From positions 1 through 64,000 of the IMG/VR virus record IMGVR_UViG_3300033153_010326: a DNA stretch of 64,000 nucleotides; one strand, given 5' to 3'. The notes below the pieces were generated by a model. It had not been told where the DNA came from and made no database searches. It saw only the letters and a list, made by a program, of their open reading frames with translations. This document shows, in pieces, positions 1 through 64,000 of this stretch. The position numbers were made by a program, and so were the translations under genes. Numbering within the stretch: the first letter of the stretch is position 1; each line of letters begins with the position of its first letter. Origin of the DNA: a virus.

Positions 1-77
1 CTTCCACTGTCTTTTACTGTTAATTCATAAGTTTTTTTAGTATTTCTTGCAATTTTTAAGTCTAACCACTTACTCAC
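1..77 (-). CDS. Virion-operon protein, N-terminus only (runs off window)
   Basis: The first 25 codons of a leftward gene are visible from a GTG start at 77. The RBS AGGAGGA (83-89) lies five bases upstream and overlaps the TAG stop of the endonuclease gene before it. The peptide starts VSKWLDLKIARN. It sits downstream of the capsid and head-tail genes, so a tail or connector protein is likely by position, but nothing in the visible part identifies it. Confidence 0.6.
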   Translation of the reverse strand, partial: MSKWLDLKIARNTKKTYELTVKDSG

Positions 78-87
78 GAAAGTCCTC

Positions 88-777
88 CTATACAGAATTA
101 AATCTTTTTATTTTATTACCTAATTTCTTAAATTGTTTTAATTCTTTTTCCCAAATAATTAAAGTCTTATATCCATATTTTTTATAAGTTTTAATTCTTC
201 TTTTATGTGATTTCTTTTGTTTAGGTAAATTATGCCAATAATCACCATACATTTCAATTATTTTCTTTTGTCCATTTATATTAACAAAATCAGGACAAAA
301 ACTTCCAATTATTAAGTTCCCATTTCCAACAAATTTATATTCTTTAGGTAATATATATTGTAATAATTTATATAACAATTTTTCAGATTTGTTAGGAGAT
401 TTCTTTAACGACTTTGATAATTTCTTTCGCATTTTACTATTATACTCTTTATCTTCCCATTTTAATTGTTGAGCACAACTACCACATCTTTTATGTCTAT
501 AATCGCTTAATTCTTCACCACATTCACAAAAATAAACCTTAGAACATCTACCATCTATATAGCTCGGATTATTTTTACCTTTTCTTTGTTGGCTCATTTT
601 TATTTTTGTTTCTGTAGTATGATACTTTCCAAATCTGGGATGATTTTTTCCTTTCATATTTGGTCTTTTTTTACCAAATATAGGATTTAATTTACCCTTT
701 TTAGCACAGGAACTGCATCTGCCTAATTTTGAACTTTTTGTTATTTTTTTACCGCAATCCTTACATTTTCTTTTCAT
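88..777 (-). CDS. Homing endonuclease, zinc ribbon + NUMOD3 + Vsr/DUF559-like nuclease
   Basis: Probable mobile DNA endonuclease of 229 residues. An N-terminal zinc ribbon (CKDCG...CSSC) is followed by NUMOD3-type DNA-binding motifs (GKLNPIFGKK, GKNNPSY), a second CxC/CxxC ribbon, and a C-terminal PD-(D/E)XK fold resembling Vsr/DUF559 nucleases (CPDFVNINGQKKIIEMYGDYWH, then YKKYGYKTLIIWEKEL). It lies between two virion genes with almost no spacing, typical of a free-standing homing endonuclease. Its own RBS is weak (GAGG, 12 bases upstream). The fold is inferred from motif order. Confidence 0.8.
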   Translation of the reverse strand: MKRKCKDCGKKITKSSKLGRCSSCAKKGKLNPIFGKKRPNMKGKNHPRFGKYHTTETKIKMSQQRKGKNNPSYIDGRCSKVYFCECGEELSDYRHKRCGSCAQQLKWEDKEYNSKMRKKLSKSLKKSPNKSEKLLYKLLQYILPKEYKFVGNGNLIIGSFCPDFVNINGQKKIIEMYGDYWHNLPKQKKSHKRRIKTYKKYGYKTLIIWEKELKQFKKLGNKIKRFNSV

Positions 778-780
778 TTT

Positions 781-1347
781 TTAATTAAACCTCAAAACGT
801 CTAAATCTCCAACACCCATAGAAAACCTATTTAAAACTTTTTCTAATTTTTGATATTTGGTTAATTTATTATTGTATACTACTGTAACTGAATTTGGTAA
901 AATATATTTAGTCCAATCTGGATTAATTAAAATAGAAGAAACAATAGCTATTACATCTATTGTTCTATTATCTGGAGTAGGATAAACAGCATTAGATTCT
1001 ATTTCATAATCAGTAGAACCATATCCAAATAAACTCATCCATACTAAAGCAGACCTTATATAACTTATTAATTCTGTATCACTATATTTATAATAGGTAT
1101 AATTTACCTCTATATTATCTTCTTCCGCTAATCCTGTGGTTGTAATAGTAATTTTATTAGTTGTAGAATTAAAATCATAATCTCCTGTTCCTATTTCTAC
1201 ATTATTAACTAATACCGTAGTAATAGAAGTTATATTTTCTTCAGATATTGTAAAAATATTGGTATCGCTATAAGTAAAAGTTTCAAAATCAGTCTTCAAA
1301 TTATCTTCAATTAATGAACGAATTTTAGTCCTAATTTTTGTAAGCAT
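781..1347 (-). CDS. Putative head-tail connector/adaptor
   Basis: A 188-residue protein two genes after the major capsid gene, where phages place neck and head-completion proteins. The first 90 residues are beta-rich. The second half is helical (DTELISYIRSALVWMSLFGYG) and ends with a helical segment, as in small helical adaptor proteins. RBS AAGGAAT precedes the ATG. No catalytic motif is seen. The call rests on position, size and general character. Confidence 0.45.
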   Translation of the reverse strand: MLTKIRTKIRSLIEDNLKTDFETFTYSDTNIFTISEENITSITTVLVNNVEIGTGDYDFNSTTNKITITTTGLAEEDNIEVNYTYYKYSDTELISYIRSALVWMSLFGYGSTDYEIESNAVYPTPDNRTIDVIAIVSSILINPDWTKYILPNSVTVVYNNKLTKYQKLEKVLNRFSMGVGDLDVLRFN

Positions 1348-1349
1348 TA

Positions 1350-1805
1350 TTATATTCCTTTTTCACTAGTTAATTTTGGTCTACATAATAATATTTCTTT
1401 TCCACGACTTGCTATATAATTATAATGATTGCGTTTTTTTAATAATACTTTTCTTATAGGATTAATTTTTTTTATTTTTATCCATAAATCATATTCTGGT
1501 AATTTCCAATCTAAATATTTAATTAATTGGTCTGCTAATTCCATATCATTGCATAAAGGTTTTACATAAATTCTTTTAGCATTATCAGAAAATCCTGTTA
1601 TAAATAACATTCCTTTATCTTTTTCCCATACTATTTTATCACCCTTATTTAAACATTCAAAAAACAAATCTTTATTAGCTTTTATCATCAATCTTAAATT
1701 ATTACGAGTAATATACATATCCCCATATAAATCCGTAATATTATCTATAAGATTAATCAATATAGATTTTTCTTCTTTAGTAATTTTTTGTGTAAATTTA
1801 ATCAT
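1350..1805 (-). CDS. Unknown virion-operon protein
   Basis: I do not recognise this 151-residue basic protein. An in-frame ATG at 1856 would add 17 residues, but that region is the hairpin that ends the capsid message and has no RBS. The ATG at 1805 (MIKFTQKI) has AGGAA at proper spacing, so I chose it. The middle part (GDKIVWEKDKGMLFITGFSD) reads like mixed alpha/beta and the C-terminus is strongly basic. A GNAT-like fold crossed my mind but no acetyl-CoA motif is visible. Confidence 0.7.
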   Translation of the reverse strand: MIKFTQKITKEEKSILINLIDNITDLYGDMYITRNNLRLMIKANKDLFFECLNKGDKIVWEKDKGMLFITGFSDNAKRIYVKPLCNDMELADQLIKYLDWKLPEYDLWIKIKKINPIRKVLLKKRNHYNYIASRGKEILLCRPKLTSEKGI

Positions 1806-1830
1806 TTTATTTCCTATTTTTTTAATAAAG

Positions 1831-1855
1831 TGGAAGGGGTAATTAGCCCCCTCCA
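1831..1855 (-). terminator. Hairpin after the major capsid gene
   Basis: On the minus strand TGGAGGGGG-CTAATTA-CCCCTTCCA forms a near-perfect stem followed by CTTTATTAAAAAAAT. It lies 15 bases past the capsid stop. It probably acts as a partial terminator or 3'-end stabiliser that keeps capsid mRNA in excess over the genes further on. Confidence 0.7.
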
Positions 1856-1869
1856 CATAAAAACAATTT

Positions 1870-2916
1870 CTATGCCACAGCTAGAGTTGCATCACTTGTG
1901 CAAATCGCAATCGGGTTCACGATAGCCATAACTAAACTCTCATAAGCAAAAACTCCATATGCTAACAAGTTAGAAAGCGAACTTCCCGTAGTACCAGGGT
2001 CAGCTATAACAGGAGTAGGTGTAACTATAACTGCTCTCTGAGCCTTATCTACATCAGCACCCATCAATCTAGCTATATTTTCAGGTATTCTCTTCCTTAT
2101 AAACTTAATAGGCTTACCTTTAGACAATCTTGAATTCCTAGCAACCATTATCATATGATTGGTATTAAGTATAGCTGTATCAGTAGCTGTTCCCCCATCT
2201 GTCTTATTATACTGTACTTTACCAAATACCTTAATTATCTCTACACCAGCTTCTTTCAATCTTGCCTTTAACGTAATATTATAATTAAACGAAGCAACAT
2301 TATCCTTATCATAAGTATCTATTTTCTCTTTAACAGTAGAACCAACCAAAAGTATATAACTATCACCATAATCTTCAAGCTTATGTTTCATAGCTATAAT
2401 AACATCATACAAATCGTCTCCAGATTCCGCATCTCTAGATTGAATCGCAGAACTAGATGGTAGATTATCTTTAAAACTTCCAGCATCAGTAGTATTTTCT
2501 ATAGCATTAATAAGCAAAGTCAATTCTCTCTTATCAAGACCTCTAGTTATCTTTTCTTTCTTTCTAGCAAGTACCTGAGTATCAGGACTGCCTAGAACAT
2601 CTTCTACATTAACATATTCTAATCTTGAATTAAATCCCTGAAAAGATATCTCAGTATCTCCCAAAGGACTTTTCTTAACAGGGGTTATTACTCCATCACC
2701 ATCAACAACTAAAATATACTCTGCTTCATCATCAACATCTGAATAAGTATAAACATGTTCTCCAGGTTCAGCAGGTTCAAGAACATCGGCTATAGCATTT
2801 ATTTCAAAAGCTACAGGCAATCTTTCATCTATAGGTTCCCCTATAAGTCTAGCTACTTCCATTGAATCACCAGGCATCCTAGCAAAACTCTGTTCTAAAT
2901 TCTTATCATTCTTCAT
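1870..2916 (-). CDS. Major capsid protein
   Basis: A 348-residue protein after the protease-scaffold gene, the canonical capsid position. The central part (about 168-235) reads like an HK97-fold spine helix and P domain (helix, then YGDSYILLVGSTVKEKI). The C-terminus (LLAYGVFAYESLVMAIVNP) would finish the A/P domains. The gene is richer in G and C and codon-optimised compared with its neighbours, has a clean AAAGGAGAT RBS, and is followed by a hairpin, all expected for the most expressed virion gene. A shortened paralog lies at 55417-56040. The HK97 fold is inferred. Confidence 0.8.
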   Translation of the reverse strand: MKNDKNLEQSFARMPGDSMEVARLIGEPIDERLPVAFEINAIADVLEPAEPGEHVYTYSDVDDEAEYILVVDGDGVITPVKKSPLGDTEISFQGFNSRLEYVNVEDVLGSPDTQVLARKKEKITRGLDKRELTLLINAIENTTDAGSFKDNLPSSSAIQSRDAESGDDLYDVIIAMKHKLEDYGDSYILLVGSTVKEKIDTYDKDNVASFNYNITLKARLKEAGVEIIKVFGKVQYNKTDGGTATDTAILNTNHMIMVARNSRLSKGKPIKFIRKRIPENIARLMGADVDKAQRAVIVTPTPVIADPGTTGSSLSNLLAYGVFAYESLVMAIVNPIAICTSDATLAVA

Positions 2917-2986
2917 AAATATTATCTCCTTTTATGTTATTTATTATTATATCTTTATTTCCTAATATCTTTAGGTTAATTATTTT

Positions 2987-3601
2987 CTAGTCTTTATAAC
3001 CAAATGCGTCTTTATTAATCTTCTTTTGTATATTAGTGTAATAATCTTTTCCTTTTTCAGGTTTAATCCCAATTATATCATTAGCATTTTCTTTTTCTGC
3101 TTTTAGCTTTGCATTTTCTAATTCTAACTTAGCCTTTTCAAATTTATCTTCATTTAAAATATCTTCATCAGATATTTCATAACTGCCTATTTCAGCACGT
3201 CTTGTTAGAATTTCTTTAGCGTTTTCAGCATACAATTTTACCTGTTTCTTAGCTTCAATAAGCTGTTTAGCAACTTTCTTTATACCATTTTTAAGAATTC
3301 CTTCAGTTTCCAACTTTGCAGTTGTAATAGAATTCTCTAAATCTTTAATCTTTTTAATAGCTTTCCTAAGAGTTTTTGTCTTAGGATATTTTTCAACAGT
3401 AGAGACTTCAATTTTTTCTTCGGCTTTAGGAGCTTTTTCCTCTGGTTTAACAATTTCTTCTACTATCTCTTCTTTAACAACAGTTTCAGGTTTTTCCTCT
3501 TTTATCGCCTCAGATTTTTCAATATTAACCTCTACTTTAGGTTCTTCTTTGACTTCTGGTTTTTCTTCAGAAGTCTTACCATCTTTTATAACATCTTTCA
3601 T
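2987..3601 (-). CDS. Nested scaffold protein from an internal start
   Basis: Inside the protease gene an in-frame ATG at 3601 is preceded by AAAGGAGGAAACACA, one of the strongest RBSs in the window (3606-3615). Translation from it gives 204 residues: an acidic Lys/Glu/Pro stretch and then a long coiled coil ending KKINKDAFGYKD. Making a scaffold from the 3' part of a protease gene is known from lambda C/Nu3 and herpesvirus UL26/UL26.5. The internal site is seen directly; its use is inferred. Confidence 0.65.
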   Translation of the reverse strand: MKDVIKDGKTSEEKPEVKEEPKVEVNIEKSEAIKEEKPETVVKEEIVEEIVKPEEKAPKAEEKIEVSTVEKYPKTKTLRKAIKKIKDLENSITTAKLETEGILKNGIKKVAKQLIEAKKQVKLYAENAKEILTRRAEIGSYEISDEDILNEDKFEKAKLELENAKLKAEKENANDIIGIKPEKGKDYYTNIQKKINKDAFGYKD

Positions 3602-4783
3602 TGTGTTTCCTCCTTTTTCCGAATTTTTAGATATATCTATCCCTACTATTTTTTCTATTTTCATGTAGGTTTTTTCACTTTTTATATCATAAGAAAATAC
3701 TAATCCACATCTATTACATTTTACTTCTTTAGTTATTGATTTTGAAGTACCCAATACTTCATTAATTTTTCCACACTGATAACAAGCTATTTTTCCTATA
3801 TATAAATAAGATAAACCTGGAACCTTGCTTTTAGCTTTTTCTTTAGCCCATGTTATTTTATAAGTTTTTCCACACATAGATTCATTTAAACATTTAAGAG
3901 TAGCTCCTTCTTTATCTCTAGCAAGAATTTTCCAATGACTAGATTTACAACTAGGACATATAATTTGAAAATCTTTCTTTTGAGGGGGATAAATCATATT
4001 TCCCTCTTTATTAACAATAGCTAAACAACTTGGGCATTTTATTTCCGAAGCTTCTAGAGATTCAAATTCACTATTACAATTAGAGCATTTAATTTTTAAT
4101 TTTTGTAAAACTGGAACTGTTACTGTTTTAGTATTATCGTCTGCTATAATTAATTCATCTTTTTTATGAATTGAAGCATAAACTAAATCCTTTGCTTTTT
4201 CCATTCTTTTCATAGCTAACTGCAAAACTTTAGCATCTTTAAATGCAGGTTCTTCTGTCAATAAAATAGCTCCTCCTGCTATTTCTTGCTGTAATAACTC
4301 ATAAGTTCCATCTGCAAGATTTCTTCTTTTGTTTTTAGGACACCAAATTTCATAGCTAGTGGTAAGTTTTTTCTTTTTAAATAAAGTTTTAAAATCTTCC
4401 CATTCTTCATCAAAATTAGATTTATAAATAACTCCATATCCAATAACTTTATCCTGTTTCTGATTATAACTATAATCTATATAATGCCCTACTACATATC
4501 TTCTTTGATGGTCTATATTAATAGGTTTACCTATCATAGAAGGTAATGCTTTTAAAAGAGGTTTTTTTGGTAATCTGGCATTGTTTTTATTCGCTTTATT
4601 TGCAAAAGCATAAGTGCATTTAAATCCTGCTAAATCGGTGTTATTTTTTAACTCATAACCTTTCGTTTTAGCTATAGAGAGTATATCGTTTTTTTCTTTG
4701 CCTTCTTCTAAAAATTCAATTTCAGAATTTATTTCCCAATCTTTTAAAAATTCTTTTACTTGTTTATTCGTAATTAGTTCCAT
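2987..4783 (-). CDS. Capsid maturation protease fused to zinc ribbons and scaffold
   Basis: A 598-residue protein. Residues ~40-195 resemble phage prohead serine proteases of the assemblin type, with a candidate catalytic His in GKPINIDHQRR and Ser in KLTTSYEIW. Residues ~230-375 hold three CxxC zinc ribbons (CSNCNS...CPSC; CPSCKSS...C; CYQCG...CNRC), unusual in this family. From residue 395 the chain is Glu/Lys-rich and coiled-coil, as in scaffolds. An internal start (separate entry) would make that part alone. RBS AGGAGG precedes the ATG. It lies directly upstream of the capsid gene. Confidence 0.7.
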   Translation of the reverse strand: MELITNKQVKEFLKDWEINSEIEFLEEGKEKNDILSIAKTKGYELKNNTDLAGFKCTYAFANKANKNNARLPKKPLLKALPSMIGKPINIDHQRRYVVGHYIDYSYNQKQDKVIGYGVIYKSNFDEEWEDFKTLFKKKKLTTSYEIWCPKNKRRNLADGTYELLQQEIAGGAILLTEEPAFKDAKVLQLAMKRMEKAKDLVYASIHKKDELIIADDNTKTVTVPVLQKLKIKCSNCNSEFESLEASEIKCPSCLAIVNKEGNMIYPPQKKDFQIICPSCKSSHWKILARDKEGATLKCLNESMCGKTYKITWAKEKAKSKVPGLSYLYIGKIACYQCGKINEVLGTSKSITKEVKCNRCGLVFSYDIKSEKTYMKIEKIVGIDISKNSEKGGNTMKDVIKDGKTSEEKPEVKEEPKVEVNIEKSEAIKEEKPETVVKEEIVEEIVKPEEKAPKAEEKIEVSTVEKYPKTKTLRKAIKKIKDLENSITTAKLETEGILKNGIKKVAKQLIEAKKQVKLYAENAKEILTRRAEIGSYEISDEDILNEDKFEKAKLELENAKLKAEKENANDIIGIKPEKGKDYYTNIQKKINKDAFGYKD

Positions 4784-4799
4784 TATTTCCTCCTAAAAT

Positions 4800-5321
4800 T
4801 TATGGAGTTTTCCATTGTATTTGACTTGATTCAAATTTAATTTTATCTTTTTTTATTGTATATAATTTTCCATTAGGAAGTTCTACTTCAATTTCAATAT
4901 TAGTATTATTTATAGTATCAAAATTAGCAGTTTCTCCGGCATTTATATAAATAGAAAACTGTCCTAAAGAAGGTTTAGTTATTTTAATTTGATTATCATT
5001 TCCTCCTGAATTAGTTGTAGCTTTTTTTATTGAATGTTTTTTATTATCATAAATCTCACATCTAATTTTCCATCCAGATATATCTTCTCCAGCATTAGCT
5101 TCAAATTCAATACTGTCTCCTACATATATATTAGTTATCATTACCCCCCCCCCCCTTTCTTCTTTTATATTTAAAGAAATAGTTTTTCTAATAGGAAGTA
5201 AGGTAATTTGTTTTTTCTTATTTTGTAATGTTACATTAAGAGGATATTTAATTTTATATATAGTTGTAATATCTCCCATTATTTTTCCTAATATTCCTTT
5301 CGTAACAAACCCCATGCTCAT
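4800..5321 (-). CDS. Virion-operon beta-rich protein with a 12-base G tract
   Basis: A 173-residue protein of unknown function. The first ~55 residues start MSMGFVTKGILGKI, sharing a TKGIL motif with the repeat protein at 7499-8101. Then a run of 12 G encodes RGGGV, directly followed by an in-frame ATG (MITNIYVGDSIEFEAN) that starts an Ig-like beta-sandwich with an NxGE loop. With 11 G the first part would stop in TAATG, splitting the gene into two coupled cistrons; 10 or 13 G also stop soon after. Probably a decoration or baseplate component. Confidence 0.65.
   Translation of the reverse strand: MSMGFVTKGILGKIMGDITTIYKIKYPLNVTLQNKKKQITLLPIRKTISLNIKEERGGGVMITNIYVGDSIEFEANAGEDISGWKIRCEIYDNKKHSIKKATTNSGGNDNQIKITKPSLGQFSIYINAGETANFDTINNTNIEIEVELPNGKLYTIKKDKIKFESSQIQWKTP
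5144..5155. repeat. Poly-C/G(12) tract in coding sequence
   Basis: Twelve consecutive C on the plus strand (G in the message), striking in so AT-rich a genome. It sits at the boundary between the two parts of the 4800-5321 gene. Such tracts slip during replication and act as on/off or fuse/split switches in many phase-variable genes. A homopolymer sequencing error cannot be excluded. Confidence 0.85.
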
Positions 5322-5340
5322 AATTATTTTTTCCTTATTT

Positions 5341-7332
5341 TTAAATTTTCTTTACTTTGTAATTTTTTACAGTATTTTCTGGATTATATTCTACTATAAC
5401 TTGATAATTTCCTATAGCGTCAATATCATTTTCTAAATCATTAGCAGAATTATAAATTTTAATTTTACAACTTGTCAAATGTCCTCCAGCATAAATAGTA
5501 TCAAATACTCTGAAATTTTCTTGAGCAAGTCCTAAACATCGTTTCACTAAACTTTCTATAGATGATAAATCCGCTTTATATTCTGATTTTTTATTTATAA
5601 TTTCAGGATATATTTTATCTGTTTCTAATTTTATATTTTGTAAATCTTTTCCAAAAGAACTAACTATATTGTGATTTGTTTTTAATTCATCCCATACAGC
5701 ATCTGCTACATCTTCTGGACTTACAGCACCTAAAATATTTAAAGTAACATTTTCTGTATGGTCGCTTATTTCTACTACTATATGTTGAGTTTGGAAACCT
5801 ACTTTATCAAAAATAATATCTCTATCAGAATCATAATATTCATATTCCCAAGTAAAAGGGCTATTTTTTAATTGCCAATCTGAACCATCATCAGGCAAAA
5901 ATTGTAAATTAGCTAGGTGATTTCCATCTTTATCTTTTACATTAAAAGTTACTATATATTTTTGAACCGTTATATTTAAATCGTCTATTGTTTCTTTACT
6001 AGATTGGTCTATAATTTTTAATTGGCAATTTATAACTTCGATATTATTAAATATATACTGAAAATTTCTAACAGCTTCTTGTAAAGTTCCATATTCTCCT
6101 TTTGGGATATTAATCCAACCGCTTTCTTCAATATTATAATAAGCTACTGCTTGTTCTATATCTCCATCAGGGTCAGATATTGTAGCATCCAAAAAGGGTT
6201 TTATTGTATTATGGTCTTTGCAAATTTTATCTTCTCCAGCATAAACTATTGGAGGACTTCCTACTAATGCTGTAAATTCTAACACATCTAATTCTATTTG
6301 TTGTTCTCCATTGCTTATCAAAAAAGCTTTAAATAATATTTTTTCATTAGTAATAGGAAAAGCCTCTATATTATTATGAATAGTATTAACATCATTATAT
6401 TGTGTTGAAGTTACAGCCCAAACACTACCGTTCCAATATCTCCAATTTGCTCCATCATCATCTGATAATTGATAAGCTATACTTCCTTCATTTCCAATTT
6501 CTAAAGTTTCTACAAATGCTGTAAATTGTGAAAGACCAGATAATTCCCAAGAAAGTTTAGGTTCTATAGTAGGTTTATCTAAAGAATATATATTTTCAGG
6601 GATAGTATATCCTGGTGTGTAATTACTTGTATGTTGTACCGTATTAAAAATAATTAAATCATTTAATTTAAAATTAGCAGTTAATGTAGTTTCTGGATTA
6701 TTGCCTATTCTAATTATTCCTATGTTTGTATCTCTAGTTCCTGTTTCTAAATTAGTAGTACCCCATTGTACTCCATCAATAAATAAACGAGTAGCTCCAA
6801 TACTAATATCCCAATTAAACTCTATTTCATATTCCACTCCCAATACAGGATTCCAAGAAGGTAAATTACTAGCTATAATAATATTTTCATTTTGGTCATA
6901 GATTACTATTTTAATATCTCCAGAAGTTTGTTGTTGAATTTGAATCATGTTTTTTCTATCATTATCAGCTTTAAAAGTAGAAAATATAACTGCTGTTGAA
7001 GTAGGGTTTTCAGACCAATTAGGAGTAATTAAAAATCTAATACATCCTGTTTGTATTGCTGAAATTATATTATCTCCGTTATAATCTACATATCTTAAAT
7101 CATTATGAGCCAAATCCAATTTTCCTGTCAAAACTGAAGCTCCTCCCACAGAAATTCCAGTTAAATTCCCTTTACCCCAATTAAGATTTATATTATCAGT
7201 ATAAGTCGCTCCACAAGTATAATAATCAGGAATTACTGTTTTTAAACTTACTATTCCATCCAAAATATTAATTTTATCTGAATCATATACATATTCAGAA
7301 GGATTTTCAAAATTATATATTTTATTCGCCAT
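5341..7332 (-). CDS. Tail fibre/adhesin-like protein with LamG-like and Ig-like domains
   Basis: A 663-residue extracellular-type beta protein. Residues ~1-240 look like a concanavalin/LamG jelly roll (FLITPNWSENPTST, LFIDGVQWGTTN, LNDLIIFNT). Residues ~250-350 resemble a fibronectin-like module (ISDDDGANWRYWNG type) and residues 360-540 Ig/cadherin-like repeats (YAGEDK, SDPDGDIEQAVAYY). The C-terminal 120 residues contain an AVWDE motif and a small domain (GLAQENFRVFD, IKIYNSANDLEND, YKVKKI) duplicated at the end of the 8105-8749 protein. The start ATG overlaps the previous stop (TAATG). Probable host-recognition or surface-decoration role. Confidence 0.65.
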   Translation of the reverse strand: MANKIYNFENPSEYVYDSDKINILDGIVSLKTVIPDYYTCGATYTDNINLNWGKGNLTGISVGGASVLTGKLDLAHNDLRYVDYNGDNIISAIQTGCIRFLITPNWSENPTSTAVIFSTFKADNDRKNMIQIQQQTSGDIKIVIYDQNENIIIASNLPSWNPVLGVEYEIEFNWDISIGATRLFIDGVQWGTTNLETGTRDTNIGIIRIGNNPETTLTANFKLNDLIIFNTVQHTSNYTPGYTIPENIYSLDKPTIEPKLSWELSGLSQFTAFVETLEIGNEGSIAYQLSDDDGANWRYWNGSVWAVTSTQYNDVNTIHNNIEAFPITNEKILFKAFLISNGEQQIELDVLEFTALVGSPPIVYAGEDKICKDHNTIKPFLDATISDPDGDIEQAVAYYNIEESGWINIPKGEYGTLQEAVRNFQYIFNNIEVINCQLKIIDQSSKETIDDLNITVQKYIVTFNVKDKDGNHLANLQFLPDDGSDWQLKNSPFTWEYEYYDSDRDIIFDKVGFQTQHIVVEISDHTENVTLNILGAVSPEDVADAVWDELKTNHNIVSSFGKDLQNIKLETDKIYPEIINKKSEYKADLSSIESLVKRCLGLAQENFRVFDTIYAGGHLTSCKIKIYNSANDLENDIDAIGNYQVIVEYNPENTVKNYKVKKI

Positions 7333-7484
7333 TATAACTCCTTAAATAATTGAATCAACCTTTTTTCTAGCTCTAATGCTGGAATTTTTAAAGAAGCATA
7401 CCAAATTGGTTTAGCTATTTTTAATTTCTCAAATAATTTTTTAATATTTTGCCATTGTTTTAATATTTTTTGTTTGTCTAACAT
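7332..7484 (-). CDS. Small helical protein, translationally coupled to the fibre gene
   Basis: Fifty residues starting MLDKQKILKQWQNIKK, predicted fully helical and amphipathic. RBS AGGAG precedes the ATG at 7484. Its TAA stop overlaps the fibre ATG (TAATG), and AAGGAG inside its last codons is the fibre RBS, so the two are coupled. Function unknown; possibly a fibre assembly helper. Confidence 0.7.
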   Translation of the reverse strand: MLDKQKILKQWQNIKKLFEKLKIAKPIWYASLKIPALELEKRLIQLFKEL

Positions 7485-7498
7485 TCTATTTCTCCTAA

Positions 7499-8101
7499 TT
7501 ATAATACATCAATTGCCATTAAAATATTAGTTATGTCTTTCTTCGCTTTTATTATTCTGTTTTTATTTAAAATATATAATTTTTTTCCTATTATTTCTGA
7601 AGACCTACTTAAATTGAAGCTCTTTTCAGCATTTATTGATTTTTGTAAATTTGTTTGGTATAGTTTTTTTCCTTTTATTGTTCTGCAATCATTTAATTCA
7701 AATCTTTTACTTCCTCTAATATTTAGGGGCTTCAAAACATTAAATTGTTTTTGTCCCCTAATATCTAAATTAAATTCAGTTTTAGCGGATAACAATCCTT
7801 TTAATACATAATCTATATTTAATTTTCTTTGAATTTTTCCTATCAATTGATATTGTTTACTATAAATAAATGATTTCTGTCCTACGATATTATATACTAT
7901 TTTAGTATCAAATGATTTTTCCCCAACTATTTGAATAATTAACTGAATTTCTCGAACTATAGGAGACCCTCCACGTCTTATTATAGGAGTTGGAGGAGTA
8001 GGTATTCTTACATGTTTTTTATCTAATATACCTCTAGTAGTGAGGGACAAAACTTTTCTAAGAGCAAGTATACCTTTTGTAATTAGAGAAACGGGTCTCA
8101 T
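7499..8101 (-). CDS. Virion-operon protein built of ten 14-residue repeats
   Basis: A 200-residue protein. The N-terminus contains two GIL motifs (LITKGILALR, LTTRGILDKK), related to the start of the 4800-5321 protein. From about residue 57 the chain is a continuous array of ten 14-residue units with consensus xIxGxKxFxxxxxx, such as NIVGQKSFIYSKQY and DIRGQKQFNVLKPL. A strict 14-residue beta pattern suggests a solenoid or stacked beta fibre. Its place among fibre genes fits a slender shaft protein. I know no named family for it. Confidence 0.65.
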   Translation of the reverse strand: MRPVSLITKGILALRKVLSLTTRGILDKKHVRIPTPPTPIIRRGGSPIVREIQLIIQIVGEKSFDTKIVYNIVGQKSFIYSKQYQLIGKIQRKLNIDYVLKGLLSAKTEFNLDIRGQKQFNVLKPLNIRGSKRFELNDCRTIKGKKLYQTNLQKSINAEKSFNLSRSSEIIGKKLYILNKNRIIKAKKDITNILMAIDVL

Positions 8102-8104
8102 ATT

Positions 8105-8749
8105 TTATGCCTCTAAAACTTTATAGGTTTGCATATTACCATCAGCATCGTATGTAGCCACCACAGAAAATACTCCAATTGCATTATTATCATTATTACA
8201 ATCCGATGAATTTGCATATATTTTAATTTGAGCAGAAGTCATTACTGTAACTTCTTTTATTTTAGTATATACTGGAGAAAAAATTCGATAATTTGATTGT
8301 GTTAATCCTTTTATTTTTAAAAGAATTTCCTGCATTGAATCTGTTCCAGTCTCTGAAATATAATCCCATACTGCTTGTGCAACATTAGTTAAATCAGCTA
8401 TAGCATCTGCATCTTCTAAATGTTGTCCTGCTTTATCTCCTCCTAAATGACTAGTCAAATTTTCATCCCATACTCTATCTTCTATAGCTTCTTCTACTAT
8501 AATACTATCCTGTCCATTTTCATATCCATTTGGTGTTTCATAAAATACCCTATATTGTCCACTATCTGAAATGGTAATAGAAGTTTTATATATATTACCT
8601 TCCTCTGTAAGATTACCCGATTGGATACTAACATTGGTATCGCTATTTCTAACATCGTATCCTATTATCAATCCTGAAACAAATTCTCCATCGCTATCTA
8701 TTATAGAGATTTCTAAAAAATATTCTTGTCCTTTTATAAATGTTTTCAT
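8105..8749 (-). CDS. Ig-like virion protein sharing a C-terminal domain with the 5341-7332 fibre
   Basis: 214 residues. The N-terminal ~90 form an Ig-like beta sandwich (GQEYFLEISIIDSDGEFVSG, SGQYRVFYETPNG). The middle carries VWDE/AVWD motifs common in phage tail accessory proteins. The C-terminal 65 residues (GLTQSNYRIF, AQIKIYANSSDC, AIGVFSVVATYD, YKV) match the end of the 5341-7332 protein position by position. Two virion proteins ending in the same module suggests a shared docking site. Confidence 0.65.
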   Translation of the reverse strand: MKTFIKGQEYFLEISIIDSDGEFVSGLIIGYDVRNSDTNVSIQSGNLTEEGNIYKTSITISDSGQYRVFYETPNGYENGQDSIIVEEAIEDRVWDENLTSHLGGDKAGQHLEDADAIADLTNVAQAVWDYISETGTDSMQEILLKIKGLTQSNYRIFSPVYTKIKEVTVMTSAQIKIYANSSDCNNDNNAIGVFSVVATYDADGNMQTYKVLEA

Positions 8750-8750
8750 A

Positions 8751-8951
8751 TTATTGTAAATTACTCGCTTTTAAAATATATAATAACAAATGTCCTATTT
8801 TCTTTAATACTTTTTTAGCAGAATTTAAATCTACTACTTGAGCTTCAATATATTCATCTATTTTAGCAGGGGTTAGTTTGTTTAGAAAGCTTAGTTTTAT
8901 ATTCTTAATTGCTTCTCTATTTTTTGGACTCCGAAGTCTTTTTACTCCCAT
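8751..8951 (-). CDS. Small basic helical protein between fibre genes
   Basis: 66 residues starting MGVKRLRSPKNREAIKNI, helical and basic, with a hydrophobic C-terminal helix (LLLYILKA). AAAGGAG RBS. Its stop overlaps the start of the next leftward gene. Not recognised; position suggests a fibre chaperone or minor structural protein. Confidence 0.65.
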   Translation of the reverse strand: MGVKRLRSPKNREAIKNIKLSFLNKLTPAKIDEYIEAQVVDLNSAKKVLKKIGHLLLYILKASNLQ

Positions 8952-8964
8952 ACTATTCTCCTTT

Positions 8965-11900
8965 TTATGACCATGCTAGTCCTGTTGCGTGTGCTTTTAA
9001 ATGCTTGTTGTTAAATGTTTGAATTTTATATCGTATATCAGTTCCACTTCCAATACCAGTTTCAGTTAAATCTACTATTCCTGATAATATTTTTTTAGGG
9101 CTTTCAACTGTTCCTTCATTTGTTAAAGTTACTTCAGCCCAGGTTGAGCCATCATCTTTTGAAATATAAGCTTTAATATCTGTACCGATTGTAACTGCAT
9201 CTACATCTTCTTCCCATAAAACTATTCTAGCATTTTCAGGGTCTGTTACAGCAATAAAGGTTTCAGAAATCAAAGTCATATTAGTAATATCTTCAGGATT
9301 ATATAAAGCTGTTATTTCCTCTTGAGTTAGAGCTTTATTATAAATTTTTACCTCGTCTATTTTTCCTTTAAAATAATCTTGAATACCAAATCCTATTAAT
9401 AAATCTTCTGCATTATCTAAATCATAATCTGCTATTGTAAAAGTATCCGATTCTGCTACTAAAACTGCATTTACATATAATTTTAAAGTTTTACTTGTAT
9501 TATTTTTTACAGCAACTATGTGTTGTTTTCCACTATTTAATTCATAATCATAAGTAGCTACTTTACCTGTTTTCCACTCATATAAACTACCATTTAAAGC
9601 AGTTCCTTCATAAAATTTTCCATCATATACTACAGAAGACCACATGCGACTTCCATTTCCTAACTTCCCTGCTACTTCTACCCAAGCATCAGTTCCATTC
9701 CATTCATAAAGTTTACCATTATTAGCAGTTCCTCCATATAATTTTCCATTATATACAGTTAAAGAATAAATTCGACTTTCTGCTCCTAATTGAGGAGCTA
9801 CTTCTACCCAAGCACTTGTACCGTTCCACTCATAAAGTTTACCAAATAAACCAGTTCCTCCATATAATTTTCCATTATATACTGCTAAAGAATAAATATA
9901 AGCTTCTGTTCCTAACTTCCCTGCTACTTCTACCCAAGCATCAGTTCCATTCCATTCATAAAGTTTACCATTTACGTTAGTTCCTCCATAAAGTTTTCCA
10001 TTATATACTGCTAAAGAATAAATATAAGTTTCATCTCCTAATTGAGGAGCTACTTCTACCCAAGCATCAGTTCCATTCCATTCATATAAACTACCAGTTA
10101 CATTAGTTCCTCCATATAATTTTCCATTATATACAGTTAAAGGATAAATACGAGTCACTGCTCCTAATTGAGGAGCTACTTCTACCCAAGCATCAGTTCC
10201 ATTCCATTCATAAAGTTTACCATGTTCTCCAGTACTTCCATAAAGTTTTCCATTATATACTGCTAAAGAAAAAATATAAATTTCATCTCCTAACTTCCCT
10301 GCTACTTCTACCCAAGCACTTGTACCGTTCCACTCATAAAGTTTACCATTAGGATAAGTACCACCATATAATTTCCCATTATATATAGTTAAAGAATAAA
10401 TATAACTTTCATCTCCTAACTTCCCTGCTTTTGCTGTCCAAGTATTATCAGAATGATTATTATCCATTCCAAAAGAAAGTTGTCTCTGATTATAAGTATT
10501 ATTTTTTATATTTAAATTAAACCCTACTTTATTTGCTTTATCAAATTTATTTATTATATCTCCTATCACATCTGTTAAATCAGTATCAGTATCAATCCAA
10601 CATGATATACTAAATTCTCCAGTACCAAAATCTAATTCTGCATCATCAGATACTGAAATATAATCATCTAAACCATTAAAATCCAAAGCTAAACCATCAT
10701 GTCCTTCAGTACTTAAATCTTCTGTATTATCTCCTCCGTTTAAAGTTCCATTATGAGCACCTATTTCATCTATAACTGTTGTAGTAGCTAAATTATCATC
10801 CATTTTGTAATAAGCTATTAAATCACTATCATAAGAATAAGCATATATATTATCTAAATAAATAATATTTTCTTCATCTGCATTAAGAATATATAAATCT
10901 ATCCAATCAATATCATCTAAATTTATACCTGTTTCCTCACAAATATCCCAATTTATTGTTTTCCAAGTATCTACTTCTCCTGTATCTATTGTTACATCTT
11001 TAGTAATTGTAGTACCTCCAGTATCATGTATTCTTAATCTAAAATTAGTTCCTATTCTACTTGCTCTTATGTCAAATTTTATAGTATTATATGGTGATAA
11101 GTCTTTATTATTTCCTGTTCCAAAAGTTAATCTTACATAATCATTTAAAGATTCTGTTTGGTCAGCTACTATTTTAAGAGAATAACTACCTTGTTCTTTA
11201 ATCGTATCTTCTGAATAAACTTTTAAATTATAAGAAAGAATTTCCATCATTTCCATTTCTGCAATAGCTACCCAACTTGTACCACCATTTCTATCAGTTA
11301 TATGTATTCTATAATATCTATAAGCTGTAGAATTAGAAAAAATATAATCTGAAAACCAAGTATTTGTACCAGGGTCAGCTTCATCTGTTTGAATGTCCAA
11401 TGTATCCCAATCACTATCATTATTACTTCCTTGAAATGTCCAATCTCTCGGAGATTGTATTCCTGCTCCATCTCCTCTTGTTAAAAGTCGGTATTTAACA
11501 ATAATTTTTTCATTACTACTACCAAAATCATATTTTAACCATTGTGGACTGCCTCCTGTAGGAGCACTACTAGAAATCCAACACTCATCTCCACCTATAT
11601 CATCAAAAGCTTTAGAAGCAGGATAATTACCATCATATTCACTACTTGCAGTAGGAGTTCCTCCTATACATTGGTCAACAGTATAACCTCCACCACCAGG
11701 GTCTGAAGTTTCCCAAGCAGTTTGAGCATCATTATCATTGGTATATTCACAATAATCTATCTCTAAAATTTCCAATAAATCTGGTTCATAAAAATCACCA
11801 TCTGCATCATAAATTTGTCCACTACTTTCTACAGTATCTATTCCACTTTCATCATTATAAACATCTCTTACTCCATCTATCATATCATGTTCTGTCAATG

Positions 11901-14481
11901 AACCATTAATTGATATTAAAAAAGCATTAAGAAATATATTTTGTTCAATTCGGTCGGCAATTTTTAATTTTGAATTTTCATATTTTATAGTAAAATCATC
12001 TACATCATCTTCACTTATTCCTCCAAAATCTTCATCACTAAATCCACTATCTTGAGGTAATCCGTTAGCATCAAAACTTATAAAATTATCTTCAACTGCT
12101 CCATCTACTCCATTGTGGTCATTAGTATCATCTATGTCATGAAGTCTATCGTGTAATTGACTAAGACTAGGAGTATCAGTTAAATCATCATAAGAAACAA
12201 AACCAGCTATCCATTTTTCTATTCCAGTACTTGCGTCATAAATAAGAGAATGCCTATCTATTGGAGTACCAGATTCAAAATCTACATCATTTAATTCTTC
12301 TATATTTTTACTTGCAAAATCAGTATCAAAATCTAAACTACTATAATGATTCTGACCATCAATATAAGTTTTAATAGCTTTTTCTGTAGGAACAGCTAAA
12401 TCGCTATTTCCTCCCAAAGTACCATCATCAGAAAATTCATTAATTGCTACTCCGCTAGGAAGAGTTATTTTTCCATCACTTCCTAAAATAACATTATCCA
12501 ACCATTGATTTAATTCTGTATATTCTGCTGAAGTAAGATGATAATATTCATCAGCAGTTCCACCTTGTTTACCTGTTAAACTATTATGGTCTGATGTACT
12601 AATTTCTACTCTTGATATGACCTCACTTCGCCAATCTATATAATCATCACCTTCTTCAGTAGAAACTATTCTAGCTTTCATTACATTACTATAATTATCT
12701 CTAGTTTGGAATATTACAGTAGCTATAGGTCTTATTTCAGGAAATAATATATCATTTAAAACAAGTTCATGAATTTCTGTTAAAGCTCCTGTTTGAGCTT
12801 TATTCTTAGTATTATAAGAAGCTTGTCCTAAAATAGCTATCATCGAAGTATCTTTTTCAGTCGTAGCAAATATATGACAAAGAACAAATTGAAGATTATT
12901 AACTTCCGTTAATTGCCAAGCTCCTCCAGTATATTCATTATAAGCTAATCTATCTTCTCCAGTTGTTCCTGTTTTTATCACACTATATCCAGCATTAATT
13001 TCTTTATGCCAATTAGGAGTAGCTCCTGTCATATAATAAATAGGAAGACCTGTAGTTGAAATAATTTCAGAAATATCTAATGCTAAGTCTTCGTCTGTTA
13101 TTTTACCAATATCTATACCAAATTGAGAATGAGCATTATCGCTACCATTTTGGTCTGTATCTATAGTATTTAATCCTAATCCAGATAAATATTTTAATCC
13201 TTCTGTAAAATGAAGATAAGAGTGAGTTTCTGGACTCATGCCCTTACCATGTCTTTCTTCTCCTATATATATAGCTTCAGAATCTTCAGCACTCCAATAA
13301 ATTATACTAACTAAAGCTTTTGTTTTTATTATAGAAATTATTTGTGTATTTGTAGGATTAGCTATTGAAGTAAGAGTATCCCCATCATAATAAATTATAT
13401 GAATCCCTTCTACATCTGTTATTTGTTTAGTATCTCCTGCTGATGTATATTTTATTCCTTCTATCCAATAATCAAATCCTGCTGTTACTGTAGGTTGAAT
13501 AGATAATGTCCTATCAGGACTAGTATCTGTCCAAATTAATTCACTATCTGTTCTATTTTCAAACCCATTTTGTTTCCATTCTTCTCTTAAAGTATAATCT
13601 AATAATCCTTCATCAACATAAGTCTTAACAGCTTTTTCTGTAGGAAGAGCATCGTCAGAATTCCCTCCTAAAGTACCATCAATTGATAATTCATTTACAG
13701 TTGTTCCTGAAGCTAATTCCAATACATCTGTTATTTTTATTTTACCATTGATTACTATTAAATTATTATCAAATTCTCCATATATTAAAGGAGTAGCAGA
13801 ATCTGAATTTTCTATATATAATTTATTACTACCTAATTCATTATATCCTGCCTTATAACCTATAAATACATCCAATTCTCCATCTACATTATTAAATCCT
13901 GCATAATCTCCTAAAAAAAGACTTGAACTGGCTTTATGTTTGAACCCTGCATAAGTACCTAAATATAGGTTTGAAGCATTTGTAATTTGGCTATATCCTG
14001 CTCTCCAACCTATAGATACAATATTAGCTCCATCTTCTACACTATATCCTGATTCTTTTCCCAATAAAATACAATTATTTGCTGTTGTTATACTAGCTCC
14101 AGCATCTGTTCCTATTCTTATAGTTTCATTATTTAAAAAAGATATTGGAAAATTTTCTGCTTTCCATTTTGAAACTCCAGAATCATATCTTAAAATATCA
14201 TCATCAGAAGGGTCTCCAGTATCGAAATCTACATCATTTAATTCGGATAAAGTATCAACAAATGCTACTTGAGTATCTACATAGGTCTTAACTGCTTTTT
14301 CAGTAGGAATATTTAAATCTGAATTTCCTGCTAAAGTACCATCTACAGAACGAAGCCAATTAGCCTTCCATTTACCTTCGTCTGAATCATAATGAAATAA
14401 AGAATCATCAACAGGAGTTCCAGTATCAAAAGTAATATCCTTTAATTCTGATAAGTAACGTATAATTTTTCGTAGAATCAT
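8965..14481 (-). CDS. Giant multidomain tail fibre/adhesin (1838 aa)
   Basis: Largest gene of the window. Three copies of a PTEKAVKTYVD module each pair with an ELNDVDFDTG-type module, as in phage fibres (about residues 15-75, 275, 705). Residues ~130-245 carry five YadA-head-like repeats (IGxxAGY). Residues ~935-1080 look like an F5/8 type C (discoidin) domain (GYTVDQCIGGTPTASSEYDG; DECWISS; RYYRIHITD). A CBM-like jelly roll follows (~1090-1215). A LamG domain starts near 1217 but is split by a seven-bladed propeller (1348-1641) and resumes at KQHIVAVKNN. The last ~105 residues are beta-rich. Probable receptor- or glycan-binding protein. It lies right after the portal, not at the operon end. 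Confidence 0.8.
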   Translation of the reverse strand: MILRKIIRYLSELKDITFDTGTPVDDSLFHYDSDEGKWKANWLRSVDGTLAGNSDLNIPTEKAVKTYVDTQVAFVDTLSELNDVDFDTGDPSDDDILRYDSGVSKWKAENFPISFLNNETIRIGTDAGASITTANNCILLGKESGYSVEDGANIVSIGWRAGYSQITNASNLYLGTYAGFKHKASSSLFLGDYAGFNNVDGELDVFIGYKAGYNELGSNKLYIENSDSATPLIYGEFDNNLIVINGKIKITDVLELASGTTVNELSIDGTLGGNSDDALPTEKAVKTYVDEGLLDYTLREEWKQNGFENRTDSELIWTDTSPDRTLSIQPTVTAGFDYWIEGIKYTSAGDTKQITDVEGIHIIYYDGDTLTSIANPTNTQIISIIKTKALVSIIYWSAEDSEAIYIGEERHGKGMSPETHSYLHFTEGLKYLSGLGLNTIDTDQNGSDNAHSQFGIDIGKITDEDLALDISEIISTTGLPIYYMTGATPNWHKEINAGYSVIKTGTTGEDRLAYNEYTGGAWQLTEVNNLQFVLCHIFATTEKDTSMIAILGQASYNTKNKAQTGALTEIHELVLNDILFPEIRPIATVIFQTRDNYSNVMKARIVSTEEGDDYIDWRSEVISRVEISTSDHNSLTGKQGGTADEYYHLTSAEYTELNQWLDNVILGSDGKITLPSGVAINEFSDDGTLGGNSDLAVPTEKAIKTYIDGQNHYSSLDFDTDFASKNIEELNDVDFESGTPIDRHSLIYDASTGIEKWIAGFVSYDDLTDTPSLSQLHDRLHDIDDTNDHNGVDGAVEDNFISFDANGLPQDSGFSDEDFGGISEDDVDDFTIKYENSKLKIADRIEQNIFLNAFLISINGSLTEHDMIDGVRDVYNDESGIDTVESSGQIYDADGDFYEPDLLEILEIDYCEYTNDNDAQTAWETSDPGGGGYTVDQCIGGTPTASSEYDGNYPASKAFDDIGGDECWISSSAPTGGSPQWLKYDFGSSNEKIIVKYRLLTRGDGAGIQSPRDWTFQGSNNDSDWDTLDIQTDEADPGTNTWFSDYIFSNSTAYRYYRIHITDRNGGTSWVAIAEMEMMEILSYNLKVYSEDTIKEQGSYSLKIVADQTESLNDYVRLTFGTGNNKDLSPYNTIKFDIRASRIGTNFRLRIHDTGGTTITKDVTIDTGEVDTWKTINWDICEETGINLDDIDWIDLYILNADEENIIYLDNIYAYSYDSDLIAYYKMDDNLATTTVIDEIGAHNGTLNGGDNTEDLSTEGHDGLALDFNGLDDYISVSDDAELDFGTGEFSISCWIDTDTDLTDVIGDIINKFDKANKVGFNLNIKNNTYNQRQLSFGMDNNHSDNTWTAKAGKLGDESYIYSLTIYNGKLYGGTYPNGKLYEWNGTSAWVEVAGKLGDEIYIFSLAVYNGKLYGSTGEHGKLYEWNGTDAWVEVAPQLGAVTRIYPLTVYNGKLYGGTNVTGSLYEWNGTDAWVEVAPQLGDETYIYSLAVYNGKLYGGTNVNGKLYEWNGTDAWVEVAGKLGTEAYIYSLAVYNGKLYGGTGLFGKLYEWNGTSAWVEVAPQLGAESRIYSLTVYNGKLYGGTANNGKLYEWNGTDAWVEVAGKLGNGSRMWSSVVYDGKFYEGTALNGSLYEWKTGKVATYDYELNSGKQHIVAVKNNTSKTLKLYVNAVLVAESDTFTIADYDLDNAEDLLIGFGIQDYFKGKIDEVKIYNKALTQEEITALYNPEDITNMTLISETFIAVTDPENARIVLWEEDVDAVTIGTDIKAYISKDDGSTWAEVTLTNEGTVESPKKILSGIVDLTETGIGSGTDIRYKIQTFNNKHLKAHATGLAWS
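9559..10440 (-). repeat. Seven tandem 126-bp repeats encoding a propeller
   Basis: Seven in-frame units of exactly 42 codons with consensus WVEVAPQLGxxxxIYSLxV then YNGKLYGGTxxxGxLYEWNG. Each would be one blade (kelch/BNR-like), together a closed seven-bladed beta propeller. High nucleotide similarity between units suggests recent expansion or ongoing recombination. Confidence 0.9.
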
Positions 14482-14483
14482 AA

Positions 14484-14789
14484 TTAACCGTATATTTCCT
14501 TTGCGGTTATATTAATTTTAGTTTTAAGTCCTTCTCGTAAAGTTACTGAGCAATCCCATCTTATTACTATTTCTTCTTCTGTTTGGGGATATAATTCCAT
14601 AGGTGCTTCGACCACAAAAACTTCATTATGGTCTATGTCTATAACTATTTCCTTAATAAATGCCAAACTATCGTTTTTTAGATAGAAGGTAAACTTTCGA
14701 GATTCTCCAGCAGGTACTATACCAAGGTCAAGAATTTCTATCTCTTTTGTTAATTCTTTATCTTCATATAATTTCAGGACTGATTCCAT
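14484..14789 (-). CDS. Small Ig-like virion protein
   Basis: 101 residues, nearly all beta: LYEDKELTKEIEILDLGIVPAG, then ESRKFTFYLKND and INITAKEIYG. It resembles ASPM/SPD-2/Hydin-like Ig domains with a periodic strand pattern. It lies between the portal and the giant fibre gene. Possibly a decoration, neck or fibre-attachment protein. Confidence 0.6.
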   Translation of the reverse strand: MESVLKLYEDKELTKEIEILDLGIVPAGESRKFTFYLKNDSLAFIKEIVIDIDHNEVFVVEAPMELYPQTEEEIVIRWDCSVTLREGLKTKINITAKEIYG

Positions 14790-14804
14790 TTATTTATACC
14801 TCTC

Positions 14805-16616
14805 TTATTCGGTATCTTTGGGAGGGTTAAGTAATTTCTTTAGTAATTGTTCTTTCATTTTTGCAATATTTAAATTTTTTTCTTCTAAAACTTCTTTCAT
14901 CATTTTATTTCCAGCTTCATCCATAACATCTTCTTCAAATCCTTCCATTACTTCTTCAATCATAGATTTGCTAATTTTTATTCTAGCGGAGACCTTAACC
15001 CAACGACCTTCTTTATTTTTACGAGCTATTTTAGAAATTAAAGCCCAAGCTATTTTACTAGCTTGCTTATCATTTCCGTAAGTTTTATATGCTTGATTGA
15101 ACACCTTCATCCAAGTTCGAGCCAAACTCTTCGTCATATTATCTTTAACTCTTTTAGGCAAGTCTTTTATATTTTGATAAGGAGCTATTTCTAAATCCTC
15201 TATATTTTTAGATAAATCATAATCTTTTTTCTCATTTCCTTTTTTATCATCTGGAATAGGTACTCCTCTTTTATCAGTTTCTCCTTCTTTGCCTGGAATA
15301 TCAACTCCCATTCCTTCTCTATTTTCAGTTATTCTAGGATACATCTTTTCTTCTATACCTTCTTCAGTCTCTTTTTCTGTTCTCATAACTTCTGTCCTAA
15401 AATCAACTTCAGCAATAACTTCTACTGCTGTTTGGTTAGATATTTTTCCACCCTTCCAAAGAAGCCTTACAAGCTGTTTAAATTTATCAGTCATGAATCC
15501 TCGAACTGGAGATGCAGTAACATAAAATTCTAAATTCATCCATTTCTTATTACTTTTATTTTTCTCAATAATTTTTAAAACTAAATGATAAAGGATTTGT
15601 TTAAAATCATCAACTCCAGTTTTTACTTCCTCTATAAAAGCTTTAGGATTTAATATACTTTCTCTACGAGAACTAGAAGTTCCTTCAACAACATCTATAA
15701 AACCCAATCCTGTAAGTATGTTTCTTTCAGCAGTTTCAAATAAAGCAGGTTCAAATATATTTTTTATATCTGGAATTATATGGTCTATTTGTTCATCAAA
15801 ATTGGTAGTTCTTACTGGAGCTTTTATTCTATGGTCTCCCATATTACTAGATTTAATATCGTCCATTAATTTTTGAAATTTCTTTTTAACCTCTATTAAT
15901 TCCTCATCTTTATATATTTTTGTACTATTAATTGCAAGAGCTTCTGTTCCTTTTTTTATCAATAACATATAAGGTATAACTTGTTCTAAAACTTCAATTT
16001 CTTTATTTTTGAGAGATTGTATAATTTTCCAATTATGAAATACTCCTCTTTTAATAAGAAAAGGAGTTGGATATTTATCAAACCATCTTCCATAAGGTCT
16101 TGCAAAAATTACATCCTTTCCTAATAATTGATATTGTTTCTTTTCTGTATTGCCTATATAATAATCATAATTAAGCAAACTTATAGCATCCTCGTCTTTT
16201 TTCTTATCTTTAGCATATATACTCCCACCATCCACAAAAAACATACTAGTAGGTAGTTGTAATCCATCAAATCTATCCCATTTCATTTTTAAAACAGGAA
16301 AAGAACCTCCCTTCCATCTTTCTTTAAAATATTCTTTAGCTAAATTTTTTATACCTATAGGAATTTGCCCATCGTATTCAGTATTAACACTATCAAGCCA
16401 TTTTTGAAATATTTTATTTAAATTATCATTAGGAGTTACTATATTATAATCCACAGTTGCCGAATTAACAGCAAAATCTGTTAAAGAATCTATCAATCCT
16501 GAAACATCATCTTTTAACATAGTATTTATTTCTTGAACTTGATTATGAAAATCAGAAGGCACTGTGATACGTTTCATTAAAAATGAGAGTATATAATTTA
16601 TATAATTAGAATCCAT
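14805..16616 (-). CDS. Portal protein with C-terminal ChaB-like domain
   Basis: 603 residues directly after terL. Residues ~1-420 have portal character: an N-terminal helical part, a long mixed segment (FARPYGRWFDKYPTPFLIKRG) and a helical stem/clip region (LTGLGFIDVVEGTSSSRRES). A linker of charged residues follows, then at ~480-560 a ChaB-like domain (IKDLPKRVKDNMTKSLARTW, FNQAYKTYG, ASKIAWALISK, GRWVK). ChaB modules occur in some phage proteins; here it is fused to the portal. A coiled coil ends the chain. Confidence 0.75.
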   Translation of the reverse strand: MDSNYINYILSFLMKRITVPSDFHNQVQEINTMLKDDVSGLIDSLTDFAVNSATVDYNIVTPNDNLNKIFQKWLDSVNTEYDGQIPIGIKNLAKEYFKERWKGGSFPVLKMKWDRFDGLQLPTSMFFVDGGSIYAKDKKKDEDAISLLNYDYYIGNTEKKQYQLLGKDVIFARPYGRWFDKYPTPFLIKRGVFHNWKIIQSLKNKEIEVLEQVIPYMLLIKKGTEALAINSTKIYKDEELIEVKKKFQKLMDDIKSSNMGDHRIKAPVRTTNFDEQIDHIIPDIKNIFEPALFETAERNILTGLGFIDVVEGTSSSRRESILNPKAFIEEVKTGVDDFKQILYHLVLKIIEKNKSNKKWMNLEFYVTASPVRGFMTDKFKQLVRLLWKGGKISNQTAVEVIAEVDFRTEVMRTEKETEEGIEEKMYPRITENREGMGVDIPGKEGETDKRGVPIPDDKKGNEKKDYDLSKNIEDLEIAPYQNIKDLPKRVKDNMTKSLARTWMKVFNQAYKTYGNDKQASKIAWALISKIARKNKEGRWVKVSARIKISKSMIEEVMEGFEEDVMDEAGNKMMKEVLEEKNLNIAKMKEQLLKKLLNPPKDTE

Positions 16617-16648
16617 AATTTCTCCTATTTATTTTTTCCATACTTGGT

Positions 16649-18277
16649 TTAATCAAAACTAGTACCGCTTCCCATTTCACTTCCATTTATAGATTTTATA
16701 TCATTAAAATTTCTAAGTTTCCATAATACAATACTAAAAACTCTAAAAGCATCAAATAAATGGTCTCCTATACTACTAGGACATAAGAATTTTTTTCTTT
16801 GACCAGTTATAGTAGATATTACAGCATTAAGCATTTTATCAAATCTATAATCCATCGGTAACTTAAATTTTTGATTATAAAGTAAATGTTTCAATCTTAC
16901 AACTGACCATTCAGACATAAACTCTTCTTTATAAATTGGCTTACCATCTTTAATAATCTCTTTACCCTTCTTATCTTTTTGAAATCCTACTTTAACTTTA
17001 CTATTTCCAGCATATCTAATAACATGTTCAATACCATAAAGGTCTTCTAATTTATCGGATAAACTCCTACCAAAAGCTTCTCCACATTCTATACCTATAA
17101 TATTTGCTTTAGTATTTTCAATTATATATTGAAAAATTGCTATTTGTTGTTCTAATTTAAGATTATAAAGACTTATATTATATAAATACCTATATGTATC
17201 ATTCACTTCTGAAATAATAATTATATCAGTTCCACCAGCACCATCGCCGACATCAGCACAAACATAAATATTTTCGGAATTTTTAGGACGTTCCACCGTA
17301 ATTATATCTTTAAAATTATTAAATCTTTCTTTTCTAATTTCAAATCTTTTAATTTCTTTATTTTCTAAATAATTTTCTCTTACCAAATCCATATCAAACT
17401 CAACCCTACCAGATTCTATAATCTCTCCTTCAACAAATACTAAATAATCAGTAGAACTTTTACCACCATATTGTTTCTCTTTAGCTTTTCTTTTCTTATC
17501 AGTCCAAGACCACCGATTCACGTATTGGGGTAAATTTAACCGTTTTTTTCTATTCTCTAATTTATAAAAAGCCTCACCTGCGGGCATATGTTTAGTAAAA
17601 TTTGTCATACCAGCAAAACGCTCAATCATTCCAACTTCAGCCGTCGCCTCAATTCGTTTCTTAAAAGACTTCTCACTCTCAAATGAACTTTCCTCCATCC
17701 ATAGCTTCTTAAAATGCTTCTGAAAAAATTGACTTCCTTCATCTTTTCTGGCTTTTATATTCATATTAACACCTGTCAAAACCCAGCCATTTTTAGCTGT
17801 CATTTTATAATTTGGATGAGCACGAATTTGACCAGATAACCATTCTTTTAAAATTGGATGTCTTTTTAAAGCATCTGCTATAGTATCTAATACTCCTCTC
17901 AAATGTATTAAATCAAGAGATGTAAATCCACAAGGATAACCATCGTCGTGTAACATGGAAATAGGAACATCTAATAATTCAGTTACGAGGGTTTTGCCGA
18001 ATAACCTGGCTCCGTAGTTATAAATATCCGCAACATTTTTTCTTAGCTCAAAAGTTTCGGGGTCGGAAAGACTATGGTATTCCTGCATAGCATCGAAATC
18101 ATAAAGTGGCTCTTGTGAGAGCATTGGGATTTGATAATTCCGTATATTACCAAAACGCTCTTCATCAAATTGGGTTAGATTGTCAAAGTTGTTAAAGAGA
18201 CATTCAATAAGAATTTCTGGTGTGTGCCAAGCCTCGCAAAATTCTAACTCTTCCAAATTTAGTTTTTCAAGCAACAC
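16649..18277 (-). CDS. terL: Terminase large subunit
   Basis: DNA-packaging motor ATPase and nuclease. The start is GTG 18277 (RBS TGGAGG, 7 bases), giving 542 residues; an ATG at 18316 would lie inside the HNH gene without RBS. Walker A-like GARLFGKT (~residue 80), Walker B-like KKLWMEESSF (~190), then an RNase H-like nuclease with acidic residues in CADVGDGAGGTD, IGIECGEAFG and GDHLFDAFRV. Length and order fit phage terminases. The first 19 bases overlap the end of the HNH gene. Confidence 0.9.
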   Translation of the reverse strand: MLLEKLNLEELEFCEAWHTPEILIECLFNNFDNLTQFDEERFGNIRNYQIPMLSQEPLYDFDAMQEYHSLSDPETFELRKNVADIYNYGARLFGKTLVTELLDVPISMLHDDGYPCGFTSLDLIHLRGVLDTIADALKRHPILKEWLSGQIRAHPNYKMTAKNGWVLTGVNMNIKARKDEGSQFFQKHFKKLWMEESSFESEKSFKKRIEATAEVGMIERFAGMTNFTKHMPAGEAFYKLENRKKRLNLPQYVNRWSWTDKKRKAKEKQYGGKSSTDYLVFVEGEIIESGRVEFDMDLVRENYLENKEIKRFEIRKERFNNFKDIITVERPKNSENIYVCADVGDGAGGTDIIIISEVNDTYRYLYNISLYNLKLEQQIAIFQYIIENTKANIIGIECGEAFGRSLSDKLEDLYGIEHVIRYAGNSKVKVGFQKDKKGKEIIKDGKPIYKEEFMSEWSVVRLKHLLYNQKFKLPMDYRFDKMLNAVISTITGQRKKFLCPSSIGDHLFDAFRVFSIVLWKLRNFNDIKSINGSEMGSGTSFD

Positions 18278-19005
18278 AATTTTTCCTCCATTATATAAGT
18301 AAAATAAGCATACCAATAATCTCTATTTCCATTCGCTCTAAGATTACATCCAGTACAAGCAGTAATCAAATTATATTCTTTACAATTTGTTTTATCATAA
18401 TCAATATGATGAACATCTAAAACTCTTCCATGAACTACAATATGTTCTTCTTCAGTCATACCACAATTTTGACATTCGAAATTATCTCTAGTTCTTATTT
18501 TATATTTAAATCGTTCATTAAATTCTATAGGATACGGAGCATAACCTTGACCATGAATATAATTTCCAGACAATTTCCCAAATTTACCATAATTAGAAGC
18601 ATTTCTTGGGTCTTTATTTCTATTTTTTTGAGAACAACTAGGACATCTACCTTGTCCTTTTAAAGCTGTAGTTAAATGTATTTTATTATTACAGTTTTTT
18701 TCTTTACAATAATATTCTTTTATATATTTTCCATCTTTATAATTATAATTTTTTTCTCCATAATAATGTTTTAAAGTTGGATAATATCCTCTTCGTTTTA
18801 AAGTATCGCTTTGTTTCTTTCTTGATGCTAAAGTACGTTTAAATCCTTTTCTTCTTTGAATATTAAATTTCTTTAAATAAACTAATATAGTCTTTCTATA
18901 AATATTAGTTTCATTTGCTATAATTTGGCAATTCTTTTTTAAACAAGTATAATGTTTAATTAAAAACTTTTTTGTCAAAATTGATTTTATTCTTTTATTT
19001 CTCAT
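18259..19005 (-). CDS. HNH homing endonuclease between terminase genes
   Basis: 248 residues: an N-terminal helix-turn-helix-like part (IANETNIYRKTILVYLKKFN), a zinc ribbon (YYCKEKNCNNKI...GRCPSC), and a C-terminal HNH nuclease (CQNCG, LDVHHIDYDKTN, NLITACTGCN). Insertion between terS and terL with overlap into terL is a common home for such elements. The zinc module is nearly the same as in the 22224-22862 endonuclease although the nuclease differs. Confidence 0.88.
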   Translation of the reverse strand: MRNKRIKSILTKKFLIKHYTCLKKNCQIIANETNIYRKTILVYLKKFNIQRRKGFKRTLASRKKQSDTLKRRGYYPTLKHYYGEKNYNYKDGKYIKEYYCKEKNCNNKIHLTTALKGQGRCPSCSQKNRNKDPRNASNYGKFGKLSGNYIHGQGYAPYPIEFNERFKYKIRTRDNFECQNCGMTEEEHIVVHGRVLDVHHIDYDKTNCKEYNLITACTGCNLRANGNRDYWYAYFTYIMEEKLCCLKN

Positions 19006-19008
19006 CTT

Positions 19009-19653
19009 TTACTCCTTAACAATTTTCTTCTTTAACCAATCGACATAATCAGTATGAACATTAAGAATGTCAGCTATCTCTTGTTTTGTAATTTTACCTT
19101 TTTTATATACTTCCCATAACTTTTGATTATATAAGGTTTTATCTCTAAAAAATGGATGTTTCTTAGCATCATAAATATCTGTACGGATATTTAAAATAAT
19201 CATCTTTTCGCAAAATGGACAAGGAAAACTCCTACTCGCTTGTCCCACTTCTTTTTTCCATAGTTCAAACTTCTTTTTTAGTATTTGAATATAAGTGAAA
19301 GGGTCATTCTGCTTCTTATCTTCATACATCCCTAATTTATCTCTTAAAGTCAAAATTCTCTCTAAATTAGTATCAAGAGCGTAAGTCAGAGATTTAGGGG
19401 CTATTTGACCTTTATTTTGATTAGTAGTACCTTTAGGAGATGCTTTTTTAATATCGTCTTCTAAATCTTCAATCTTTTGCTTATATCTAATTTGCAACAT
19501 TTCACGAAACACCAAATCTTCCAAAAGCTCTAAATCCGCTAGGCTCGTAATATGGTATTGGTGTTGATATTGTTCAAATTTCTTCTTACCTTTGTTCTTT
19601 TCAATTCTATTTAAGCCAATTCCTTGAAACTTATAGGATTCTTTGTTAGGCAT
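19009..19653 (-). CDS. Terminase small subunit (putative)
   Basis: 214 residues, first gene of the late operon and upstream of terL. It is mostly helical, contains a CxxC pair (CPFCEKMIIL), and ends with a helix-turn-helix (ITKQEIADILNVHTDYVDWL) that could bind the packaging site. In most small terminases the HTH is N-terminal, so the C-terminal position is unusual. RBS AGGAG lies just after the leader terminator. Confidence 0.65.
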   Translation of the reverse strand: MPNKESYKFQGIGLNRIEKNKGKKKFEQYQHQYHITSLADLELLEDLVFREMLQIRYKQKIEDLEDDIKKASPKGTTNQNKGQIAPKSLTYALDTNLERILTLRDKLGMYEDKKQNDPFTYIQILKKKFELWKKEVGQASRSFPCPFCEKMIILNIRTDIYDAKKHPFFRDKTLYNQKLWEVYKKGKITKQEIADILNVHTDYVDWLKKKIVKE

Positions 19654-19671
19654 ATCTTTCTCCTATGTTAA

Positions 19672-19701
19672 TAAAAAAACCGTTCTTAATTTAAGAACGG
19701 T
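19672..19701 (-). terminator. Intrinsic terminator in the late-operon leader
   Basis: Minus strand: ACCGTTCTTA-AAT-TAAGAACGGT, a perfect 10-bp stem, then TTTTTTT. It lies downstream of the promoter at 19772-19801 and upstream of the terS RBS, so late transcription must pass it. This is the arrangement of an attenuator or antitermination-controlled operon. Confidence 0.85.
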
Positions 19702-19771
19702 AACTTGTTTATCTATATGTGTTTATATTTTTTTTAAATTATAATTTAATATATAGTTCTCTCTACTATAT

Positions 19772-19801
19772 AGTATACCACATAAACCCCTCCAAGTGCA
19801 A
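19772..19801 (-). promoter_or_regulatory. Leftward late promoter for the virion operon
   Basis: Minus strand -35 TTGCAC (19801-19796), 18-base spacer, -10 TATACT (19777-19772). The surrounding TTCACTTGCACTTG and TG-GGTATACT are shared with the promoter at 28685-28714. Bacterial sigma70 type. Confidence 0.8.
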
Positions 19802-19832
19802 GTGAATTGGGTACTTATTTTAAAATAAATAG

Positions 19833-19865
19833 AAAAAAAGGGCTAGATTTTACTCTAACCCTTTT
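19833..19865 (-). terminator. Terminator of the 28.7-19.9 kb accessory operon
   Basis: Minus strand: AAAAGGGTTAGA-GTAAAA-TCTAGCCCTTTTTTT, a 12-bp stem with one mismatch and a T tract. It lies 26 bases past the last gene of the accessory operon and just upstream of the late promoter, cleanly separating the two units. Confidence 0.88.
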
Positions 19866-19890
19866 ACTATCAACAGTTTATATCAAAAAT

Positions 19891-20049
19891 CTACTTTTTT
19901 ATGCCAAAAACTCCTCTAACCCCTTTCGCCACGAAAGAGGAAAGCCACTCTATCAAATTTCCCACTAGCTCCACTCCTCTAGCAATATATTCACCTGCTA
20001 TTTGAAGCCCTGCTAAAACCTTCTTTAAAACCTCAAGAATCTTATTCAT
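19891..20049 (-). CDS. 52-residue amphipathic peptide
   Basis: Starts MNKILEVLKKVLAGLQIAGE at an ATG with GGAGG RBS and ends VFGIKK. Two long amphipathic helices (EYIARGVELVGNLIEWLSSF) with Gly and Lys, as in small pore-forming or holin-like peptides. Last gene of its operon. A lysis or membrane role is inferred from composition only. Confidence 0.7.
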   Translation of the reverse strand: MNKILEVLKKVLAGLQIAGEYIARGVELVGNLIEWLSSFVAKGVRGVFGIKK

Positions 20050-20055
20050 TATGAT

Positions 20056-20832
20056 TTACCTCCATTTTTTTAATAAATTTTTAATTCTCTCTTCTGCTAT
20101 CTTACAATATTTAAAGTCTAATTCTATTCCTATAAAATTTCGTTTTGTATTTATACAAGCTAAAGCAGTAGTTCCTGAACCTATACAATTATCTAATACT
20201 AATTCTCCTTTATTAGTATAAGTTTTTATTAGATATTCAAAAAGAGCTACTGGTTTTTGAGTGGGATGTAATGCTTTTTTTCCTATAATATTAGGAAATT
20301 CTAATACATTATGAGGAAATCCTGTAAAAGCCTCATATTCTTTACCAATTTGATTAGGTCTGGCTCCCATTGTTCTTCCATGTGCTACAGCAGTTATTTT
20401 TTTCTTTCCTATAGATTTTATTCCTTGAGGATTATATATCATTCTTTTATCTCCTAATAAAGACAAATGTCCCATTGGAGCTTTACTAAAAACACAACAT
20501 TCTTCTATTGCAGTCATAGGTTTATTTTTTGCATGTTGCCAACCATTAGGTTTAGATTTCTTCCAATACCAACAATATTTAAACCTTTTTATATTAGAAG
20601 TAATAAGTAAAGTTGTAAAAGGTTGACTAGCTGTTAATATAATCACACCATTATCTTTAATTATTCTTTCATATTCTTTCCATAATTTATTAAAAGGAAT
20701 AATAATATCCCATTTACAAGCGGTAGTTCCATAAGGTAAATCACAAAGTATCATATCAATACTTTTATCTTTAATTTTTTTCATAACTTCCAAACAATCT
20801 CCACAAGTAATCTTATTTATTAATTCTTTCAT
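20056..20832 (-). CDS. DNA methyltransferase (beta-class, N6-adenine or N4-cytosine)
   Basis: 258 residues. The catalytic motif IV DLPYG is at ~32-36 and the AdoMet-binding motif DNCIGSGTTALA at ~213, i.e. catalytic before AdoMet motif as in beta-class enzymes. HPTQKP before the AdoMet motif is typical of this class. No restriction enzyme is adjacent, so it probably protects phage DNA from host restriction or marks it. Target sequence unknown. Confidence 0.9.
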   Translation of the reverse strand: MKELINKITCGDCLEVMKKIKDKSIDMILCDLPYGTTACKWDIIIPFNKLWKEYERIIKDNGVIILTASQPFTTLLITSNIKRFKYCWYWKKSKPNGWQHAKNKPMTAIEECCVFSKAPMGHLSLLGDKRMIYNPQGIKSIGKKKITAVAHGRTMGARPNQIGKEYEAFTGFPHNVLEFPNIIGKKALHPTQKPVALFEYLIKTYTNKGELVLDNCIGSGTTALACINTKRNFIGIELDFKYCKIAEERIKNLLKKWR

Positions 20833-20845
20833 CTTTTCTCCTTAT

Positions 20846-21472
20846 TTATTTTTTAGGATATTCATAATTAAAATTCCTACCCACTACCTTAAAATACTTA
20901 CTATTCATAATATCTCTCGGAGAAATATAACCTGTGTTAATAGATATACAAATTAAAACTCTCCATATATCTAGCCAACATCTCCATATCACTTCCGAGC
21001 ATATGAGTTTTTTTTCGGAATCTAGCGGATTTGGGAGTCTTTTTAGAAATTTTCTTAATATTGGATTTTTGATTAATTTAGCAAGAACAAATAACCCAAT
21101 CATCGGAATGAAAGACAAATAATCGTAACCCTGCCCCAGCCTCTTGTTTATCCAAACTATAGTATGTCTCTTTTTAGTAGGGATGAATCTTTTTTTATAT
21201 CTTTTAAAAAGTACGTTTGTTGTTTTAGAGTTTATCCAATATTTTATAGGTTCGATTGCTAGACCTTTTAATCCAGCATGGGCTACCTTAATTTTATTAA
21301 TATCAGTATTTTCTTCCACAATAATTCCACAATGATTTGGAAGAAAAAAGTTAGGGTCTTCGCCTCCATTTTGGAGCATACGAATAGCCTTACTCATAAT
21401 TGAAAATTTAGAACGACTGTCAATGAAAACCAGCATACCAAACTTGATTTCCGAAGCTTTAATATTTCCCAA
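20846..21472 (-). CDS. Permuted papain-fold (YiiX/NlpC-like) hydrolase
   Basis: 208 residues. Candidate catalytic His in PNHCGIIVEE and Cys in KKLICSEVIWRCW, with the GYDY element between them; this His-before-Cys order is typical of permuted NlpC/P60-like and YiiX-type enzymes. A hydrophobic helix near 125-140 (MIGLFVLAKLI) may anchor it to membrane. Could be a peptidoglycan or lipid amidase. No other obvious endolysin is in the window. Confidence 0.65.
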   Translation of the reverse strand: MGNIKASEIKFGMLVFIDSRSKFSIMSKAIRMLQNGGEDPNFFLPNHCGIIVEENTDINKIKVAHAGLKGLAIEPIKYWINSKTTNVLFKRYKKRFIPTKKRHTIVWINKRLGQGYDYLSFIPMIGLFVLAKLIKNPILRKFLKRLPNPLDSEKKLICSEVIWRCWLDIWRVLICISINTGYISPRDIMNSKYFKVVGRNFNYEYPKK

Positions 21473-21719
21473 AATTATCTCCTCGCCATTTACATACTAA
21501 TTTATAAGCTTCTACAATATGAGAAGCCGACATTCGCCCAAAAGTAGGAAAAACTTCAATTTGCCAACAAGCATATTTAGGGTGGTAAAAACTTATTCTA
21601 TCACAACAACCAAAAAATCCACGTTCTTCTGAAAATATAATCATATCATCTTTTTCAGTTACTCTATAGCCTATTCCACAAATATTAACTTCTTCAGGAA
21701 TTTGTATTTTATTTTTCAT
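21459..21719 (-). CDS. Small phage protein, unknown
   Basis: 86 residues beginning MKNKIQIPEEVNICGIGYRV, a beta-rich start reminiscent of phage proteins that open with an IPxxIxIxGxxYxV strand. A C-terminal helix contains HIVEAYKLVCKWRG. No catalytic motif. Overlaps the next gene by 14 bases, implying coupled translation. Confidence 0.65.
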   Translation of the reverse strand: MKNKIQIPEEVNICGIGYRVTEKDDMIIFSEERGFFGCCDRISFYHPKYACWQIEVFPTFGRMSASHIVEAYKLVCKWRGDNFGKY

Positions 21720-21742
21720 AATTTTTTCCTATGTGGTGATGG

Positions 21743-21778
21743 AGGGGAGTTGACAAATAGTATAATCTTCACTCCCCT
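21743..21778 (-). terminator. Hairpin in a 190-base gap
   Basis: AGGGGAGT and ACTCCCCT form an 8-bp stem around a 20-base loop, with no clear T tract on the minus strand. The rest of the gap (21720-21910) shows no convincing gene. It may be a processing or pausing site. Confidence 0.4.
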
Positions 21779-21910
21779 TATGAGGAATTATTAATTAAAA
21801 TCAAGCAGTTTCAAAGCATACCAGATATTAATTAACCTTACCCCTTTCAGCAGGAATCCATCAAGTTCCCACACAGCATCTTATATGACTATTATTATAT
21901 GATGCCAAAA

Positions 21911-22180
21911 TTATATTTTATCTATTGTTTTGCCTTCGTTATTCATAATATAACATACTCTGTCTGTAATTATAGTCCTAAAATGGCTCTTCAAAGTCTC
22001 AAGATTAAGAGCTTTTACCTGTTTATCTCCTTTTTGTCCTACAGGTTCTGCTTCTAAAAGAATAACAGCTTCCTTTTTCTTTGATACACTAACACTATTC
22101 CAAGAACAATATTGTGAATGTATTATCTCACACTCAAAATACGACCACGAATCTACATCATTTTTTACTTTAACTATCAT
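21911..22180 (-). CDS. Small protein, unknown
   Basis: 89 residues starting MIVKVKNDVDSWSYFECEII, beta-rich and without motifs. It resembles small single-domain phage proteins that help takeover, but no family is recognised. Confidence 0.6.
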   Translation of the reverse strand: MIVKVKNDVDSWSYFECEIIHSQYCSWNSVSVSKKKEAVILLEAEPVGQKGDKQVKALNLETLKSHFRTIITDRVCYIMNNEGKTIDKI

Positions 22181-22223
22181 AACTGCCTCTCTTTCTGTTT
22201 ATCTCTCTCCCTATTTCAATTAT

Positions 22224-22862
22224 TTATATGAGACCAAAATTTTGTAAATTAGATTCCATTAATATTTTTATATTTATATTCGGATACATTCTTTTAAATT
22301 TTTTAATTTTATTTTTAGCTTTATCACTAAAATAACCCTTAACTTCTATATATAACTTCCATTCAGGAATATAAAAATCTGGAGTATAAGTACAATCTCC
22401 TAAATCAAAAGTCTTAGATTCATACTTCCATTTATATCCACTTAAATCTAAAAAATAAGCGAATTTAATTTCCCAAGAACTTCTCATCCATATTCTTCTA
22501 TATTTTCCCCATTTTGGATAAATAACTTTTCCATAAAAAGGATTATTTACGCCAGAAATATTTCTTTGTTTCATTCTTAATTTACTTGCACAAGAAGGAC
22601 ATCTACCTTTACCATAAAGTCCAGAAGCAACACTAATTTTCTTATCACAATCTTTACAATAATAATTTTTATCTATTACTCTTTCATCTTTCCAATTTGG
22701 ATTATTTTTTTTAGAAACATCAGCATGGTTTTTACTTATTTGTTTTTTTGATGCTTTAGTGTGTTTTTTTCCATAAAAAGGATTATTTTCGTTTCTATAT
22801 TCTCCTCTTATAGATTTACAAGATGCACATTGACAAGTTTTATTTTTATGTTTTTTTCTCAT
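22224..22862 (-). CDS. Homing endonuclease, NUMOD3 + zinc ribbon + PD-(D/E)XK
   Basis: 212 residues. NUMOD3-like motifs (ENNPFYGKKHTKASKKQIS, VNNPFYGK) flank a zinc ribbon (YYCKDCDKKI...GRCPSC). The C-terminal nuclease has YTPDFYIPEWKLYIEVKGYF, a clear PDx(n)ExK active site. Inserted between two accessory genes; related in the DNA-binding half to the 88-777 and 18259-19005 endonucleases. Confidence 0.85.
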   Translation of the reverse strand: MRKKHKNKTCQCASCKSIRGEYRNENNPFYGKKHTKASKKQISKNHADVSKKNNPNWKDERVIDKNYYCKDCDKKISVASGLYGKGRCPSCASKLRMKQRNISGVNNPFYGKVIYPKWGKYRRIWMRSSWEIKFAYFLDLSGYKWKYESKTFDLGDCTYTPDFYIPEWKLYIEVKGYFSDKAKNKIKKFKRMYPNINIKILMESNLQNFGLI

Positions 22863-22872
22863 ATTAGAATTT

Positions 22873-23703
22873 TTATTTAAGCCAAAAACCTTTTCTCCTT
22901 TCTTTATTTGTTAAATCCCCCACCGTCTTAATATTTTTCTTAACTTCTTCCCATTCTCTTTCATCACAAATATCTACCATATAAATTCCATCCATAAATG
23001 TACGATTTAGCTCTTTGTAGCTCATTGTTCCATAACCTTTATTTCCCCATTGACCCCATGAATTCTTGAAAGATACTCTTTGAATATCATCATTATAAGA
23101 AACTATAACTATAGCGTGTCCCCCCATAGCTCCTTTTAATCTATCACAAAAGGTAGAATCAGGGATTCTCCCTTCCTTTTGACGTTTCCAATTACGATAT
23201 ATTTTAACTCCTATCTCTACAGGTGCTTTCACCAAACATGCTTTAAGCTCCTGCAAATTAGAAATTCGGGTATAACCTGATTCTATCTTAAAAATTTCAG
23301 CAGATTTGTCTGCTCCTTCTAAAGGTTCTCCTACTTTACCTGCAATATATTTCCAGTACTCCTCTTCACAAACTCCATTTTTCACTAATACTTTTGCGAT
23401 TGCAATTAAAGTTGTGCCTTCCTGGTGTCCTGATGCTCTTTTTGCCTTTTCGTATAAATAGCGTTCGCTCAAATCTATAAACCTACCGTAATCTATCTTC
23501 TCTTGAAATTCCTTTACGGCAATTCCAGCGAAAGAAGCACAAGCCCCCTCTGCTCCTTGATTCTTAACAGGAGACATTTGAGATGTCCAATCTACTTTTT
23601 TTGGTAATTCCTTCAATTCCTTTTGAATTAAGCTAGTACACAAATAATCTGTCGGCTTTAGTTTCGATTTATATAGTCCAAAATTAGGGTTTATATTTTT
23701 CAT
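22873..23703 (-). CDS. Papain-family (C1A-type) cysteine protease
   Basis: 276 residues with all papain landmarks: oxyanion Gln and catalytic Cys in SPVKNQGAEGACASFAG (~55), catalytic His in GGHAIVIVSYND (~205), and Asn in FKNSWGQWGNKGYG (~222). There is no clear signal peptide. Such enzymes are rare in phages. Potential roles are cleavage of a host protein or virion processing. It lies next to a 64-residue gene whose stop overlaps its start. Confidence 0.88.
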   Translation of the reverse strand: MKNINPNFGLYKSKLKPTDYLCTSLIQKELKELPKKVDWTSQMSPVKNQGAEGACASFAGIAVKEFQEKIDYGRFIDLSERYLYEKAKRASGHQEGTTLIAIAKVLVKNGVCEEEYWKYIAGKVGEPLEGADKSAEIFKIESGYTRISNLQELKACLVKAPVEIGVKIYRNWKRQKEGRIPDSTFCDRLKGAMGGHAIVIVSYNDDIQRVSFKNSWGQWGNKGYGTMSYKELNRTFMDGIYMVDICDEREWEEVKKNIKTVGDLTNKERRKGFWLK

Positions 23704-23894
23704 TTCTTTCCTCCATAAATTCGATTAACTATTTTTTCTATTGCTTTAGTATCTTTTGCTAATTCCATACAAAAATTTTTTATTCTATATTTCGATAAAA
23801 GTTTTCTTATTTGTTTTAATTCTTCTAAATCATCATTGATGCAGTCGCACCAAATATATTTTCTCATCTTTTTTACGCATTGTTTATGTGCCAT
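23700..23894 (-). CDS. Small helical protein upstream of the papain gene
   Basis: 64 residues, Cys-containing start (MAHKQCVKKMRKYIWCDCIN) and a basic helical remainder. Stop and the protease ATG overlap, so expression is coupled. It could be a pro-peptide-like inhibitor or chaperone of the protease, but this is only suggested by adjacency. Confidence 0.6.
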   Translation of the reverse strand: MAHKQCVKKMRKYIWCDCINDDLEELKQIRKLLSKYRIKNFCMELAKDTKAIEKIVNRIYGGKK

Positions 23895-23897
23895 TAT

Positions 23898-24014
23898 TTA
23901 TCCTTTATTTAATAGTTCTCTTTCCCATCCATCTGAATATCCTATATGATAAATAAAATTACCTAGATAACATAAATATATTAATGCAGTTATAATTAAT
24001 ATTATATCTCTCAT
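23898..24014 (-). CDS. 38-residue membrane protein
   Basis: MRDIILIITALIYLCYLGNF forms one transmembrane helix, then a short polar tail. RBS AAAGGAG precedes the ATG. Function unknown. Confidence 0.6.
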   Translation of the reverse strand: MRDIILIITALIYLCYLGNFIYHIGYSDGWERELLNKG

Positions 24015-24030
24015 TTTTTATCTCCTTTAT

Positions 24031-24630
24031 TTAAATATTTGTCGAATTAATAATGTATTCTAATTTTTTTATTTTTTCCAATAATTTTTGATTAGTTTCT
24101 TGGGCTTTTAATAATTTTTGGGATACTTCATTAAATTCAAGAAATCTTCTAGTATCTTTACAACTTTTATCCTCTATTTCTTTTTCCAATTTTTCTTCTA
24201 AATCCATTTTATCGCAAACTATTTTGCTTCTATCTTTAGTTAAATAAAGTATTTCAGTTTTAAGATTTTTTATGAATTTTTCAGCTATTTCTAATTTTCT
24301 TTTATAATTAAAACATTCAACACATGTACTATCATCTAATTTCTTTAATTCTTCTTGAGCTTTTTCTAATTCCATTTTAAGAGTAACAATTATATCATTT
24401 GCATCTGATTTTTCAGCTTTAAGGTTTTTTATTTCCTTCTCAAGTCCTTTTTGATAAGTAGCATAATGTTTTATTAATTTTTTGATTTCATAATCTATAT
24501 CAGAAAGAGCGTAAGCTATATCATAATTCATAACATCATTTACTTGAGGCTTATCTGCATTTTGGGCATAACCTAAATTCCACAATTTTTTTAATATCTT
24601 GAAAATCGCTTCTCTAATTTTATCATCCAT
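24031..24630 (-). CDS. Coiled-coil protein
   Basis: 199 residues. The first 60 include a YALSDIDYEIKKL motif echoed by YALSDLKVKFEEM in the 24958-25182 protein. The rest is a long coiled coil with one CVECFNYKRK element. AAAGGAG RBS. Possibly a scaffold or partner of the neighbouring small proteins. Confidence 0.65.
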   Translation of the reverse strand: MDDKIREAIFKILKKLWNLGYAQNADKPQVNDVMNYDIAYALSDIDYEIKKLIKHYATYQKGLEKEIKNLKAEKSDANDIIVTLKMELEKAQEELKKLDDSTCVECFNYKRKLEIAEKFIKNLKTEILYLTKDRSKIVCDKMDLEEKLEKEIEDKSCKDTRRFLEFNEVSQKLLKAQETNQKLLEKIKKLEYIINSTNI

Positions 24631-24644
24631 TAGATTATTCTCCT

Positions 24645-24770
24645 TTAATAACTGTTACTTTTATCATTTTTTCTTATCATTTTAGGAATTTTAACAAACT
24701 TTCTACACTTATAGCAGAGTCCGTAGCCATCTACATAGGCTTCTTCTTCACAATAACTACATTTAAGCAT
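24645..24770 (-). CDS. 41-residue zinc-ribbon protein
   Basis: MLKCSYCEEEAYVDGYGLCY then KCRK: two CxxC pairs forming one zinc ribbon. RBS GAGGAG. One of many tiny zinc proteins in this genome; nucleic-acid or protein binding is the usual inference. Confidence 0.65.
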   Translation of the reverse strand: MLKCSYCEEEAYVDGYGLCYKCRKFVKIPKMIRKNDKSNSY

Positions 24771-24783
24771 GATATTTCTCCTC

Positions 24784-24948
24784 TTATTCTACATGTTCTA
24801 TAATTTTATAAAAAGAAAAATCAATATTAACTATTTCCAATGCTTTTAAAACACTTTCAGCATCTTCTCTACAATCAAATCCTTTAATACATCTATAATT
24901 ATCTCCCCAAGGAGCTGGTGTTAATTCATAAATTGCAAATATTTTCAT
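24784..24948 (-). CDS. Small protein, unknown
   Basis: 54 residues starting MKIFAIYELTPAPWGDNYRC, with RBS GGAGG. It reads as a small alpha/beta fold without motif. Confidence 0.6.
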   Translation of the reverse strand: MKIFAIYELTPAPWGDNYRCIKGFDCREDAESVLKALEIVNIDFSFYKIIEHVE

Positions 24949-24957
24949 TTTTCCCTC

Positions 24958-25182
24958 CTATTTACATTCATCCGCACAATCTTGGATAGCTTGATTTTTA
25001 ACACACTCTTCACAACCACTTTCAGAAGCATCTGTATAATTGTGATTATGCAATGTCATCATCTCCTCAAACTTAACTTTAAGGTCGGAAAGAGCATATC
25101 CTATACTTGCTTCTACTCCTCCCATATAAACAGGATGTTGAATATTATGTTTCATTTTTTCCAATATCTGCCTTACAGTCAT
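24958..25182 (-). CDS. Small Cys-rich protein related in part to 24031-24630
   Basis: 74 residues. The motif IGYALSDLKVKFEEM resembles the N-terminal part of the 24031-24630 protein. The C-terminus is Cys-rich (CEECVKNQAIQDCADECK), probably metal binding. RBS GGAGGAAG precedes the ATG. Confidence 0.6.
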   Translation of the reverse strand: MTVRQILEKMKHNIQHPVYMGGVEASIGYALSDLKVKFEEMMTLHNHNYTDASESGCEECVKNQAIQDCADECK

Positions 25183-25193
25183 CTTCTTCCTCC

Positions 25194-25340
25194 TTATTTA
25201 CATTCATCCTCTTTGCTTAAATCAAAATACTCTGCCCCTCTAATAACCTGACGTTGAAACTCGCTAAAAAGCTGTATCGCTTTACGAGTGGTTTTATCCA
25301 ATTTTAATTGTCTATAGAACTGTCCTTTCCCATCTTTCAT
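25194..25340 (-). CDS. 48-residue protein, unknown
   Basis: MKDGKGQFYRQLKLDKTTRK with helical remainder (AIQLFSEFQRQVIRG). RBS GGAGGAATAG. No family recognised. The ~110 bases upstream to 25450 hold no clear gene. Confidence 0.6.
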   Translation of the reverse strand: MKDGKGQFYRQLKLDKTTRKAIQLFSEFQRQVIRGAEYFDLSKEDECK

Positions 25341-25450
25341 AATCTATTCCTCCATAACTCCCTTACTAAAATTCTCTTACTAGTATATTTATTGTTCTTT
25401 TTATATCCATATAACCATCTAAATATTTTCTTTAACCGTTTTAGTATATT

Positions 25451-27181
25451 TTATTCCTCTTTTTCTTCAGGATAGTAATGTATTATTTTTCTATCTACTA
25501 TCTTTACTCCACAAGTACATCCATAACTATAATTTATTGTTACATTAACTTGAATAGGATTTTCATATCCTACTTGAGAAATAGGGTCTATTGGAAAAAT
25601 TTCCCAAGAAGTCTTAATCATTATTTTATTACATTTTGGACATTTATATATCTTTGTCTCTGATTTTTTGTTATCATCAATTATTTTCTTTTTAATATCA
25701 GAATGGTCAAGCAAATATACAAGAGCTTGTTTAAATGCTGAAAGTTTTTGACATTGATTTTCGTAAGTAAAACTTGCTTTATTTTCAAATCCGTCTTTGC
25801 AATGAATATCCTTTACTAAAATAGCAGAACCTATTCCATTATGACAACAAATACTAAGCCAATAAGGATGACGATAATGAGTAATTTCCTGCATTATATT
25901 ATCTGCTTCCTCATCCCAACAAGTAACTTTATCAATCCTTGCTCTAAGTTCATCATACTTATCCACTTTAACCTCCTCTTTAACTTTACAATCTAATACA
26001 TCCAAATGCTTTTCTTCTATTTTATAACCTTCTAACAGGCTCTTTAATACCTTTACCATATTCTCTTCAGCAGTAATAGCTTCTTCTTTGGTATTTGCTT
26101 GTTGAATTTTTTTCCAAGCCGAACCCTCTTTATCGCATTTTTGATTTGCTATCTTAAGTGGACATTTTTGGCAATCTAGGTTTTTTTCTCCACCAAAGTT
26201 AAAACATAAAGCACAATCTACAGCTTGATAACTTATTATTTTTTCACCAATAAGGAAATATTTTACCCCACAGTCAGAAATAAATTTTCCTTTTAAAGTT
26301 TTTAATTTATGTAAATTATCCTCATGATGAATAATACTATCTATAATTGCTTTAGTAGTTGATTCATCATATTTTGGTGTAGTGTTAGGGATTTTTTTAA
26401 GATATTCAGTTGTTAAAGTAGAACACCAACCTTCGTTTTCTTTATTTTGAAAACATAAGGCATTAGTATCGGAATATTTTTTTCTTAAAATACCTTTTTT
26501 CCCTATATAACAACTTTTACAACGACCTCTAAAGTGACATTTAGGTAATTTAATTATTTCTACAGGGTCTCCTTCTTTAAACTCTTCTTCTATCTTTTTT
26601 AAACCATTAATACCTATTAAAATTTCTGCTCTTCTATCTTCTAATCGTACAAGAGCTATTGAAGGATTATGGTAAGGACTTCTTAAGTGTGGAGCTATTT
26701 TTACAATATGACCAGTTTCTCCATTTATAGCTCTTTCTCCATCTATCCAATCTTTTGCTCCCATAGATTTCGCCTGTTCAATATACTGAAAATATCCCGC
26801 TCCTTTGTTAATTATTTCAACTCTATCTCCTACCTTTAAATTCTCCATACAATCCTCCATAATTATTTTTTTTTCATGTATATTACCAATAATTTTAGCA
26901 TGTTTAAATTTAATATTATAAACTCCTAAACTTCTAATATCTAATATAGCTACTTTTAAATTTTCTCCTCCATCTATACTTATTTCTAATATATCCCCTT
27001 CATATATATCCGTTCCATCTCTATCCTGCTTTCCAATATATTGCCCTACCGTAATTACTTGAACTTCATATTGTTCTTTATTCTTATCAAAAATTAAAGG
27101 ATAATCTCTACCTTGTAATAAATCCCCATAAGCCCATTTACAACCATATATACATAATCCTCTAAATTTATTTTCTCTCAT
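25451..27181 (-). CDS. YopX-domain multidomain fusion protein
   Basis: 576 residues. Residues 1-90 match the phage YopX pattern (MRENKFRG...GQYIGKQDRDGTDIYEGDIL). A KOW/SH3-like segment follows (LKVGDRVEIINKGAGYF, EFKEGDPVEIIKL), then several Cys clusters (CHFRGRCKSC; CALCFNFGGEKNLDCQKCPL), a helical part, and a final zinc ribbon (CPKCNKIM...CTCG). YopX proteins are usually ~120-150 residues, so this is a large fusion. An internal ATG near 26868 could also start the non-YopX part. Function unknown. Confidence 0.65.
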   Translation of the reverse strand: MRENKFRGLCIYGCKWAYGDLLQGRDYPLIFDKNKEQYEVQVITVGQYIGKQDRDGTDIYEGDILEISIDGGENLKVAILDIRSLGVYNIKFKHAKIIGNIHEKKIIMEDCMENLKVGDRVEIINKGAGYFQYIEQAKSMGAKDWIDGERAINGETGHIVKIAPHLRSPYHNPSIALVRLEDRRAEILIGINGLKKIEEEFKEGDPVEIIKLPKCHFRGRCKSCYIGKKGILRKKYSDTNALCFQNKENEGWCSTLTTEYLKKIPNTTPKYDESTTKAIIDSIIHHEDNLHKLKTLKGKFISDCGVKYFLIGEKIISYQAVDCALCFNFGGEKNLDCQKCPLKIANQKCDKEGSAWKKIQQANTKEEAITAEENMVKVLKSLLEGYKIEEKHLDVLDCKVKEEVKVDKYDELRARIDKVTCWDEEADNIMQEITHYRHPYWLSICCHNGIGSAILVKDIHCKDGFENKASFTYENQCQKLSAFKQALVYLLDHSDIKKKIIDDNKKSETKIYKCPKCNKIMIKTSWEIFPIDPISQVGYENPIQVNVTINYSYGCTCGVKIVDRKIIHYYPEEKEE

Positions 27182-27378
27182 TATTCTATTCCTAATATTT
27201 TTTGGTGTATTTTTTTCACTTTATTTTGGTCTATTGTAATATTTACCCAAAGCTTACCATCCTTAATATAACTCTTAGATATTTTCCCTATTCTTTTGCT
27301 TTTCAAAGTAACTTTCTCATCTGCAAATTCTATTTTTTTAGTTCTAATATTAAAATATATATAATCACCTAATTTCAT
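27181..27378 (-). CDS. Small beta-barrel-like protein
   Basis: 65 residues from the ATG at 27378 (RBS GGGGAGG); a more upstream ATG at 27405 lacks an RBS. MKLGDYIYFNIRTKKIEFAD and later strands read like a small SH3/KOW-type barrel. Overlaps the YopX gene start. Confidence 0.6.
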   Translation of the reverse strand: MKLGDYIYFNIRTKKIEFADEKVTLKSKRIGKISKSYIKDGKLWVNITIDQNKVKKIHQKILGIE

Positions 27379-27380
27379 AA

Positions 27381-27758
27381 TTATCCTCCCCAATAAACAA
27401 TACAACCTGCATAAGTCAAAATAATTATAATAATTAATATCAATTTAAGAATACTAATAGTAGCACCTTTTTCAATATAATCCATTCTATCCCAATCCTC
27501 ATCTTTATCTTTTCTTCTTCCTTTTGAAGTATCTTTATTTACTCCCCATATAAATTTTTTATTACATTTATAACATTTAGGAAAAACTACGAAAGTATTA
27601 GTACAATTATGATAATTACATTTAGGACAATCCCAATAATATATTTTTTCTATTACATAATCTACTTTTTTAAGTTTTTTTGAATATTCCTCATCAAACC
27701 TCTTACGGAATTCTTTATCCTTCATCAACTTATCCATATAAGTTTTATTTTTTTTCAT
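27381..27758 (-). CDS. Zinc-ribbon protein with C-terminal membrane anchor
   Basis: 125 residues: a helical N-terminus (MDKLMKDKEFRKRFDEEY) that resembles segments of antitoxin or HTH proteins, a zinc ribbon (CPKCNYHNC...CYKCNKKF), a charged linker, and a single C-terminal membrane helix (LKLILIIIIILTYAGCIVY). Probably tail-anchored facing the cytoplasm. Confidence 0.6.
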   Translation of the reverse strand: MKKNKTYMDKLMKDKEFRKRFDEEYSKKLKKVDYVIEKIYYWDCPKCNYHNCTNTFVVFPKCYKCNKKFIWGVNKDTSKGRRKDKDEDWDRMDYIEKGATISILKLILIIIIILTYAGCIVYWGG

Positions 27759-27799
27759 TTCTTAAATATCCTTATAATTTACTTTTTTAAGTTTTGGCA

Positions 27800-27940
27800 T
27801 TATTTACTCGTTTTTAATTGACGTTCTATAATCTTTTGGATTTGTTTTTGTTGAGTCTCCCAAGTATAATCTTTAGCGTGATATCCAAACCAGTGCTCAA
27901 AAGATTTCCATACCTTAGTCCAATTAATTTTCTTTTTCAT
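27800..27940 (-). CDS. 46-residue helical protein
   Basis: MKKKINWTKVWKSFEHWFGY then a Gln-rich helix. ATG overlaps the TGA stop of the upstream membrane protein (ATGA), so the two are coupled. Function unknown. Confidence 0.6.
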   Translation of the reverse strand: MKKKINWTKVWKSFEHWFGYHAKDYTWETQQKQIQKIIERQLKTSK

Positions 27941-28065
27941 TTTTTCTCCTTCTCTGGATATTTCATTGTTCTATCTATATTAGAATCGGAAATAAAAGCC
28001 CAATAAATAAGAGCACTATATAAAAATATTCCTATTATTATACTTCCAATAATATAATTTGCCAT
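27937..28065 (-). CDS. 42-residue membrane protein
   Basis: MANYIIGSIIIGIFLYSALI is one membrane helix followed by a charged tail. Preceded by an AAAAGGAA RBS. Function unknown. Confidence 0.6.
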   Translation of the reverse strand: MANYIIGSIIIGIFLYSALIYWAFISDSNIDRTMKYPEKEKK

Positions 28066-28081
28066 ATTTATTCCTTTTTAT

Positions 28082-28231
28082 TTAGAAATAGATTAAACCA
28101 AATCTAATAAAAAATATTCCTATAGTAATCAATATAACATATTTCCAACCATCTACTTTAGTAGAATACATTATACATATAGTACCTATACCCATAAATA
28201 CAAAATTTATAAAAAGCTGTATTAAATTCAT
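28082..28231 (-). CDS. 49-residue membrane protein
   Basis: MNLIQLFINFVFMGIGTICI and a second hydrophobic stretch (YVILITIGIFFIRFG) make two membrane helices separated by a short polar turn. AAGGAG RBS. Function unknown. Confidence 0.6.
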   Translation of the reverse strand: MNLIQLFINFVFMGIGTICIMYSTKVDGWKYVILITIGIFFIRFGLIYF

Positions 28232-28232
28232 T

Positions 28233-28322
28233 TTATTTTTGTAACTCCTTTTCCTCTTTCATTTTTTTAATAAGTTTAGATAATCATATAAGTTCTTCAT
28301 GAACCTGTTTTTTTAATTTCAC
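28233..28322 (-). pseudogene. Small coiled-coil gene interrupted by an in-frame TGA
   Basis: A GTG start with AAAAGGAG RBS opens VKLKKQVHEELI, then TGA (28284-28286), then the same frame continues LSKLIKKMKEEKELQK to TAA. The heptad-like pattern runs through the stop, so this looks like a small gene hit by nonsense mutation, or read through. The next ~140 bases upstream contain further broken small frames. Confidence 0.45.
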
Positions 28323-28466
28323 TATTATCTCCTTTTAAAATCTTTTTTGAGTAAGCCAACTTCTGCTAAAACATCTCTTTGTAATCATATATATATAATC
28401 AACTATAGTCACTTTCTACGAAAAAGTGGCTTAAACTGATTTTATTCCTCCTTACTTTAAATTATT

Positions 28467-28680
28467 GCTAATAGGTTCTTACCTAGAAACGTCTTTCTAG
28501 GTTAGTAACATCCCTATTCGCTAACGGATTCATTATCAAATCTTCAGGTATACCTGACGTTACACGACTAATAATGAAGGGCTTCCATATTGTCAAAGAG
28601 AAGATGGAGAGGGTTTTTAACGATTTATGAGAACTTTCAGCTCAGTTGCACTCTCCATAGTTATCATCTTCTTCTCTATA
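28467..28680 (-). ncRNA. Structured leader RNA of the leftward accessory operon
   Basis: Starting right after the promoter at 28685-28714, the minus-strand transcript can form three stacked domains. A: AGAGAAG-AAGATG...GGAGAG with CTCTCC-ATCTTCTCT (28595-28677). B: TTCATTATTA with TGATAATGAA (28529-28578) enclosing the palindrome CAGGTATACCTG. C: GC-AATAGG with CCTATT-GC (28467-28521) enclosing ACCTAGAAA-GACG-TTTCTAGGT. Thirteen bases later comes AAGGAGG without a normal start codon. It does not match a riboswitch or T-box I know. Confidence 0.6.
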
Positions 28681-28684
28681 ATTA

Positions 28685-28714
28685 AGTATACACTACAAAG
28701 TCCTTCAAGTGCAA
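28685..28714 (-). promoter_or_regulatory. Leftward promoter of the accessory operon
   Basis: Minus strand TTGCAC (28714-28709), 18 bases, TATACT (28690-28685), inside the conserved block TTCACTTGCACTTGAAGG. Nearly the same as the late promoter at 19772-19801. Confidence 0.8.
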
Positions 28715-29122
28715 GTGAATAGGGTATTTATTTTTAAATCCCTTAAAAAGCCCTTATATCGCATTTCGACACAAATCCCCTAACTAACCCCCTATCCCTT
28801 TCTAACTCTTTACCTACCCCCTTATCTGCTCCCTTAAACCCTATTCCTACCCTTACCCCTAACCTCTATATACCCCTTCCAATTAGTCCAGTATACTTGA
28901 TTAACCAAAATGTTAATTAGCTGTATTTACCCTCACAATAAATATGCTCCAAACCAACTCCTGATTAAGTTATCTCACTCCTAATATCTCCCTTATTAAA
29001 ATATGTTAAATAAAACCCTTCAATATCATACATAAACTTGTATAAATCCATACATATCTTTGTATACTTTATATATCCTATTACTAATGAATTACTAGTA
29101 TCTACTAATTTAGTAATATAAG

Positions 29123-29153
29123 TTTAGACATTAATCTAGACAATATGTCTAAA
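29123..29153. repeat. Inverted repeat TTTAGACAT/ATGTCTAAA
   Basis: Perfect 9-bp arms around a 13-base spacer. The GACAT core recurs in the adjacent repeat 25 bases on, so both may bind the same dimeric protein. Confidence 0.7.
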
Positions 29154-29177
29154 TTTTATTAATTTATATTTAATAAA

Positions 29178-29206
29178 AGTTGACATCTATCAAGCAAATG
29201 TCAACT
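29178..29206. repeat. Inverted repeat AGTTGACAT/ATGTCAACT
   Basis: Perfect 9-bp arms around an 11-base spacer, second of a pair sharing the GACAT core. Candidate operator or origin hairpin. Confidence 0.7.
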
Positions 29207-30054
29207 ATAAGTTCGATTTTTATTATTAATTGATTAATTCATAAGTCCTTCATTCATCAGCATTTATGATTAAAGTCAGGCATTTGTTGTGATTTGGGGC
29301 GAAAAAGTGCTAAAATAGGGGTACTTATTGGGTGAAAAGGGGTGCTAATGCTAAGTTTAAGGGTCAATAGGAGGCTGTAAACCCTATAAAAAGGTAGTTG
29401 CTAATTAAGACCCTATACCCTTTATTGTTGTAAGTCCTTATGATATAACGATAGGCGTTATCAATAATAGATGATTATAGATATAGGTTTAATAAAGTGA
29501 TAATATTTGATTAAAAATTCAGGTCTTTTTTTTATTATAACTCATTACATTATAATAACTTACATCAATTAATTAATTAATTCATAACTCGTTATATTAC
29601 AACCATTTATAATTTAATCATCACAAATTGCTTATTTATACTAGTCTTATTTAATTAGCTTACTATTGTATTATTATTAAGCTTGTATTTAATTATTAAC
29701 ATAGTGATTATAGCATTATTTAATGAGGTATTAGCATATTATTATGATATATTTAGGGTATTATTTTAGTATTATTTACAAGAGTATTGTGGCTTTATTA
29801 GTTTATTATTTATAAAGTATCTATGGAGTTATAGTATTGTTATTATGAGCTTATTATAGTATAAAGAGTTTATAGTCTTATGGTCTTATTATGGTATTAT
29901 AATGGGCTTATTGGGATAGGTTTAAGGGGTAATTTAAGGCTTTGTTACATGGTAAGGTATAAGATGATTGATTACTGATTAAGAGCTTGTAAGGGGCTAT
30001 TAGATGGGTATTGTATAAGGTAATTGTTAATAATACAAAAAATAGATTTAGGGC

Positions 30055-30083
30055 TTGCCTTTTGATATTTTGTTATGTATACT
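30055..30083 (+). promoter_or_regulatory. Rightward early promoter
   Basis: TTGCCT, 17 bases, TATACT (30078-30083), then CTTAGAG. First rightward promoter after the gene-free region; the first gene starts 46 bases later behind AAAAGGA. Confidence 0.65.
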
Positions 30084-30128
30084 TAGAGTAGGCACACAAA
30101 ACGGAGGTATAACAAAAGGATTAATAAA

Positions 30129-30602
30129 ATGACAAAATTAAAGGTATTAATCATGTATACTAAAAGACAAATAAAACGTAAGCAATTAATAAAAAAGATA
30201 TATAATGATTATATTAACAGTATATCCGAAATACAAAAAAATAAGAGATTATTAAAATTTCGAATAGTAGATAAAAAATTAAACCATTCATATTGCCAAA
30301 AAAATTATAGCAAAATAGATAATCGTATTATATCTATAATTATTCAAATTAATTTAAAAGATATCGCTTATTTGTCAAAAAAAGGATATTCTAATAAATA
30401 TTATTTAAATAGAGATAATCTATTATCTTTTACTAAAAATAACAAAAAATTAGGTTTACATTTTGCCATTTTACATGAAATAAAGCACGCTATAGATTGT
30501 TTAAATTATAGCATTGATAATAATACAAAAAATAATAACCATGAAAAACAAGCTGATATTTTTGCTATTAATCATTTAAAATATAAAGGTATGATAAAAT
30601 GA
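30129..30602 (+). CDS. HExxH metalloprotease-like protein (ImmA/IrrE-like)
   Basis: 157 residues, basic. The C-terminal third has LHEIKHAID, a zinc HExxH motif, and EKQADIFAINH, supplying the third ligand as in ImmA/IrrE-type peptidases. ImmA cleaves mobile-element repressors; phage versions may cut host regulators or repressors. One of three such proteins here (also 35430-35909 and 51198-51656). First gene of the early rightward region. Confidence 0.65.
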   Translation: MTKLKVLIMYTKRQIKRKQLIKKIYNDYINSISEIQKNKRLLKFRIVDKKLNHSYCQKNYSKIDNRIISIIIQINLKDIAYLSKKGYSNKYYLNRDNLLSFTKNNKKLGLHFAILHEIKHAIDCLNYSIDNNTKNNNHEKQADIFAINHLKYKGMIK

Positions 30603-30808
30603 CAAAATTAATTGAAGGCAATTATTATAAGATAAAAGACTATAATAAGCCCTTAAAATTCATAGATATTATTAAAATGAATTATATATGTGATTATTGT
30701 AATACAGACCATTATAATAAAGTTTTACCTAATTTATACTTTTTTGAGATTACAAAAAATAATTATACTAAATACGGTACATCTTGCATTAAAAAGGTGT
30801 TATTATGA
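30599..30808 (+). CDS. Small zinc-binding protein
   Basis: 69 residues with MNYICDYCNTDHYN and YGTSCIKKVLL, a CxxC/H/C arrangement seen in small phage proteins with a YGxxCxxK ending. Overlaps genes on both sides (ATGA). Confidence 0.6.
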   Translation: MTKLIEGNYYKIKDYNKPLKFIDIIKMNYICDYCNTDHYNKVLPNLYFFEITKNNYTKYGTSCIKKVLL

Positions 30809-30978
30809 CAAAACTAGATTATCCATGCTATAATTGCAATAAAAAATCCGCTTGTATTAGGGCTTGTAGCCTTTTATATAGGTATTTATATATTAGTATA
30901 AATAAAAATGGGTATTTTATTAATAAGGGTTTTATGCTTCAAAGTTTAAAGGATAATCAAAAATTAAATGTAGTATAA
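30805..30978 (+). CDS. Small Cys-rich protein
   Basis: 57 residues: MTKLDYPCYNCNKKSACIRA then a basic tail. Four Cys near the N-terminus could bind zinc. Start overlaps the previous stop. Confidence 0.6.
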   Translation: MTKLDYPCYNCNKKSACIRACSLLYRYLYISINKNGYFINKGFMLQSLKDNQKLNVV

Positions 30979-30995
30979 CCTAAGACGGTATAATT

Positions 30996-31133
30996 ATGAA
31001 AAAAATAAAAATAATAACATGCCCTAAATGCCAAAAAAGTTATGAAAGCGATAATAATTTAACTGCTATAATACTTTATCCTGACGAAATAAAATGCGTA
31101 TTTTGCGGATATACTTGGAAAGATAAAAAATAA
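30996..31133 (+). CDS. 45-residue zinc-ribbon protein
   Basis: TCPKCQKSYES near the start and CVFCGYTWKD near the end form a classical zinc ribbon. RBS is weak. Unknown partner. Confidence 0.6.
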   Translation: MKKIKIITCPKCQKSYESDNNLTAIILYPDEIKCVFCGYTWKDKK

Positions 31134-31161
31134 CGTAACATAACAAAATGGAGGTGTTATT

Positions 31162-31395
31162 ATGATAACAAAAGATAATATTTTAGAGGTTGTAAAGTCT
31201 ATAGGTAAAAAAGACAAAAAAAGAATACGAAACAATTGGAAATTTGAGTATATTGTTTTGTATCTTTGTGTAGTTAATGTAGGAAGTTTTGTTACTATTA
31301 GATTAACGAATGATTATAATAGATATAAAAATGTAAGTAAAGACGGCAATTGTATATTATCAATTGATGATGATGTTTTTTTAAGTATAAAATAA
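31162..31395 (+). CDS. Small beta-rich protein, unknown
   Basis: 77 residues with RBS TGGAGGTG. The start is helical (MITKDNILEVVKSIGKKDKK), then strands (YIVLYLCVVNVGSFVTIRL). No family recognised. Confidence 0.6.
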   Translation: MITKDNILEVVKSIGKKDKKRIRNNWKFEYIVLYLCVVNVGSFVTIRLTNDYNRYKNVSKDGNCILSIDDDVFLSIK

Positions 31396-31428
31396 TTTTA
31401 AATATAACATAAAAACGGAAATAAAAAA

Positions 31429-31692
31429 ATGACAAAATTATATCGAATTTATACCGAAGATAAAAAATTACCTATTATTAAGTCAATAGTCAATAAATAC
31501 TTTAAAGGTTATACAATTATCAAAACCTCTGGCGTTTGGTATAATAAGTCTGAAAAAAGTGTCATAATTGAGCTTATAGCCACGTCTAAAGATATTAAGA
31601 AGGTAAAGACCATAAGTCAAGAGATAAAGGCAGTCAATCGCCAAAAGGCGGTATTATTGACTATTAGGGATATTAATAGTCAATTAGTATAA
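31429..31692 (+). CDS. Small conserved-looking phage protein
   Basis: 87 residues, ferredoxin-like pattern: YRIYTEDKKLPIIKSIVNKY, FKGYTIIKTSGVWYNKSEKS, then IIELIATSKD and a helix with NRQKAVLLTIRD. I recall similar short proteins in many phages, but know no function. Confidence 0.6.
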   Translation: MTKLYRIYTEDKKLPIIKSIVNKYFKGYTIIKTSGVWYNKSEKSVIIELIATSKDIKKVKTISQEIKAVNRQKAVLLTIRDINSQLV

Positions 31693-31702
31693 GGGGTATA
31701 TC

Positions 31703-31849
31703 ATGGCAATTATAAGGTTAAAAAATTATGAGTCAAAAAAAGAATATAAAAAACTAATAGTCAATTATTATCTAATAAAGGTATTATGTTATTATTATGC
31801 TATAGGTTTTATTTGTTTATTGTATTATGTGATTAATTGTTATAATTAA
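31703..31849 (+). CDS. 48-residue membrane protein
   Basis: MAIIRLKNYESKKEYKKLIV leads to one Tyr-rich hydrophobic helix (YYYAIGFICLLYYVI). RBS AAGGGG. Function unknown. Confidence 0.55.
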   Translation: MAIIRLKNYESKKEYKKLIVNYYLIKVLCYYYAIGFICLLYYVINCYN

Positions 31850-31862
31850 AAGGGGCTATACA

Positions 31863-32246
31863 ATGGAAAAATTAAAACTTTATCATCTAAGTAATAAAAA
31901 TATTAATAATCATATAAGTATAAATTATTTTTGTGATAATAATTATACTTTAAACGATTATAAAAGCAGTAAAATCAAAAGAGCTTTTTATTATACGAAT
32001 TTAAAAAACATAGAATACCATTTTAAATTTTATAAATACCTTTACACTGTAGAGATAAACAAAAAACATATTTATAATTTAGACATAGACACATTAAAAT
32101 TAAAAAATAAATTTAATAACATTAATGATTTATTAATTTATTTAAAAAAAAGATATACTGGAATTTTTTATAGTATAGGTAATTTAAAAATTGCGGTATT
32201 ATTTAAAAGTATAAAATACAAAAATAAAGTTTTGAATGTAGCATAA
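31863..32246 (+). CDS. Small protein with a YHLS start, possibly ADP-ribosyltransferase-like
   Basis: 127 residues: LYHLSNKNI...YFCDNNYTLND, RAFYYTNLKNIEYHFKFYKY, LYTVEINKKHIYNLDID, then IFYSIGNLKIAVLFKSIKY. The YHxS start and strand order recall small ADP-ribosyltransferase or RES-like folds, but the catalytic Glu cannot be assigned, so the function stays open. Confidence 0.5.
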   Translation: MEKLKLYHLSNKNINNHISINYFCDNNYTLNDYKSSKIKRAFYYTNLKNIEYHFKFYKYLYTVEINKKHIYNLDIDTLKLKNKFNNINDLLIYLKKRYTGIFYSIGNLKIAVLFKSIKYKNKVLNVA

Positions 32247-32265
32247 CAAAAAGGAGGTGAGTAAA

Positions 32266-32388
32266 ATGAGAAAAATAACTAATTGTAATAATTGCGGGAA
32301 GTTTATCAACATTGATAAGGCTTCAATAGATATTAGAAAAAACAAAAAAATAAAAGTCTATTGTAAAAATTATAAATGTGAAAAATAA
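32266..32388 (+). CDS. 40-residue zinc-ribbon protein
   Basis: MRKITNCNNCGKFINIDKAS, ending VYCKNYKCEK: Com-like or rubredoxin-like knuckles. Excellent RBS AAAGGAGGTG. Confidence 0.65.
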   Translation: MRKITNCNNCGKFINIDKASIDIRKNKKIKVYCKNYKCEK

Positions 32389-32429
32389 AAACTTTAACAA
32401 TAACCTATAATAGATTGGAGGTGATATTT

Positions 32430-32744
32430 ATGTATAGTTTACAATACATCAACGCAATCAATACCGAAAAAACACAAGAAGCTAAAAAAGCAAAACTACA
32501 ACCTTTTATTGCTGAAGTTGATGGAGATATTAGGGTAAACTATTGTCCGTTTTTAGCTAATTATTTGCCTGAGGGGTATGAAATAGTTAATACCTTTTTT
32601 GTAGATAGTTCGGGCCTTGGAAGAGAAAACGAATTAGCTTTAACTTTTAAACAATTTTTAACAAAAGTTAAAAGGGGTTTTGGCTATGCAATAGCGGAGG
32701 CTGGGCAATTTCAGCTTTACATTAACGAGTATAAAAAGATATAA
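32430..32744 (+). CDS. Unknown early protein
   Basis: 104 residues from the ATG at 32430, which follows TTGGAGGTGATATTT; an in-frame ATG at 32415 is too close to the RBS. Mixed fold (YSLQYINAINTEKTQEAKKA; GFGYAIAEAGQFQLYINEYK). It resembles small phage proteins where an Ala/Gly C-terminus follows a GRENEL motif. Followed by a hairpin. Confidence 0.65.
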   Translation: MYSLQYINAINTEKTQEAKKAKLQPFIAEVDGDIRVNYCPFLANYLPEGYEIVNTFFVDSSGLGRENELALTFKQFLTKVKRGFGYAIAEAGQFQLYINEYKKI

Positions 32745-32748
32745 ATTT

Positions 32749-32770
32749 AAAGGGGCAATTTTGCCCCTTT
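32749..32770 (+). terminator. Hairpin AAAGGGGCAA/TTGCCCCTTT
   Basis: Perfect 10-bp stem right after the stop at 32744. The T tract is short (CCCCTTTGC), so it may be a weak terminator or RNA-stability element. Confidence 0.65.
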
Positions 32771-32800
32771 GCAATTATCTTATTACAGAGGTATTATACC

Positions 32801-32866
32801 ATGAAAAGTATAATAGTTTTGATTATTATAGGTATTATAATCTATTGTTATGTAAAGAGGTTATAA
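32801..32866 (+). CDS. 21-residue membrane peptide
   Basis: MKSIIVLIIIGIIIYCYVKR plus one residue; almost entirely a membrane helix. RBS GAGG eight bases upstream. Too short to judge by coding statistics. Confidence 0.4.
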   Translation: MKSIIVLIIIGIIIYCYVKRL

Positions 32867-32879
32867 GGGAGGTGTTGTT

Positions 32880-33044
32880 ATGTTATGGAGGTTATCAAAG
32901 TCAGAAATAATAAAAGCATTGTATAAACTGTATCAAGGCAAGGTAAAGAGTTTTTATTTGCCTAGTGGTTTATACCTTTGGGCTACGCTATACAATGGTG
33001 AGGTTATAACTGTACATGATTATCAGATACCAGGGGCGTTGTAA
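32880..33044 (+). CDS. 54-residue protein, unknown
   Basis: MLWRLSKSEIIKALYKLYQG, then LPSGLYLWATLYNG and a GAL end. RBS GGGAGGTG. No family recognised. Confidence 0.6.
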   Translation: MLWRLSKSEIIKALYKLYQGKVKSFYLPSGLYLWATLYNGEVITVHDYQIPGAL

Positions 33045-33158
33045 TTGCCTAGTTTTAAGGGGCAAATTAACGAGTTTAGGGCTTGGGGTATACTTTAGGT
33101 CTTACAATTTAAAAAGGTCTTAGAGAGGCTATAACAGGCTATAAAAAATTTTTTCAAA

Positions 33159-33284
33159 GTAATGGATTTAGTAGAAAAAAAAATACTAGGGTATTAAATT
33201 TTGTAGAAAAAAAAAGTTGAGTAGTAAATTTGATAGAAAAAAAAATTCTAAGGCAATAGATTTTATAGAAAAAAGTTTATAAAG
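33159..33284 (+). repeat. Four direct repeats (30-32 bp) in a 485-base gene-free gap
   Basis: Units begin at about 33159, 33191, 33221 and 33253 with consensus GTAnTAAATTTtgTAGAAAAAAAAA. The whole gap 33045-33529 has no gene; it continues with AT-rich sequence and small hairpins up to the promoter at 33530. Phased A tracts and iteron-like spacing (about three helical turns) suggest bent DNA or protein binding. Confidence 0.6.
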
Positions 33285-33529
33285 TTTTTAAGAAGTAAAC
33301 TTATACAAGAGGTTTAAAAAGTTCTTTCTAAAGTAGTAAAAGAAGAAAACTTGTTTTCAAGGTTTATAAAGTTTTTAGAAACAGAAAAATTTTTGGATTT
33401 TTTTCCAATATGTAATCCCTAAAAACTACTGAGTTTTTTATACAATATGACAATATCGTAAACTGCTAGACTTTTATATAGGTATATATAATATACAAAA
33501 ATTAATAATACAAAAGGTTGATTTTAAAT

Positions 33530-33558
33530 TTGACTTTTTAAAAATAATATGGTAAACT
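33530..33558 (+). promoter_or_regulatory. Rightward promoter
   Basis: TTGACT, 17 bases, TAAACT, followed by TGATTTAGAAA. The same downstream TTGATTTAG occurs after the 36225-36253 promoter, so the two form a subclass. Confidence 0.7.
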
Positions 33559-33583
33559 TGATTTAGAAAACGGAGGTATTAAA

Positions 33584-33841
33584 ATGAATAATTATAAACC
33601 TACTATTGAACAAGCTATTATAGATTTAAAAGAAATCAAACAACAATGGCAAGAAATAATACTTTCTAAAGATAGTTGGCGAATTGGAGCAATTGATAAA
33701 ATAATTGATGAAATTTCTTCTTATCAAAAACAAATTAAAGTTTTAAAAATAAAATTATCACAAGAACAGGAAAGAATAATTACTTGTTGGTGTGGTAGGA
33801 CTTATCAAATAAACGACTTAGTTGACTTGTCAGATGAATAA
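33584..33841 (+). CDS. Coiled-coil protein with C-terminal CWCG knuckle
   Basis: 85 residues, helical (IDLKEIKQQWQEIILSKD; SYQKQIKVLKIKLSQEQE) and ending in TCWCGRTYQIND. CGGAGGT RBS, first gene of its unit. Function unknown. Confidence 0.65.
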   Translation: MNNYKPTIEQAIIDLKEIKQQWQEIILSKDSWRIGAIDKIIDEISSYQKQIKVLKIKLSQEQERIITCWCGRTYQINDLVDLSDE

Positions 33842-33895
33842 GGAAGGTATAAAGGGCAAGTTACCCCTGAAATACCCCAACTTGCCTCCCTTCCT
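33842..33895 (+). terminator. Long GC-rich hairpin after 33584-33841
   Basis: GGAAGG...GGGCAAGTT pairs with AACTTGCC...CCTTCC around a 16-base loop, followed by TCTAAC. Unusually GC-rich here. Likely terminator or attenuator before the next gene. Confidence 0.65.
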
Positions 33896-33914
33896 CTAAC
33901 AAAAGGATAATACA

Positions 33915-34310
33915 ATGTTAAGATACCATAAAAAAATATACTTTCCTAAAGATTATATACCTAAATTAAGAAATATGACTGAAATATTAAACTATTCTCA
34001 ATGGCAATATACTGCTCATTGTATAGACCGTATTAAGAATAAAGCATATAATTTACAAGAGGTGTTAAGATTTATTAAAAATATGATATTACAAGTTGAA
34101 AATATATTTGAGTTTTATACCAATAGTTTTAATTTTATTACTAGAATATGCTATCGTATACCTTATAATAAGGATATAGACCTTATATTAATAGTAGGAG
34201 AAGGCAAAAAACTTATAACAATTTATTACAATGCTAGAAGCGATAAGCACTTTACTTTAGATAAAGCCCTATATGAAAAAAAAATTAATAAAACAAAAGA
34301 TAGATTTTAG
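33915..34310 (+). CDS. DUF4258/RelE-BECR-like protein (weak)
   Basis: 131 residues: YTAHCIDRIKNKAYNLQEVL, then RICYRIPYNKDIDLILIVGE and KKLITIYYNARSDKH. His-Arg helix followed by antiparallel strands ending in an ITIYYN strand is the pattern of DUF4258/BECR-fold RNases and related phage proteins. Could be an mRNA-cleaving takeover factor; not proven. Confidence 0.5.
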   Translation: MLRYHKKIYFPKDYIPKLRNMTEILNYSQWQYTAHCIDRIKNKAYNLQEVLRFIKNMILQVENIFEFYTNSFNFITRICYRIPYNKDIDLILIVGEGKKLITIYYNARSDKHFTLDKALYEKKINKTKDRF

Positions 34311-34313
34311 ACC

Positions 34314-34341
34314 TTGACAAAATTCAAATATAGAGTATACT
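34314..34341 (+). promoter_or_regulatory. Rightward promoter with structured leader
   Basis: TTGACA (34314-34319), 16 bases, TATACT (34336-34341). The transcript would start near 34348, just before the stem of the leader RNA. Confidence 0.75.
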
Positions 34342-34351
34342 TAGTATTGCC

Positions 34352-34507
34352 TATTGAGAGAGGTATTAAGGTTAATTAAATTGAGGCTCAACTAGAAGCC
34401 TATATAATAAGTATTATAAAATTAGGCGAATGAATTGAAGGTTTTGAACCTTACTTACTTATTCTAGTAGAGATTAAAAATTTCCATATCTCGTATCTCT
34501 CTCAATA
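34352..34507 (+). ncRNA. Structured leader or small RNA with competing pairings
   Basis: Ends TATTGAGAGAG (34352-34362) and CTCTCTCAATA (34497-34507) form a perfect 11-bp closing stem. Inside are AGGCT...AGCCT (loop CAACTAGA), ATAATA...TATTAT and AAGGTTTTGAACCTT hairpins. The first hairpin loop sequence ACTAGAA (34391-34397) is complementary to TTCTAGT (34462-34468), giving a pseudoknot or an alternative fold. The next gene starts 24 bases after the stem behind GAAAGGA. Confidence 0.65.
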
Positions 34508-34531
34508 TTTTAAAAGAAAGGATAAAATAAA

Positions 34532-34804
34532 ATGTATAAAACCATAGCAGAAGTTAAAATAGCTAATAAAAATAAAGGATATTTTTTCTTTTCTCCTGAT
34601 ACTATGAGATTTTTTAATAGTGAAATTGAAAGCGAAATTATAAAAGGCAAATATTTCATCACTTCTGAAAGAATGAAATTATCAATGCCTAAGTTATATA
34701 CTATAAGAGAAGCAAAAGAAAATGGAAGTATTGATACTGTAGGGAATTTTCAACAATATACAATTAAAATGAACGCCCTTTTATTTATTAAAAATTATTT
34801 ATAA
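34532..34804 (+). CDS. Small phage protein, unknown
   Basis: 90 residues: GYFFFSPDTMRFFNSEIESE, YFITSERMKL, YTIREAKENGSIDTVGNF. The phrase FFS...MRFF...YFITSE is familiar from many short phage/plasmid proteins of unknown role. Expression is probably set by the leader RNA. Confidence 0.65.
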   Translation: MYKTIAEVKIANKNKGYFFFSPDTMRFFNSEIESEIIKGKYFITSERMKLSMPKLYTIREAKENGSIDTVGNFQQYTIKMNALLFIKNYL

Positions 34805-34824
34805 TATTAATAAAAGGATAAATC

Positions 34825-35253
34825 ATGAAATATAAAATAAAAACCAATATAGATACTAGGGGTGTAGCCGAAGATAATATTCTTTTAAAAAAATATCCTT
34901 TTTTAAATTTAATTCAAAAATACCAATATGATGAAAATTTATGTATGAATTATGCTTTAAATACTGATGAAGATTTATCATGCACCGAAGCATTTGAAAT
35001 TATTAAACGAGATTATATACAAATACCTTTAGAGATAGCAAAGGAAGAAGATTTAATAGTTTACCATGATTATAATGAAATTGATGATGATGAATTTGTA
35101 GAACATTTTGCAATTATAAAAGAAGTAAATAAAACTTTAGATAGTATTATTATAAGGAGTAAGTGGGGTAGAATGGGCATATATGAAACTAATATATATA
35201 ATGTACCTAATATATATGGCAATAGAATAACTATATGGAGAAAGAAAAAATGA
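34825..35253 (+). CDS. Papain-like/NlpC-type (DUF7689-like) putative hydrolase
   Basis: 142 residues. DENLCMNYALN gives a candidate catalytic Cys, DLIVYHDYNE a beta strand, EHFAIIKEV a His, and RSKWGRMGIYETN the conserved SKWG loop. This Cys-His order and SKWG motif match small papain-fold proteins common in phages and bacteria. Substrate unknown. Confidence 0.6.
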   Translation: MKYKIKTNIDTRGVAEDNILLKKYPFLNLIQKYQYDENLCMNYALNTDEDLSCTEAFEIIKRDYIQIPLEIAKEEDLIVYHDYNEIDDDEFVEHFAIIKEVNKTLDSIIIRSKWGRMGIYETNIYNVPNIYGNRITIWRKKK

Positions 35254-35433
35254 AATCTCAAATTATGTGGGCTTGGTATGATAATGATACAAAGACCTTT
35301 ATGTATATATATATATATATATGAAGCAAAATTTCAAGTTGAAATGTGTTCGCCTGATGGATTTAAATATAAACAGAAAATCGGACAAGGTAAAATAGTA
35401 AAAGTGACTGTTAGTAAATGGAGGGCGAAATGA
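35250..35433 (+). pseudogene. Gene frameshifted by a TA microsatellite
   Basis: ATG 35250 (overlapping the previous stop) reads MKSQIMWAWYDNDTKTFMYI and then stops at TGA 35322-35324 because of the TA run. The frame two bases longer or four shorter in the run continues YEAKFQVEMCSPDG...VSKWRAK and ends in TGA that overlaps the next ATG exactly as operon neighbours do. So the present allele is off; slippage would restore a ~60-residue protein. Confidence 0.6.
35304..35322. repeat. (TA)9 microsatellite in coding sequence
   Basis: Nineteen bases of alternating T and A within the 35250-35433 gene. Dinucleotide runs of this length slip readily; a change of one unit in one direction or two in the other restores the downstream frame. 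Confidence 0.85.
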
Positions 35434-35909
35434 AACTAGATAGAGATAAAATAATAGAAGTAGGATTAGTTGAGAAATTTGCAAAATCTAAGTATATTAA
35501 AAATAAATTAACAAAAATTTTTAATTATTATAAAGAAGAATATCAATTAAATACTACATTTGAATATTATAATTATCATAGACACCGTAATTTTTATAAT
35601 ATTACTAAAGATATGATAGGTATATCAGAAGAAGGTATACATCATGATTTAAATCAGTTAGTTTTGTTAGAAGTTAATAAGATAGATAATTTTTTAGATA
35701 TGGCTATTTGGTGTTTATTACACGAAATAAAACATTCTATTCAATATCATTATGATAGAGAAAAAAGTGAAACTTATGATGGATTGTATACAAAAATACT
35801 ATATAGCTTTAATTACACTTTTGAAGAACGAGCTAAAAGATATAGACAAATACCCTTAGAAAAAGAAGCTGATGAATTTGCTAATCAAGAAATTAATAAA
35901 TGGAGATAA
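35430..35909 (+). CDS. HExxH metalloprotease-like protein (second copy)
   Basis: 159 residues from the ATG at 35430 (RBS GGAGG); an ATG at 35418 precedes the RBS. LLHEIKHSIQYHYD is the zinc motif and EKEADEFANQEINKW the downstream acidic ligand helix, the ImmA/IrrE-like pattern. Similar in plan to 30129-30602, with the same HEIKH core, so probably a duplicated family. Confidence 0.68.
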   Translation: MKLDRDKIIEVGLVEKFAKSKYIKNKLTKIFNYYKEEYQLNTTFEYYNYHRHRNFYNITKDMIGISEEGIHHDLNQLVLLEVNKIDNFLDMAIWCLLHEIKHSIQYHYDREKSETYDGLYTKILYSFNYTFEERAKRYRQIPLEKEADEFANQEINKWR

Positions 35910-35913
35910 AACT

Positions 35914-36042
35914 ATGACAAAATTTAAAGCAGTATTAGGGCTTATAACTTTATTTGTAGGGGGTTTTATAGTTTTAGGGTTTACTATGTGGCTTGGTTAT
36001 AATACTTGGGTATATATGTGTATTGATTGGATAATTAAGTAA
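35914..36042 (+). CDS. 42-residue membrane protein
   Basis: MTKFKAVLGLITLFVGGFIV continues as one long hydrophobic helix, ending WIIK. RBS GGAG. Function unknown. Confidence 0.6.
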   Translation: MTKFKAVLGLITLFVGGFIVLGFTMWLGYNTWVYMCIDWIIK

Positions 36043-36061
36043 TAGAAAGGAGATAAATAAA

Positions 36062-36172
36062 ATGGTAAAAATACATGCTACTTGGTGGATATGGTATAAG
36101 TATTTATTACCTACAAGATTAACTCTTAAATCTAATCCTAGAATACATAGATGGTTATTTTGGGTATGGTAA
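36062..36172 (+). CDS. 36-residue Trp-rich peptide
   Basis: MVKIHATWWIWYKYLLPTRL, ending WLFWVW. Strong AAAGGAG RBS. Seven Trp in 36 residues suggest membrane-interface binding. Function unknown. Confidence 0.55.
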   Translation: MVKIHATWWIWYKYLLPTRLTLKSNPRIHRWLFWVW

Positions 36173-36224
36173 AAATATTTTTCTTTCTCGTCGGAGTTAA
36201 TAAAGAAAAAGGTAGAAATAGAAT

Positions 36225-36253
36225 TTGACTTTTGTAGGATTGTATGGTATACT
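36225..36253 (+). promoter_or_regulatory. Rightward promoter
   Basis: TTGACT, 17 bases, TATACT with ATGGTATACT extended -10 and downstream TTGATTTAGAAA as at 33530-33558. Confidence 0.75.
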
Positions 36254-36281
36254 TGATTTAGAAATAAAGGAGGAAAATAAG

Positions 36282-36458
36282 ATGAAAATAAACATAGGAT
36301 ATTTTAATGCTGTAAAAGAAAAAGTAAGATTAGAAAGTTATGAATGTGGATTATACGGTCAGATAAAAAATAAATATAGAGTTATATTTTGCAAAGATAG
36401 TAAAGAATTTGTTACTCAAAGAAAATTTAAAAACGGTTGGCTTTGTTTACATAACTAA
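36282..36458 (+). CDS. Small protein, unknown
   Basis: 58 residues from the ATG at 36282 (RBS AAAGGAGG); the frame is open further upstream but only through the promoter. Starts MKINIGYFNAVKEKVRLESY. No family recognised. Confidence 0.65.
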   Translation: MKINIGYFNAVKEKVRLESYECGLYGQIKNKYRVIFCKDSKEFVTQRKFKNGWLCLHN

Positions 36459-36473
36459 TATAGGAATATAATA

Positions 36474-36872
36474 ATGAAAAATAAAATAGGTAAAATACAT
36501 AAAGAAACCTTCATCCGTTGTCAAGGAAATTGTCAAGTGTGTGTTTATAAAGACGGAAATTGTCAACTACAAAAAATTATTAAGAAATATGGATTAGACC
36601 ATATAAGAAATTTGGTATATAATGAAAAAATAGATATACCTGTAAAGATTAAAAGAGGTAGAGGTAGACCTCGCAAGATAAAAACATCATCAGAGGAAAC
36701 CCTAAGACAAGCTAAAGAAACGCTTGGGAAGGGCATACATAGAGGATTTGTATATATTAAATGTATAAGATGTGGAGAAGAAAAAACAATTCATACTCAA
36801 AATAAAGAGCTATATACAGAAGAAATTAAAAAGAATTTTATATGTGTTACTTGTAAAGGAGGAATAAAATGA
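36474..36872 (+). CDS. AT-hook and zinc-knuckle DNA-binding protein
   Basis: 132 residues. N-terminal Cys cluster (CQGNCQVCVYKDGNCQL), then a consensus AT-hook KRGRGRPRKIK (~60-70), then a C-terminal zinc ribbon (CIRCGEEKTI...CVTCKGG). AT-hooks bind the minor groove of AT-rich DNA, which fits this genome. It shares the GRGRPxK core with the 49930-50694 protein. Confidence 0.7.
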   Translation: MKNKIGKIHKETFIRCQGNCQVCVYKDGNCQLQKIIKKYGLDHIRNLVYNEKIDIPVKIKRGRGRPRKIKTSSEETLRQAKETLGKGIHRGFVYIKCIRCGEEKTIHTQNKELYTEEIKKNFICVTCKGGIK

Positions 36873-37054
36873 AAGCTATAGAATTATTGGAATATATATT
36901 ATTTAGATTACCTATCTATAACTTAGAATATTTATCTCTTGAAGATATAGCAAAAGAATTTAAACTATATGATAAATATAAACCTGAAAGCACACAGGAG
37001 GAAATAGCTGAATTTTTATTGCAAAATTTCAGAAAAGGAGGAGAAAATGGCTAA
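36869..37054 (+). CDS. Small helical protein
   Basis: 61 residues, MKAIELLEYILFRLPIYNLE; LSLEDIAKEFKLYDKY could be a short helix-turn-helix. ATGA overlap with the previous gene. Function unknown. Confidence 0.6.
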   Translation: MKAIELLEYILFRLPIYNLEYLSLEDIAKEFKLYDKYKPESTQEEIAEFLLQNFRKGGENG

Positions 37055-37157
37055 TAGAGAAGAAAGAATATTAATCGAGGAATTAGTAAAAGATATTGAT
37101 ACAGATATGCAAGACGAAAGTTATCGTAAGTATGCTTCAAGAGAATTAGAAGTATAA
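37047..37157 (+). CDS. 36-residue acidic helical peptide
   Basis: MANREERILIEELVKDIDTD, ending ASRELEV. AAAGGAGGAG RBS. Unknown. Confidence 0.55.
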   Translation: MANREERILIEELVKDIDTDMQDESYRKYASRELEV

Positions 37158-37204
37158 TAATTAGGAAAAGAATTTTTAACTCAACTATAAAAGGGAGGTT
37201 TAAG

Positions 37205-38008
37205 ATGTGTAAATTTTTTAGTTTAGTATCTAAAGGGAATGGTAAAGCATTATATTTTGATAGTGAGTTAAGGAAAAGGTGTAAGGATGGGGATTTAAAA
37301 GATAGGAATTATGAAGTTGATAGTCATACCTCTATAGCTGATTATTATGGTTATAAAGGTATGATGGAGGATAGATTAAATAAATATGAATATAATCCTT
37401 TAACTAAGAAATTTACTATAGACCAAATAAATACTAAAGATGACTCTGAACAGATAAAGGTATTTTGTAATAGGTTAAATTTTAAGAAGATTATACCTGA
37501 ATTAAATTCACATCCCATTATTAATCCTTTAATAGATATTAAAACTTTAAAGGTTACTAAAAAGGATAAAGAATTATTAAAGGAATGGATAAAGGTTAGG
37601 GATAGTGTTAAGGGTAGTATTGTCGGTAGTGTTAGGGGAAGTGTTGGGGGTAGTGTTAAGGGTAGTATTGGGGGTAGTATTTGGGATAGTATTTGGGGAA
37701 GTATTGGGGATAGTGTTGGGGATAGTGTTTGGGGTAGTGTTGGGGGTAGTGTTTGGGGAAATGTTGGGGGTAGTATTTGGGGTAGTGTTTGGAGTAGTGT
37801 TTGGGATAGTATTAGGAGTAGTGTTTATGCTTATATATCCTCTTTCTTTGATTTAAAACAATACAAGGGTATTAAGCATAAGGAAGGTGTAAATCCTTTT
37901 CAATCTGCTATAGACCTTTGGAATAGAGGTTTAGTACCTGGTTTTGATGGTAAAATTTGGAGATTACATGGTTATAAAGGTAAGGTGTTATATGAAAAGA
38001 AAAGATAA
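37205..38008 (+). CDS. GSVx tetrapeptide-repeat protein
   Basis: 267 residues. N-terminal ~130: MCKFFSLVSKGNGKALYFDS, SHTSIADYYGYKGMMEDRLN. Residues ~134-208 are about eighteen four-residue repeats of type GSVx/GSIx (WGSV, GGSV, WDSI). The C-terminus ends DLWNRGLVPGFDGKIWRLHG. I recall phage and gut-bacterial proteins of exactly this plan, none with known function. Repeats every four residues with Ser and a beta-branched residue suggest a tight solenoid. GGGAGG RBS. Confidence 0.75.
   Translation: MCKFFSLVSKGNGKALYFDSELRKRCKDGDLKDRNYEVDSHTSIADYYGYKGMMEDRLNKYEYNPLTKKFTIDQINTKDDSEQIKVFCNRLNFKKIIPELNSHPIINPLIDIKTLKVTKKDKELLKEWIKVRDSVKGSIVGSVRGSVGGSVKGSIGGSIWDSIWGSIGDSVGDSVWGSVGGSVWGNVGGSIWGSVWSSVWDSIRSSVYAYISSFFDLKQYKGIKHKEGVNPFQSAIDLWNRGLVPGFDGKIWRLHGYKGKVLYEKKR
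37602..37835 (+). repeat. 12-bp tandem repeat array
   Basis: Imperfect units of type GGTAGTGTTTGG/GGGAGTATTGGG encoding the tetrapeptide array. G-rich and T-rich, with no C on this strand over long stretches; expandable by slippage in whole codon steps. Confidence 0.85.
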
Positions 38009-38010
38009 TC

Positions 38011-38199
38011 GTGTTTAGGGTTGCTGTCTTAATTACTACTGGAACAACTGGCAAGAGCTTTGATACTAGAGAGCAAGCTGACGAGTGGCTTCTATCTATG
38101 ATGGATAAGCATAATATTAAAAAGTTTAGGATTAAAGATTTAGATATTAATACTGTAATAGAAACAGAACGAGGTCGGAGGGATAAAAAGGAGGAATAA
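38011..38199 (+). CDS. Small protein, unknown
   Basis: 62 residues from a GTG at 38011 two bases after the previous stop; RBS weak, so coupling is likely. VLITTGTTGKSFDTREQADE and a basic C-terminus (RGRRDKKEE). Unknown. Confidence 0.6.
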   Translation: MFRVAVLITTGTTGKSFDTREQADEWLLSMMDKHNIKKFRIKDLDINTVIETERGRRDKKEE

Positions 38200-38200
38200 A

Positions 38201-38455
38201 ATGGATTTGTATATAATATTTATTCAAAGAAAAGAAAGATATGAAGGACAATATGGAGTAGAAGCAGTTGAAATTGCTGACGAATATACCTATGCTGATA
38301 ATCCTGATTGGTTAAATCATAAATTAGAGGTGTGGCAAGAAGCAGAGGATATTATAAAAGCAGAAATAGTTACTGTAAAAATAAATGAAACAGAAGTGAA
38401 GGAAATTCTTTTTCCTTCTAAAATTTTAAAAGGAGATATAAAAAAGGAGAAATAG
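38201..38455 (+). CDS. Small acidic protein, unknown
   Basis: 84 residues, MDLYIIFIQRKERYEGQYGV; acidic helix WLNHKLEVWQEAEDIIKAEI. AAAAGGAGG RBS. Unknown. Confidence 0.6.
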   Translation: MDLYIIFIQRKERYEGQYGVEAVEIADEYTYADNPDWLNHKLEVWQEAEDIIKAEIVTVKINETEVKEILFPSKILKGDIKKEK

Positions 38456-38458
38456 AAA

Positions 38459-38782
38459 ATGAAAAAACACTTATTATTTTTTCCTAGTCAAATCAATTTA
38501 TTTTTTCCATCTTATCCCTTTCTTTTAATGTGTAAAAAAACAACTCATAATAGAAATATAGTTACTAATTTGCCTAATAAAACTACTTGTAAACTATGTA
38601 AATGAGCTTTAAAAAAGGAAAGAAAAGTGTTAAATAAACTATTAAAAGAAATAAAAAAATGGAAGGAAATTAATATGAATATAGATGATTTTGTATTTGT
38701 ATTTATAAGTTGTATAGCATTAGGTATATTGGTATTTATTGCTTTAACTTTAAATGATTTGGTAAATTTGTTTAGAGAATGA
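38459..38782 (+). pseudogene. Small zinc/membrane gene split by an in-frame TGA
   Basis: ATG 38459 (RBS AAAGGAGA) reads to TTCKLCK and TGA (38603-38605). The same frame continues ALKKERKVLNKLLKEIKKWK, then ATG 38675 with GGAAGG RBS and a membrane helix (FVFVFISCIALGILVFIALT) to TGA 38780-38782. The sequence after the stop is strongly protein-like and a TCKLC-x-ALKKE continuation is expected from similar phage proteins. Present products would be 48 and 35 residues. Confidence 0.55.
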
Positions 38783-38801
38783 GTAAACAAGGAGGAATAA
38801 A

Positions 38802-38942
38802 ATGATATTAGAAATAACTACTGGAATAGAAAATTTAACAAAAGAAACATAGATAAAAATTTGGAATTTAATAGAAGAAGGCTTTACAAGTGGAATAGGT
38901 AGTCCTATAGGGATTAATTGGATATTAACAAAGGAAGAATAA
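38802..38942 (+). pseudogene. Small gene split by an in-frame TAG
   Basis: AAGGAGG RBS and ATG 38802 give MILEITTGIENLTKET, then TAG (38850-38852), then IKIWNLIEEGFTSG...INWILTKEE to TAA. The continuous pattern resembles a known type of short phage protein (LTxEQ...LxxEGFTSG...W). A Gln or Glu would be expected at the amber codon, so a nonsense mutation or suppression is likely. Confidence 0.55.
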
Positions 38943-38945
38943 AAT

Positions 38946-39089
38946 ATGACTAAAAAAATAATCTATATTTCTGATATTCCTATGTTTAAATGCGATACTC
39001 CAAAAAAACGATATAAATTACAAAATCGGCTAAAAAGAATATGGAAAAATATCACTATGAGAATTGTTGGAGATAAATATTATGACTAA
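38946..39089 (+). CDS. 47-residue protein, unknown
   Basis: MTKKIIYISDIPMFKCDTPK with a basic helical C-terminus. Ends within the start of the GGDEF gene (8-base overlap). Unknown. Confidence 0.55.
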   Translation: MTKKIIYISDIPMFKCDTPKKRYKLQNRLKRIWKNITMRIVGDKYYD

Positions 39090-39546
39090 AAAACAATTAG
39101 TAAATGAATTAATAAAATATAAAAAACTTTGTTTAGTAGACACTTTAACAAAATTATGGAATAGAAGAAAACTAAATAAAGATGTAGATATATATTTATC
39201 TAAACAACTAAGATATAATACTTGTTATAATATAGTAATGATTGATATTGATAATTTTAAACAGGTGAACGATACTAAAGGGCATTTAGAAGGCGATAAA
39301 GTTTTAATAGCTGTAGCTAACATACTTAAAAATAACATTCGTAAACATGAAGGCTGTTACAGGTTGTCAGGTGATGAATTTATTTTAATAGTAAAAGGAA
39401 ACAATCCTATGGGTGTAATAAAAAGAATAGAAAAAAGATTATCAAAAATTAATATTAGTATAAGTTATGGTATTAGTTTTATACAAGAAGGAGTGTTAGA
39501 TTTCATAGATAGAGAAATGTATAAAAATAAAAGGAGGAAAAAATGA
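39082..39546 (+). CDS. Stand-alone GGDEF-domain protein (putative nucleotide cyclase)
   Basis: 154 residues from the ATG at 39082, almost exactly one GGDEF domain: LVDTLTKLWNRRKL, MIDIDNFKQVNDTKGHLEGD with the metal-binding Asp residues, and the signature RLSGDEFILIV (~104). GGDEF enzymes make c-di-GMP. The first Gly is Ser here; SGDEF variants have been reported active in some bacteria. No sensor domain or RxxD inhibitory site is obvious. It is unusual in a phage; it could perturb host signalling, or act as a nucleotide-binding protein. Confidence 0.8.
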   Translation: MTKKQLVNELIKYKKLCLVDTLTKLWNRRKLNKDVDIYLSKQLRYNTCYNIVMIDIDNFKQVNDTKGHLEGDKVLIAVANILKNNIRKHEGCYRLSGDEFILIVKGNNPMGVIKRIEKRLSKINISISYGISFIQEGVLDFIDREMYKNKRRKK

Positions 39547-39767
39547 TTATAGGATATTTTGCTAGAACATTTAATAAAAACCATAAATCTTTATCTACAA
39601 AAACTCATATAGTCCATGATGATAAAATATTATGTGGCTATAAACCTCATAAATCTATGCAGTTTCAATGGTGTGCAAGTGTAAATTCTTTAGAATATTT
39701 AGAATGTGAAAAATTACAAAGTAAAGAAAATTTAAAAATAGGAGAAAAAAATGATAGGTATATGTAA
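39543..39767 (+). CDS. Small protein, unknown
   Basis: 74 residues, MIIGYFARTFNKNHKSLSTK, with HIVHDDKILCGYKPHKSMQF and a WCAS motif. Coupled to the GGDEF gene (ATGA). Unknown. Confidence 0.6.
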   Translation: MIIGYFARTFNKNHKSLSTKTHIVHDDKILCGYKPHKSMQFQWCASVNSLEYLECEKLQSKENLKIGEKNDRYM

Positions 39768-39888
39768 ACAATGTGGAAAATGTGAAGATATGACACTTGA
39801 AGAAGCAAAAAGCCCTGGGTGCTTATGTTCTGAATGTTTTAAAAAATATGAGAGTGATGCTTGTGGGAATATAAAAAGGAGAAAATAA
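39751..39888 (+). CDS. 45-residue zinc-ribbon protein
   Basis: CKQCGKCEDM...CLCSECFKKY: up to seven Cys forming a zinc ribbon. TAATG overlap with the AAA+ gene, which it therefore couples to. Confidence 0.62.
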   Translation: MIGICKQCGKCEDMTLEEAKSPGCLCSECFKKYESDACGNIKRRK

Positions 39889-41003
39889 TGTATGTATTAG
39901 GATTATTTGGTATTATGTTTTTAATTTGGTTTTTTGGATTTTATAAATCTTCTGATAATACAGAAGGAAGTATACAAATAACTTCTGTAACAGATGAAGA
40001 AGCGATTAATCATATAAACGCTTCAAAAGATGAAGCGTTAAAAGTAGAAATTAAAGATAGTAAATTTGACCATACTAGAATTATACCCTATGAAGGAGAA
40101 ACTATAAATCAATTTGAATTTAGACCTCAAACATGGGAACAGTTTATAGGTCAAGAAGAAGCTAAAGCTAGAGCCAAAACTATTATAAAGAAAGTGAAGA
40201 AGAATATTAGAGGACATTTAATTTTAAGTGCTATCAAAGGACATGGTAAAACTACCTTCATAGAACTTTTAGCTAAGAGTATGAGAGCTAGATTGATTAA
40301 AAGGATAGGCAAGCAATTAAATGAAGATAGTTTAATTGATATAATAAACGAAATAAACTCTTGTCCTGAAAAAGAGGTAATATTTTTTATAGATGAAATA
40401 GATACTATGGATTGGAAAATTTTAAAGATTTTAAATCCTATTATAGAACAGTTTGAAATTAATGGAAAGAAAATAAAGCCCTTTGTATTTGCAAGTGCAA
40501 CCATTAACAAGCATACTTTAATTAAAAATAATCCCGATACGCTTGACCGAATTCCACATCATATTCAATTTCATAGATACACTGCTAACGATATAAGTAA
40601 AATTATAACTCAATATAAAAATCATTTATATACTGATGAAAATATCCCTAAAGAAGCTATTGAAGTTATTTCTCATTCTTGTAAATTTAATCCTAGAACT
40701 GCTATAGCATTATTAGAAGATTATATTATAGAAAGAAATATGAATATAGTTTTAAAGAATAATAAGATTATAAGGAATGGTTTAAATGATATTGATATAT
40801 CTGTCCTAAAAATATTAAACAACTCTACAAGGGCTATAGGGGCGAATTCTTTGGCTATGCAAGTAGGTCTATCACAAAATCAATACATAAGAGAATTTGA
40901 ACCTTTTTTAGTAGAATTTGGATATATTGCTCGTATTCCGTCAAGAATAATAACACAACTGGGAAGAATAACATTGGAGAAATTAAATGATAAAATTAAC
41001 TAA
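39888..41003 (+). CDS. Membrane-anchored RuvB-like AAA+ ATPase
   Basis: 371 residues from the ATG at 39888 (RBS AAGGAGA). Residues 1-20 (MYVLGLFGIMFLIWFFGFYK) are an N-terminal membrane anchor. The ATPase follows RuvB order: RPQTWEQFIGQEEAK, Walker A AIKGHGKTT, Walker B VIFFIDEIDTMD, sensor 1 VFASATIN, and sensor 2 FNPRTAIALLED. A C-terminal winged helix has the RuvB-like LAMQVGLSQNQYIREFEPFL...RIPSRIITQLGR. RuvB normally drives Holliday junction branch migration and is soluble; anchoring to the membrane is odd. A RuvC-like gene lies at 58954 but no RuvA was seen. Confidence 0.78.
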   Translation: MYVLGLFGIMFLIWFFGFYKSSDNTEGSIQITSVTDEEAINHINASKDEALKVEIKDSKFDHTRIIPYEGETINQFEFRPQTWEQFIGQEEAKARAKTIIKKVKKNIRGHLILSAIKGHGKTTFIELLAKSMRARLIKRIGKQLNEDSLIDIINEINSCPEKEVIFFIDEIDTMDWKILKILNPIIEQFEINGKKIKPFVFASATINKHTLIKNNPDTLDRIPHHIQFHRYTANDISKIITQYKNHLYTDENIPKEAIEVISHSCKFNPRTAIALLEDYIIERNMNIVLKNNKIIRNGLNDIDISVLKILNNSTRAIGANSLAMQVGLSQNQYIREFEPFLVEFGYIARIPSRIITQLGRITLEKLNDKIN

Positions 41004-41517
41004 TAAAGAAAAATATTGGTTAGCAGGATTTATTGATGGTGATGGTTGCATAGCTATAAGATTAGGCTATATATCACATAAAAGAAAAAAATTTAAATTA
41101 TATAAAACCTATAGTTATATTAGACCTTCGGTAGAAATAGGAAATACCGATAAAAATGTTATAAAAGAAATTTCTAAATTATTAAATTCTAAATATAGAA
41201 CTATAAAAAGAAAAAGAGGATATAAAAACTTTTATATTATTACATTATCAATTAAAAGCAGTATAGAATTATTAATCATTATTAAAAATTCATTAAAAAT
41301 AAAAAAACCTCAAACAGAACTATGTTTACATTTATATAAAACTTTTAGTAATCATAAAAGAACAATTCAAGGAAGATTTAGAAAATTAGATAAAAGAACT
41401 ATAAAAAAGAGGTTTTATTTATACAAACAATGTAAACTTTTAAATAAAAGAGGTAAACCAATAATAAATAAAAATCAATTATTAAAAAAATTAAGAAAGG
41501 AAGGGTTAATAAAATGA
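40987..41517 (+). CDS. LAGLIDADG homing endonuclease
   Basis: 176 residues, one motif YWLAGFIDGDGCIAIRL, then the usual strands (VEIGNTDKNVIKEISKLLNS, YIITLSIKSS). Single-motif enzymes act as dimers. It starts inside the last codons of the AAA+ gene, a free-standing insertion. Confidence 0.85.
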   Translation: MIKLTNKEKYWLAGFIDGDGCIAIRLGYISHKRKKFKLYKTYSYIRPSVEIGNTDKNVIKEISKLLNSKYRTIKRKRGYKNFYIITLSIKSSIELLIIIKNSLKIKKPQTELCLHLYKTFSNHKRTIQGRFRKLDKRTIKKRFYLYKQCKLLNKRGKPIINKNQLLKKLRKEGLIK

Positions 41518-41903
41518 AGAAACAAAAAATAATCAAAACTTATTTTCCAACTTGTCCTAAAAATTTAAGAAAATATTTTAAAATTTCTTGGATAGATAAA
41601 TCAATAACAGAATTAGAAGATATTTATAAAACAAACAATCGTAAGTTGAATAAACATTGTAAAACTGCTTTACTCTATTATATTCACTATAATTATAAAG
41701 AAATAGAACAATTTGCAATAGAAAGTTATACTTCTCCACTTTTATATTTGGCTTTTAATAAATGTTTAAACCTGCTTGAAAATATAGAATTGTATAGTTA
41801 TTTATTACTTACAGCACTTTTAATTCTCAAAAAAACAGAAACTAGCAAAAAATTTCCAGAATTGAAACTATATTGCGAAAGGAAATTAAATGATAGTATA
41901 TAA
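41514..41903 (+). CDS. Unknown helical protein
   Basis: 129 residues, helical, with a hydrophobic stretch ELYSYLLLTALLILKK. Overlaps neighbours at both ends. Not recognised. Confidence 0.6.
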   Translation: MKKQKIIKTYFPTCPKNLRKYFKISWIDKSITELEDIYKTNNRKLNKHCKTALLYYIHYNYKEIEQFAIESYTSPLLYLAFNKCLNLLENIELYSYLLLTALLILKKTETSKKFPELKLYCERKLNDSI

Positions 41904-42282
41904 ATGGGTACATAAAAAAGGCGATAAATATTATAGCTTAATGAATTTCGGCTTTACTAAACTATCGGAAGAATTTAAAACAAATCAACCTCCTTACGAA
42001 CTTGGAAAGAGTTATAATAATATTCATAAAGAATATAAAAGTTTAATGCTACAATTTAGAAATAAAAAAGGATATATACCACAATATATTAAAAAAGGTT
42101 TTTATTTGTGGATAAATAAAAATACTAAGCCTAATAAAAAACAATTAGATAGAATGAAAATATTAGGAGGAGAGATTAATGCAGTATTAGAATGTTATAT
42201 TTCTATAAATGATATACTTTCTTATGAAAGAGGAAATAACTGTATAAGAGTAAGCAAAATGAAAATAATAAGGGAAATATGA
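41890..42282 (+). CDS. Small phage protein, unknown
   Basis: 130 residues: YKWVHKKGDKYYSLMNFGFT, GFYLWINKNTKPNKKQ, INAVLECYISINDILSYERG, ISKMKII-type ending. The order (aromatic strands, GFYLW helix cap, then ECYI strand) is familiar from small phage proteins with GFHxW motifs. Function unknown. Confidence 0.6.
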   Translation: MIVYKWVHKKGDKYYSLMNFGFTKLSEEFKTNQPPYELGKSYNNIHKEYKSLMLQFRNKKGYIPQYIKKGFYLWINKNTKPNKKQLDRMKILGGEINAVLECYISINDILSYERGNNCIRVSKMKIIREI

Positions 42283-42324
42283 TAAACATAATCCACAGTT
42301 TAGAGTATTAAAAGAGGAATTATT

Positions 42325-43152
42325 ATGATACAGAAATATAAAGAATGGTTAGAAACTATACAAAGACTATCTCCTAATACTATTCAATCGTATTTAGGTA
42401 GAGTTGGGATTTTATCTAAGTATATAAACTTAAATGAATTAAATGAGGAAAATATTAATCAATTTTTGATTAGTTATACTAAAAATAAATCTAAAAGTAC
42501 TTTCAATGGTTACATTAATACTATAGCTTCTTTACTAAAATTTCTAAAAAAAGATATTAAATTAAATCAACAAGTAATTATTAAAGAACATACTCCTAAC
42601 TACATTACTGAAAAAGAATTTTTAGAAAGGTTAATACCAGTTGTGGAATATTATTGCGAAAGTAATGCTTTACAAATGAAAAGTTTATTATATTTTATGT
42701 TCTATACAGGGGCTAGATTATCCGATATAAACTATCTTTTAAGACAAGACATTGACTTTAAAAATAAATATGTAACCTTTAGAAGTGGAAAAGGAGATAA
42801 GGATAGAGATGTTCCTTTATTAGATTGTGTTATAGAATTATTACAAAAATATTTTAATGTAGAAATAGAAGAAATCAATGCTTTTAATGTTAAAGCAAAC
42901 ACTTTAAGAAAAAGGTTAATTAGTATTAGAGAAATATTGGGAGATTTAAAATTTACTGCCCATACCTTAAGACATTCTTATGCTATGTGGTATCTTAACG
43001 AATTTAGGGGTAATATTAGAAACTTACAATTAAATATGGGGCATAATGATATTAAAACTACTATGAAATATTTAAACATAAAAAATAAAGATAGGATAGA
43101 GGGTTTTAAAACTAAAGAAAAAGAATGGAAGAAAAGAACAAAAAGAAGATAA
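42325..43152 (+). CDS. Tyrosine recombinase/integrase
   Basis: 275 residues. N-terminal SAM-like core-binding domain (SPNTIQSYLGRVGILSKY), catalytic domain with Arg in FYTGARLSDINYL, HTLRHSYAMWYL (HxxR), MGHNDIKTTMKY (His and nucleophile Tyr). Lys lies in FRSGKGDKDR. Complete active site. Could integrate the phage, or resolve or invert DNA. No obvious att repeat was found next to it. Confidence 0.9.
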   Translation: MIQKYKEWLETIQRLSPNTIQSYLGRVGILSKYINLNELNEENINQFLISYTKNKSKSTFNGYINTIASLLKFLKKDIKLNQQVIIKEHTPNYITEKEFLERLIPVVEYYCESNALQMKSLLYFMFYTGARLSDINYLLRQDIDFKNKYVTFRSGKGDKDRDVPLLDCVIELLQKYFNVEIEEINAFNVKANTLRKRLISIREILGDLKFTAHTLRHSYAMWYLNEFRGNIRNLQLNMGHNDIKTTMKYLNIKNKDRIEGFKTKEKEWKKRTKRR

Positions 43153-43154
43153 AA

Positions 43155-43487
43155 ATGAAAAAATATGATGTATATTGTCCTTTTTGTCAAAATCTTTTAA
43201 AAAATTGTGAAAATTATGTTAAATGTAATAATTGTAAAACTAAAATTAAAATAATTTATACTATAATCCCTTGTAAAAATTGTAATAAACAAAAATTTAT
43301 AAGTTATATTCAAAAAAACGATAAAGCAACTTATTGTAATAATTGTGGACATATGATAAAACAATCTAAATTAGTTGCTCAAAATATTTTAGAAGAAAGA
43401 TTAAAATTTAAAACTACTATACCTAAAGATTATTGGACAGATATACAAATAGACTTATATAAAATAGGAAAAGGAGAAAAAATATGA
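43155..43487 (+). CDS. Double zinc-ribbon protein
   Basis: 110 residues from the ATG at 43155. Four CxxC pairs: CPFCQNLL, CNNCKTKI, CKNCNKQK, CNNCGHMI, i.e. two ribbons, followed by a helical tail. Lies right after the integrase and might be its partner, but this is only adjacency. Confidence 0.62.
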   Translation: MKKYDVYCPFCQNLLKNCENYVKCNNCKTKIKIIYTIIPCKNCNKQKFISYIQKNDKATYCNNCGHMIKQSKLVAQNILEERLKFKTTIPKDYWTDIQIDLYKIGKGEKI

Positions 43488-43759
43488 TATATACTAAACA
43501 ATCTATATGGACAACTTGTGATGGAAGAAGAATACCTTATGATAAATTAGAAGATACTCATTTAGCAAATATAATAGATTTTATAGAAAAAAGTAAATGT
43601 CCGACATTTGAAATTTTAACAATATTAAAAAACATTGCTAAAGAAAGAGGGTTAAAAAAAGAATTTTTAGAAAGGTCTCAAATTCCTTATAAAAATAAAT
43701 ATAATAAATGGGAAATATATAACTTTAAAAATCATACTTTCCAAAAAATAGAAAAATAA
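43484..43759 (+). CDS. Small conserved-type phage protein
   Basis: 91 residues with IWTTCDGRRIPYDKLEDTHL and NIIDFIEKS, the WTTxDGxxIPxxxMxxxHLxNxI theme seen in many phages. Function unknown. Confidence 0.65.
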   Translation: MIYTKQSIWTTCDGRRIPYDKLEDTHLANIIDFIEKSKCPTFEILTILKNIAKERGLKKEFLERSQIPYKNKYNKWEIYNFKNHTFQKIEK

Positions 43760-43773
43760 AAAAGGAATAAAAT

Positions 43774-43923
43774 ATGAAAGAAAGAATGAAGCTATTAAAA
43801 AAATTAGATAAACTCCGGAAACAATTAGATATTGTTGTTAATGGAGACCAATATTGTAATGAATATAAATTAGAAGAAAGAATAAAAGAATTAGAAAATA
43901 GATTAAAAATAAAAAATATTTAA
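43774..43923 (+). CDS. 49-residue coiled-coil protein
   Basis: MKERMKLLKKLDKLRKQLDI and later EERIKELENRLKIK form a coiled coil. AAGGAA RBS. The following 313 bases hold only AT-rich sequence, a terminator and a promoter. Confidence 0.6.
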   Translation: MKERMKLLKKLDKLRKQLDIVVNGDQYCNEYKLEERIKELENRLKIKNI

Positions 43924-44109
43924 CTCCTTTAATATAAAGAAGTTATATAAAATCTAATATAAACTCCTATTATAAATATATATAGTAATCAATAATTAAG
44001 ATTAATTAAGACTAATATATCTTTTTATTATTTATATAACTATATAAATAGAACTTACTTAATTGCTCAATAAGAATATATTATTGATAAAAGAAGGTGC
44101 ATATATCGG

Positions 44110-44152
44110 CTACCTTTTGATTTTCTTAACAAATTAATAAGAAAAAAGGTAG
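44110..44152 (+). terminator. Terminator of the 36-44 kb unit
   Basis: CTACCTTTT-GATT-TTCTTA pairs with TAAGAA-AAAAGGTAG, a stem of about 15 bp with an internal bulge. Lies between the last early gene and the next promoter. Confidence 0.65.
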
Positions 44153-44171
44153 TTATATTGTACCATTTTAC

Positions 44172-44201
44172 TTGCACTTGAACTAGATTGTATGGTATAC
44201 T
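44172..44201 (+). promoter_or_regulatory. Rightward promoter of the replication region
   Basis: TTGCAC, 18 bases, TATACT inside TACTTGCACTTGAA...ATGGTATACT. Same core as the two leftward promoters, now pointing right. Confidence 0.8.
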
Positions 44202-44236
44202 TATAGTGAGTAAATTTATTGAAAGGAAAATTTATA

Positions 44237-44392
44237 ATGGTGCATTTAAAAAAAGTAGGGAAATTATTTCAATTAAGTTTTTTTAGAGGAGGAACGGAAT
44301 TAGTTTACGATATGAATTGGAAAGAGATGGTAGTATTATTTTGTTTAGTTTCTTCAATAATGTGTAAATTTGTAAAGTCAAAGAAAAAATAA
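44237..44392 (+). CDS. 51-residue membrane-associated protein
   Basis: MVHLKKVGKLFQLSFFRGGT, then a hydrophobic helix (MVVLFCLVSSIMCKFV) and basic tail. GAAAGGA RBS. First gene of the operon; unknown. Confidence 0.6.
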   Translation: MVHLKKVGKLFQLSFFRGGTELVYDMNWKEMVVLFCLVSSIMCKFVKSKKK

Positions 44393-44458
44393 GAAGTATG
44401 GGCGTTGACTGTGTCGATAGCTCCTCTGCTTCTTAACTAATAAAAATAAGGAAATAAT

Positions 44459-44671
44459 ATGGGAGCATTAATAACAATTACAAAGGTTGAACTAAAAAAT
44501 GATAAAGCTAAAGTTACTTTTGAATATAATAATGATTTAAAAGATACTATTTGTAATTACTATGGAGTTAAGAGAGCTACTAAGGCTAAGATTAGAGATT
44601 TCTTCCTTCAAGCGGTGATGGAGGGAGTTATGAAACACAAGAGAAGGGGATTAGGTAGAGATAATGAATAA
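44459..44671 (+). CDS. Small protein, unknown
   Basis: 70 residues: beta start (MGALITITKVELKNDKAKVT), then a basic helix (KRATKAKIRDFFLQAVMEGV). Could bind nucleic acid. Unknown. Confidence 0.6.
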   Translation: MGALITITKVELKNDKAKVTFEYNNDLKDTICNYYGVKRATKAKIRDFFLQAVMEGVMKHKRRGLGRDNE

Positions 44672-44918
44672 GAAAATAAGGGAGATATTAAAAGGATATA
44701 AATTAGGAGAACATGACAGAAGAAGCGGTTTACGCTTTGAACTTTATGATACTGACCAAGCTCTTTTCGTCATAGAACAAGAGATTAAGAGATGTATGGG
44801 GGAAGATATACCAAGTGTGTATGATATAAAAACAGGCAAAAAGCACATTGAGCAATATAATGAAGGATATAGTCATAGAGCCAAAAACTTTTGGGAGGCG
44901 TGGAGAGGAAAGAAATGA
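44664..44918 (+). CDS. Small protein, unknown
   Basis: 84 residues, MNKKIREILKGYKLGEHDRR, mixed charge, ending FWEAWRGKK. Overlaps both neighbours. Unknown. Confidence 0.6.
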   Translation: MNKKIREILKGYKLGEHDRRSGLRFELYDTDQALFVIEQEIKRCMGEDIPSVYDIKTGKKHIEQYNEGYSHRAKNFWEAWRGKK

Positions 44919-45151
44919 AATATATAATTATATTAATAATGATGATGGCTTTTATATTTCCTATGAAAGAAGTTAAACCTTCTTCTAATATTGAAACTAT
45001 TGTAGATAAAATGGAACAATGGCAAAGAGATAATTTAGAAAAGAAAGCGGAAAGATTAGATAGGATTAGGCAAATTATTAATATAAGAGATAGAGTAGAA
45101 GGTAAAATAAAGAAACCTAAAAAGCCCAAGAAGCCTAAAAAGGAGAAATAA
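44915..45151 (+). CDS. Exported or membrane-anchored basic protein
   Basis: 78 residues from the ATG at 44915. MKYIIILIMMMAFIFPMKEV is a signal sequence or anchor, followed by an amphipathic helix and a repeated KKPKKPKKPK tail. A lysine/proline tail can bind teichoic acids, lipids or nucleic acid. Function unknown. Confidence 0.6.
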   Translation: MKYIIILIMMMAFIFPMKEVKPSSNIETIVDKMEQWQRDNLEKKAERLDRIRQIINIRDRVEGKIKKPKKPKKPKKEK

Positions 45152-45152
45152 A

Positions 45153-45215
45153 GTGAAAGTTATTAATTTGATAAAAAATAATGAAAAAATAAATTTATGG
45201 GAATTTAGCAGGTAA
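45153..45215 (+). CDS. 20-residue GTG-started peptide (doubtful)
   Basis: AAAAGGAGAAATAAA precedes GTG at 45153: VKVINLIKNNEKINLWEFSR. The RBS argues for translation, the length against certainty. Confidence 0.35.
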   Translation: MKVINLIKNNEKINLWEFSR

Positions 45216-45216
45216 T

Positions 45217-45324
45217 ATGAAAGTAATATTAATTGTGGGAGATAAAATTGAGGAATATAAAAAGAAAGTAGGATTTTGGACAGAAACTCATTATAGAAAA
45301 ATAGATTATAAGAGGAAGAAATGA
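45217..45324 (+). CDS. 35-residue peptide, unknown
   Basis: MKVILIVGDKIEEYKKKVGF, basic C-terminus. RBS is poor (AGCAGG). Ends by overlap with the next ATG. Confidence 0.45.
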   Translation: MKVILIVGDKIEEYKKKVGFWTETHYRKIDYKRKK

Positions 45325-45563
45325 AAGATAAAGATATAAAATTATTCTCAAAAGCGATACATAACGCAAAAAAAGTTATACAAGATATAGAAACAGAAAG
45401 ACAAAAAGCACATGAAAAATTAAATAAATCAATACATACTATAAAACAAGTTCGTAATTCTCATGATAAAAAAATGAAAAAATTAACAGAAGAAGTTAAA
45501 GAAATATTAGATGAAGTTTATGAATTGTTTGAAGATTTGTATGAAGAAAAAACAGGAGAATAA
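45321..45563 (+). CDS. Coiled-coil protein
   Basis: 80 residues, heptads throughout (KVIQDIETERQKAHEKLNKS; LTEEVKEILDEVYELFEDLY). AGAGGAAG RBS. Unknown. Confidence 0.62.
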   Translation: MKDKDIKLFSKAIHNAKKVIQDIETERQKAHEKLNKSIHTIKQVRNSHDKKMKKLTEEVKEILDEVYELFEDLYEEKTGE

Positions 45564-45564
45564 A

Positions 45565-45810
45565 ATGGATAATGATTTTGTTTTAATTAGACTTGAAAGA
45601 TTAGCAAAAAAAATATCAACTTTAGAGGGAACTCTTTTAACTACATCTAATATGTTAGAAGATAAGGATAACAAAGATTCTGTTTATTATGCAAAAGAAA
45701 ATATAGAAGGAGTTGCAGAATTTTTAAATGATATAAGAAATGACGTAGATTTATTGTGCGAACAAATTAATAAAAAAGAAACAGGATTAGATTTGGAAAA
45801 TCCATTTTAA
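45565..45810 (+). CDS. Coiled-coil/helical protein
   Basis: 81 residues from the ATG at 45565 (CAGGAGAATAAA RBS). RLERLAKKISTLEGTLLTTS and FLNDIRNDVDLLCEQINKKE are helices. Likely interacts with the preceding coiled-coil product. Unknown function. Confidence 0.62.
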   Translation: MDNDFVLIRLERLAKKISTLEGTLLTTSNMLEDKDNKDSVYYAKENIEGVAEFLNDIRNDVDLLCEQINKKETGLDLENPF

Positions 45811-45825
45811 AGGAGAAAACTAAAT

Positions 45826-46194
45826 ATGCCTTATATCTCAGCGAAAAATGATAGAAGAAAGAAATTAAGACATGGAGAACCTGCTTTAAATGCAGGAGAG
45901 TTAAATTATCAAATTTTCTATTATATTAAACATTATGATTGGAGAAAACATCACCAAATTGATTATACAATGATACAAACTATACATAAATTTGTTAATA
46001 AATTTTTAGGAAAAAATCCTAATTACCAGAGGTGGAATGATATGACAGGTTGTTTGATAAGATGTTATAAAGAAATTAAAAGAAGGTTGAATATAAATGT
46101 TAAGGAGATATTGATAGAGATTATGGAAGATTATGATAATGAAATTGCAAGATACGAAGATACTAAAATTATTTCTAATTCGGATGTAGAGTAG
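45826..46194 (+). CDS. DUF6899-like phage protein
   Basis: 122 residues beginning MPYISAKNDRRKKL, with NAGELNYQIFYYIKHY, a Tyr/Asn core and an ARYEDTKIISNSDVE end. The MPYI...GELNY...YExxK...DV signature is a widespread phage family; no function known to me. Confidence 0.65.
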   Translation: MPYISAKNDRRKKLRHGEPALNAGELNYQIFYYIKHYDWRKHHQIDYTMIQTIHKFVNKFLGKNPNYQRWNDMTGCLIRCYKEIKRRLNINVKEILIEIMEDYDNEIARYEDTKIISNSDVE

Positions 46195-46202
46195 GAGATA
46201 AT

Positions 46203-46466
46203 ATGAAACTATTAGCTACTAAAAAAATGAAACAATTATTAAGAAAAGGAAAATATTTAGCAAAAAAAGATAAACTTAAAGTAACTAGTCCAGATTATAT
46301 GTATATGCTTATAAATGATACTCTTAAAAACGGATGGCATTATAATGTGGATTTATCTTATTCTGGAATACATGTATATGCTTTTAAACCTCCTTTGGAT
46401 TTTAGGGCTAGACCAGCAGATTATTATTTAGCAAGTAAATTTAAAAAACGAAAAGGAGGTGGTTAA
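46203..46466 (+). CDS. Small basic protein, unknown
   Basis: 87 residues, basic N-terminus (MKLLATKKMKQLLRKGKYLA), then GWHYNVDLSYSGIHVYAF and a KFKKRKGGG end. Unknown. Confidence 0.6.
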   Translation: MKLLATKKMKQLLRKGKYLAKKDKLKVTSPDYMYMLINDTLKNGWHYNVDLSYSGIHVYAFKPPLDFRARPADYYLASKFKKRKGGG

Positions 46467-46467
46467 T

Positions 46468-46524
46468 ATGATAGGTAAGATAATTAGAATCTTAAAATTC
46501 AAATTATTCTATACCTATCTTTGA
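46468..46524 (+). CDS. 18-codon leader peptide with hairpin, coupled to the next gene
   Basis: AAAAGGAGGTGG precedes ATG 46468: MIGKIIRILKFKLFYTYL, stop TGA overlapping the TTG start of the deoxyribosyltransferase gene (TTGA). The cistron contains GATAGGTA (46470-46477) and TACCTATC (46512-46519) as a stem with further internal pairing, which would mask the TTG start until ribosomes translate the leader. Confidence 0.55.
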   Translation: MIGKIIRILKFKLFYTYL

Positions 46525-47144
46525 AGCTAGCAGGAGCGATTGAGTTTGATACCAAAGATGGTGGTCAAACTTGGAGGAATAGTATAACTATTCCTTTAGA
46601 TGAAATGGGAATTTATGTTGGAGACCCTGTAAAGACTGAACCTGTTGCTACTGGTATGGATGTTATGGAAGCTCAAAATAAATTTAATGGGTGGATTCAA
46701 TCAGGTAATTATGATATATTTGAAAAGATGTTTACAAGAATTGTTCAAAAAGATATTAGATTAGTTAATAGAGCAGATTTTTTGATTGTTCATTTATTTC
46801 CTGATATACCTACTACTGGAACTATTCACGAAATGGCTTTAGCGTGGATGCAAAAGAAACCTATATATTTAATATGGAAAGATGCTAAGAGCAAATTATC
46901 AAAGTGGGCATTATATTTAGTTATTTCTTCAGGAGGGCGATTATTTGATAGTGAAAATAAACTTACAGAGTTTATAAGGGTAAAATATAATCTTAAAAAT
47001 CAAAGTTTTAGAGTTCAATTTATTCAAATTATAAAAGCCATAAGTAGACTTATAGAGGAAAATTTATATAATTTAAAAACGAATAGTAATGGTAATCAAG
47101 AAAAAATTAAACAGGACTTAGAAAAGAAAGAGGAGAAGAAATAA
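46521..47144 (+). CDS. Nucleoside 2-deoxyribosyltransferase-like protein
   Basis: 207 residues from TTG 46521. KLAGAIEFDTKDGGQTWRN is the Rossmann-like first strand and nucleotide-binding start. DIRLVNRADFLIVHLFPD and TTGTIHEMALAWMQKKPIYL carry the acidic residue and GTxxE motif of the family. These enzymes exchange or hydrolyse the base of deoxynucleosides or nucleotides. The C-terminal ~60 residues add a charged helix. No own RBS; translation depends on the leader peptide. Confidence 0.7.
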   Translation: MKLAGAIEFDTKDGGQTWRNSITIPLDEMGIYVGDPVKTEPVATGMDVMEAQNKFNGWIQSGNYDIFEKMFTRIVQKDIRLVNRADFLIVHLFPDIPTTGTIHEMALAWMQKKPIYLIWKDAKSKLSKWALYLVISSGGRLFDSENKLTEFIRVKYNLKNQSFRVQFIQIIKAISRLIEENLYNLKTNSNGNQEKIKQDLEKKEEKK

Positions 47145-47860
47145 TGAGGCGATTTAAAGGAGGAGCTACCAGAAATAATGATGAAAATAAAAATGATTAT
47201 GATGGTTTTTTATCTTCCATGGTATTAAACAAATATGACCAATTTTTAGAAAGAGAAAATCAAATTGCATGGGCTTCTGGTTTGTTTGAAGGAGAGGGTT
47301 GTGTTTTTAAAGCTACTACAAAAAACAAACATGCTCGTTTAGAAATTAAATTAACAGATGAAGATGTATTACAAAGATTTTTAAAAATTGTTGGATATGG
47401 AAAAATATATGGGTCTTATTGGGCTAAAAAAAGTACAAAACCTTATTGGTCATGGCAATGCAACAAAGACCAAGAAACTATAGAAGTATTAAAATTACTT
47501 TATCCTTATTTAGGAACAAGAAGAAAAAATAGAGTAAAAGAAATTTGTTCTATAGAAAGACTTGCTGAAATAAATGCAATGCCTCCTTTAGTTATAAAAG
47601 CTTTTGGTGATTATATGACTAAACATAGAAAACAAGCAGATGGAAAGTTAAGACCAAGTGATAATTGGAAAAAAGGCATACCTCAAGAAGCTTATTTCCA
47701 ATCAGCATGGAGACATTTTTTAGATGTATATTTGCATCATAAAGGATATAATGATAAAACTACAGAAAATCTAGAAGATTCTCTTTGTGCATTGATTTTT
47801 AATATAATGGGATATTTGCATGAATTATTGAAAAATAAATTATTGAAGGATAAAAAATAA
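47144..47860 (+). CDS. MazZ/DUF5664-type dNTP pyrophosphohydrolase interrupted by a LAGLIDADG domain
   Basis: 238 residues. Residues 1-36 (FKGGATRNNDENKNDYDGFL) and 147-238 (MPPLVIKAFGDYMTKHRKQA, SDNWKKGIPQ, SAWRHFLDVYLHHKG, LCALIFNIMGYLHELL) fit the GATR...NWxKGIP...RH family, which includes phage dATP/dGTP diphosphohydrolases. Between them sits a LAGLIDADG module (IAWASGLFEGEGCVFKAT, RKNRVKEICSIERL). The host motif FLSSMVLNKYDQFL recurs as MPPLVIKAFGDYM after it, as if the insertion duplicated the target. No intein splice residues are evident. Confidence 0.75.
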   Translation: MRRFKGGATRNNDENKNDYDGFLSSMVLNKYDQFLERENQIAWASGLFEGEGCVFKATTKNKHARLEIKLTDEDVLQRFLKIVGYGKIYGSYWAKKSTKPYWSWQCNKDQETIEVLKLLYPYLGTRRKNRVKEICSIERLAEINAMPPLVIKAFGDYMTKHRKQADGKLRPSDNWKKGIPQEAYFQSAWRHFLDVYLHHKGYNDKTTENLEDSLCALIFNIMGYLHELLKNKLLKDKK

Positions 47861-47861
47861 A

Positions 47862-47981
47862 ATGATAAATCTATCTTATGAAAAACAAATAAATATGCTT
47901 GTTAAAGATGTTGTAAAATGGATGAGATTAACATTTGTTATGTTTGTAGTAGGTTTATTTTTAGGAGTAATATTATTTTAA
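47862..47981 (+). CDS. 39-residue membrane protein
   Basis: MINLSYEKQINMLVKDVVKW then one membrane helix (LTFVMFVVGLFLGVILF) at the very C-terminus: tail-anchored. Unknown. Confidence 0.58.
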   Translation: MINLSYEKQINMLVKDVVKWMRLTFVMFVVGLFLGVILF

Positions 47982-47993
47982 TAGGAGGAAGAG

Positions 47994-48155
47994 ATGTTAG
48001 GTTATGAATGTCCTAAATGTGGTACTGTAAAATTCCCTGATGGAAAAGGATGTCAATGTGGGGAGAGTTATGGTGCTTTAAAAGTAATTCGATTAAAAAA
48101 TACATTGAAACCAAAAAAAGACAGAGAATATTATGGAGAAAGAGATTATGACTAA
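47994..48155 (+). CDS. 53-residue zinc-ribbon protein
   Basis: YECPKCGTVKFPDGKGCQCG: compact ribbon at the N-terminus, basic tail. AGGAGG RBS. Unknown. Confidence 0.62.
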   Translation: MLGYECPKCGTVKFPDGKGCQCGESYGALKVIRLKNTLKPKKDREYYGERDYD

Positions 48156-48390
48156 AAAAGAACAATTAATAATTCAATATATATTATATGCAATGGAATA
48201 TATGAAAGAAGCAAGTAAATTATGTACTAAATTACCTGAGAAAGAAATTAAGTACTTACTTGAAGATTATTTATATATTATAGGAAAATCAACTCAGGAA
48301 TTAGGAATAGGGTTGGCAACTTTAGGAACTGATATTTCTAATTCTGGATTTGAAAAATTGATGAAAAAACTAATGAGGAAACGTAAATGA
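48148..48390 (+). CDS. Small helical protein
   Basis: 80 residues from ATG 48148; an in-frame ATG at 48133 overlaps the RBS. Helical throughout (LIIQYILYAMEYMKEASKLC). Unknown. Confidence 0.6.
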   Translation: MTKKEQLIIQYILYAMEYMKEASKLCTKLPEKEIKYLLEDYLYIIGKSTQELGIGLATLGTDISNSGFEKLMKKLMRKRK

Positions 48391-48602
48391 GAATAATTGT
48401 AAAACAAGTAAATAATAAAGATAGACAAATGGAGGAATTAGAAAAAGCTCTTAAAAAGCTTAAAAAGAAGCTTGATAAGGAGGGAGTATTTAAACTTTTA
48501 AGACAGAGGAAATATTTTAGTAAACCTAGTGAAATAAGACATATGAAATTAATGAAAATATTACATGACCAGAAAAAAAGGAAAAGACGTGGAAAGAAAT
48601 AA
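48387..48602 (+). CDS. rpsU: Ribosomal protein bS21 homologue
   Basis: 71 residues, family size. After a short strand (MRIIVKQVNNKD) comes LEKALKKLKKKLDKEGVFKL, then LRQRKYFSKPSEIRHMKLMK and a very basic tail, which follows bS21 (ALRRFKR...KAGVLxExRxRxxYEKPS) residue by residue. bS21 lies near the anti-Shine-Dalgarno end of 16S rRNA; phage copies known from some marine and huge phages are thought to replace the host protein and favour phage messages. Confidence 0.82.
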   Translation: MRIIVKQVNNKDRQMEELEKALKKLKKKLDKEGVFKLLRQRKYFSKPSEIRHMKLMKILHDQKKRKRRGKK

Positions 48603-49428
48603 AGTTATTATAGTTGACTATTCTATATTTATGTTTAGGGCTATATTTGCAGGGAGAAAAAATAAACAAATGACACCTACTTATAATTGTGTTAATATGA
48701 TAGTCTCATGTTTAAGAAAAATAGGAGTAGAACCTACAGATAAAATTATACTTGCTTGTGATTATGGAAGGTCATGGAGAAAAGAACTTTCTAAAGAATA
48801 TAAAGCTGATAGAGAGAAAAAAAGAAAACAATATAAAGATATTGATTGGGATAAAAGATTCAAAGAATTTAATCAGTTAATAGAAGATTTAGATAAAAGT
48901 ACAAGTTGGTTAGTGGTAAAAGAATGGAGTTTTGAATTTGATGATTTTGCGAGTGTTGCTCCAAGATATTTTAAAAATAATGAGATTATCATTATTTCTT
49001 ATGATAAGGATATGGAGCAACTTTGTAGTTATCCTAATGTAAAATTGTTTTCTCCTTTGATAAAATACAAAGGAAAAAAAGGAGCTTATAAATTAGTTGA
49101 AGACCCTTATAAAGTATTAGCTGATAAAATTGAAAAAGAAGCTTCTGATAATTTAAAAAGTAAAATTGTTACGACTAAAGACTATGAATTAAGAGAAACT
49201 TTAGTTTCATTATTAAAACTACCAAGACATATTGAAGAAAAGATTGTAGAAATTTATTCTAATTTAAAAGAAAAACAATATATAGATAAAGATAGAATTC
49301 CATTTAAAAAAGATTTAAAAAAAAGAATTATTAATTTATATAATGATAAAAAGAATATTGTAGATTATGAGGAATGTATTGAATATATTGCTAAAAAAAG
49401 AAAAGGAAAAAAGAAATGCAAAAAATAA
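48589..49428 (+). CDS. 5'-3' exonuclease (FEN/T4 RNase H-like)
   Basis: About 279 residues from GTG 48589 (AAAGGAAAAG RBS); an ATG at 48565 is an alternative. VIIVDYSIFMFRAIFA opens the PIN-like fold, ACDYGRSWRKELSKEYKADR gives the helical arch base, EFDDFASVAP and IISYDKDMEQL supply further metal-binding acids. The C-terminus is helical and basic. Removes RNA primers or flaps in phage replication. Confidence 0.85.
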   Translation: MERNKVIIVDYSIFMFRAIFAGRKNKQMTPTYNCVNMIVSCLRKIGVEPTDKIILACDYGRSWRKELSKEYKADREKKRKQYKDIDWDKRFKEFNQLIEDLDKSTSWLVVKEWSFEFDDFASVAPRYFKNNEIIIISYDKDMEQLCSYPNVKLFSPLIKYKGKKGAYKLVEDPYKVLADKIEKEASDNLKSKIVTTKDYELRETLVSLLKLPRHIEEKIVEIYSNLKEKQYIDKDRIPFKKDLKKRIINLYNDKKNIVDYEECIEYIAKKRKGKKKCKK

Positions 49429-49580
49429 AAGTATATATTAATAAGAATGGAAGAAGACAATTGACAAAAGCAATATTAATAAAAGAAAATAAGAAAACTG
49501 TAATTGTAAAATTAAAAGGTGGAAATATTATTAAACGAAATAAAGTAAAAGATTTAATTAAGGAGGAAAATAATGGATAA
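49416..49580 (+). CDS. 54-residue basic beta protein
   Basis: MQKIKVYINKNGRRQLTKAI, then KTVIVKLKGGNIIKRNKVKD, a small SH3/Sm-like pattern. Overlaps the exonuclease end. Probably nucleic-acid binding; unknown. Confidence 0.58.
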   Translation: MQKIKVYINKNGRRQLTKAILIKENKKTVIVKLKGGNIIKRNKVKDLIKEENNG

Positions 49581-49929
49581 TAAAGTAGGAAAGAATTATC
49601 AGAAACAAAAAGTAGTAGAAATACCAGAACATTATTTAGATTTAATTGAAGACGAATACAAACATCAAAATAAATTATTAGATAAAATGTTAAATGTTTC
49701 TATGAAAATTGCAAGATTTGAAGAAGAATTGGAATCAGATAAAAAGACCCAAAAACAGGTTAGAAATGAAATATTAAAGATTACTCAATCTAAAAAACGA
49801 ATTTTAAGTAAAATTCATAAGAAATTGGGATTAGATAAAGAGAAACAATATCGTTGGGAATTTACAGGTACATCTTTTATAGGTACGTTGGATTCTAAAA
49901 CAAAAGAAAATAAGAAGGAGGAAAAGTAA
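49573..49929 (+). CDS. Coiled-coil protein
   Basis: 118 residues: long heptad stretch (IARFEEELESDKKTQKQVRN) and C-terminal KQYRWEFTGTSFIG strand. AAGGAGG RBS. Same operon segment as the AT-hook protein. Unknown. Confidence 0.62.
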   Translation: MDNKVGKNYQKQKVVEIPEHYLDLIEDEYKHQNKLLDKMLNVSMKIARFEEELESDKKTQKQVRNEILKITQSKKRILSKIHKKLGLDKEKQYRWEFTGTSFIGTLDSKTKENKKEEK

Positions 49930-50694
49930 ATGAAATTTAAAGTAGCTATAATTAAAGACGGTCAACAGCTTATTAAATTTGTATTAGATGATGGTGAGGA
50001 AATTTGGGCAGAAACTTCTCAAAAGGTTTATGATTTTGCCAAGAAGAATTTTGAAGAAAATGAAATTTGTGATTTTGATTATGAAGAAAAAGACGATGGT
50101 AGTTATTATGTAGATAGAATCCTAAAGAAAGAAGGAGGAAGTTCTTCTAAACCTTCTCCTAAGAAAAGAGGCAGAGGTAGACCTAAGAAATTTTCTTCTT
50201 CAACATCAGGAAAAGTTTGTGAGTGCGGTACAGAAATAAAAAATGCTAAATATAGTCAATGCTACGAATGTAATCAAGCAAAGAAGAAAACGAAATCAGA
50301 AGGTGGGAAGTATTGTGAATGTGGTACTGAGATAAAGAATACTAAGTATGATAAGTGTTATGAGTGTAATCAAGCAGGAAAAGAAGAAAAATCAGATGAT
50401 AAGAAATATTGTACATGTGGAACAGAGATAAAAAATCATAAGTATGATAAATGTTATAATTGCAACAAAGAAAATAAAGGTTCTTCTGGTTCTGGAAAGC
50501 CTGATTATGAAAAAGGTGCTCCTTATGGTTCTGTAACTGAAGGGGAAGCAATTAGAAGAAATAAATTAGCAGTATTGGGAAGTATAGCTTCTGCTATAGG
50601 TACTGCTATGGCAGGTCAAGTAGAAGACGCAGATGCTCTTATTGATATGATTATTGAAGCACATAAGAAGATTTATAAGGAATTGTTTGGATAA
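49930..50694 (+). CDS. AT-hook protein with three tandem zinc ribbons
   Basis: 254 residues. Residues 1-65 are a small beta domain (EIWAETSQKVYDFAKKNFEE). An AT-hook KKRGRGRPKKF follows at ~78-88. Three ~35-residue ribbons repeat CECGTEIKNxKYxxCYECNQ at about 97, 132 and 162. The C-terminal ~50 residues are helical (LAVLGSIASAIGTAMAGQVE...DMIIEAHKKIYKEL). Well placed to be a replication or nucleoid DNA-binding protein, possibly the missing single-strand binding protein, but no classical SSB fold is seen. Confidence 0.72.
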   Translation: MKFKVAIIKDGQQLIKFVLDDGEEIWAETSQKVYDFAKKNFEENEICDFDYEEKDDGSYYVDRILKKEGGSSSKPSPKKRGRGRPKKFSSSTSGKVCECGTEIKNAKYSQCYECNQAKKKTKSEGGKYCECGTEIKNTKYDKCYECNQAGKEEKSDDKKYCTCGTEIKNHKYDKCYNCNKENKGSSGSGKPDYEKGAPYGSVTEGEAIRRNKLAVLGSIASAIGTAMAGQVEDADALIDMIIEAHKKIYKELFG

Positions 50695-50707
50695 AATTAA
50701 GATTTAT

Positions 50708-50780
50708 TGTCTCGTAAGTAGTTAAGATTTGTCGCATCGGACAATAGTGCTGGAATCCATTTTTTAACGAAAGCGAGACA
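50708..50780 (+). other. 73-nt folded element, tRNA-sized but not a convincing tRNA
   Basis: TGTCTCG (50708-50714) pairs with CGAGACA (50774-50780), a perfect 7-bp closing stem. Inside is TTGTC-GCATCG-GACAA and a small TGGAATCCA arm. D- and T-arm consensus are missing. The next reading frame starts three bases after the stem. Base composition is less AT-rich than around it. Confidence 0.45.
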
Positions 50781-50782
50781 TA

Positions 50783-50986
50783 TTGTATAAAGAGGATAGG
50801 ATTAATTTTTCGGAACTCGATTACGCGCTTAGACGCAGGAACATGAAAACTATGATTACGCAACTCATTGATAATACTGGACTTAGAGATAAAGCTACTA
50901 AACAATATATTTATATTTTATATATGACAAGAGCTGTGAAAACTGAACATTTACATGAATTACTTGATAAAGTTATGGAGAACTAA
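50783..50986 (+). CDS. Small protein, unknown
   Basis: 67 residues if TTG 50783 is used; AAAGAGGATAGG then ATT is another possible start. SELDYALRRRNMKTMITQLI, with later LRDKATKQYIYILYMTRAV. Helical. The 5' part is GC-richer than neighbours. Start uncertain. Confidence 0.5.
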   Translation: MYKEDRINFSELDYALRRRNMKTMITQLIDNTGLRDKATKQYIYILYMTRAVKTEHLHELLDKVMEN

Positions 50987-50987
50987 A

Positions 50988-51128
50988 ATGTTTGGATGGC
51001 TGATAGGAGATGTTACTAAAGATGTAGTAGTTTTAATGAATGAAATTATCCAAATAATGAAAATTATGCTGATAGGTGGAGGGGTTTGTTTATTTATTAT
51101 TTGGATAACAATTATATTTAAAAAATGA
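50988..51128 (+). CDS. 46-residue membrane protein
   Basis: MFGWLIGDVTKDVVVLMNEI then membrane helix (MLIGGGVCLFIIWITIIF). RBS GGAG. Holin-like size but only one helix. Unknown. Confidence 0.58.
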   Translation: MFGWLIGDVTKDVVVLMNEIIQIMKIMLIGGGVCLFIIWITIIFKK

Positions 51129-51197
51129 TTATTCGTATAAGTACATTAAATTAACACTTTAGTTAATTAACTGTATTTGAAAATAAAAGGAAGAAAT

Positions 51198-51656
51198 GTG
51201 AATAAATCTATTTTTTTTAGGAAAAAAGTAAAAGAACTAGCTTTATTAAATAATATTAAAGAAGATATTGTTATTAGACAAGATAATAGATTAGGAGGTT
51301 ACTTAGCGTGTACTAGATTATATTTATATTCAGATACACAAGAACCTGTCTATTTAATTACATATAATGCAAAATTATTTAAATATAAAACTAAATTACA
51401 ATTAATGGCTTTAGCTTTACATGAATTAGGGCATATTAAATTTAGACATGAATATAAGTATAGTTTTAAAAATACTACAAAAAAACAATTAATTCGTATG
51501 GAATACGAAGCGGAAAAATTTTCTTTATTATATATAAAAAATCATTACTCTAAATATTTTAAAAAAAGAATAGAGCTTTTAAAAAATTATATTACTAATG
51601 ATAATGTTATTTATAGAGAAGCTTTTTATAAATTAGCTAAAGAATTTGATAAATAG
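51198..51656 (+). CDS. HExxH metalloprotease-like protein (third copy)
   Basis: 152 residues from GTG 51198 (AAAGGAAG RBS); an upstream in-frame TTG at 51177 lacks one. LMALALHELGHIKFRHEYKY carries the zinc motif and IRMEYE-AEKFSLLYIKNHY the acidic ligand, the best ImmA/IrrE-type match of the three here. It is preceded by a strand region (GGYLACTRLYLYSDTQEPVY). Confidence 0.72.
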   Translation: MNKSIFFRKKVKELALLNNIKEDIVIRQDNRLGGYLACTRLYLYSDTQEPVYLITYNAKLFKYKTKLQLMALALHELGHIKFRHEYKYSFKNTTKKQLIRMEYEAEKFSLLYIKNHYSKYFKKRIELLKNYITNDNVIYREAFYKLAKEFDK

Positions 51657-51664
51657 GAGAAATT

Positions 51665-51793
51665 ATGTATTATTTTTTATATAGTTTAATGTTAATAGGT
51701 TTTATAGGGGTATCAGTACAAGCTCCTGATTTAAGGTCGAAAGTTATTGGGATTTTGTTGGTTGTGGTGAATGGGTTAATTTTTTGGAGATAA
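51665..51793 (+). CDS. 42-residue membrane protein
   Basis: MYYFLYSLMLIGFIGVSVQA, then KVIGILLVVVNGLIFW: two membrane helices. TAGGAG RBS overlapping the previous stop. Holin-like topology possible. Confidence 0.58.
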   Translation: MYYFLYSLMLIGFIGVSVQAPDLRSKVIGILLVVVNGLIFWR

Positions 51794-51797
51794 TAAT

Positions 51798-51974
51798 ATG
51801 AAATATAAATTTTATGTATATAAAGTAATAGGAGAAGCGGAAATATTTACTGAAAATCAACCTAATAAAGAAGAAGCTAGAGAATTTGTAATGAAAAATG
51901 CTAAACATCTTAATTATAAAAGACCTGGTTATTTTTATATGTTATTAAATAAAAGACCAAAGGTGGTGAAATGA
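51798..51974 (+). CDS. Small protein, unknown
   Basis: 58 residues, MKYKFYVYKVIGEAEIFTEN, small alpha/beta. Overlaps the next ATG (ATGA). Unknown. Confidence 0.58.
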   Translation: MKYKFYVYKVIGEAEIFTENQPNKEEAREFVMKNAKHLNYKRPGYFYMLLNKRPKVVK

Positions 51975-52096
51975 TTATTTGTAAATATTGTAAAAGAGAA
52001 ATACCTAATAAAAATCTTATAACTAAAAATGGATGCCGATGGTGTTCGGCAGAATACCATCAAAATAAAAATAATGAAAAAATTAAAGATAAGTAA
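51971..52096 (+). CDS. 41-residue zinc-knuckle protein
   Basis: MIICKYCKREIPNKN, then GCRWCSAEYHQ: compact CxxC...CxxC. GGTGG RBS. Unknown. Confidence 0.6.
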   Translation: MIICKYCKREIPNKNLITKNGCRWCSAEYHQNKNNEKIKDK

Positions 52097-52499
52097 AAAA
52101 GATTTAATAAAAGCTTATAATATTGATAGATTAAAACTTCAAGAAATTTGTATTAGATTTGCTTGTGGAGAAACTACTGTAGTTAGATTATTAAAAAGAT
52201 ATAAGATTTTTAAAAGAGGAATGGTATCATCTATAGGAAATAAAAAGTATACTTCTAAAGGATATATTTTAATTTTATTACCATTTCATCCTTTTAGTTC
52301 AAAACGAGGATATGTTAGAGAACATAGATTAATGATGGAAAAGTATCTTGGTAGGTATTTAAAAAGAGAAGAAGTAGTTCATCATGAAAATGATATTAGA
52401 GATGATAATAGGATTGAGAATTTAAGATTATTTTCTAATCAAGGTAAGCATAACAAGTTTCATAGGAATCGTGTTAATAAAGAAAAAGGCAGTTTCTAA
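52074..52499 (+). CDS. HNH homing endonuclease
   Basis: 141 residues from ATG 52074. N-terminal helix-turn-helix (IDRLKLQEICIRFACGETTV), then the phage HNH_3 signature: VREHRLMMEKYLGRYLKREE, VVHHENDIRDDNRIENLRLF and QGKHNKFH. Free-standing; lies before a promoter. Confidence 0.85.
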   Translation: MKKLKISKKDLIKAYNIDRLKLQEICIRFACGETTVVRLLKRYKIFKRGMVSSIGNKKYTSKGYILILLPFHPFSSKRGYVREHRLMMEKYLGRYLKREEVVHHENDIRDDNRIENLRLFSNQGKHNKFHRNRVNKEKGSF

Positions 52500-52501
52500 A
52501 C

Positions 52502-52531
52502 TTGCACATGAAGCCTAAAGTATGATATACT
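52502..52531 (+). promoter_or_regulatory. Rightward promoter
   Basis: TTGCAC, 18 bases, TATACT; AACTTGCACATGAAG keeps the conserved upstream block. The next gene starts 19 bases after the -10. Confidence 0.78.
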
Positions 52532-52549
52532 AGTAGTAAGGAGAATATA

Positions 52550-52927
52550 ATGACTGATGAACAGATACTTAAAGAGGTTATAAATAAAGTAGTTAAGAAT
52601 GGATTAAAAGAAATAAATGGACTTCCCTATAATAAAGAATGTTTTTATAAGCCACATAAGAAGTTTCAGCAAATAGCTTTTGAGAATTTAGCAAAAGAGT
52701 TGCTTAGAAATAATAATTATATAAAGTTTATTTTTTCTTCTGAATTTGCAAAAATTTATTGGGGTGAAAATATTCCTATTAGAGAAGTAGGAAAAGGAGA
52801 TAAAATTGTAGGTTATGATATACCAAAAAAAGGCAGATTAAAATATTGGCAATATTATCAACATAAAATGTTAGATGAAATACAAGCTGGAAGAAATCTT
52901 TTAAAATATTTGGAGAAATTTTTATGA
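52550..52927 (+). CDS. Conserved-type phage protein of unknown function
   Basis: 125 residues with IKFIFSSEFAKIYWGENI and RLKYWQYYQHKMLDEIQ, then LLKYLEKFL. The FAKxxWG...WQYxxxxM order is seen in many phages; function unknown. First gene after a promoter, with AAGGAG RBS. Confidence 0.68.
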   Translation: MTDEQILKEVINKVVKNGLKEINGLPYNKECFYKPHKKFQQIAFENLAKELLRNNNYIKFIFSSEFAKIYWGENIPIREVGKGDKIVGYDIPKKGRLKYWQYYQHKMLDEIQAGRNLLKYLEKFL

Positions 52928-53064
52928 AAACGAGTTATTTAATTACTATTCCCTTTAGAATTATAGCAACTCTTTTTATATTAATAGTATCTATAATGTC
53001 AATACCAAACATGTTTTTAAATATTTTTTTAAGAGAAATGGAAATTATTTGGAGAAATAAATAA
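52924..53064 (+). CDS. 46-residue membrane protein
   Basis: MKTSYLITIPFRIIATLFIL continues as one membrane helix. Overlaps neighbours by ATGA and TAATG. Unknown. Confidence 0.58.
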   Translation: MKTSYLITIPFRIIATLFILIVSIMSIPNMFLNIFLREMEIIWRNK

Positions 53065-53267
53065 TGAAAATTACTTCGCTTAAAGTAAAAAAGAAAGTCC
53101 GATTAGCAAGTATAAAAAGACTTAAAAATAATATAAAGGAAGTTGTTCATAATTGTCTTCTTGATATAGAAAAATATATTGTGGAAGATGTTATGAAATG
53201 TTTGAAAAAGGATGGAATTATTTATGCGAAAAACACGAAGAAAAATAGAAAGAAAAATACGAGGTGA
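53064..53267 (+). CDS. Small basic protein
   Basis: 67 residues, very basic (MKITSLKVKKKVRLASIKRL; KNTKKNRKKNTR) with an acidic middle helix (LLDIEKYIVEDVMKCLKK). Candidate nucleic-acid-binding protein. Unknown. Confidence 0.58.
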   Translation: MKITSLKVKKKVRLASIKRLKNNIKEVVHNCLLDIEKYIVEDVMKCLKKDGIIYAKNTKKNRKKNTR

Positions 53268-53433
53268 AATAAGTAAACCTAAAAAGAGAAAGAATTGTAT
53301 ATTAAAACATTTAGATTCTTCAATAACAAATAGGTTTACTCGGATTCAATCTTATCTTATATTAATAGTAGATACTTTATTTATGATAATTTGTGCATAT
53401 TGGGCTTATTATGAAATATTTGTAAGGAGATAA
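53224..53433 (+). CDS. Basic membrane protein
   Basis: 69 residues from ATG 53224: Arg/Lys-rich N-terminus (MRKTRRKIERKIRGEISKPK), then a membrane helix (SYLILIVDTLFMIICAYWAY). Overlaps the previous gene in another frame by 44 bases. Unknown. Confidence 0.55.
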   Translation: MRKTRRKIERKIRGEISKPKKRKNCILKHLDSSITNRFTRIQSYLILIVDTLFMIICAYWAYYEIFVRR

Positions 53434-53534
53434 ATTGAAAAAATTAACTAAAAAACAAATAAATAAATGTAAACAACATTTGAAAATGAAGATGAAATTT
53501 GTATAAATTATATAGTTACAGGGATAGATAAAAA

Positions 53535-53816
53535 ATGAAAAAGAAAAATAAAGGTAGAGATTTTGAAGAAAAAATTAGGAAAACTATCGCAAGCGGAAAC
53601 TTATGGTTTGATAAGGGAGATATAAATACAGAAAATTTTTTAATTGAAACTAAATATACAGATAAAAAAAGTTTTAGAATCACTGAACAAATAATTAATA
53701 AAATATGGAATGATGCTCTCGATAGTAACAGACTTCCTCGCATAGTTATAGGTATACCAAAGAACGAAAGAGAACTATTTGTATTGACATGTAATATCCA
53801 TGTTATTAAAAAATAG
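53535..53816 (+). CDS. PD-(D/E)XK nuclease, Holliday-junction-resolvase-like
   Basis: 93 residues: GRDFEEKIRKTIAS (Glu), WFDKGDINTENFLIETKYTD (Asp and ExK), then a helix and IVIGIPKNERELFVLTC. Short single-domain nuclease like archaeal Hjc or phage resolvases. With the RuvC-like gene at 58954 this would be a second junction nuclease. AUAGAUAAAAA-type weak RBS. Confidence 0.72.
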   Translation: MKKKNKGRDFEEKIRKTIASGNLWFDKGDINTENFLIETKYTDKKSFRITEQIINKIWNDALDSNRLPRIVIGIPKNERELFVLTCNIHVIKK

Positions 53817-53825
53817 GAGATAAAA

Positions 53826-54848
53826 ATGAAAATTGCAAATAAGAAATTGTTCATAGAACTTTATAATTCAGGTAAAAGTGATTGTGAAATTTCTCAATTA
53901 TTAGAAATAGGAGAAAGAACAGTTTCTAGATATGCTCAAAATTTAAGAGCAAAAAACCAAATTAAATCTAGAAAAGAATTGCAAATTAATTCTAAAGTGA
54001 ATTTAGATAAAGTTAAGGACATAGATATAGAAAAAAATTTAAAACAAGCTCAAACAGATTGGAAAATACCAAAAGGAACTAAAAAAACAGATTCTATAGA
54101 TACTTTTAAAAAATGGCTTTATGTAGCAGACCAACATGTACCTGAACATAATGTTCCTGCTAATAGAGCTATTCATAAATTAATGGATGATATTAAATTT
54201 GATGGATTTCGTATTGTAGGAGATTTTATGGATATGTCTCCGATTTCTCATTGGAACGAGCATAAACGCAAAACTCTTGAAACACAAAGATTAAAGGAGC
54301 ATTATATAATAGGTAATGTTCTTTTGGATGAATATGATAAAAGATTACCTAAAAATTGCAATAAAGGTTATTTTTGGGGAAATCATGAGAATTGGTATAA
54401 TGATTTAATAGAAAAACTTCCAGTATTAGAAGGAATGTTAAATCCTACAGAAGAGCTTCGTCTAATAGAAAGAAATTATAAAGTTTATGAAAATCAAAAT
54501 CATATTGAAAGAATAGGCAGACTTTCAGTAACACATGGAGTATATGCTAATGTTCATGCAGTAAAAAAGCATATTGACGAATTTAAAACCAATGTAATGT
54601 TTTTTCATACTCATAGAATAGGTTCAAGGTCTTCAAGTTCTCCTGCTAAAGAAATAGCTATTATAGGATATAATGTAGGATGTTTATGTGATAAGAATCC
54701 TGATTATCTTAGAAATAGACCTAATAAATGGAGTCTTGGTTTTGCTATTGTTTATTATTTACCAAATGGATTCTTTTTTGTCCAAAATATAAGAATTATT
54801 AAAGGAAAATTTATATATAATAATAAACTTTACGATGGGAATATATAG
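53826..54848 (+). CDS. Metallophosphoesterase with N-terminal HTH
   Basis: 340 residues. Residues 1-40 are a resolvase-like HTH (NSGKSDCEISQLLEIGERTV). From ~97 a calcineurin-like fold: LYVADQHVPEH (DxH), RIVGDFMDMSP (GD), YFWGNHENW (GNHE), RLSVTHGVY, and FFHTHRIG (GHxH-like). Dinuclear metal phosphoesterase; could be a nuclease (SbcD/Mre11-like) or phosphatase. RBS AGGAG. Confidence 0.82.
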   Translation: MKIANKKLFIELYNSGKSDCEISQLLEIGERTVSRYAQNLRAKNQIKSRKELQINSKVNLDKVKDIDIEKNLKQAQTDWKIPKGTKKTDSIDTFKKWLYVADQHVPEHNVPANRAIHKLMDDIKFDGFRIVGDFMDMSPISHWNEHKRKTLETQRLKEHYIIGNVLLDEYDKRLPKNCNKGYFWGNHENWYNDLIEKLPVLEGMLNPTEELRLIERNYKVYENQNHIERIGRLSVTHGVYANVHAVKKHIDEFKTNVMFFHTHRIGSRSSSSPAKEIAIIGYNVGCLCDKNPDYLRNRPNKWSLGFAIVYYLPNGFFFVQNIRIIKGKFIYNNKLYDGNI

Positions 54849-54867
54849 AAAATAAAGGAGGATAATT

Positions 54868-55200
54868 ATGAAACTACATGTAGAGAATATATTATCACCT
54901 TACTATACTATAACTGATAAAAAATCAGGAAAAAGGATTCCTTTCTGTGTTTGGGCAAATGATAAGCAGGGAGTTTATAACTGTTATAAAACAGATAAAA
55001 ATAAAAAAGTTGTTGTAAATAAAGAAAACAAAGTTGTAACCGAAACAATAAATAAACCTATTAAGATTATTAGAAATTGTTCATGGATTTATATGTTTTT
55101 TAATTCTATGGTAAGAATTTTTAACCAATTAAGATTACTTAAAAAAATTGAAAGGAGAAAGAAAAAATGTCTAAACCTTACCCCAAGTATGAAAAAGTAG
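54868..55200 (+). CDS. Unknown protein
   Basis: 110 residues. Beta start (MKLHVENILSPYYTITDKKS; IPFCVWANDKQGVYNCYKTD), basic helical end. AAAGGAGG RBS. Its 3' end overlaps the next gene by 34 bases. Not recognised. Confidence 0.6.
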   Translation: MKLHVENILSPYYTITDKKSGKRIPFCVWANDKQGVYNCYKTDKNKKVVVNKENKVVTETINKPIKIIRNCSWIYMFFNSMVRIFNQLRLLKKIERRKKKCLNLTPSMKK

Positions 55201-55436
55201 ACAAAGATACCATAAAAATAATAATGGAAAGAGTACAAGATGTTCCAATACAAAGAATATTAAACAATAGGGAAGTATTGCTGGCTCAAAAAGCAGAGAT
55301 AGAAAAACAATTAGAAAATATTGCTGAAATTATTAAAACAGCTAAAAAATTAGGTATAGATACTACTCTTAAACTTAAACAAGAAGATAAGAACTTTAAA
55401 AAAGGAGGAAATAAAAATGGGAAAGAAAATAGATAA
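55167..55436 (+). CDS. Coiled-coil protein upstream of the capsid-like gene
   Basis: 89 residues: MSKPYPKYEKVDKDTIKIIM, then NREVLLAQKAEIEKQLENIA coiled coil and a basic end. AAAGGAGA RBS. Overlaps the capsid-like gene start; a scaffold- or chaperone-like role is possible. Confidence 0.6.
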   Translation: MSKPYPKYEKVDKDTIKIIMERVQDVPIQRILNNREVLLAQKAEIEKQLENIAEIIKTAKKLGIDTTLKLKQEDKNFKKGGNKNGKENR

Positions 55437-56040
55437 AAATATGAATTTACATATTAAAATTGCTAAAGGTATAAAAGAACCTATTAATGTTTATACTATT
55501 CCAGAATATTTAAGAGAAAATGCTTTTATAAAAGAGGCAACTCCAGAGTCTCGAAGTTATATTATAGAAGCTAAAAAAGTTACTTATATAGATGGTGATG
55601 GTCGTTTAAGTAGAGTTAAAGCAGATTATTATGGAGATTGTGAAATTCCTTTTTCTGGATTGAATTCTAATTTAGAATATATGTCTATAGAAGGGGTGCT
55701 TAAAGGGAATAATGAAGAAGAATTAAACGAAATAAGAATAAAAATAGCAACAGTTATGGATGTAAAAGAAATAAATTTATTAAAATTATTAAGAAAGAAA
55801 ACTATTTTTTCTTGGATTTTTAGAAAGAAAGAAAACAGATATTTTATTTTTATAAAAAGAGGGGTTCCTAGAGAATTAGCAAAAAGTATGGGATTTTCTG
55901 AAAAAATTATGTTAAGAACTCCGATTGTTAATCCTTGTCCAGTTAGTATGTCAGATACAACAAAAGGAATAAAACCAAATACTTTAGCTTATGGAGTCTA
56001 TGGTTACGAATCTTACATTATGGCATTAGTTGAGGTATAA
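55417..56040 (+). CDS. Shortened paralog of the phage's own major capsid protein
   Basis: 207 residues. Residues 58-95 (IDGDGRLSRVKADYYGDCEI, FSGLNSNLEYMSIEGVL) match capsid residues 71-108 at about half of positions. Residues 144-205 (IFIKRGVPRELAKSMG; NTLAYGVYGYESYIMALV) match capsid 271-333, with 11 of 16 identical in the LAYGV...YES...MA block. The capsid stretch ~141-270, which reads as spine helix and P-domain, is missing and replaced by a few basic residues. The gene is intact with an AAAGGAGG RBS and sits in the replication operon on the opposite strand. Possible vertex/minor capsid, decoy or regulatory role. Confidence 0.8.
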   Translation: MGKKIDKNMNLHIKIAKGIKEPINVYTIPEYLRENAFIKEATPESRSYIIEAKKVTYIDGDGRLSRVKADYYGDCEIPFSGLNSNLEYMSIEGVLKGNNEEELNEIRIKIATVMDVKEINLLKLLRKKTIFSWIFRKKENRYFIFIKRGVPRELAKSMGFSEKIMLRTPIVNPCPVSMSDTTKGIKPNTLAYGVYGYESYIMALVEV

Positions 56041-56292
56041 ATGACCAAAAAAACTTTTAAGATAAGAACTCCTATTTGGAAGACTATGAGCGTAGGATTA
56101 GCAGAATATAAGTTAGCTGATATGAATTATGTGGAGATTATATATAGAGCTAATTCTGGAAGAAAATTATTTCCAGATAAATATAGAATTTCTAAAGAGA
56201 AAGTTTTGAAGTATCCAACTCAGTTTGTAGGAGTAAATTTAAGAATTATTCCAATAGAAGATTTAGAAATTGTAAAAAAAAGGAGGAAATGA
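56041..56292 (+). CDS. Small protein between capsid-like and histone-like genes
   Basis: 83 residues beginning MTKKTFKIRTPIWKTMSVGL, with MNYVEIIYRANSGRKLFPDK and a KKRRK end. It starts right after the capsid-like stop, so the three genes are one translational unit. Not recognised. Confidence 0.62.
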   Translation: MTKKTFKIRTPIWKTMSVGLAEYKLADMNYVEIIYRANSGRKLFPDKYRISKEKVLKYPTQFVGVNLRIIPIEDLEIVKKRRK

Positions 56293-56293
56293 A

Positions 56294-56527
56294 ATGGGAA
56301 AGATTAATTATATAAGAGTATCGTCTGTAAAGGGACTTGTAAAGGAACTTGGTCGTAGAAGTGGTAAGGATTTTTTGGAAGAGTTAGATAGAGTAGTTGG
56401 AGAAATAGTAAAAAGAGCTTCTAAGAAAGAAAGTAAGAAGAAAACTTTAGATGCTTCAGATGTTAAAGTAATTGTAGATTCTATGGTAGTAGGAGTACCA
56501 GAAGAAATGGTTAAGGATTCTAAATAA
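56294..56527 (+). CDS. Histone-fold protein
   Basis: 77 residues. Helix 1 VSSVKGLVKELG, loop RRSGKD, helix 2 FLEELDRVVGEIVKRASKKE, then loop KKKTLDASD and helix 3 VKVIVDSM. This follows archaeal histones (VGRIIKxAG...ARHAGRKTIKAEDIELAV) and the single-fold bacterial histone of Bdellovibrio (SKVKAYIK...DGRKTVMDRD). Basic residues sit at both loops. RBS AGGAGG. Probably compacts phage DNA or shapes replicating DNA. Histone-fold proteins have been described in a few phages and bacteria, so this is rare rather than unprecedented. Confidence 0.7.
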   Translation: MGKINYIRVSSVKGLVKELGRRSGKDFLEELDRVVGEIVKRASKKESKKKTLDASDVKVIVDSMVVGVPEEMVKDSK

Positions 56528-56535
56528 TTAAATAT

Positions 56536-56573
56536 TGAGGGAGTTATTTGTAAGCGACCTGACCCCTCCCTCA
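56536..56573 (+). terminator. Terminator after the histone-like gene
   Basis: TGAGGGAG pairs with CTCCCTCA, followed by GTATTATTTTT. Nine bases past the stop. It would separate high expression of the capsid-like/histone unit from the primase. Confidence 0.7.
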
Positions 56574-56596
56574 GTATTATTTTTGGAGGATAAAAA

Positions 56597-56737
56597 ATGG
56601 CTAATAGAATAATTAGAATGAGAAAATGGAGAGCTTCTGGTCATAAGCATAAGAAGAATAAGAAGAGCGTAGCTGACAGAAAAATAATTAAGAATCTTCT
56701 TAAAAAACATACCATAAAGGAAGTTTATGGAATATAA
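56597..56737 (+). CDS. 46-residue highly basic protein
   Basis: MANRIIRMRKWRASGHKHKK, rich in Lys, Arg and His throughout, ending TIKEVYGI. TTGGAGG RBS; overlaps the primase start by 11 bases. A DNA- or RNA-binding peptide by composition. Confidence 0.65.
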   Translation: MANRIIRMRKWRASGHKHKKNKKSVADRKIIKNLLKKHTIKEVYGI

Positions 56738-58739
56738 AAAAATCATCTTATCAAAATTGCTTATCTATTTAAAAAATAAAAAAGTAAAATTAAGTAGAGG
56801 TAATATAAAAACTTTAAAATGTCCCAAATGTGGTAAGACTGCTAATATTATTCCTAATGTTAATGAAATTAATTGTTTCGTTTGTAAGCCAAAGAAATTG
56901 TTAAATCGTTACTGGAATCTTATAGATATAGTAAGAATAATAGAAAAAGATAAAGAAAGTTGGGATGATGAAAAGATTTTACAATATTTAAAGGAATATT
57001 TAGATATTAAAGTTACTACAGAAAAAGATAATCAAGCTATTGAAGATATTTTAAATAAGTATCAAGAATGGGGATTTGATTTAGTACCTATACATGCTAA
57101 TGGTAAAGTTCCATTTGAAATAAAAGATTGGACTATTATACCTCATAAAGAAATATATGAATGGAAAAATTGGCTAAATGATGGTCTTAATATAGGAGTT
57201 AAAACTGGTAAGAGAAGTAATATAACCGCCATTGACATAGATGCTTTAACTAAAGAAGAAAAGAAAGAAATAAGAACAAAGAAAATTTCAAAAGAAAGAT
57301 TAGAAGAATTGATGCAATTAAGACAAGACAGATTAGATAAAGTTTATAAAGAAATGGGAGATATAGTAGGTAATCCTTTAGTACAACATAATCTTGGAGG
57401 TCATCATTTAATTTATCAATATGAAGAAGATATTCGCAAAACTTATATTAAGGTTCAAGATATTCATTTAGATATAGAAAATAATGGAGGTTATATTTTA
57501 CTTGCTCCTTCAAAAGTAGGTAACAATGATTCTAGAAGTTTTAAAGAAAATACAACACCACCTAAAATGCCTGACAAATTAAAACAATTTATATTATCAA
57601 AAATGAAACCTTCTAATAAAACTTATAGTGAAGGTATTATAGAGGATATAAAAACTGAAGATTTTAAAATAGACCCAAAGAAATTTATGTTAAAAAATAA
57701 TCAATTGGAAGGATGTTGTAATACTGAATTTATAAAACTTGGAGGGATTTTACGAAAGCAATTAAATATGAAACAAACAGGTTATGTTCTTAATGTTTTA
57801 AATAAACATATTTTAGAAAAACCAATGGAATCAAAAATGGTAAGAGCAATGTTACAAGAGTTAAATAAATATTCTCAATTTGACGAGACAGAATTAGCTC
57901 ATAAAATTTTAGAATATTTAAAAGATTGTGTAGAAGAAGCTGGTAGAATAGAAATAGCTATGGCAGTAGTTGGAACAAATAGAGGAGAAGATAAAAAGAG
58001 AGTAGATAAAGCTCTTCAGTATTTAATTAGAGAGAAGCAAATTGTAAGAAATGGCAAAGCTTATGAAATTATTGATGATTCGGAATGGACTGAAGAATTT
58101 ATGAATACAGGAATTCCTATAGATTTTAAGATGCCTTATTTTTATGATACTATGTATTTTCACGTCGGAGACCTTCTATTAATTGGAGCTTCTCCTGCAA
58201 TAGGCAAAACTCACATTTCAGTAAATATTATCAAACAATTAGTAGACCAAAATATTAAACCTTATTATGTATCATTGGAAGGAGGGAGTCGCTACGCAAA
58301 AATTGCGAAACAATTAGGATTAAAAGAAGGAGATTTTTCAATTAAAGAAACTTCTAATCCTAATAAAATAAAATTAAAAGATGGAGCAATAACTATTATA
58401 GATTGGATATGTCCTCGTAATTATGCAGAAACTGACAAAGTTTTACAAAATTTAGCTGACAAAGTAAGAGAAACTAAAGGAATATTAATAATTTTTGTTC
58501 AATTAAGAAAAAATGATACTTGGTTAGCTCCAGACCTTATTAATCAATTTCCATCATTTGCTTGTAGATATACTTATGATAAAGAAGATGATGGAGAATT
58601 TGGGAGATTTCATATAGATAAATTGAGAGATGCTAAAGTTAAAATTAAGAATCATAAAATACCTTGTAAGTATTCATGGGATACTAAATTATTTAAGAGG
58701 GTGGATGAATTAGATGAAGATATTAAAGAGACTGGTTAA
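56727..58739 (+). CDS. Primase-helicase (PrimPol + RecA-fold ATPase)
   Basis: 670 residues. Zinc ribbon CPKCG...CFVC (~31-52). Residues ~115-290 are a bifunctional primase-polymerase domain (GFDLVPIHANGKVPFEIKDW, ITAIDID with two metal-binding Asp, NLGGHHLIYQ). A helical linker with winged-helix character follows (~320-450). The C-terminal ~210 form a RecA-like ATPase with Walker A LLIGASPAIGKTHIS and Walker B ITIIDWI, close to RepA/DnaB-type helicases. Combined primer synthesis and helicase for phage replication. Confidence 0.82.
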   Translation: MEYKKIILSKLLIYLKNKKVKLSRGNIKTLKCPKCGKTANIIPNVNEINCFVCKPKKLLNRYWNLIDIVRIIEKDKESWDDEKILQYLKEYLDIKVTTEKDNQAIEDILNKYQEWGFDLVPIHANGKVPFEIKDWTIIPHKEIYEWKNWLNDGLNIGVKTGKRSNITAIDIDALTKEEKKEIRTKKISKERLEELMQLRQDRLDKVYKEMGDIVGNPLVQHNLGGHHLIYQYEEDIRKTYIKVQDIHLDIENNGGYILLAPSKVGNNDSRSFKENTTPPKMPDKLKQFILSKMKPSNKTYSEGIIEDIKTEDFKIDPKKFMLKNNQLEGCCNTEFIKLGGILRKQLNMKQTGYVLNVLNKHILEKPMESKMVRAMLQELNKYSQFDETELAHKILEYLKDCVEEAGRIEIAMAVVGTNRGEDKKRVDKALQYLIREKQIVRNGKAYEIIDDSEWTEEFMNTGIPIDFKMPYFYDTMYFHVGDLLLIGASPAIGKTHISVNIIKQLVDQNIKPYYVSLEGGSRYAKIAKQLGLKEGDFSIKETSNPNKIKLKDGAITIIDWICPRNYAETDKVLQNLADKVRETKGILIIFVQLRKNDTWLAPDLINQFPSFACRYTYDKEDDGEFGRFHIDKLRDAKVKIKNHKIPCKYSWDTKLFKRVDELDEDIKETG

Positions 58740-58827
58740 GAATTGGGTTTGGGTATTAATATTTATGTTTTATGGTAGTATAATAGGATTGTTGATTTTA
58801 GAAAATATAGGAGTATTTAAATCATGA
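58714..58827 (+). CDS. 37-residue membrane protein
   Basis: MKILKRLVKNWVWVLIFMFY continues IIGLLILENIG: one membrane helix. Starts inside the primase gene end and overlaps the next gene (ATGA). Unknown. Confidence 0.55.
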   Translation: MKILKRLVKNWVWVLIFMFYGSIIGLLILENIGVFKS

Positions 58828-58964
58828 AAATTATAGCTTATTGGTTAGCAAAATCATGTAGGAAATTTAAATTTAAAATAGAATATTATAAACATATGAG
58901 AACAATAGAAATAACTTTGCCTCTGTGGAATATTCTTATTTTTTGGGGGAAAGATGTATATTAA
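58824..58964 (+). CDS. 46-residue protein, unknown
   Basis: MKIIAYWLAKSCRKFKFKIE; basic then hydrophobic. ATGA overlap with the previous gene and an 11-base overlap with the resolvase gene. Unknown. Confidence 0.52.
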   Translation: MKIIAYWLAKSCRKFKFKIEYYKHMRTIEITLPLWNILIFWGKDVY

Positions 58965-59544
58965 AAAAATAAAAAAATCTAATGTGGAAACTTTCTTAGG
59001 TGTAAAGCTAAAAGATAATATGGTTGCTCTTGGAGCAGATACAGCAGTTTATCATACAGCATTTGCAATTATTAGAACTACTGATACTTATTTAATTTTA
59101 GAAAGTTTAGAAAAAATCGAAGTTCCTAAATTAGCTAAAAAATCTACTATAGAACAAAGATTGAAAAATTTAGATTTATACACCGAACAGTTAGATGACC
59201 TAAAAAACAAATGGTCAAAATTATATAAATTTGATTATACAAAAATCGAGGACTGTTATTATGCTTTTAGCGTTTTGACAACTAAATCTCTAGCTTATAA
59301 TTCTATCCTAACTTATGATAGATTAAAACGAATTTCTACATATACAACTTTAATAATGCCAAATTCGGCTAGAGCTAAAATTAAATTTAAGAAATCTAAA
59401 AAGAAAATGACTAAAATTGAATTTAAGAATGAAATTATAGATTATGTAAATTTAGCTTTGGGATTAGAAATTACTAATAATGATGAAGCAGACAGTATCA
59501 TATTAGCATTAGCTGGATTAGTGGAGGGATATTATGGGAAATAA
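58954..59544 (+). CDS. RuvC-like Holliday junction resolvase
   Basis: 196 residues: MVALGADTAVYHTAFAIIRT (first Asp and strand), KIEDCYYAFSVLTT (Glu), and NNDEADSIILALAGL (Asp pair), the RNase H-fold RuvC order. KKMTKIEFKNEIIDYVNLAL is the helical insertion. Probably resolves replication intermediates before packaging. GGGGGAAAG RBS. Confidence 0.75.
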   Translation: MYIKKIKKSNVETFLGVKLKDNMVALGADTAVYHTAFAIIRTTDTYLILESLEKIEVPKLAKKSTIEQRLKNLDLYTEQLDDLKNKWSKLYKFDYTKIEDCYYAFSVLTTKSLAYNSILTYDRLKRISTYTTLIMPNSARAKIKFKKSKKKMTKIEFKNEIIDYVNLALGLEITNNDEADSIILALAGLVEGYYGK

Positions 59545-59728
59545 ATTTTATAAAAAATTAGAAAAAATTAAAGGAAAAGTATTAAAAGATATTAGAACTG
59601 GATGGTCAGGAGCAGAAATAGAATTAGAGTTTGAAGATGGAACTATAGCGGAGTTAAGTATATTAAGATACCCTGATGGTACTATTAGTGAAAAAATATT
59701 AGAAATTGAGGAAAATAATGGCAAATAA
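59534..59728 (+). CDS. Small protein, unknown
   Basis: 64 residues: YKKLEKIKGKVLKDIRTGWS and EIELEFEDGTIAELSILRYP, small beta-rich domain. Overlaps both neighbours. Unknown. Confidence 0.62.
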   Translation: MGNKFYKKLEKIKGKVLKDIRTGWSGAEIELEFEDGTIAELSILRYPDGTISEKILEIEENNGK

Positions 59729-60680
59729 AGACCTAGATAAAAAATTATCAGACTTAGAAAAGAATTTTGGATTAGTTAGAGGCTCTTCTAATGATAAACT
59801 ATATGAGACTATTAGAGTAGGAATTTATGCACTGGATTATGTAATTGGAGGAATAAAGGTAGTTGAGGGTGGACACAAAGTTGAGTTTTACGGGAATGAA
59901 TCTAGTGGAAAAACTACGTTTTTATTAAAGACTGTAGCCAAATATCAATCTTTAGGTAAAATTTGTGTTTGGATAGTTTCTGAAAGTTTTGATGAAAATT
60001 GGGCTAAACAAATGGGAGTAGATGTAGATAAACTTTTAAGATTTTTTCCTGATTCAGTAGAACATGCTTGTGATAAAATTCTAGATTTAATACCTGAAGT
60101 AGACCTTATTGCAGTAGATAGTGTAGCTTCTTTAGTACCTGAAGCAGAATTAAAAGGAACATTAAGCGATAAAACTAGAGGAGCACAAGCAAAAGCTTAT
60201 TCAGAATTTACTAGAAAATTATATAAAAAAATTGCTCATGAAACTACAACTCTTATTTTTATTAATCAAATTCGGGAAAAGATGAATGTGATGTGGGGGA
60301 ATCCAGAGGACACCCCTTGCGGTAGAGCATTAAAATTTATGTATGATACTAGAGTGATATTTAAAATTGGTAAACCTATAGATGTAGGACAAGGGAAAGA
60401 TAAGGTTAGAATTGGAACGGAATTAAAAATACATGGATATAAAAATAAAAGAGGGGTTTCTAAACGTACTGCCTACATTAATTTTTTCTTCGAGGATGGA
60501 GAAATAGAAAATGATATAAGTTTACTTCATGCTGGTATTAAATATTCTGTTATAGAATTTACTGGTCAAACTTATAAATTTGGAGATAAGAAAGCTAGGG
60601 GGAAAGATAAATTTATGAAAATCATGACAGACAAGGATTGGAATAAAGTGGAGGAATTAGTATGGAAAAGACTAAAATAA
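59718..60680 (+). CDS. RecA-type recombinase
   Basis: 320 residues from ATG 59718 (GAGGAAAATA RBS); a more upstream ATG lacks one. GGHKVEFYGNESSGKTTFLL is Walker A, VDLIAVDSVASLVP Walker B with RecA-like DSVAAL, then TRKLYKKIAHETTTLIFINQ and the IFINQIREK L2 region. Close to bacterial RecA in plan but lacks its long C-terminal domain. Homologous recombination in phage replication. Confidence 0.9.
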   Translation: MANKDLDKKLSDLEKNFGLVRGSSNDKLYETIRVGIYALDYVIGGIKVVEGGHKVEFYGNESSGKTTFLLKTVAKYQSLGKICVWIVSESFDENWAKQMGVDVDKLLRFFPDSVEHACDKILDLIPEVDLIAVDSVASLVPEAELKGTLSDKTRGAQAKAYSEFTRKLYKKIAHETTTLIFINQIREKMNVMWGNPEDTPCGRALKFMYDTRVIFKIGKPIDVGQGKDKVRIGTELKIHGYKNKRGVSKRTAYINFFFEDGEIENDISLLHAGIKYSVIEFTGQTYKFGDKKARGKDKFMKIMTDKDWNKVEELVWKRLK

Positions 60681-60976
60681 AAAAGATTCCTGATAGATGG
60701 TATCATAGAGTCAAAGGATGGAAATATAGTAGGGATTGTAAATGTTATTATAGGTCAGATTTTCAAAGTCCTCCTTTTATGTATTGTTTAGGAAATAGAA
60801 TGATACATGCTGATTATGGTTATGATAGTTATGGAATTTATTGGACAGGTTCTACAAGTGAAGCTTGGCATGGGGGGTATAGAGGTAATGATTTAGGAAA
60901 AGCTATAAGATGGGTAAGAGGAGCTAGACATAAAAAATTAGGTTGTTATTTATGGGGAGATAAATATGAAAAATAA
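60662..60976 (+). CDS. Aromatic-rich protein, unknown
   Basis: 104 residues rich in Tyr, Trp, Gly and Cys (YSRDCKCYYRSDFQSPPF; YGYDSYGIYWTGSTSEAWHG). Starts in the recA end. No family recognised. Confidence 0.6.
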   Translation: MEKTKIKKIPDRWYHRVKGWKYSRDCKCYYRSDFQSPPFMYCLGNRMIHADYGYDSYGIYWTGSTSEAWHGGYRGNDLGKAIRWVRGARHKKLGCYLWGDKYEK

Positions 60977-61121
60977 AACAGTAGAATGTTATTGTTGTCA
61001 TAAAGAATACGAACTTAAAGATATTACAAAAATTTATGCTGGAAAAGATGAATATAGATTTGTATGTAAAGGATGTAATAATTTAAAAGATATACCAATA
61101 GGAATAATAGGAGACAAATAA
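60966..61121 (+). CDS. 51-residue zinc-ribbon protein
   Basis: CYCCHKEYELKD and CKGCNNLKDIP form one ribbon. Overlapping starts and stops on both sides. Unknown. Confidence 0.62.
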   Translation: MKNKTVECYCCHKEYELKDITKIYAGKDEYRFVCKGCNNLKDIPIGIIGDK

Positions 61122-61294
61122 ATGAAAGAATATTATTGGGTTTCTACTTCATTTGCAACATCCATGATAACTATAGAAGAAGGAATTATTATAGATTCAG
61201 CACCAGTATGGAGAGAGTTTATAGAAACTAATTTTAATAAATTTTTAGAATGGTTAGAACAAAAAGGAGAAGTTAAATGGAAACAAATAGGATA
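61121..61294 (+). CDS. 57-residue protein, unknown
   Basis: MKEYYWVSTSFATSMITIEE, then helical WLEQKGEVKW. The end overlaps the next gene in another frame. Unknown. Confidence 0.55.
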
Positions 61295-61468
61295 GAAAGA
61301 ATTATTGAAGGTTTAAAATTAATAAATTCTAAAGCGGAAGTAATATTAAGAAGAGAAGTTATGGAAGCTGATTGTTTAAATTTTTCTGAATTAGCTGATA
61401 AAATGTCAAATCATATTAAAAATATTTGTAATCAATTAATTAAGGAAATTAAAAATGGAAACAAATAG
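61277..61468 (+). CDS. Small helical protein, first METNRIE copy
   Basis: 63 residues, helical (METNRIERIIEGLKLINSKA). The first 22-24 bases of coding sequence are identical to those of the next gene. AAAGGAGAA RBS. Unknown. Confidence 0.58.
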   Translation: METNRIERIIEGLKLINSKAEVILRREVMEADCLNFSELADKMSNHIKNICNQLIKEIKNGNK

Positions 61469-61652
61469 GATAGAAAAAAGAGCTAAAGAAATTTTAGCAG
61501 AATTTCCTCAAATAAAAGAACAACCTGTTTCTATAAGTGGAAACTTCCATTTAGGAGAGACCATAGAACAACATTTAGAAAGATGTAAACAGAAACCTAA
61601 TCTAGAGAAAGCAAATAAATTTCTTTTAGATATTAGAAAGGAGAATTGGTAA
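61455..61652 (+). CDS. Small helical protein, second METNRIE copy
   Basis: 65 residues: METNRIEKRAKEILAEFPQI, later LGETIEQHLERCKQKPNLEK. Shares only its start with the previous gene, suggesting duplication of a translation start. Unknown. Confidence 0.58.
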   Translation: METNRIEKRAKEILAEFPQIKEQPVSISGNFHLGETIEQHLERCKQKPNLEKANKFLLDIRKENW

Positions 61653-61653
61653 C

Positions 61654-61863
61654 ATGAAAATAATATTAGAATATGAAGGCAATGGAGAATTAAGAAGAAG
61701 AGTTCAAATAGATACAGATGCAGAATCAATTCATAATGTTATGAATGAAATTGAAAATGCTTTGATTGCTTATGGATTTCATCCAGATACTGTAAAAGAT
61801 GGGTTTTTAGGAAAAGCGGAACAAATAGAAAATAACAAAGAAGGAGAAAAAAGTGGATTATAA
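61654..61863 (+). CDS. Small alpha/beta protein
   Basis: 69 residues: MKIILEYEGNGELRRRVQID, then VMNEIENALIAYGFHPDTVK. Typical of small phage proteins with a YGFHPxTV end; function unknown. AAAGGAG RBS. Confidence 0.62.
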   Translation: MKIILEYEGNGELRRRVQIDTDAESIHNVMNEIENALIAYGFHPDTVKDGFLGKAEQIENNKEGEKSGL

Positions 61864-62305
61864 AAAACTAGAAAAATATTTTAAAGAAGAAGAAACTTTA
61901 GAAGAAGCTTTAGATTATTTAGAGAAGCCTATTAAAAAGGTTACTTATTGGGCTAATCTATTTCAAAAAGGAATTGTTCATGATAATCCTGAAGAAATTA
62001 ATAAAGCTATAATAGAATTAGCTGGAGCATATTCAGATTTAAGAATTGCTTTAGGATTGGCAAATTATTATAAGAAACATAAAGAATTAGAAAGATATAT
62101 GGAAATAAAAACTGAAATAGAGAACGAAGGAGAAAAAAAATTCGTTTCCGCTTCAGCAGAAAAAGAAGCTCAAAAAGATACCATGCCTTATCGTAGAGTT
62201 AGAAATATTATAAGAGCACATAAAGAATCTGCTGATAAAAGTATAACCGCTTTACAAAATGTTAATAATAATTTAGATAAAGAAATGAGAAAGAATCCTG
62301 AATAA
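61853..62305 (+). CDS. Helical protein, unknown
   Basis: 150 residues from GTG 61853 (AAGGAG RBS). EEETLEEALDYLEKPIKKVT; NKAIIELAGAYSDLRIALGL; C-terminal helix. Reads as a helical bundle with a conserved-looking AGAYSDL core. Possibly an anti-host or recombination accessory protein. Confidence 0.62.
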   Translation: MDYKKLEKYFKEEETLEEALDYLEKPIKKVTYWANLFQKGIVHDNPEEINKAIIELAGAYSDLRIALGLANYYKKHKELERYMEIKTEIENEGEKKFVSASAEKEAQKDTMPYRRVRNIIRAHKESADKSITALQNVNNNLDKEMRKNPE

Positions 62306-62320
62306 TAAGGAGAAAGATTT

Positions 62321-62887
62321 ATGGATAAAAGGCAGAAGGAAATAGTAGAGGATAGGATTAAACTTTTGGGCGAACTCAAACCTTCAATAAAAGAGGACAA
62401 AGATGAAGCAGATGCCCTTAAGAGTTTGCTTGCTGAGGTAGACAGTATCAAAGCAGAACGAGATGAATTAGCATGTGATACAACTGCTGTAATCAAGCTT
62501 CTTGAAGAACAACTCGCCCAAGCTAAGGCAGAGGTGGAGAGGTTGAAGAAGATGGCATACGAAGGAAGTGAGTGGGAAAAACTTAGCTTGGGTTGGAGTA
62601 AGAAATATCATAATTGCCTAGCCGAACTCTTTAAGGCTAAAGAGGCTTTAGAAGTCAAATTCGGTATGTGGTTATGTCCTACTTGCGGAAGAGGCGCCCC
62701 GAGTGGAAGAAATTGTCATAATTGTCTTGAACTAGAGATAGCTCGTATCAAGGGTATAACGGTGGAAGAGTGGATAACAATAGTAGAAACTACTCGTAAA
62801 AGAATATTGGATGGAACAATGGTAGGAGAATTATTTTCAGATGTAATAGCCACAGCCATAGTTGAAAAGATACAAGGAGGTAAATAA
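62321..62887 (+). CDS. Coiled-coil zinc protein of different base composition
   Basis: 188 residues: long coiled coil (LLAEVDSIKAERDELACDTT; QLAQAKAEVERLKKMAYEGS), then CPTCGRGAPSGRNCHNC zinc ribbon (~120) and a helical end. Its codons use G and C far more than neighbours (CTCGCC, GCGCCCCGAG), suggesting recent acquisition from another genome. AAGGAG RBS. Confidence 0.68.
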   Translation: MDKRQKEIVEDRIKLLGELKPSIKEDKDEADALKSLLAEVDSIKAERDELACDTTAVIKLLEEQLAQAKAEVERLKKMAYEGSEWEKLSLGWSKKYHNCLAELFKAKEALEVKFGMWLCPTCGRGAPSGRNCHNCLELEIARIKGITVEEWITIVETTRKRILDGTMVGELFSDVIATAIVEKIQGGK

Positions 62888-63366
62888 TGAAAGATTCTAG
62901 TAATATTTTTAAGGTGTGGGGGACTCGCAATAGAATTCTTTTAACAGATACTTGTGAAATAGATTACCTTAAACTTAAAGCTAATACCTATTGCTCCCAA
63001 CATACACATGAAAATAAAATAAATTTATTTTATGTATTAAAAGGTAAGGTTAGAATTGAGAGTGAATTTGGTAAAGTAGTTTTACAAAAAGGGCAGGGAT
63101 TTGAAGTAAGCCCTCCTTTAAAACATAGATTCGTGGTTTTGGTAGATTCTGAAATGGTAGAAATCGCATTTGTAAATAAAGGAAAAATTGATGCTAATGA
63201 TATTAAAAGAGAAAAACAAGGTGGTAGAATAATTAAAGGTAAATATATAGGTATACCTGAATTAAGAAAACAAGGTTATTTAGAATTAGATAATACAGAT
63301 TCTCAACCTTCTACTGAAGGTAAACCTACAATAATTAAACTTGGAGAACAAAAAGATGTTAATTAA
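62887..63366 (+). CDS. Cupin-domain protein
   Basis: 159 residues. Cupin motif 1 QHTHENKINLFYVLKGKVRI and motif 2 GQGFEVSPPLKHRFVVL give the His ligands (one expected His is less clear). Sugar-isomerase-like cupins bind metal and small ligands. The C-terminal tail is polar and disordered. Start overlaps the previous stop (TAATG). Confidence 0.75.
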   Translation: MKDSSNIFKVWGTRNRILLTDTCEIDYLKLKANTYCSQHTHENKINLFYVLKGKVRIESEFGKVVLQKGQGFEVSPPLKHRFVVLVDSEMVEIAFVNKGKIDANDIKREKQGGRIIKGKYIGIPELRKQGYLELDNTDSQPSTEGKPTIIKLGEQKDVN

Positions 63367-63469
63367 ATATTGTAATTGTAAAAAACCAGCTTTAGCAGGG
63401 ATGCTTACTAAGAATAAAGAACAACAATGTGCTAAGTGTGGAAAAATTATTAAAAAGAGGATAAAATGA
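63356..63469 (+). CDS. 37-residue zinc-ribbon protein
   Basis: MLIKYCNCKKPALAG and CAKCGKIIKK. ATGA overlap with the polymerase gene. Unknown partner. Confidence 0.6.
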   Translation: MLIKYCNCKKPALAGMLTKNKEQQCAKCGKIIKKRIK

Positions 63470-64000
63470 AACTTATAAATATTGCGAATGAGTTTAGGTC
63501 AATTTATTTATTCTGTAGAGATGATGCAGGAAAATTAAATATAAAAACGATTAATAGTTTCTTTCCTTATTATTACATCCTCGATGATGATGGTTCTTAT
63601 CTAAGTTTTACAGGTGAACCCCTTAGAAAAGTAATTGTATCTGCTCCTCATGAGATAGCTCAAAATAGAACTGATAGTTCTTATGAAGCTGATATTCAAC
63701 TAACTAAAAGATATTTAATAGATAAAATAGATAAATTAGAAAAAACTAAAATTAAATATTCTTTTATTGATATAGAAATTTTAACAGATGAAAAACCCAA
63801 TGTTCAAATAGCGAATAAACCTGTAAGTTGTATTTCCGTATATAATTCCTTTACTGATGAAATTAAAACTTTCTTCTTAAAAGATTATGATAGTGATGAA
63901 AGGGAAATGTTAGAAGATTTTGTAGTGTATATGAAATCGGAAGCATTTGATTTATGGTTAAGTTGGTTTGTAGATTTTGATTATGATTATTTATTTCATA
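63466..64000 (+). CDS. Family B DNA polymerase, N-terminus (runs off window)
   Basis: 178 residues visible. YSFIDIEILTDEKPNVQIAN is exonuclease motif I (DxE), then SCISVYNSFTDEIKTFFLKD, and WFVDFDYDYLF resembles motif II, although its usual Asn (WNxxFD) is replaced. The preceding ~100 residues match the N-terminal domain of family B polymerases. Phage replicative polymerase with proofreading. RBS AAAGAGG lies inside the previous gene. Confidence 0.82.
   Translation, partial: MKLINIANEFRSIYLFCRDDAGKLNIKTINSFFPYYYILDDDGSYLSFTGEPLRKVIVSAPHEIAQNRTDSSYEADIQLTKRYLIDKIDKLEKTKIKYSFIDIEILTDEKPNVQIANKPVSCISVYNSFTDEIKTFFLKDYDSDEREMLEDFVVYMKSEAFDLWLSWFVDFDYDYLFH

What the first reader, a model, noticed from the sequence alone, without database searches (positions are those of the whole stretch)
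28467..28680. Elaborate structured RNA in the accessory-operon leader
Seen: at least three domains of perfect or near-perfect stems fill the first ~210 bases after a strong promoter, followed by AAGGAGG with no usual start codon. Inference: a new riboswitch-like or ornate phage RNA controlling the leftward operon, or a stable ncRNA processed from it.
Basis: partly seen in the sequence, partly recalled or inferred. Interest (0 to 1): 0.72.

Follow-up and report, generated by a model that had tools for sequence, protein, structure and literature searches.

The report
Conserved folded RNA starts phage operon
The messenger RNA of one block of genes in an unnamed phage begins with a folded RNA whose first part keeps its shape, though not its letters, in two other uncultured phages; it is a new small RNA element that probably protects or steers the message it starts.

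Summary
On the minus strand, right after a phage-specific promoter (-10 TATACT, 28690-28685), about 215 nt fold into three domains, followed by an AAGGAGG (28453-28447) with no usual start codon. Folding energy alone is only modestly unusual (z about -2.3 to -2.8; best 120-nt window 45th of 1598). Comparison gives the stronger evidence. A covariance model built only from the leaders of two related phage contigs (L008, L061) finds window 28681-28594(-) as its third-best hit in 952,569 bases (32.4 bits, E 2.6e-5; next 18.5 bits); the same alignment without base pairs does not list the window. All 14 pairs form in all three sequences and 7 change on both sides. So domain 1 is a covarying RNA with no match in Rfam 15. 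Domains 2 and 3 were seen only in this phage. In all three members the closing helix starts at about +1/+2 of the predicted transcript of an operon that carries a papain-like protease. Most likely it acts in cis, by blocking 5'-end-dependent decay (confidence 0.4). A put-like effect on RNA polymerase, a controlled leader, and a stable RNA remain open. 'Riboswitch' is not supported.

The parts
28709..28714 (-). -35-like TTGCAC of the phage-specific promoter (weak against the sigma-70 consensus)
   Evidence: sequence; same layout at 19777(-), 44196(+), 52526(+)
28685..28690 (-). -10 TATACT; predicted start of transcription at about 28678
   Evidence: sequence; aligned with promoters of relatives
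28594..28681 (-). Domain 1: conserved, covarying RNA element
   Evidence: covariance-model hit, 32.4 bits, E 2.6e-5 in 952,569 bases; pair counts
28671..28677 (-). 5' strand of helix P1, AGAGAAG, starting at about +2
28597..28603 (-). 3' strand of helix P1, CUUCUCU
   Evidence: double changes against L008 and L061
28658..28670 (-). 5'-side bulge with AGAUGAUAA, shared with L008
28651..28657 (-). 5' strand of helix P2, UGGAGAG
28605..28611 (-). 3' strand of helix P2, CUCUCCA
28628..28644 (-). Helix P3 UGAG/CUCA with loop CUGAAAGUU (UGnAnGU shared with L008 and L061)
28527..28588 (-). Domain 2: long imperfect hairpin holding the palindrome TCAGGTATACCTGA (28557-28544); seen only in this phage
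   Evidence: no homologue found by BLAST of the leader
28467..28522 (-). Domain 3: GCGAATAGG/CCTATTAGC with inner ACCTAGAAA/TTTCTAGGT; seen only in this phage
   Evidence: z -3.35
28447..28453 (-). AAGGAGG with no ATG/GTG/TTG at normal spacing (an ATC follows after 6 nt)
22876..23703 (-). Papain-family cysteine protease gene, the operon gene shared by all three members
   Evidence: Pfam Peptidase_C1 E 1.4e-18
19836..19865 (-). First clear intrinsic terminator downstream of the leader in the scanned stretch

Best explanation
The start of the leftward operon's transcript is a structured leader. Its first ~80 nt (domain 1) are a conserved RNA element found in at least three related uncultured phages: a closing helix P1 (6-7 bp), a 5'-side bulge, helix P2, an internal loop, and a short hairpin P3 with a UGnAnGU loop. 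It works in cis on its own transcript. The most likely mechanism is protection of the message: P1 begins at about +1/+2, so the 5' end is base-paired and is a poor substrate for pyrophosphohydrolase and 5'-end-dependent nucleases. In the window, two extra domains and an orphan AAGGAGG, which could bind a 30S subunit without starting translation, strengthen the barrier. Shown: the covariation of domain 1, the position at the promoter, and the operon context. Inferred: the transcription start, transcription itself, and the protective function.
For: Model R1 from L008 and L061 alone finds the window leader, whereas the same alignment without base pairs does not list it. On the model-fitted alignment 42 of 42 cells pair and 7 of 14 pairs change on both sides; slid controls reach 45-62% and 0-1. 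On the MAFFT alignment of L008 and L061, 28 of 28 cells pair with 3 double changes against 0 in every slid control. On the MAFFT alignment of all three, P1 pairs in 18 of 18 cells with 2 double changes. P1 starts at predicted +2, +1 and +1 in window, L008 and L061, and the tRNA-like leader of L039 also starts at +1. A review states that a hairpin, ribosome binding site or bound protein at or near the 5' end can stabilise long downstream regions in B. subtilis, and that its RppH needs at least two unpaired 5' nucleotides (PMC3997798, passages). STAB-SD is a Shine-Dalgarno-like leader sequence that stabilises mRNA without directing translation (PMC4113751, passages). Shine-Dalgarno use in this phage: 18 of 26 AAGGAGG sites are followed by a start codon, against 31% at random sites.
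Against: L008 and L061 share unpaired letters (UGAGAAC, the P3 loop, AAAACUAnUACUAnU) beyond what a plain end-cap needs, which hints at a specific partner. Only 3 of the 11 phages whose first leftward-type promoter region I could read carry it, so it is dispensable or replaceable. Domain 1 alone is not unusually stable, and free folding of L008 does not give P2. The start site is predicted, not mapped. The host, and so its decay enzymes, is unknown. The orphan AAGGAGG was not seen as such in L008 or L061. Counts rest on three sequences, and I chose the structure with the sequences in view.
Confidence: 0.4

Rival explanations
1. Put-like nascent RNA: the element binds the RNA polymerase that made it and lets it pass pauses and terminators, as putL of phage HK022 does.
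For: [quoted passage not shown] Unpaired letters are conserved between L008 and L061. Terminators separate this operon from the structural operon (window 19865-19836 and 19701-19679; L008 3640-3675; L061 7165-7192 and 7384-7406), so a modified polymerase would read on into the structural genes.
Against: No clear terminator was found between the leader and the genes of its own operon in the window. The structural operon has its own promoter. putRNA has two stem-loops; domain 1 is one nested hairpin. The conserved unpaired letters are only partly kept in the window.
Confidence: 0.22
2. Protein- or ligand-controlled leader (operator or riboswitch) that turns translation or elongation of the operon on or off.
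For: In L061 the ribosome binding site of the first small ORF follows P1 directly. The core is conserved between L008 and L061.
Against: No alternative terminator or anti-Shine-Dalgarno stem that excludes P1 was seen. The core letters vary in the window. No Rfam family matched. The first gene after the leader differs: the small ORF seen in L008 and L061 was not found in the window.
Confidence: 0.18
3. A stable non-coding RNA is cut from, or ends within, the leader and acts in trans.
For: Leaders or operon starts at the same place in relatives hold real or altered tRNAs (L061 7 tRNAs, L035/L058 4 tRNAs, L039 a tRNA-like RNA), so structured RNAs are made there.
Against: No terminator ends the leader. 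No second copy occurs in the own record.
Confidence: 0.14
4. Chance hairpins, or DNA operator sites, with no RNA function.
For: Folding scores are modest, and domain 2 holds a perfect DNA palindrome.
Against: Covariation and the structure-dependent model hit for domain 1. It stays possible for domains 2 and 3.
Confidence: 0.06

Closest known systems
HK022 putL/putR RNA
   Same: A phage RNA of similar size directly after an operon promoter, presumed to act in cis on its own transcript
   Different: put has two stem-loops and a demonstrated effect on polymerase; here one nested hairpin, no function tested
5' mRNA stabilisers of Bacilli (aprE leader stem-loop; STAB-SD of cry3A)
   Same: 5' hairpin and an untranslated ribosome-binding sequence in a leader
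   Different: Those stabilise single bacterial genes; here a covarying phage element with a partly conserved internal loop, and the orphan AAGGAGG is present only in the window's longer leader
GP20-a RNA (Rfam RF02991)
   Same: A cis-regulatory family (type as listed by Rfam; that it is phage-associated is recalled); a weak, chance-level match in L061 (14 bits, E 3.5)
   Different: Far below its gathering score of 47.2; other architecture
Phage tRNA arrays
   Same: The relatives L061 and L035 carry tRNA arrays in or beside the same operon start
   Different: Domain 1 is not a tRNA: no tRNA hit at E up to 10

Membership tests
Any Rfam 15 family | Score at or above the family's gathering score | tested here: not met
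   window: 0 matches; permissive searches of window, L008 and L061 leaders gave only sub-gathering hits
New element (window, L008, L061) | Match to the structure-aware model built without the window | tested here: met
   32.4 bits, E 2.6e-5, third-best hit in 952,569 bases
New element (window, L008, L061) | P1, P2 and P3 pairs kept through double changes | tested here: met
   42 of 42 cells, 7 of 14 pairs (alignment fitted to the model)
New element (window, L008, L061) | Starts within 2 nt of the predicted start of transcription | tested here: met
   +2, +1, +1; start sites are predictions
HK022 put | Located just downstream of a phage operon promoter | tested here: met
HK022 put | Two stem-loops of the put fold | tested here: not met
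   one nested hairpin in domain 1
HK022 put | Terminator read-through by host polymerase | not testable with these tools
   needs transcription assays
5' mRNA stabiliser / STAB-SD | 5'-terminal hairpin | tested here: met
   (start predicted)
5' mRNA stabiliser / STAB-SD | Untranslated ribosome-binding sequence in the leader | tested here: inconclusive
   AAGGAGG without usual start; a non-standard ATC start is not excluded; not seen as such in L008 or L061
5' mRNA stabiliser / STAB-SD | Longer mRNA half-life | not testable with these tools
   needs a reporter
Riboswitch | Strongly conserved core letters and an expression platform | tested here: not met
   core letters differ in the window; no terminator in the leader
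Riboswitch | Ligand binding | not testable with these tools
   needs probing with ligands

The most novel reading that the evidence does not exclude
A put-like, protein-independent RNA that reprograms RNA polymerase, carried at the first transcribed bases of an operon in large phages unrelated to lambdoids, so that polymerase from this promoter alone can run through the two terminators into the structural genes.
Probability: 0.2. Interest if true: 0.72.

Novelty: new variant of a known kind. Interest (0 to 1): 0.5.

Why it matters
It is a structured RNA element with covariation support and no match in Rfam 15, at the very start of an operon transcript in a phage group with few recognisable proteins. 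It shows a phage leader keeping an RNA shape where sequence-only comparison fails. If it is a stabiliser it is a compact 5' cap for long operons; if put-like it would extend RNA-only antitermination beyond HK022-type phages. Both ideas can be tested with one reporter.

Tried and rejected
Close relatives: DNA search of the leader region in 50,697 phage records found nothing. Scans with the YopX-like, RecA-like and primase proteins found no relatives. Terminase and MCP-like scans did, and the last viral scan with the papain protease gave L061.

tRNA or tmRNA origin of the window leader: rejected.

Leaders of L005 and L035 as members: rejected by the three-member model with filters off. Their own helices start at +13 and +21.

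Motif scans: 17 viral stretches matched a promoter-plus-GATGATAA pattern. Read, one is the known L008 record; of the other 16 one (L056) has a complementary 6-mer at a suitable distance, but model R1 over all 17 finds only the L008 record. Two genome-contig hits to the core pattern had no model match. A genome-contig scan with the MCP-like alignment found no relative.

Folding-energy scan as proof: rejected, because 44 windows rank higher.

Reading-frame idea: the small frames after the AAGGAGG contain in-frame stops, so no gene was assigned to it.

The genome search with R1 matched G004 and G015 among 20 records, gave one noise-level hit (G011, E 0.785), and did not report the window's own record, which cmsearch finds; its first look is less sensitive.

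Literature: searches (listings and starts of abstracts). No paper describing this element was seen in those listings; that is no proof of absence.

Full report
Setting. The window is 64 kb of a 104,368-base virus record. Genes run left up to about 28.2 kb and right from 30.1 kb. GC skew changes sign near 29.2 kb, so the finding lies in the long divergent intergenic region. The record is far from named phages: the terminase and portal-like proteins have no tblastn match in 50,697 phage records (the two names are my reading from a weak PHROG hit, gene order and size).

The observation. On the minus strand TATACT (28690-28685) is followed by the leader. Thermodynamic support is modest: z -2.33 for 251 nt, z -2.78 for the 219-nt leader with 0 of 200 shuffles as good, and rank 45 of 1598 windows. 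Only domain 3 is clearly better than shuffles on its own.

The promoter. Its -35 (TTGCAC) is weak against consensus. The same ACTTGCACTTG...TATACT layout stands before the small-terminase gene (19777, minus) and in similar form at 44196 and 52526 (plus). Relatives have TTGACA-N17/18-TATACT before the matching operons. I therefore take it as a phage promoter class.

Relatives. Terminase, MCP-like and papain-protease searches gave related virus records. In 11 of them, counting the window, I could read the stretch from the first leftward-type promoter to the first genes: window, G001 (L005), G002 (L006), G004 (L008), G007 (L011), G009 (L035; L058 is identical over 4 kb), G010 (L036), G012 (L037), G013 (L038), G014 (L039) and G015 (L061). 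Which promoter is the first one I judged by reading. In the rest that stretch was missing or not located.

The conserved element. L008 and L061 share a leader of about 85 nt directly after the promoter: 61 of the 90 aligned columns are identical, while their proteins are 39-65% identical. Model R1 was built from these two only, with 14 pairs. Over 64 of the 104 sources then held (window and loci; most left out were duplicates, pattern hits or distant protease-only contigs), 952,569 bases, it lists L061, L008 and then window 28681-28594(-) at 32.4 bits, E 2.6e-5; the next hit is 18.5 bits. E-values from this calibration are rough. The window's first 20 leader bases had already looked similar to L008 by eye, so the choice of L008 was not blind; L061 came from a protein search. 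The sequence-only model from the same alignment lists L061 and L008 and not the window at E up to 10. Base pairing therefore carries the window match.

Covariation. On the model-fitted alignment all 42 cells pair, and 7 of 14 pairs change on both sides: 2 of 6 in P1, 2 of 4 in P2, 3 of 4 in P3. Slid controls give 45-62% paired and 0-1 such pairs. That alignment leans towards the structure. On MAFFT alignments made without structure, L008 and L061 show 28 of 28 cells and 3 double changes (73 of 500 shuffles reach this, so two sequences alone are weak), and P1 in all three shows 18 of 18 cells and 2 double changes (43 of 500 shuffles). P2 and P3 of the window are not in register in the MAFFT alignment, so their support rests on the model alignment.

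Anatomy. P1 (window AGAGAAG/CUUCUCU) begins at predicted +2, +1 and +1. A 5'-side bulge of about 12-13 nt carries AGAUGAUAA in the window and a close form in L008; L061 has a small hairpin there. P2 is 7 bp in the window and 4-5 bp in the others. P3 is a 4-bp hairpin with UGnAnGU in its loop. The rest of the internal loop is well kept between L008 and L061 (UGAGAAC; AAAACUAnUACUAnU) and only partly in the window. No terminator follows. In L061 a ribosome binding site and a small ORF follow at once; L008 and the window have other small ORFs. All three operons reach a papain-family protease gene. Domains 2 and 3 and the AAGGAGG are window-specific in what I searched.

Other leaders at the same place. 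L039 starts at +1 with a tRNA-like RNA (Rfam tRNA 38.4 bits with a reduced T arm). L035 and L005 have other hairpins that the model does not accept. L061 and L035 have 7 and 4 tRNA genes further on. On reading, L006, L011, L036 and L037 have no such structure before the first ORF, and L038 only a small hairpin.

Mechanism. A helix that starts at the first transcribed base, followed in the window by further hairpins and a ribosome-binding sequence without evident translation, is the kind of leader known to slow 5'-end-dependent decay, most strikingly in Bacilli (PMC3997798, passages; PMC4113751, passages). I commit to this at 0.4. The put-like reading is next, at 0.22: size and place match putL (PMC9378689, passages), and terminators lie between this operon and the structural operon, but the fold differs and no clear terminator precedes the operon's own genes. 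A controlled leader (0.18) and a trans-acting RNA (0.14) follow. That domain 1 is a real RNA element I hold at about 0.9.

Novelty. No Rfam 15 family matches, and the literature listings I saw do not name it. It is a new element of a known kind, the cis-acting phage leader RNA, and I file it under no existing family.

Noticed in passing
window 19679-19802, minus strand; L008 3702-3830; L009 860-990; L010 1-120: The promoter region of the small-terminase gene is followed within about 80-110 nt by an intrinsic terminator, in L008 and L010 after a short peptide frame: an attenuator-like layout before the structural operon.
   Followed up: partly
window 28690(-), 19777(-), 44196(+), 52526(+): A phage-specific promoter class: ACTTGCAC(T/A)TG upstream of TATACT, with TTGCAC 18 nt (about) before it.
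   Followed up: partly
L039 11212-11278 (minus): tRNA-Gly(UCC)-like RNA with a reduced T arm whose acceptor stem starts at the predicted first transcribed base (Rfam 38.4 bits when searched alone; the anticodon is my own reading).
   Followed up: partly
L061 3620-4144; L058 1930-2231 (same in L035): Arrays of 7 and 4 tRNA genes between the operon leader and the papain protease gene.
   Followed up: no
window 28250-28440, minus strand: Protein-like short frames with good ribosome binding sites but in-frame stop codons right after the leader; possibly decayed small genes.
   Followed up: no
window 28700-29950: GC-skew flip near 29.2 kb with G-rich tracts running outward on both sides; a possible replication origin.
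   Followed up: no
window 32721-32840, 39921-40040, 26401-26520(-), 48961-49080(-): Stretches that fold much better than shuffles, more so than the leader.
   Followed up: no
L010 1078-3876; L012 9347-12370: Large terminase open frames of 932 and 1007 aa with insertions inside the homologous region; they look like inteins or similar inserts.
   Followed up: no
window 22873-23703 (minus): Papain-family cysteine protease (Pfam Peptidase_C1, E 1.4e-18) in a phage operon, shared with relatives.
   Followed up: partly

Follow-up and report, generated by a model that had tools for sequence, protein, structure and literature searches.

The window analyzed here, a stretch of 64,000 nucleotides from the 104,368-base virus record of an uncultured phage (~27% G+C, the value for the window), carries a gene encoding a GGDEF domain that stands alone. 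Does the phage thereby bring its own diguanylate cyclase into the host, or has the domain been turned to another use?

The gene and its surroundings

The GGDEF protein, P0001, is encoded by an uninterrupted frame of 154 codons running from an ATG to a TGA (Table 1), and the opposite strand of this interval contains many stops. A GGAG is located at 39069-39072, 9 nt ahead of the ATG, and the stop codon shares an ATGA with the start of the following ORF. P0001 is confirmed as a real gene, and it was the sole GGDEF gene found in its virus record by profile search. The GC3 of the gene was 0.14, compared with 0.17 in the downstream AAA+ ATPase gene; this value fits the phage and gives no sign of recent import, and a recent acquisition from a host was rejected on base composition.

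The genes between ~1 and 28 kb, tail proteins among them, lie on the minus strand, and those between ~30 and 63 kb lie on the plus strand, divergent from the tail genes. P0001 is located inside this second run, among small phage genes. The run holds primase/helicase-like, UvsX-like recombinase, RuvC-like resolvase and integrase-like recombinase genes, which makes it plausible that P0001 belongs to an early operon and would be expressed early. A scan for promoters and terminators gave counts no higher than in shuffled sequences. The small ORF that overlaps the start of the GGDEF gene was 41% similar over 41 aa to positions 9576-9746 of L006, a relative without GGDEF.

Table 1. Features of the GGDEF locus, with positions in the window
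Feature	Position	Strand	Basis
Upstream small ORF, 47 aa, overlapping the GGDEF start	38946..39089	+	ORF list, comparison
Stand-alone GGDEF protein P0001, 154 aa	39082..39546	+	Open frame, SD-like GGAG, Pfam GGDEF, AlphaFold model
Short N-terminal stalk helix, residues 3-16	39088..39129	+	DSSP on model
DIDNFK, residues 55-60, metal/phosphate site	39244..39261	+	Alignment
RKHE at residues 87-90, c-di-GMP inhibition site deviating from RxxD	39340..39351	+	Alignment with WspR, DosC
SGDEF signature, residues 96-100, in beta hairpin	39367..39381	+	Sequence, alignment, model
ORF after GGDEF, 74 aa, no family; ATGA in common with the GGDEF stop	39543..39767	+	
Second small ORF between the GGDEF and AAA+ genes	39751-39888		ORF list
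RuvB-like AAA+ ATPase, hydrophobic N-terminus	39861..41003	+	RuvB_N 1.7e-12, RuvB_C 2.8e-09; marker for finding related phages

Other features of the window were recorded as well. The gene at 37205-38008 encodes a 267-aa protein of no Pfam family with a long stretch of Gly/Ser/Val/Trp repeats (approximately residues 135-215). Mobile endonuclease-type genes (LAGLIDADG, NUMOD3 and HNH) are numerous, being located at 88-777, 22224-22862, 40987-41517 and 52029-52499. A dATP/dGTP diphosphohydrolase-like gene at 47144-47860 is apparently split by a LAGLIDADG endonuclease domain, a candidate intein or insertion, and the shorter homologues from L007 and L008 align with it in two pieces.

Conserved residues and predicted fold of P0001

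P0001 matched the Pfam GGDEF family (PF00990) over residues 19-134 with an E value of 7e-31 (107.6 bits, cut-off 23.8), which excludes a chance match, and NCBIfam TIGR00254 with 1.2e-28. The single complete GGDEF domain reported in the first-pass annotation was therefore recovered, together with its SGDEF signature and an intact DIDNFK, and the protein lacks a sensor domain. Residues D20, D55, D57, F59, K60, N63, D64, G97, E99 and F100 occupy invariant columns in an alignment of 16 viral sequences, in which the columns of D72 and R87 are nearly invariant. Among the catalytic positions, only the first glycine of the signature is changed, being S96 here, so that the motif reads SGDEF and not GG[DE]EF; D55, K60, N63, D72 and D98/E99 were all present in the alignments.

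We take the metal Asp, the Lys and the guanine-binding Asn and Asp roles of D55, K60, N63 and D72 to be those of their equivalents in PleD, and N63 and D72, which follow DIDNFK, presumably point to guanine. In the Hypr GGDEF enzymes, which make cGAMP, the guanine Asp is replaced by Ser; P0001 has D72 at this position.

The AlphaFold monomer model of P0001 had a pLDDT of 95.0 and a pTM of 0.87. When superposed on solved diguanylate cyclases and related GGDEF domains, it gave Z scores of 18-20.5 with 132-154 residues aligned, the best match being 4yme (Z 20.5, rmsd 1.3, 137 residues), and the Foldseek comparison with SiaD gave an E value of 3.5e-13. The structure prediction proposed as a check in the first-pass annotation thus returned a diguanylate cyclase fold, in a monomer modeled without GTP, and the geometry of the active site was judged from the residues and fold of this ligand-free model. 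Family, fold and conserved residues all back a GGDEF protein of the diguanylate-cyclase type, as had been claimed; to call P0001 a cyclase is to put forward a hypothesis on how it works, not a class membership. Diguanylate cyclases act as dimers, and the model, which has a 14-residue N-terminal helix as its only stalk and lacks a dimerization domain, may count against activity.

Counterparts in related phages

By megablast, positions 34000-46000 matched none of 50,697 phage records, and nothing was found among viral contigs with the UvsX-like protein as a query. With the AAA+ protein, five related records (G001-G005) were obtained, 56-67% identical, and a metallophosphoesterase query added eight more, four having a distant AAA+ protein (28-35%) and four having no AAA+ match; all of these related records may be fragments. 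When genome contigs were scanned with an AAA+ alignment, a single distant match (23%) came up. Contigs fetched twice were counted once (L002/L026, L003/L027, L004/L038, L007/L011/L019 and L013/L020/L072). When the 13 related records and G000 were searched with the GGDEF profile, three of the 14 were positive, G000, G003 (L007) and G005 (L013), that is, half of the six records with a close AAA+ gene.

In L007 and L013 the GGDEF gene precedes the AAA+ gene by ~1 kb. This slot is occupied by GGDEF in the window and L007, by an HNH-GGDEF protein in L013, by RtcB in L008 and by two small ORFs in L006, one of them being the one similar to the small ORF ahead of the window's GGDEF gene. The RtcB RNA ligase gene of L008 (1602-2948) matched its Pfam family with 3.8e-112. 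The N-terminus of the RuvB-like AAA+ protein is hydrophobic and resembles a membrane helix, as judged by eye, in five of six close relatives, the window included (L005-L007 and L013), and not in L008.

The AAA+ gene is indeed the next but two after the GGDEF gene, being the third ORF downstream, and the first-pass annotation had suggested that the two form a signaling unit. The conservation of the neighborhood, which it had offered as a check, held in part: GGDEF was located upstream of the same AAA+ gene in three diverged phages, which favors the pairing, but it was missing in seven of the ten AAA+ records. The absence is weak evidence in G001, since on the upstream side of its AAA+ gene this record extends for just 744 bases. 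Furthermore, the genes between GGDEF and AAA+ differ from phage to phage. Because the AAA+ protein is RuvB-like and mostly found in records without GGDEF, the signaling unit is unsupported; the pairing was rejected and we regard it as barely conceivable.

The GGDEF proteins of the window, L007 and L013 are 46-48% identical and grouped as one clade (support 98/97) when a tree was built from 25 viral GGDEF domains, a subset of the loci fetched. These three proteins have shorter loops after the hairpin than the rest of the aligned viral domains. The window hairpin reads YRLSGDEF; that of L013, YREYRGDEF, has one extra residue, and that of L007, YRIGGGADEF, has two, corresponding to an in-frame difference of 6 nt; L007 also has N in place of the guanine-binding Asp. 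GG[DE]E is present in the 26 further viral GGDEF loci examined, some of them near-identical to one another (for instance RVGGDEF in L025, RIGGDEF in L037 and RIGGEEF in L012, read by eye). The inhibition site ahead of the hairpin departs from RxxD in the window (RKHE) and in L007 (RKYE) and follows it in L013 (RQGD). In the L007 model (pLDDT 90.3) the strands of the hairpin are kept and its turn is longer, and the N-terminal helix of 29 residues (4-32) exceeds that of the window protein. Sister proteins with zero, one or two extra residues provide a natural series on the tolerance of the GGDEF hairpin.

The L013 protein (349 aa, positions 7998-9047) carries, N-terminal to its GGDEF domain, an HNH nuclease-like stretch that matched Pfam HNH with 0.0034, below the cut-off, and PADLOC models of the HNH type with 4.8e-07 and weaker values. 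A scan with this fusion found no second one, the matches being the protein itself and two host-type GGDEF proteins. The hairpin insertions of L007 and L013, together with the N at the D72 position in L007, suggest that the lineage may not keep c-di-GMP synthesis. Taken with the HNH-like region, the remodeling of the hairpin leads to a further reading, highly unlikely in our estimation, according to which the GGDEF domain of this lineage would have left c-di-GMP signaling to become a regulator that senses or makes nucleotides and governs the cleavage of phage DNA, as a GGDEF-controlled nuclease, the window gene being its free-standing form.

Possible roles and known systems

The reading that we favor, tentatively and at a little below an even chance, is that P0001 is a phage accessory protein, a sensor-less diguanylate cyclase making c-di-GMP, its activity being predicted from the residues and the model. 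Two copies, each with one GTP, would meet and form c-di-GMP, which would raise the pool of the host or a local one, and this rise would shift surface structures, motility or attachment to the benefit of the phage. The output would be set by expression and not by a signal, because there is no sensor domain and the inhibition site has been changed to RxxE. That three diverged phages keep the GGDEF gene in the same location argues for this cyclase. A profile search of the virus record for PilZ or EAL domains gave no match, and neither did Rfam, the c-di-GMP riboswitch included (cmscan at the gathering threshold on the window, L047, L048, L007 and L013, with the record covered up to its final 668 bases). 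Hence, a riboswitch or a PilZ/EAL partner in the record was rejected, and any c-di-GMP target must be the host's.

SGDEF variants can be active, as the first-pass annotation had said. The host proteins ECA3270 (SGDEF) and VCA0965 (AGDEF) are described as active and, like the window protein, differ from the canonical signature in its first residue only; VCA0965, which has an N-terminal membrane region, is reported to lose its activity when this residue is Ser (PMC3974145). Therefore, the activity of P0001 is not to be assumed, and S96 may or may not be tolerated by catalysis.

A non-catalytic GGDEF module, which would bind GTP or c-di-GMP or associate with a host cyclase and act as a sensor, a sink or a partner, is an unlikely alternative to which several observations nonetheless point: the hairpin varies in a lineage whose proteins are otherwise 46-48% identical and is kept in the other viral loci, the guanine Asp is lost in L007, and degenerate GGDEF domains are known as c-di-GMP receptors (PMC3974145). 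The window copy, however, keeps the hairpin length and all of its catalytic residues but one, and its RxxE weakens a receptor role through that site. The gene could also be a passenger, with a weak selected function for the phage or none, in a variable slot shuffled by homing endonucleases, as the changing contents of the slot and the abundant LAGLIDADG and HNH genes would allow; this appears distinctly unlikely, given that the frame and core residues have survived deep divergence (47% identity vs. 27-38% for the neighboring integrase) and that the gene is coupled to the next by ATGA. The window protein also keeps N63 and D72, as we take c-di-GMP makers to do. P0001 matched none of the PADLOC families (E 0.01, 10 proteins submitted), and the link to cyclic-nucleotide defense proposed in the first-pass annotation found no support. 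Both observations count against a different product, either a cyclic dinucleotide like cGAMP or c-di-AMP or an atypical molecule made from GTP, which might feed or confuse host cyclic-nucleotide defense, a very remote prospect to which the altered hairpin, the N of L007 and Panoptes would point, the last being a case of palm-domain enzymes in phage-host cyclic-nucleotide conflict, there on the side of host defense (PMC12657218).

If the predicted cyclase is active, the phage would set host c-di-GMP solely through gene dose, a compact means of controlling attachment or surface glycans, which can matter in infection, and P0001 may thus change the behavior of the host. Infection by phage N4 is reported to need c-di-GMP (PMC8669472). 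A precedent is Bordetella phage LK3, which has a GGDEF gene and whose lysogens are associated with hyperbiofilm formation (PMC8471281), and a Mu-like marine virus with a diguanylate cyclase has been reported (PMC7785012). In L003, a flagellin-like ORF (by eye; 5212-6030, minus strand) is located near a GGDEF gene whose product has a hydrophobic N-terminus (7863-8471, plus strand).

The bacterial proteins SiaD, WspR, DosC and PleD share the fold (Z 18-20) and active-site residues of P0001; they differ from it in their sensor, receiver or coiled-coil parts and in their GG[DE]EF signature. The two best viral structural matches, SP15_150 of Bacillus phage SP-15 and gp350 of Bacillus phage G, are likewise phage-encoded but longer, at 183 and 254 aa; both have a hydrophobic N-terminus (by eye) and a canonical GGEEF or GGDEF. 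By tblastn, P0001 matched 134 of the 50,697 phage records, all below 60% identity. The 154-aa AGDEF protein of phage Epa38 matched 47 records with an identity of at least 60%, the best 40 of these 47 being Pseudomonas and Bordetella phages.

The genes of such Yuavirus-type phages (YuA gp44; Epa38 38_00075) encode GGDEF proteins that, like P0001 (and with the same length in Epa38), lack a sensor domain and RxxD, have a changed first signature residue and short loops after the hairpin, and are set among small phage genes. They differ in reading D-L-D-S-L-K where the window has D-I-D-N-F-K, and the phages themselves are ~60 kb long, with neighboring genes unlike those of the window, and are presumably high-GC. 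Membership in their clade was rejected, as the window, L007 and L013 grouped without Epa38 in the tree, although the long branch of Epa38 (3.95) makes its own position unsure. Stand-alone GGDEF genes are thus a kind already annotated in phages, of which the window gene is a further, separately rooted member.

Follow-up and report, generated by a model that had tools for sequence, protein, structure and literature searches.

The virus studied here carries, among its replication genes, a 207-aa open reading frame (ORF; 55417-56040, + strand) that is certainly homologous, as judged by sequence comparison, to the 348-aa major capsid protein of the same virus (1870-2916, - strand), and that has lost an internal block best read, from the structure models, as the core of the A-domain. 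This paralog is real and unusual, a kind of capsid paralog seen in one virus only, and as its most likely role we propose, tentatively and with less than even confidence, that of an assembly competitor. The window referred to below is the whole stretch of DNA that was analyzed, i.e., the first 64,000 nucleotides of the 104 kb IMG/VR record IMGVR_UViG_3300033153_010326. The features on which the argument turns are the following:

1870-2916, - strand: major capsid protein, 348 aa, with a predicted HK97 fold (model pTM 0.62; fold matches in the PDB)
55167-55436, + strand: 89-aa gene overlapping the start of the paralog by 20 nt; found in the same place in the relative G001 (46% identity to g1_18318-18596)
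55417-56040, + strand: capsid paralog, 207 aa, apparently without an A-domain (homology; strong Shine-Dalgarno sequence aaaggagga 5' of the ATG; codon log-odds 0.247 in frame)
55417-55782, + strand: N-terminal block of the paralog (aa 1-122), predicted N-arm, E-loop strands and most of the spine helix, matching capsid residues 19-135 (both models)
55783-55848, + strand: junction (aa 123-144), hydrophobic and basic, standing where the capsid protein has about 136 residues
55849-56037, + strand: C-terminal block (aa 145-207), predicted strands following the A-domain core (capsid residues 272-333, 42% identical)
56041-56292, + strand: 83-aa gene, its ATG directly after the paralog stop; a homolog lies right after the prim-pol gene in the relative G012 (45%, E 3e-19)
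56294-56527, + strand: 77-aa gene described earlier as "histone-like"; no family match
56531-56578, + strand: hairpin of 13 bp with a 22-nt loop, followed by ATTATTTTT (-18.2 kcal/mol, z -2.35)
56727-58739, + strand: Prim-Pol/DnaB-like replication protein (PF09250, E 1e-11), which anchors the locus in relatives

That the 348-aa protein is the major capsid protein, as proposed in a preliminary description of this DNA, is supported by its predicted structure and not by its sequence. The protein had no significant match in Pfam, PHROG or NCBIfam and no sequence match in the PDB, and the 13 members of its family that we compared had none in Pfam or PHROGs; no match to a known capsid sequence family was thus found, and the assignment of the fold does not require one. 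An AlphaFold2 model built on the 13 family sequences (pTM 0.62, pLDDT 61) gave Foldseek matches of which the best 50 in the PDB were nearly all HK97-fold capsids or encapsulins (E to 1e-7), including HFTV1 (E 4e-5) and HK97 itself (E 1e-5), and on this model the protein is an HK97-fold capsid protein. For the homologs whose frame was read, the length is 313-342 aa, and the searches yield in all a capsid family of 20 records, unnamed by the sequence libraries used.

The relationship of the paralog to this family was first noticed as two short blocks (20/41 and 11/16 residues identical). Two homologous blocks are indeed present, and they are collinear, but the similarity is considerably broader: by BLASTP, paralog residues 13-122 match capsid residues 19-135 (40/118 identical, E 5e-14) and residues 145-205 match 272-333 (26/62 identical, E 1e-11), and the resemblance begins at the native N-terminus (KIDKNMNLHIKIAKGIKEPIN in the paralog versus MDKNITLEIARLIGEPID in the relative L004). 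When a profile of the 13 family capsid proteins was searched against all 2453 six-frame segments of the 104 kb record, the paralog scored 93 bits (E 2.3e-27), ranking below the capsid gene and being the only other match, while the best of 2000 shuffled versions of the paralog reached 11.7 bits. Together, the BLASTP and profile results confirm a capsid paralog with an internal deletion, at a sequence divergence of about 63% from the capsid protein.

In the model of the capsid protein, a first set of strands (43-103) and a long helix (115-140) are followed by a middle region (helix 169-180, strand 184-191, helix 193-206, strands 225-262) and then by a last set of elements (strand 270-275, helix 279-284, strands 296-332 and 338-342). 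The model of the paralog has the first set, the long helix (matched up to capsid residue 135) and the last set, all in capsid order, and everything between them is absent; in the alignment, the missing block corresponds to capsid residues of about 136-258. The preliminary description had put the internal loss at about 127 residues; the internal deletion stands, but it amounts to a net loss of about 114 residues between the blocks (136 in the capsid protein versus 22 in the paralog), to which are added about 13 residues at the C-terminus, where the last strand (338-342) is missing. More importantly, the same description had the loss the wrong way round in supposing that the spine helix and P-domain were gone: the long helix and the C-terminal strands are kept, and it is the block after the spine that is lost. 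Given the order of predicted elements in both models, this helix-strand-helix plus sheet is best read as the A-domain core, so that the paralog would appear to have no A-domain and to keep the N-arm, the E-loop, most of the spine helix and the C-terminal strands of the P-domain. The domain limits rest on this element order because HHalign of the capsid family with HK97 gp5 or the HFTV1 capsid protein gave no usable alignment. The paralog model itself is weak (pLDDT 51, pTM 0.41, with capsid proteins included in its alignment) and fold searches with it returned no significant match, although its element order is that of the capsid protein. The idea that the missing block might be encoded elsewhere was rejected, since a profile of the A-block matched neither the paralog ORF nor any other place in the record.

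What such a protein might do can be considered in light of better-known shells. In the phi12/SaPIbov5 shells, the A-domains pack around the capsomer centers, the E-loops overlap the spine helix of the neighboring subunit, and the P-domains interact at the threefold axes (PMC8569155); the contacts of gpN in P2/P4 are similar (PMC7552001). Since the parts that make edge contacts appear to be kept and the central part lost, the paralog should be able to engage the edges of neighboring capsid subunits through its E-loop, spine helix and P-domain strands and, lacking the A-domain core, would be unable to fill a position in a capsomer or to close one. By joining or capping oligomers of the capsid protein, it could thereby poison or redirect shell assembly.

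The same retained edge contacts (as modeled) would also suit a role in the virus's own head, as a minor component or assembly factor placed where an ordinary subunit does not fit (e.g., next to the portal or at vertices). There is precedent in T4 gp24, which forms the pentameric vertices and probably arose by gene duplication (PMC9958956); like the present protein, it shares a genome with the major capsid protein to which it is paralogous. However, gp24 forms capsomers, as does the Ccm protein discussed below, and the paralog lacks the block expected at capsomer centers; with the presumed A-domain core gone, it is unlikely to be a gp24-like former of pentameric capsomers. In addition, its gene lies with the replication genes and outside the structural strand, and 19 relatives with the same capsid protein do without it, so that we regard a part in the virus's own head as unlikely.

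Two satellite systems offer partial parallels to an assembly competitor. The Ccm protein of SaPIbov5 is a capsid-protein homolog that redirects capsid assembly of its helper phi12 (PMC8569155); like the paralog, it is a diverged homolog of an HK97-fold capsid protein and has its gene away from that of the capsid protein; Ccm shares 24% identity with its CP. The two differ in that Ccm, at 355 aa, retains its A-domain, assembles into pentamers and comes from a satellite, whereas the paralog is the virus's own product and seems to lack the A-domain core. P4 Sid is a non-capsid factor that alters assembly of the capsid protein (PMC7552001), but it is a helical external scaffold, not derived from a capsid protein, and acts on the A-domain. 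Among known relatives of capsid proteins, gp24 and Ccm have kept the ability to form capsomers, and we infer from the models that the present protein departs from them by the loss of the central part; no case of a capsid homolog without an A-domain was found in the part of the literature that our search covered.

The codon usage of the paralog scores positively in its own frame and negatively in the five others, as is also true of the neighboring genes, which score positive only in their own frames, and a fragment or frameshift artifact was rejected (no stops, normal codon usage). In simulations of neutral drift to 40% or 50% identity, none of 400 runs kept the frame open (mean, 8-9 stops); since the frame is open despite the divergence, the paralog is, on its sequence, a maintained gene whose frame has been kept for most of its history. 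A decaying, functionless relic of a captured or duplicated gene fragment would account for its occurrence in one virus only, the loss of the A-domain and the long branch described below, but such a relic should hardly show an intact frame after so much change, a strong Shine-Dalgarno sequence, typical codon usage and tight packing between neighboring genes, and we consider it very improbable. Within the shared region, 21 of the 40 residues that are invariant in the family are found in the paralog as well; at variable columns it has the majority residue in 8 of 31 cases, and the excess at invariant columns is a weak trend. A PADLOC search gave no match for it.

The location of the gene is as initially described, with the replication genes and on the strand opposite to the capsid gene. 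Its placement "in the replication operon," however, is no more than close to the mark, because the hairpin and the U-rich sequence after it, which separate the 77-aa ORF from the small basic ORF that comes next, may end the paralog's transcription unit before the prim-pol gene; a strict terminator scan did not list this hairpin. The supposed histone next door fared less well: the 77-aa protein had no match to any Pfam, PHROG or NCBIfam family, no PF00808 match was found in the record at E up to 10, and there is thus nothing to class it with the archaeal-type histones. These points bear on the possibility that the paralog was exapted for a role of a different kind, in replication or DNA binding, its capsid ancestry being a matter of history. 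In favor of such a role are its neighborhood, the loss of half of the invariant capsid residues and its pI of 9.3 (4.8-5.2 in the 13 capsid proteins), together with a strongly basic junction (residues 119-148 carry a charge of +8.8). We discounted the pI as a sign of DNA binding, as the products of the ten early genes examined are all basic (pI 8.8-10.2) and the shift may be compositional; with no recognizable histone beside it, exaptation seems quite improbable.

At the position of 53826-54848 (+), upstream in the same region, a collinear relative has L010:17175-18293; both encode HTH-metallophosphoesterase-like proteins without detectable mutual similarity. In the structural strand, 22873-23703 (-) encodes a papain-family cysteine protease (PF00112, E 1e-18) and 14805-16616 (-) a 603-aa protein with a C-terminal ChaB domain (PF06150, E 1.5e-8); both are conserved in G001 and G002, and the ChaB-domain homolog in G002 is likewise in the structural strand. 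Members of one ORF family resembling, on visual inspection, zinc-ribbon/HNH-type homing endonucleases are scattered through the virus (88-777, 18259-19005, 22224-22862, 75127-75849 and 85648-86259, of which 75127-75849 and 85648-86259 lie past the window in the rest of the record) and occupy different places in G001 and G002.

The paralog was sought in related phages, as had been suggested, and was found in none. IMG/VR searches gave 19 related records, each with a capsid gene, and it is absent from all 19, eight of which are 82-102 kb long and none of which is certified complete. An IMG/VR scan with the paralog alone, a tblastn search of 50,697 phage records with the two proteins as queries and one scan of genome contigs were also without a match, and a scan with motifs common to the capsid protein and the paralog, which would detect any ortholog carrying either motif, found 12 loci, all of them full-length capsid genes. 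In the collinear relative G001, ORFs of 80 and 73 aa, and no paralog, stand between the homolog of 55167-55436 and the prim-pol gene. Homologs of the prim-pol gene occur in six of nine records searched; at the loci in G003, G005, G009, G011 and G012, the flanking genes differ and no paralog was seen. The prim-pol protein of G003 (L063, G003:13500-21000) has 1014 aa, with about 340 extra residues, which could be an intein or an inserted domain, between its matches to query residues 4-522 and 518-666.

The earlier view that the paralog is a copy of this virus's own capsid gene holds as to its being a capsid paralog and is doubtful as to its source. Its identity to the 13 capsid proteins is about equal for all (34-40%), and in the tree it sits on a long branch (1.2-1.9 substitutions per site; 1.9 under LG+G4). 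Placing it as sister of the virus's own capsid gene was 7.4 log units worse and was not rejected (AU p=0.09); a placement beside the own clade was equally good. Three capsid positions (95, 127 and 324) are diagnostic, the ten outgroup capsid proteins sharing one fixed state there and the own clade having a different fixed state; the paralog carries the outgroup state at all three, while at two other columns it shares the state of its own clade. It is therefore probably not a recent copy of the virus's own gene, and the sequences agree better with an ancient duplication or with acquisition from a relative.

Because of this probable outside origin, the location among replication genes and the rarity of the gene, a weapon directed against co-infecting related viruses or satellites would fit better than a part of the virus's own shell. 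In its most specific form (and a rather doubtful one), the paralog would be a capsid chain-terminator, a copy of a relative's capsid protein without the A-domain that is made early and blocks the shells of co-infecting relatives. An assembly competitor is favored by the homology, the predicted element order minus the post-spine block, the open frame with its Shine-Dalgarno sequence and codon usage, the outgroup states at the three diagnostic sites and the absence from 19 relatives; weighing against it, the virus's own shells would be at risk as well unless the protein were specific or diluted out, the model of the paralog is weak and without a significant fold match, and, with 21 of 40 invariant residues kept, the surfaces that contact the capsid may be lost. 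The early-gene location would also suit a decoy against capsid-sensing host defenses, one that fills the sensor ahead of the arrival of the true capsid protein, without triggering it. Such sensing is known from CapRel-SJ46, which the major capsid protein activates, and from Lit, for which the activator is T4 Gol (PMC9712102), but the sequence lends the idea no support and the paralog is basic where true capsid proteins are acidic; we think a decoy very unlikely.

If the assembly competitor is the correct reading, a maintained capsid copy without the part that forms capsomer centers would be a natural dominant-negative design. It would help to show which contacts are the drivers of HK97-type assembly and whether, like satellites, viruses act against the shells of other viruses.
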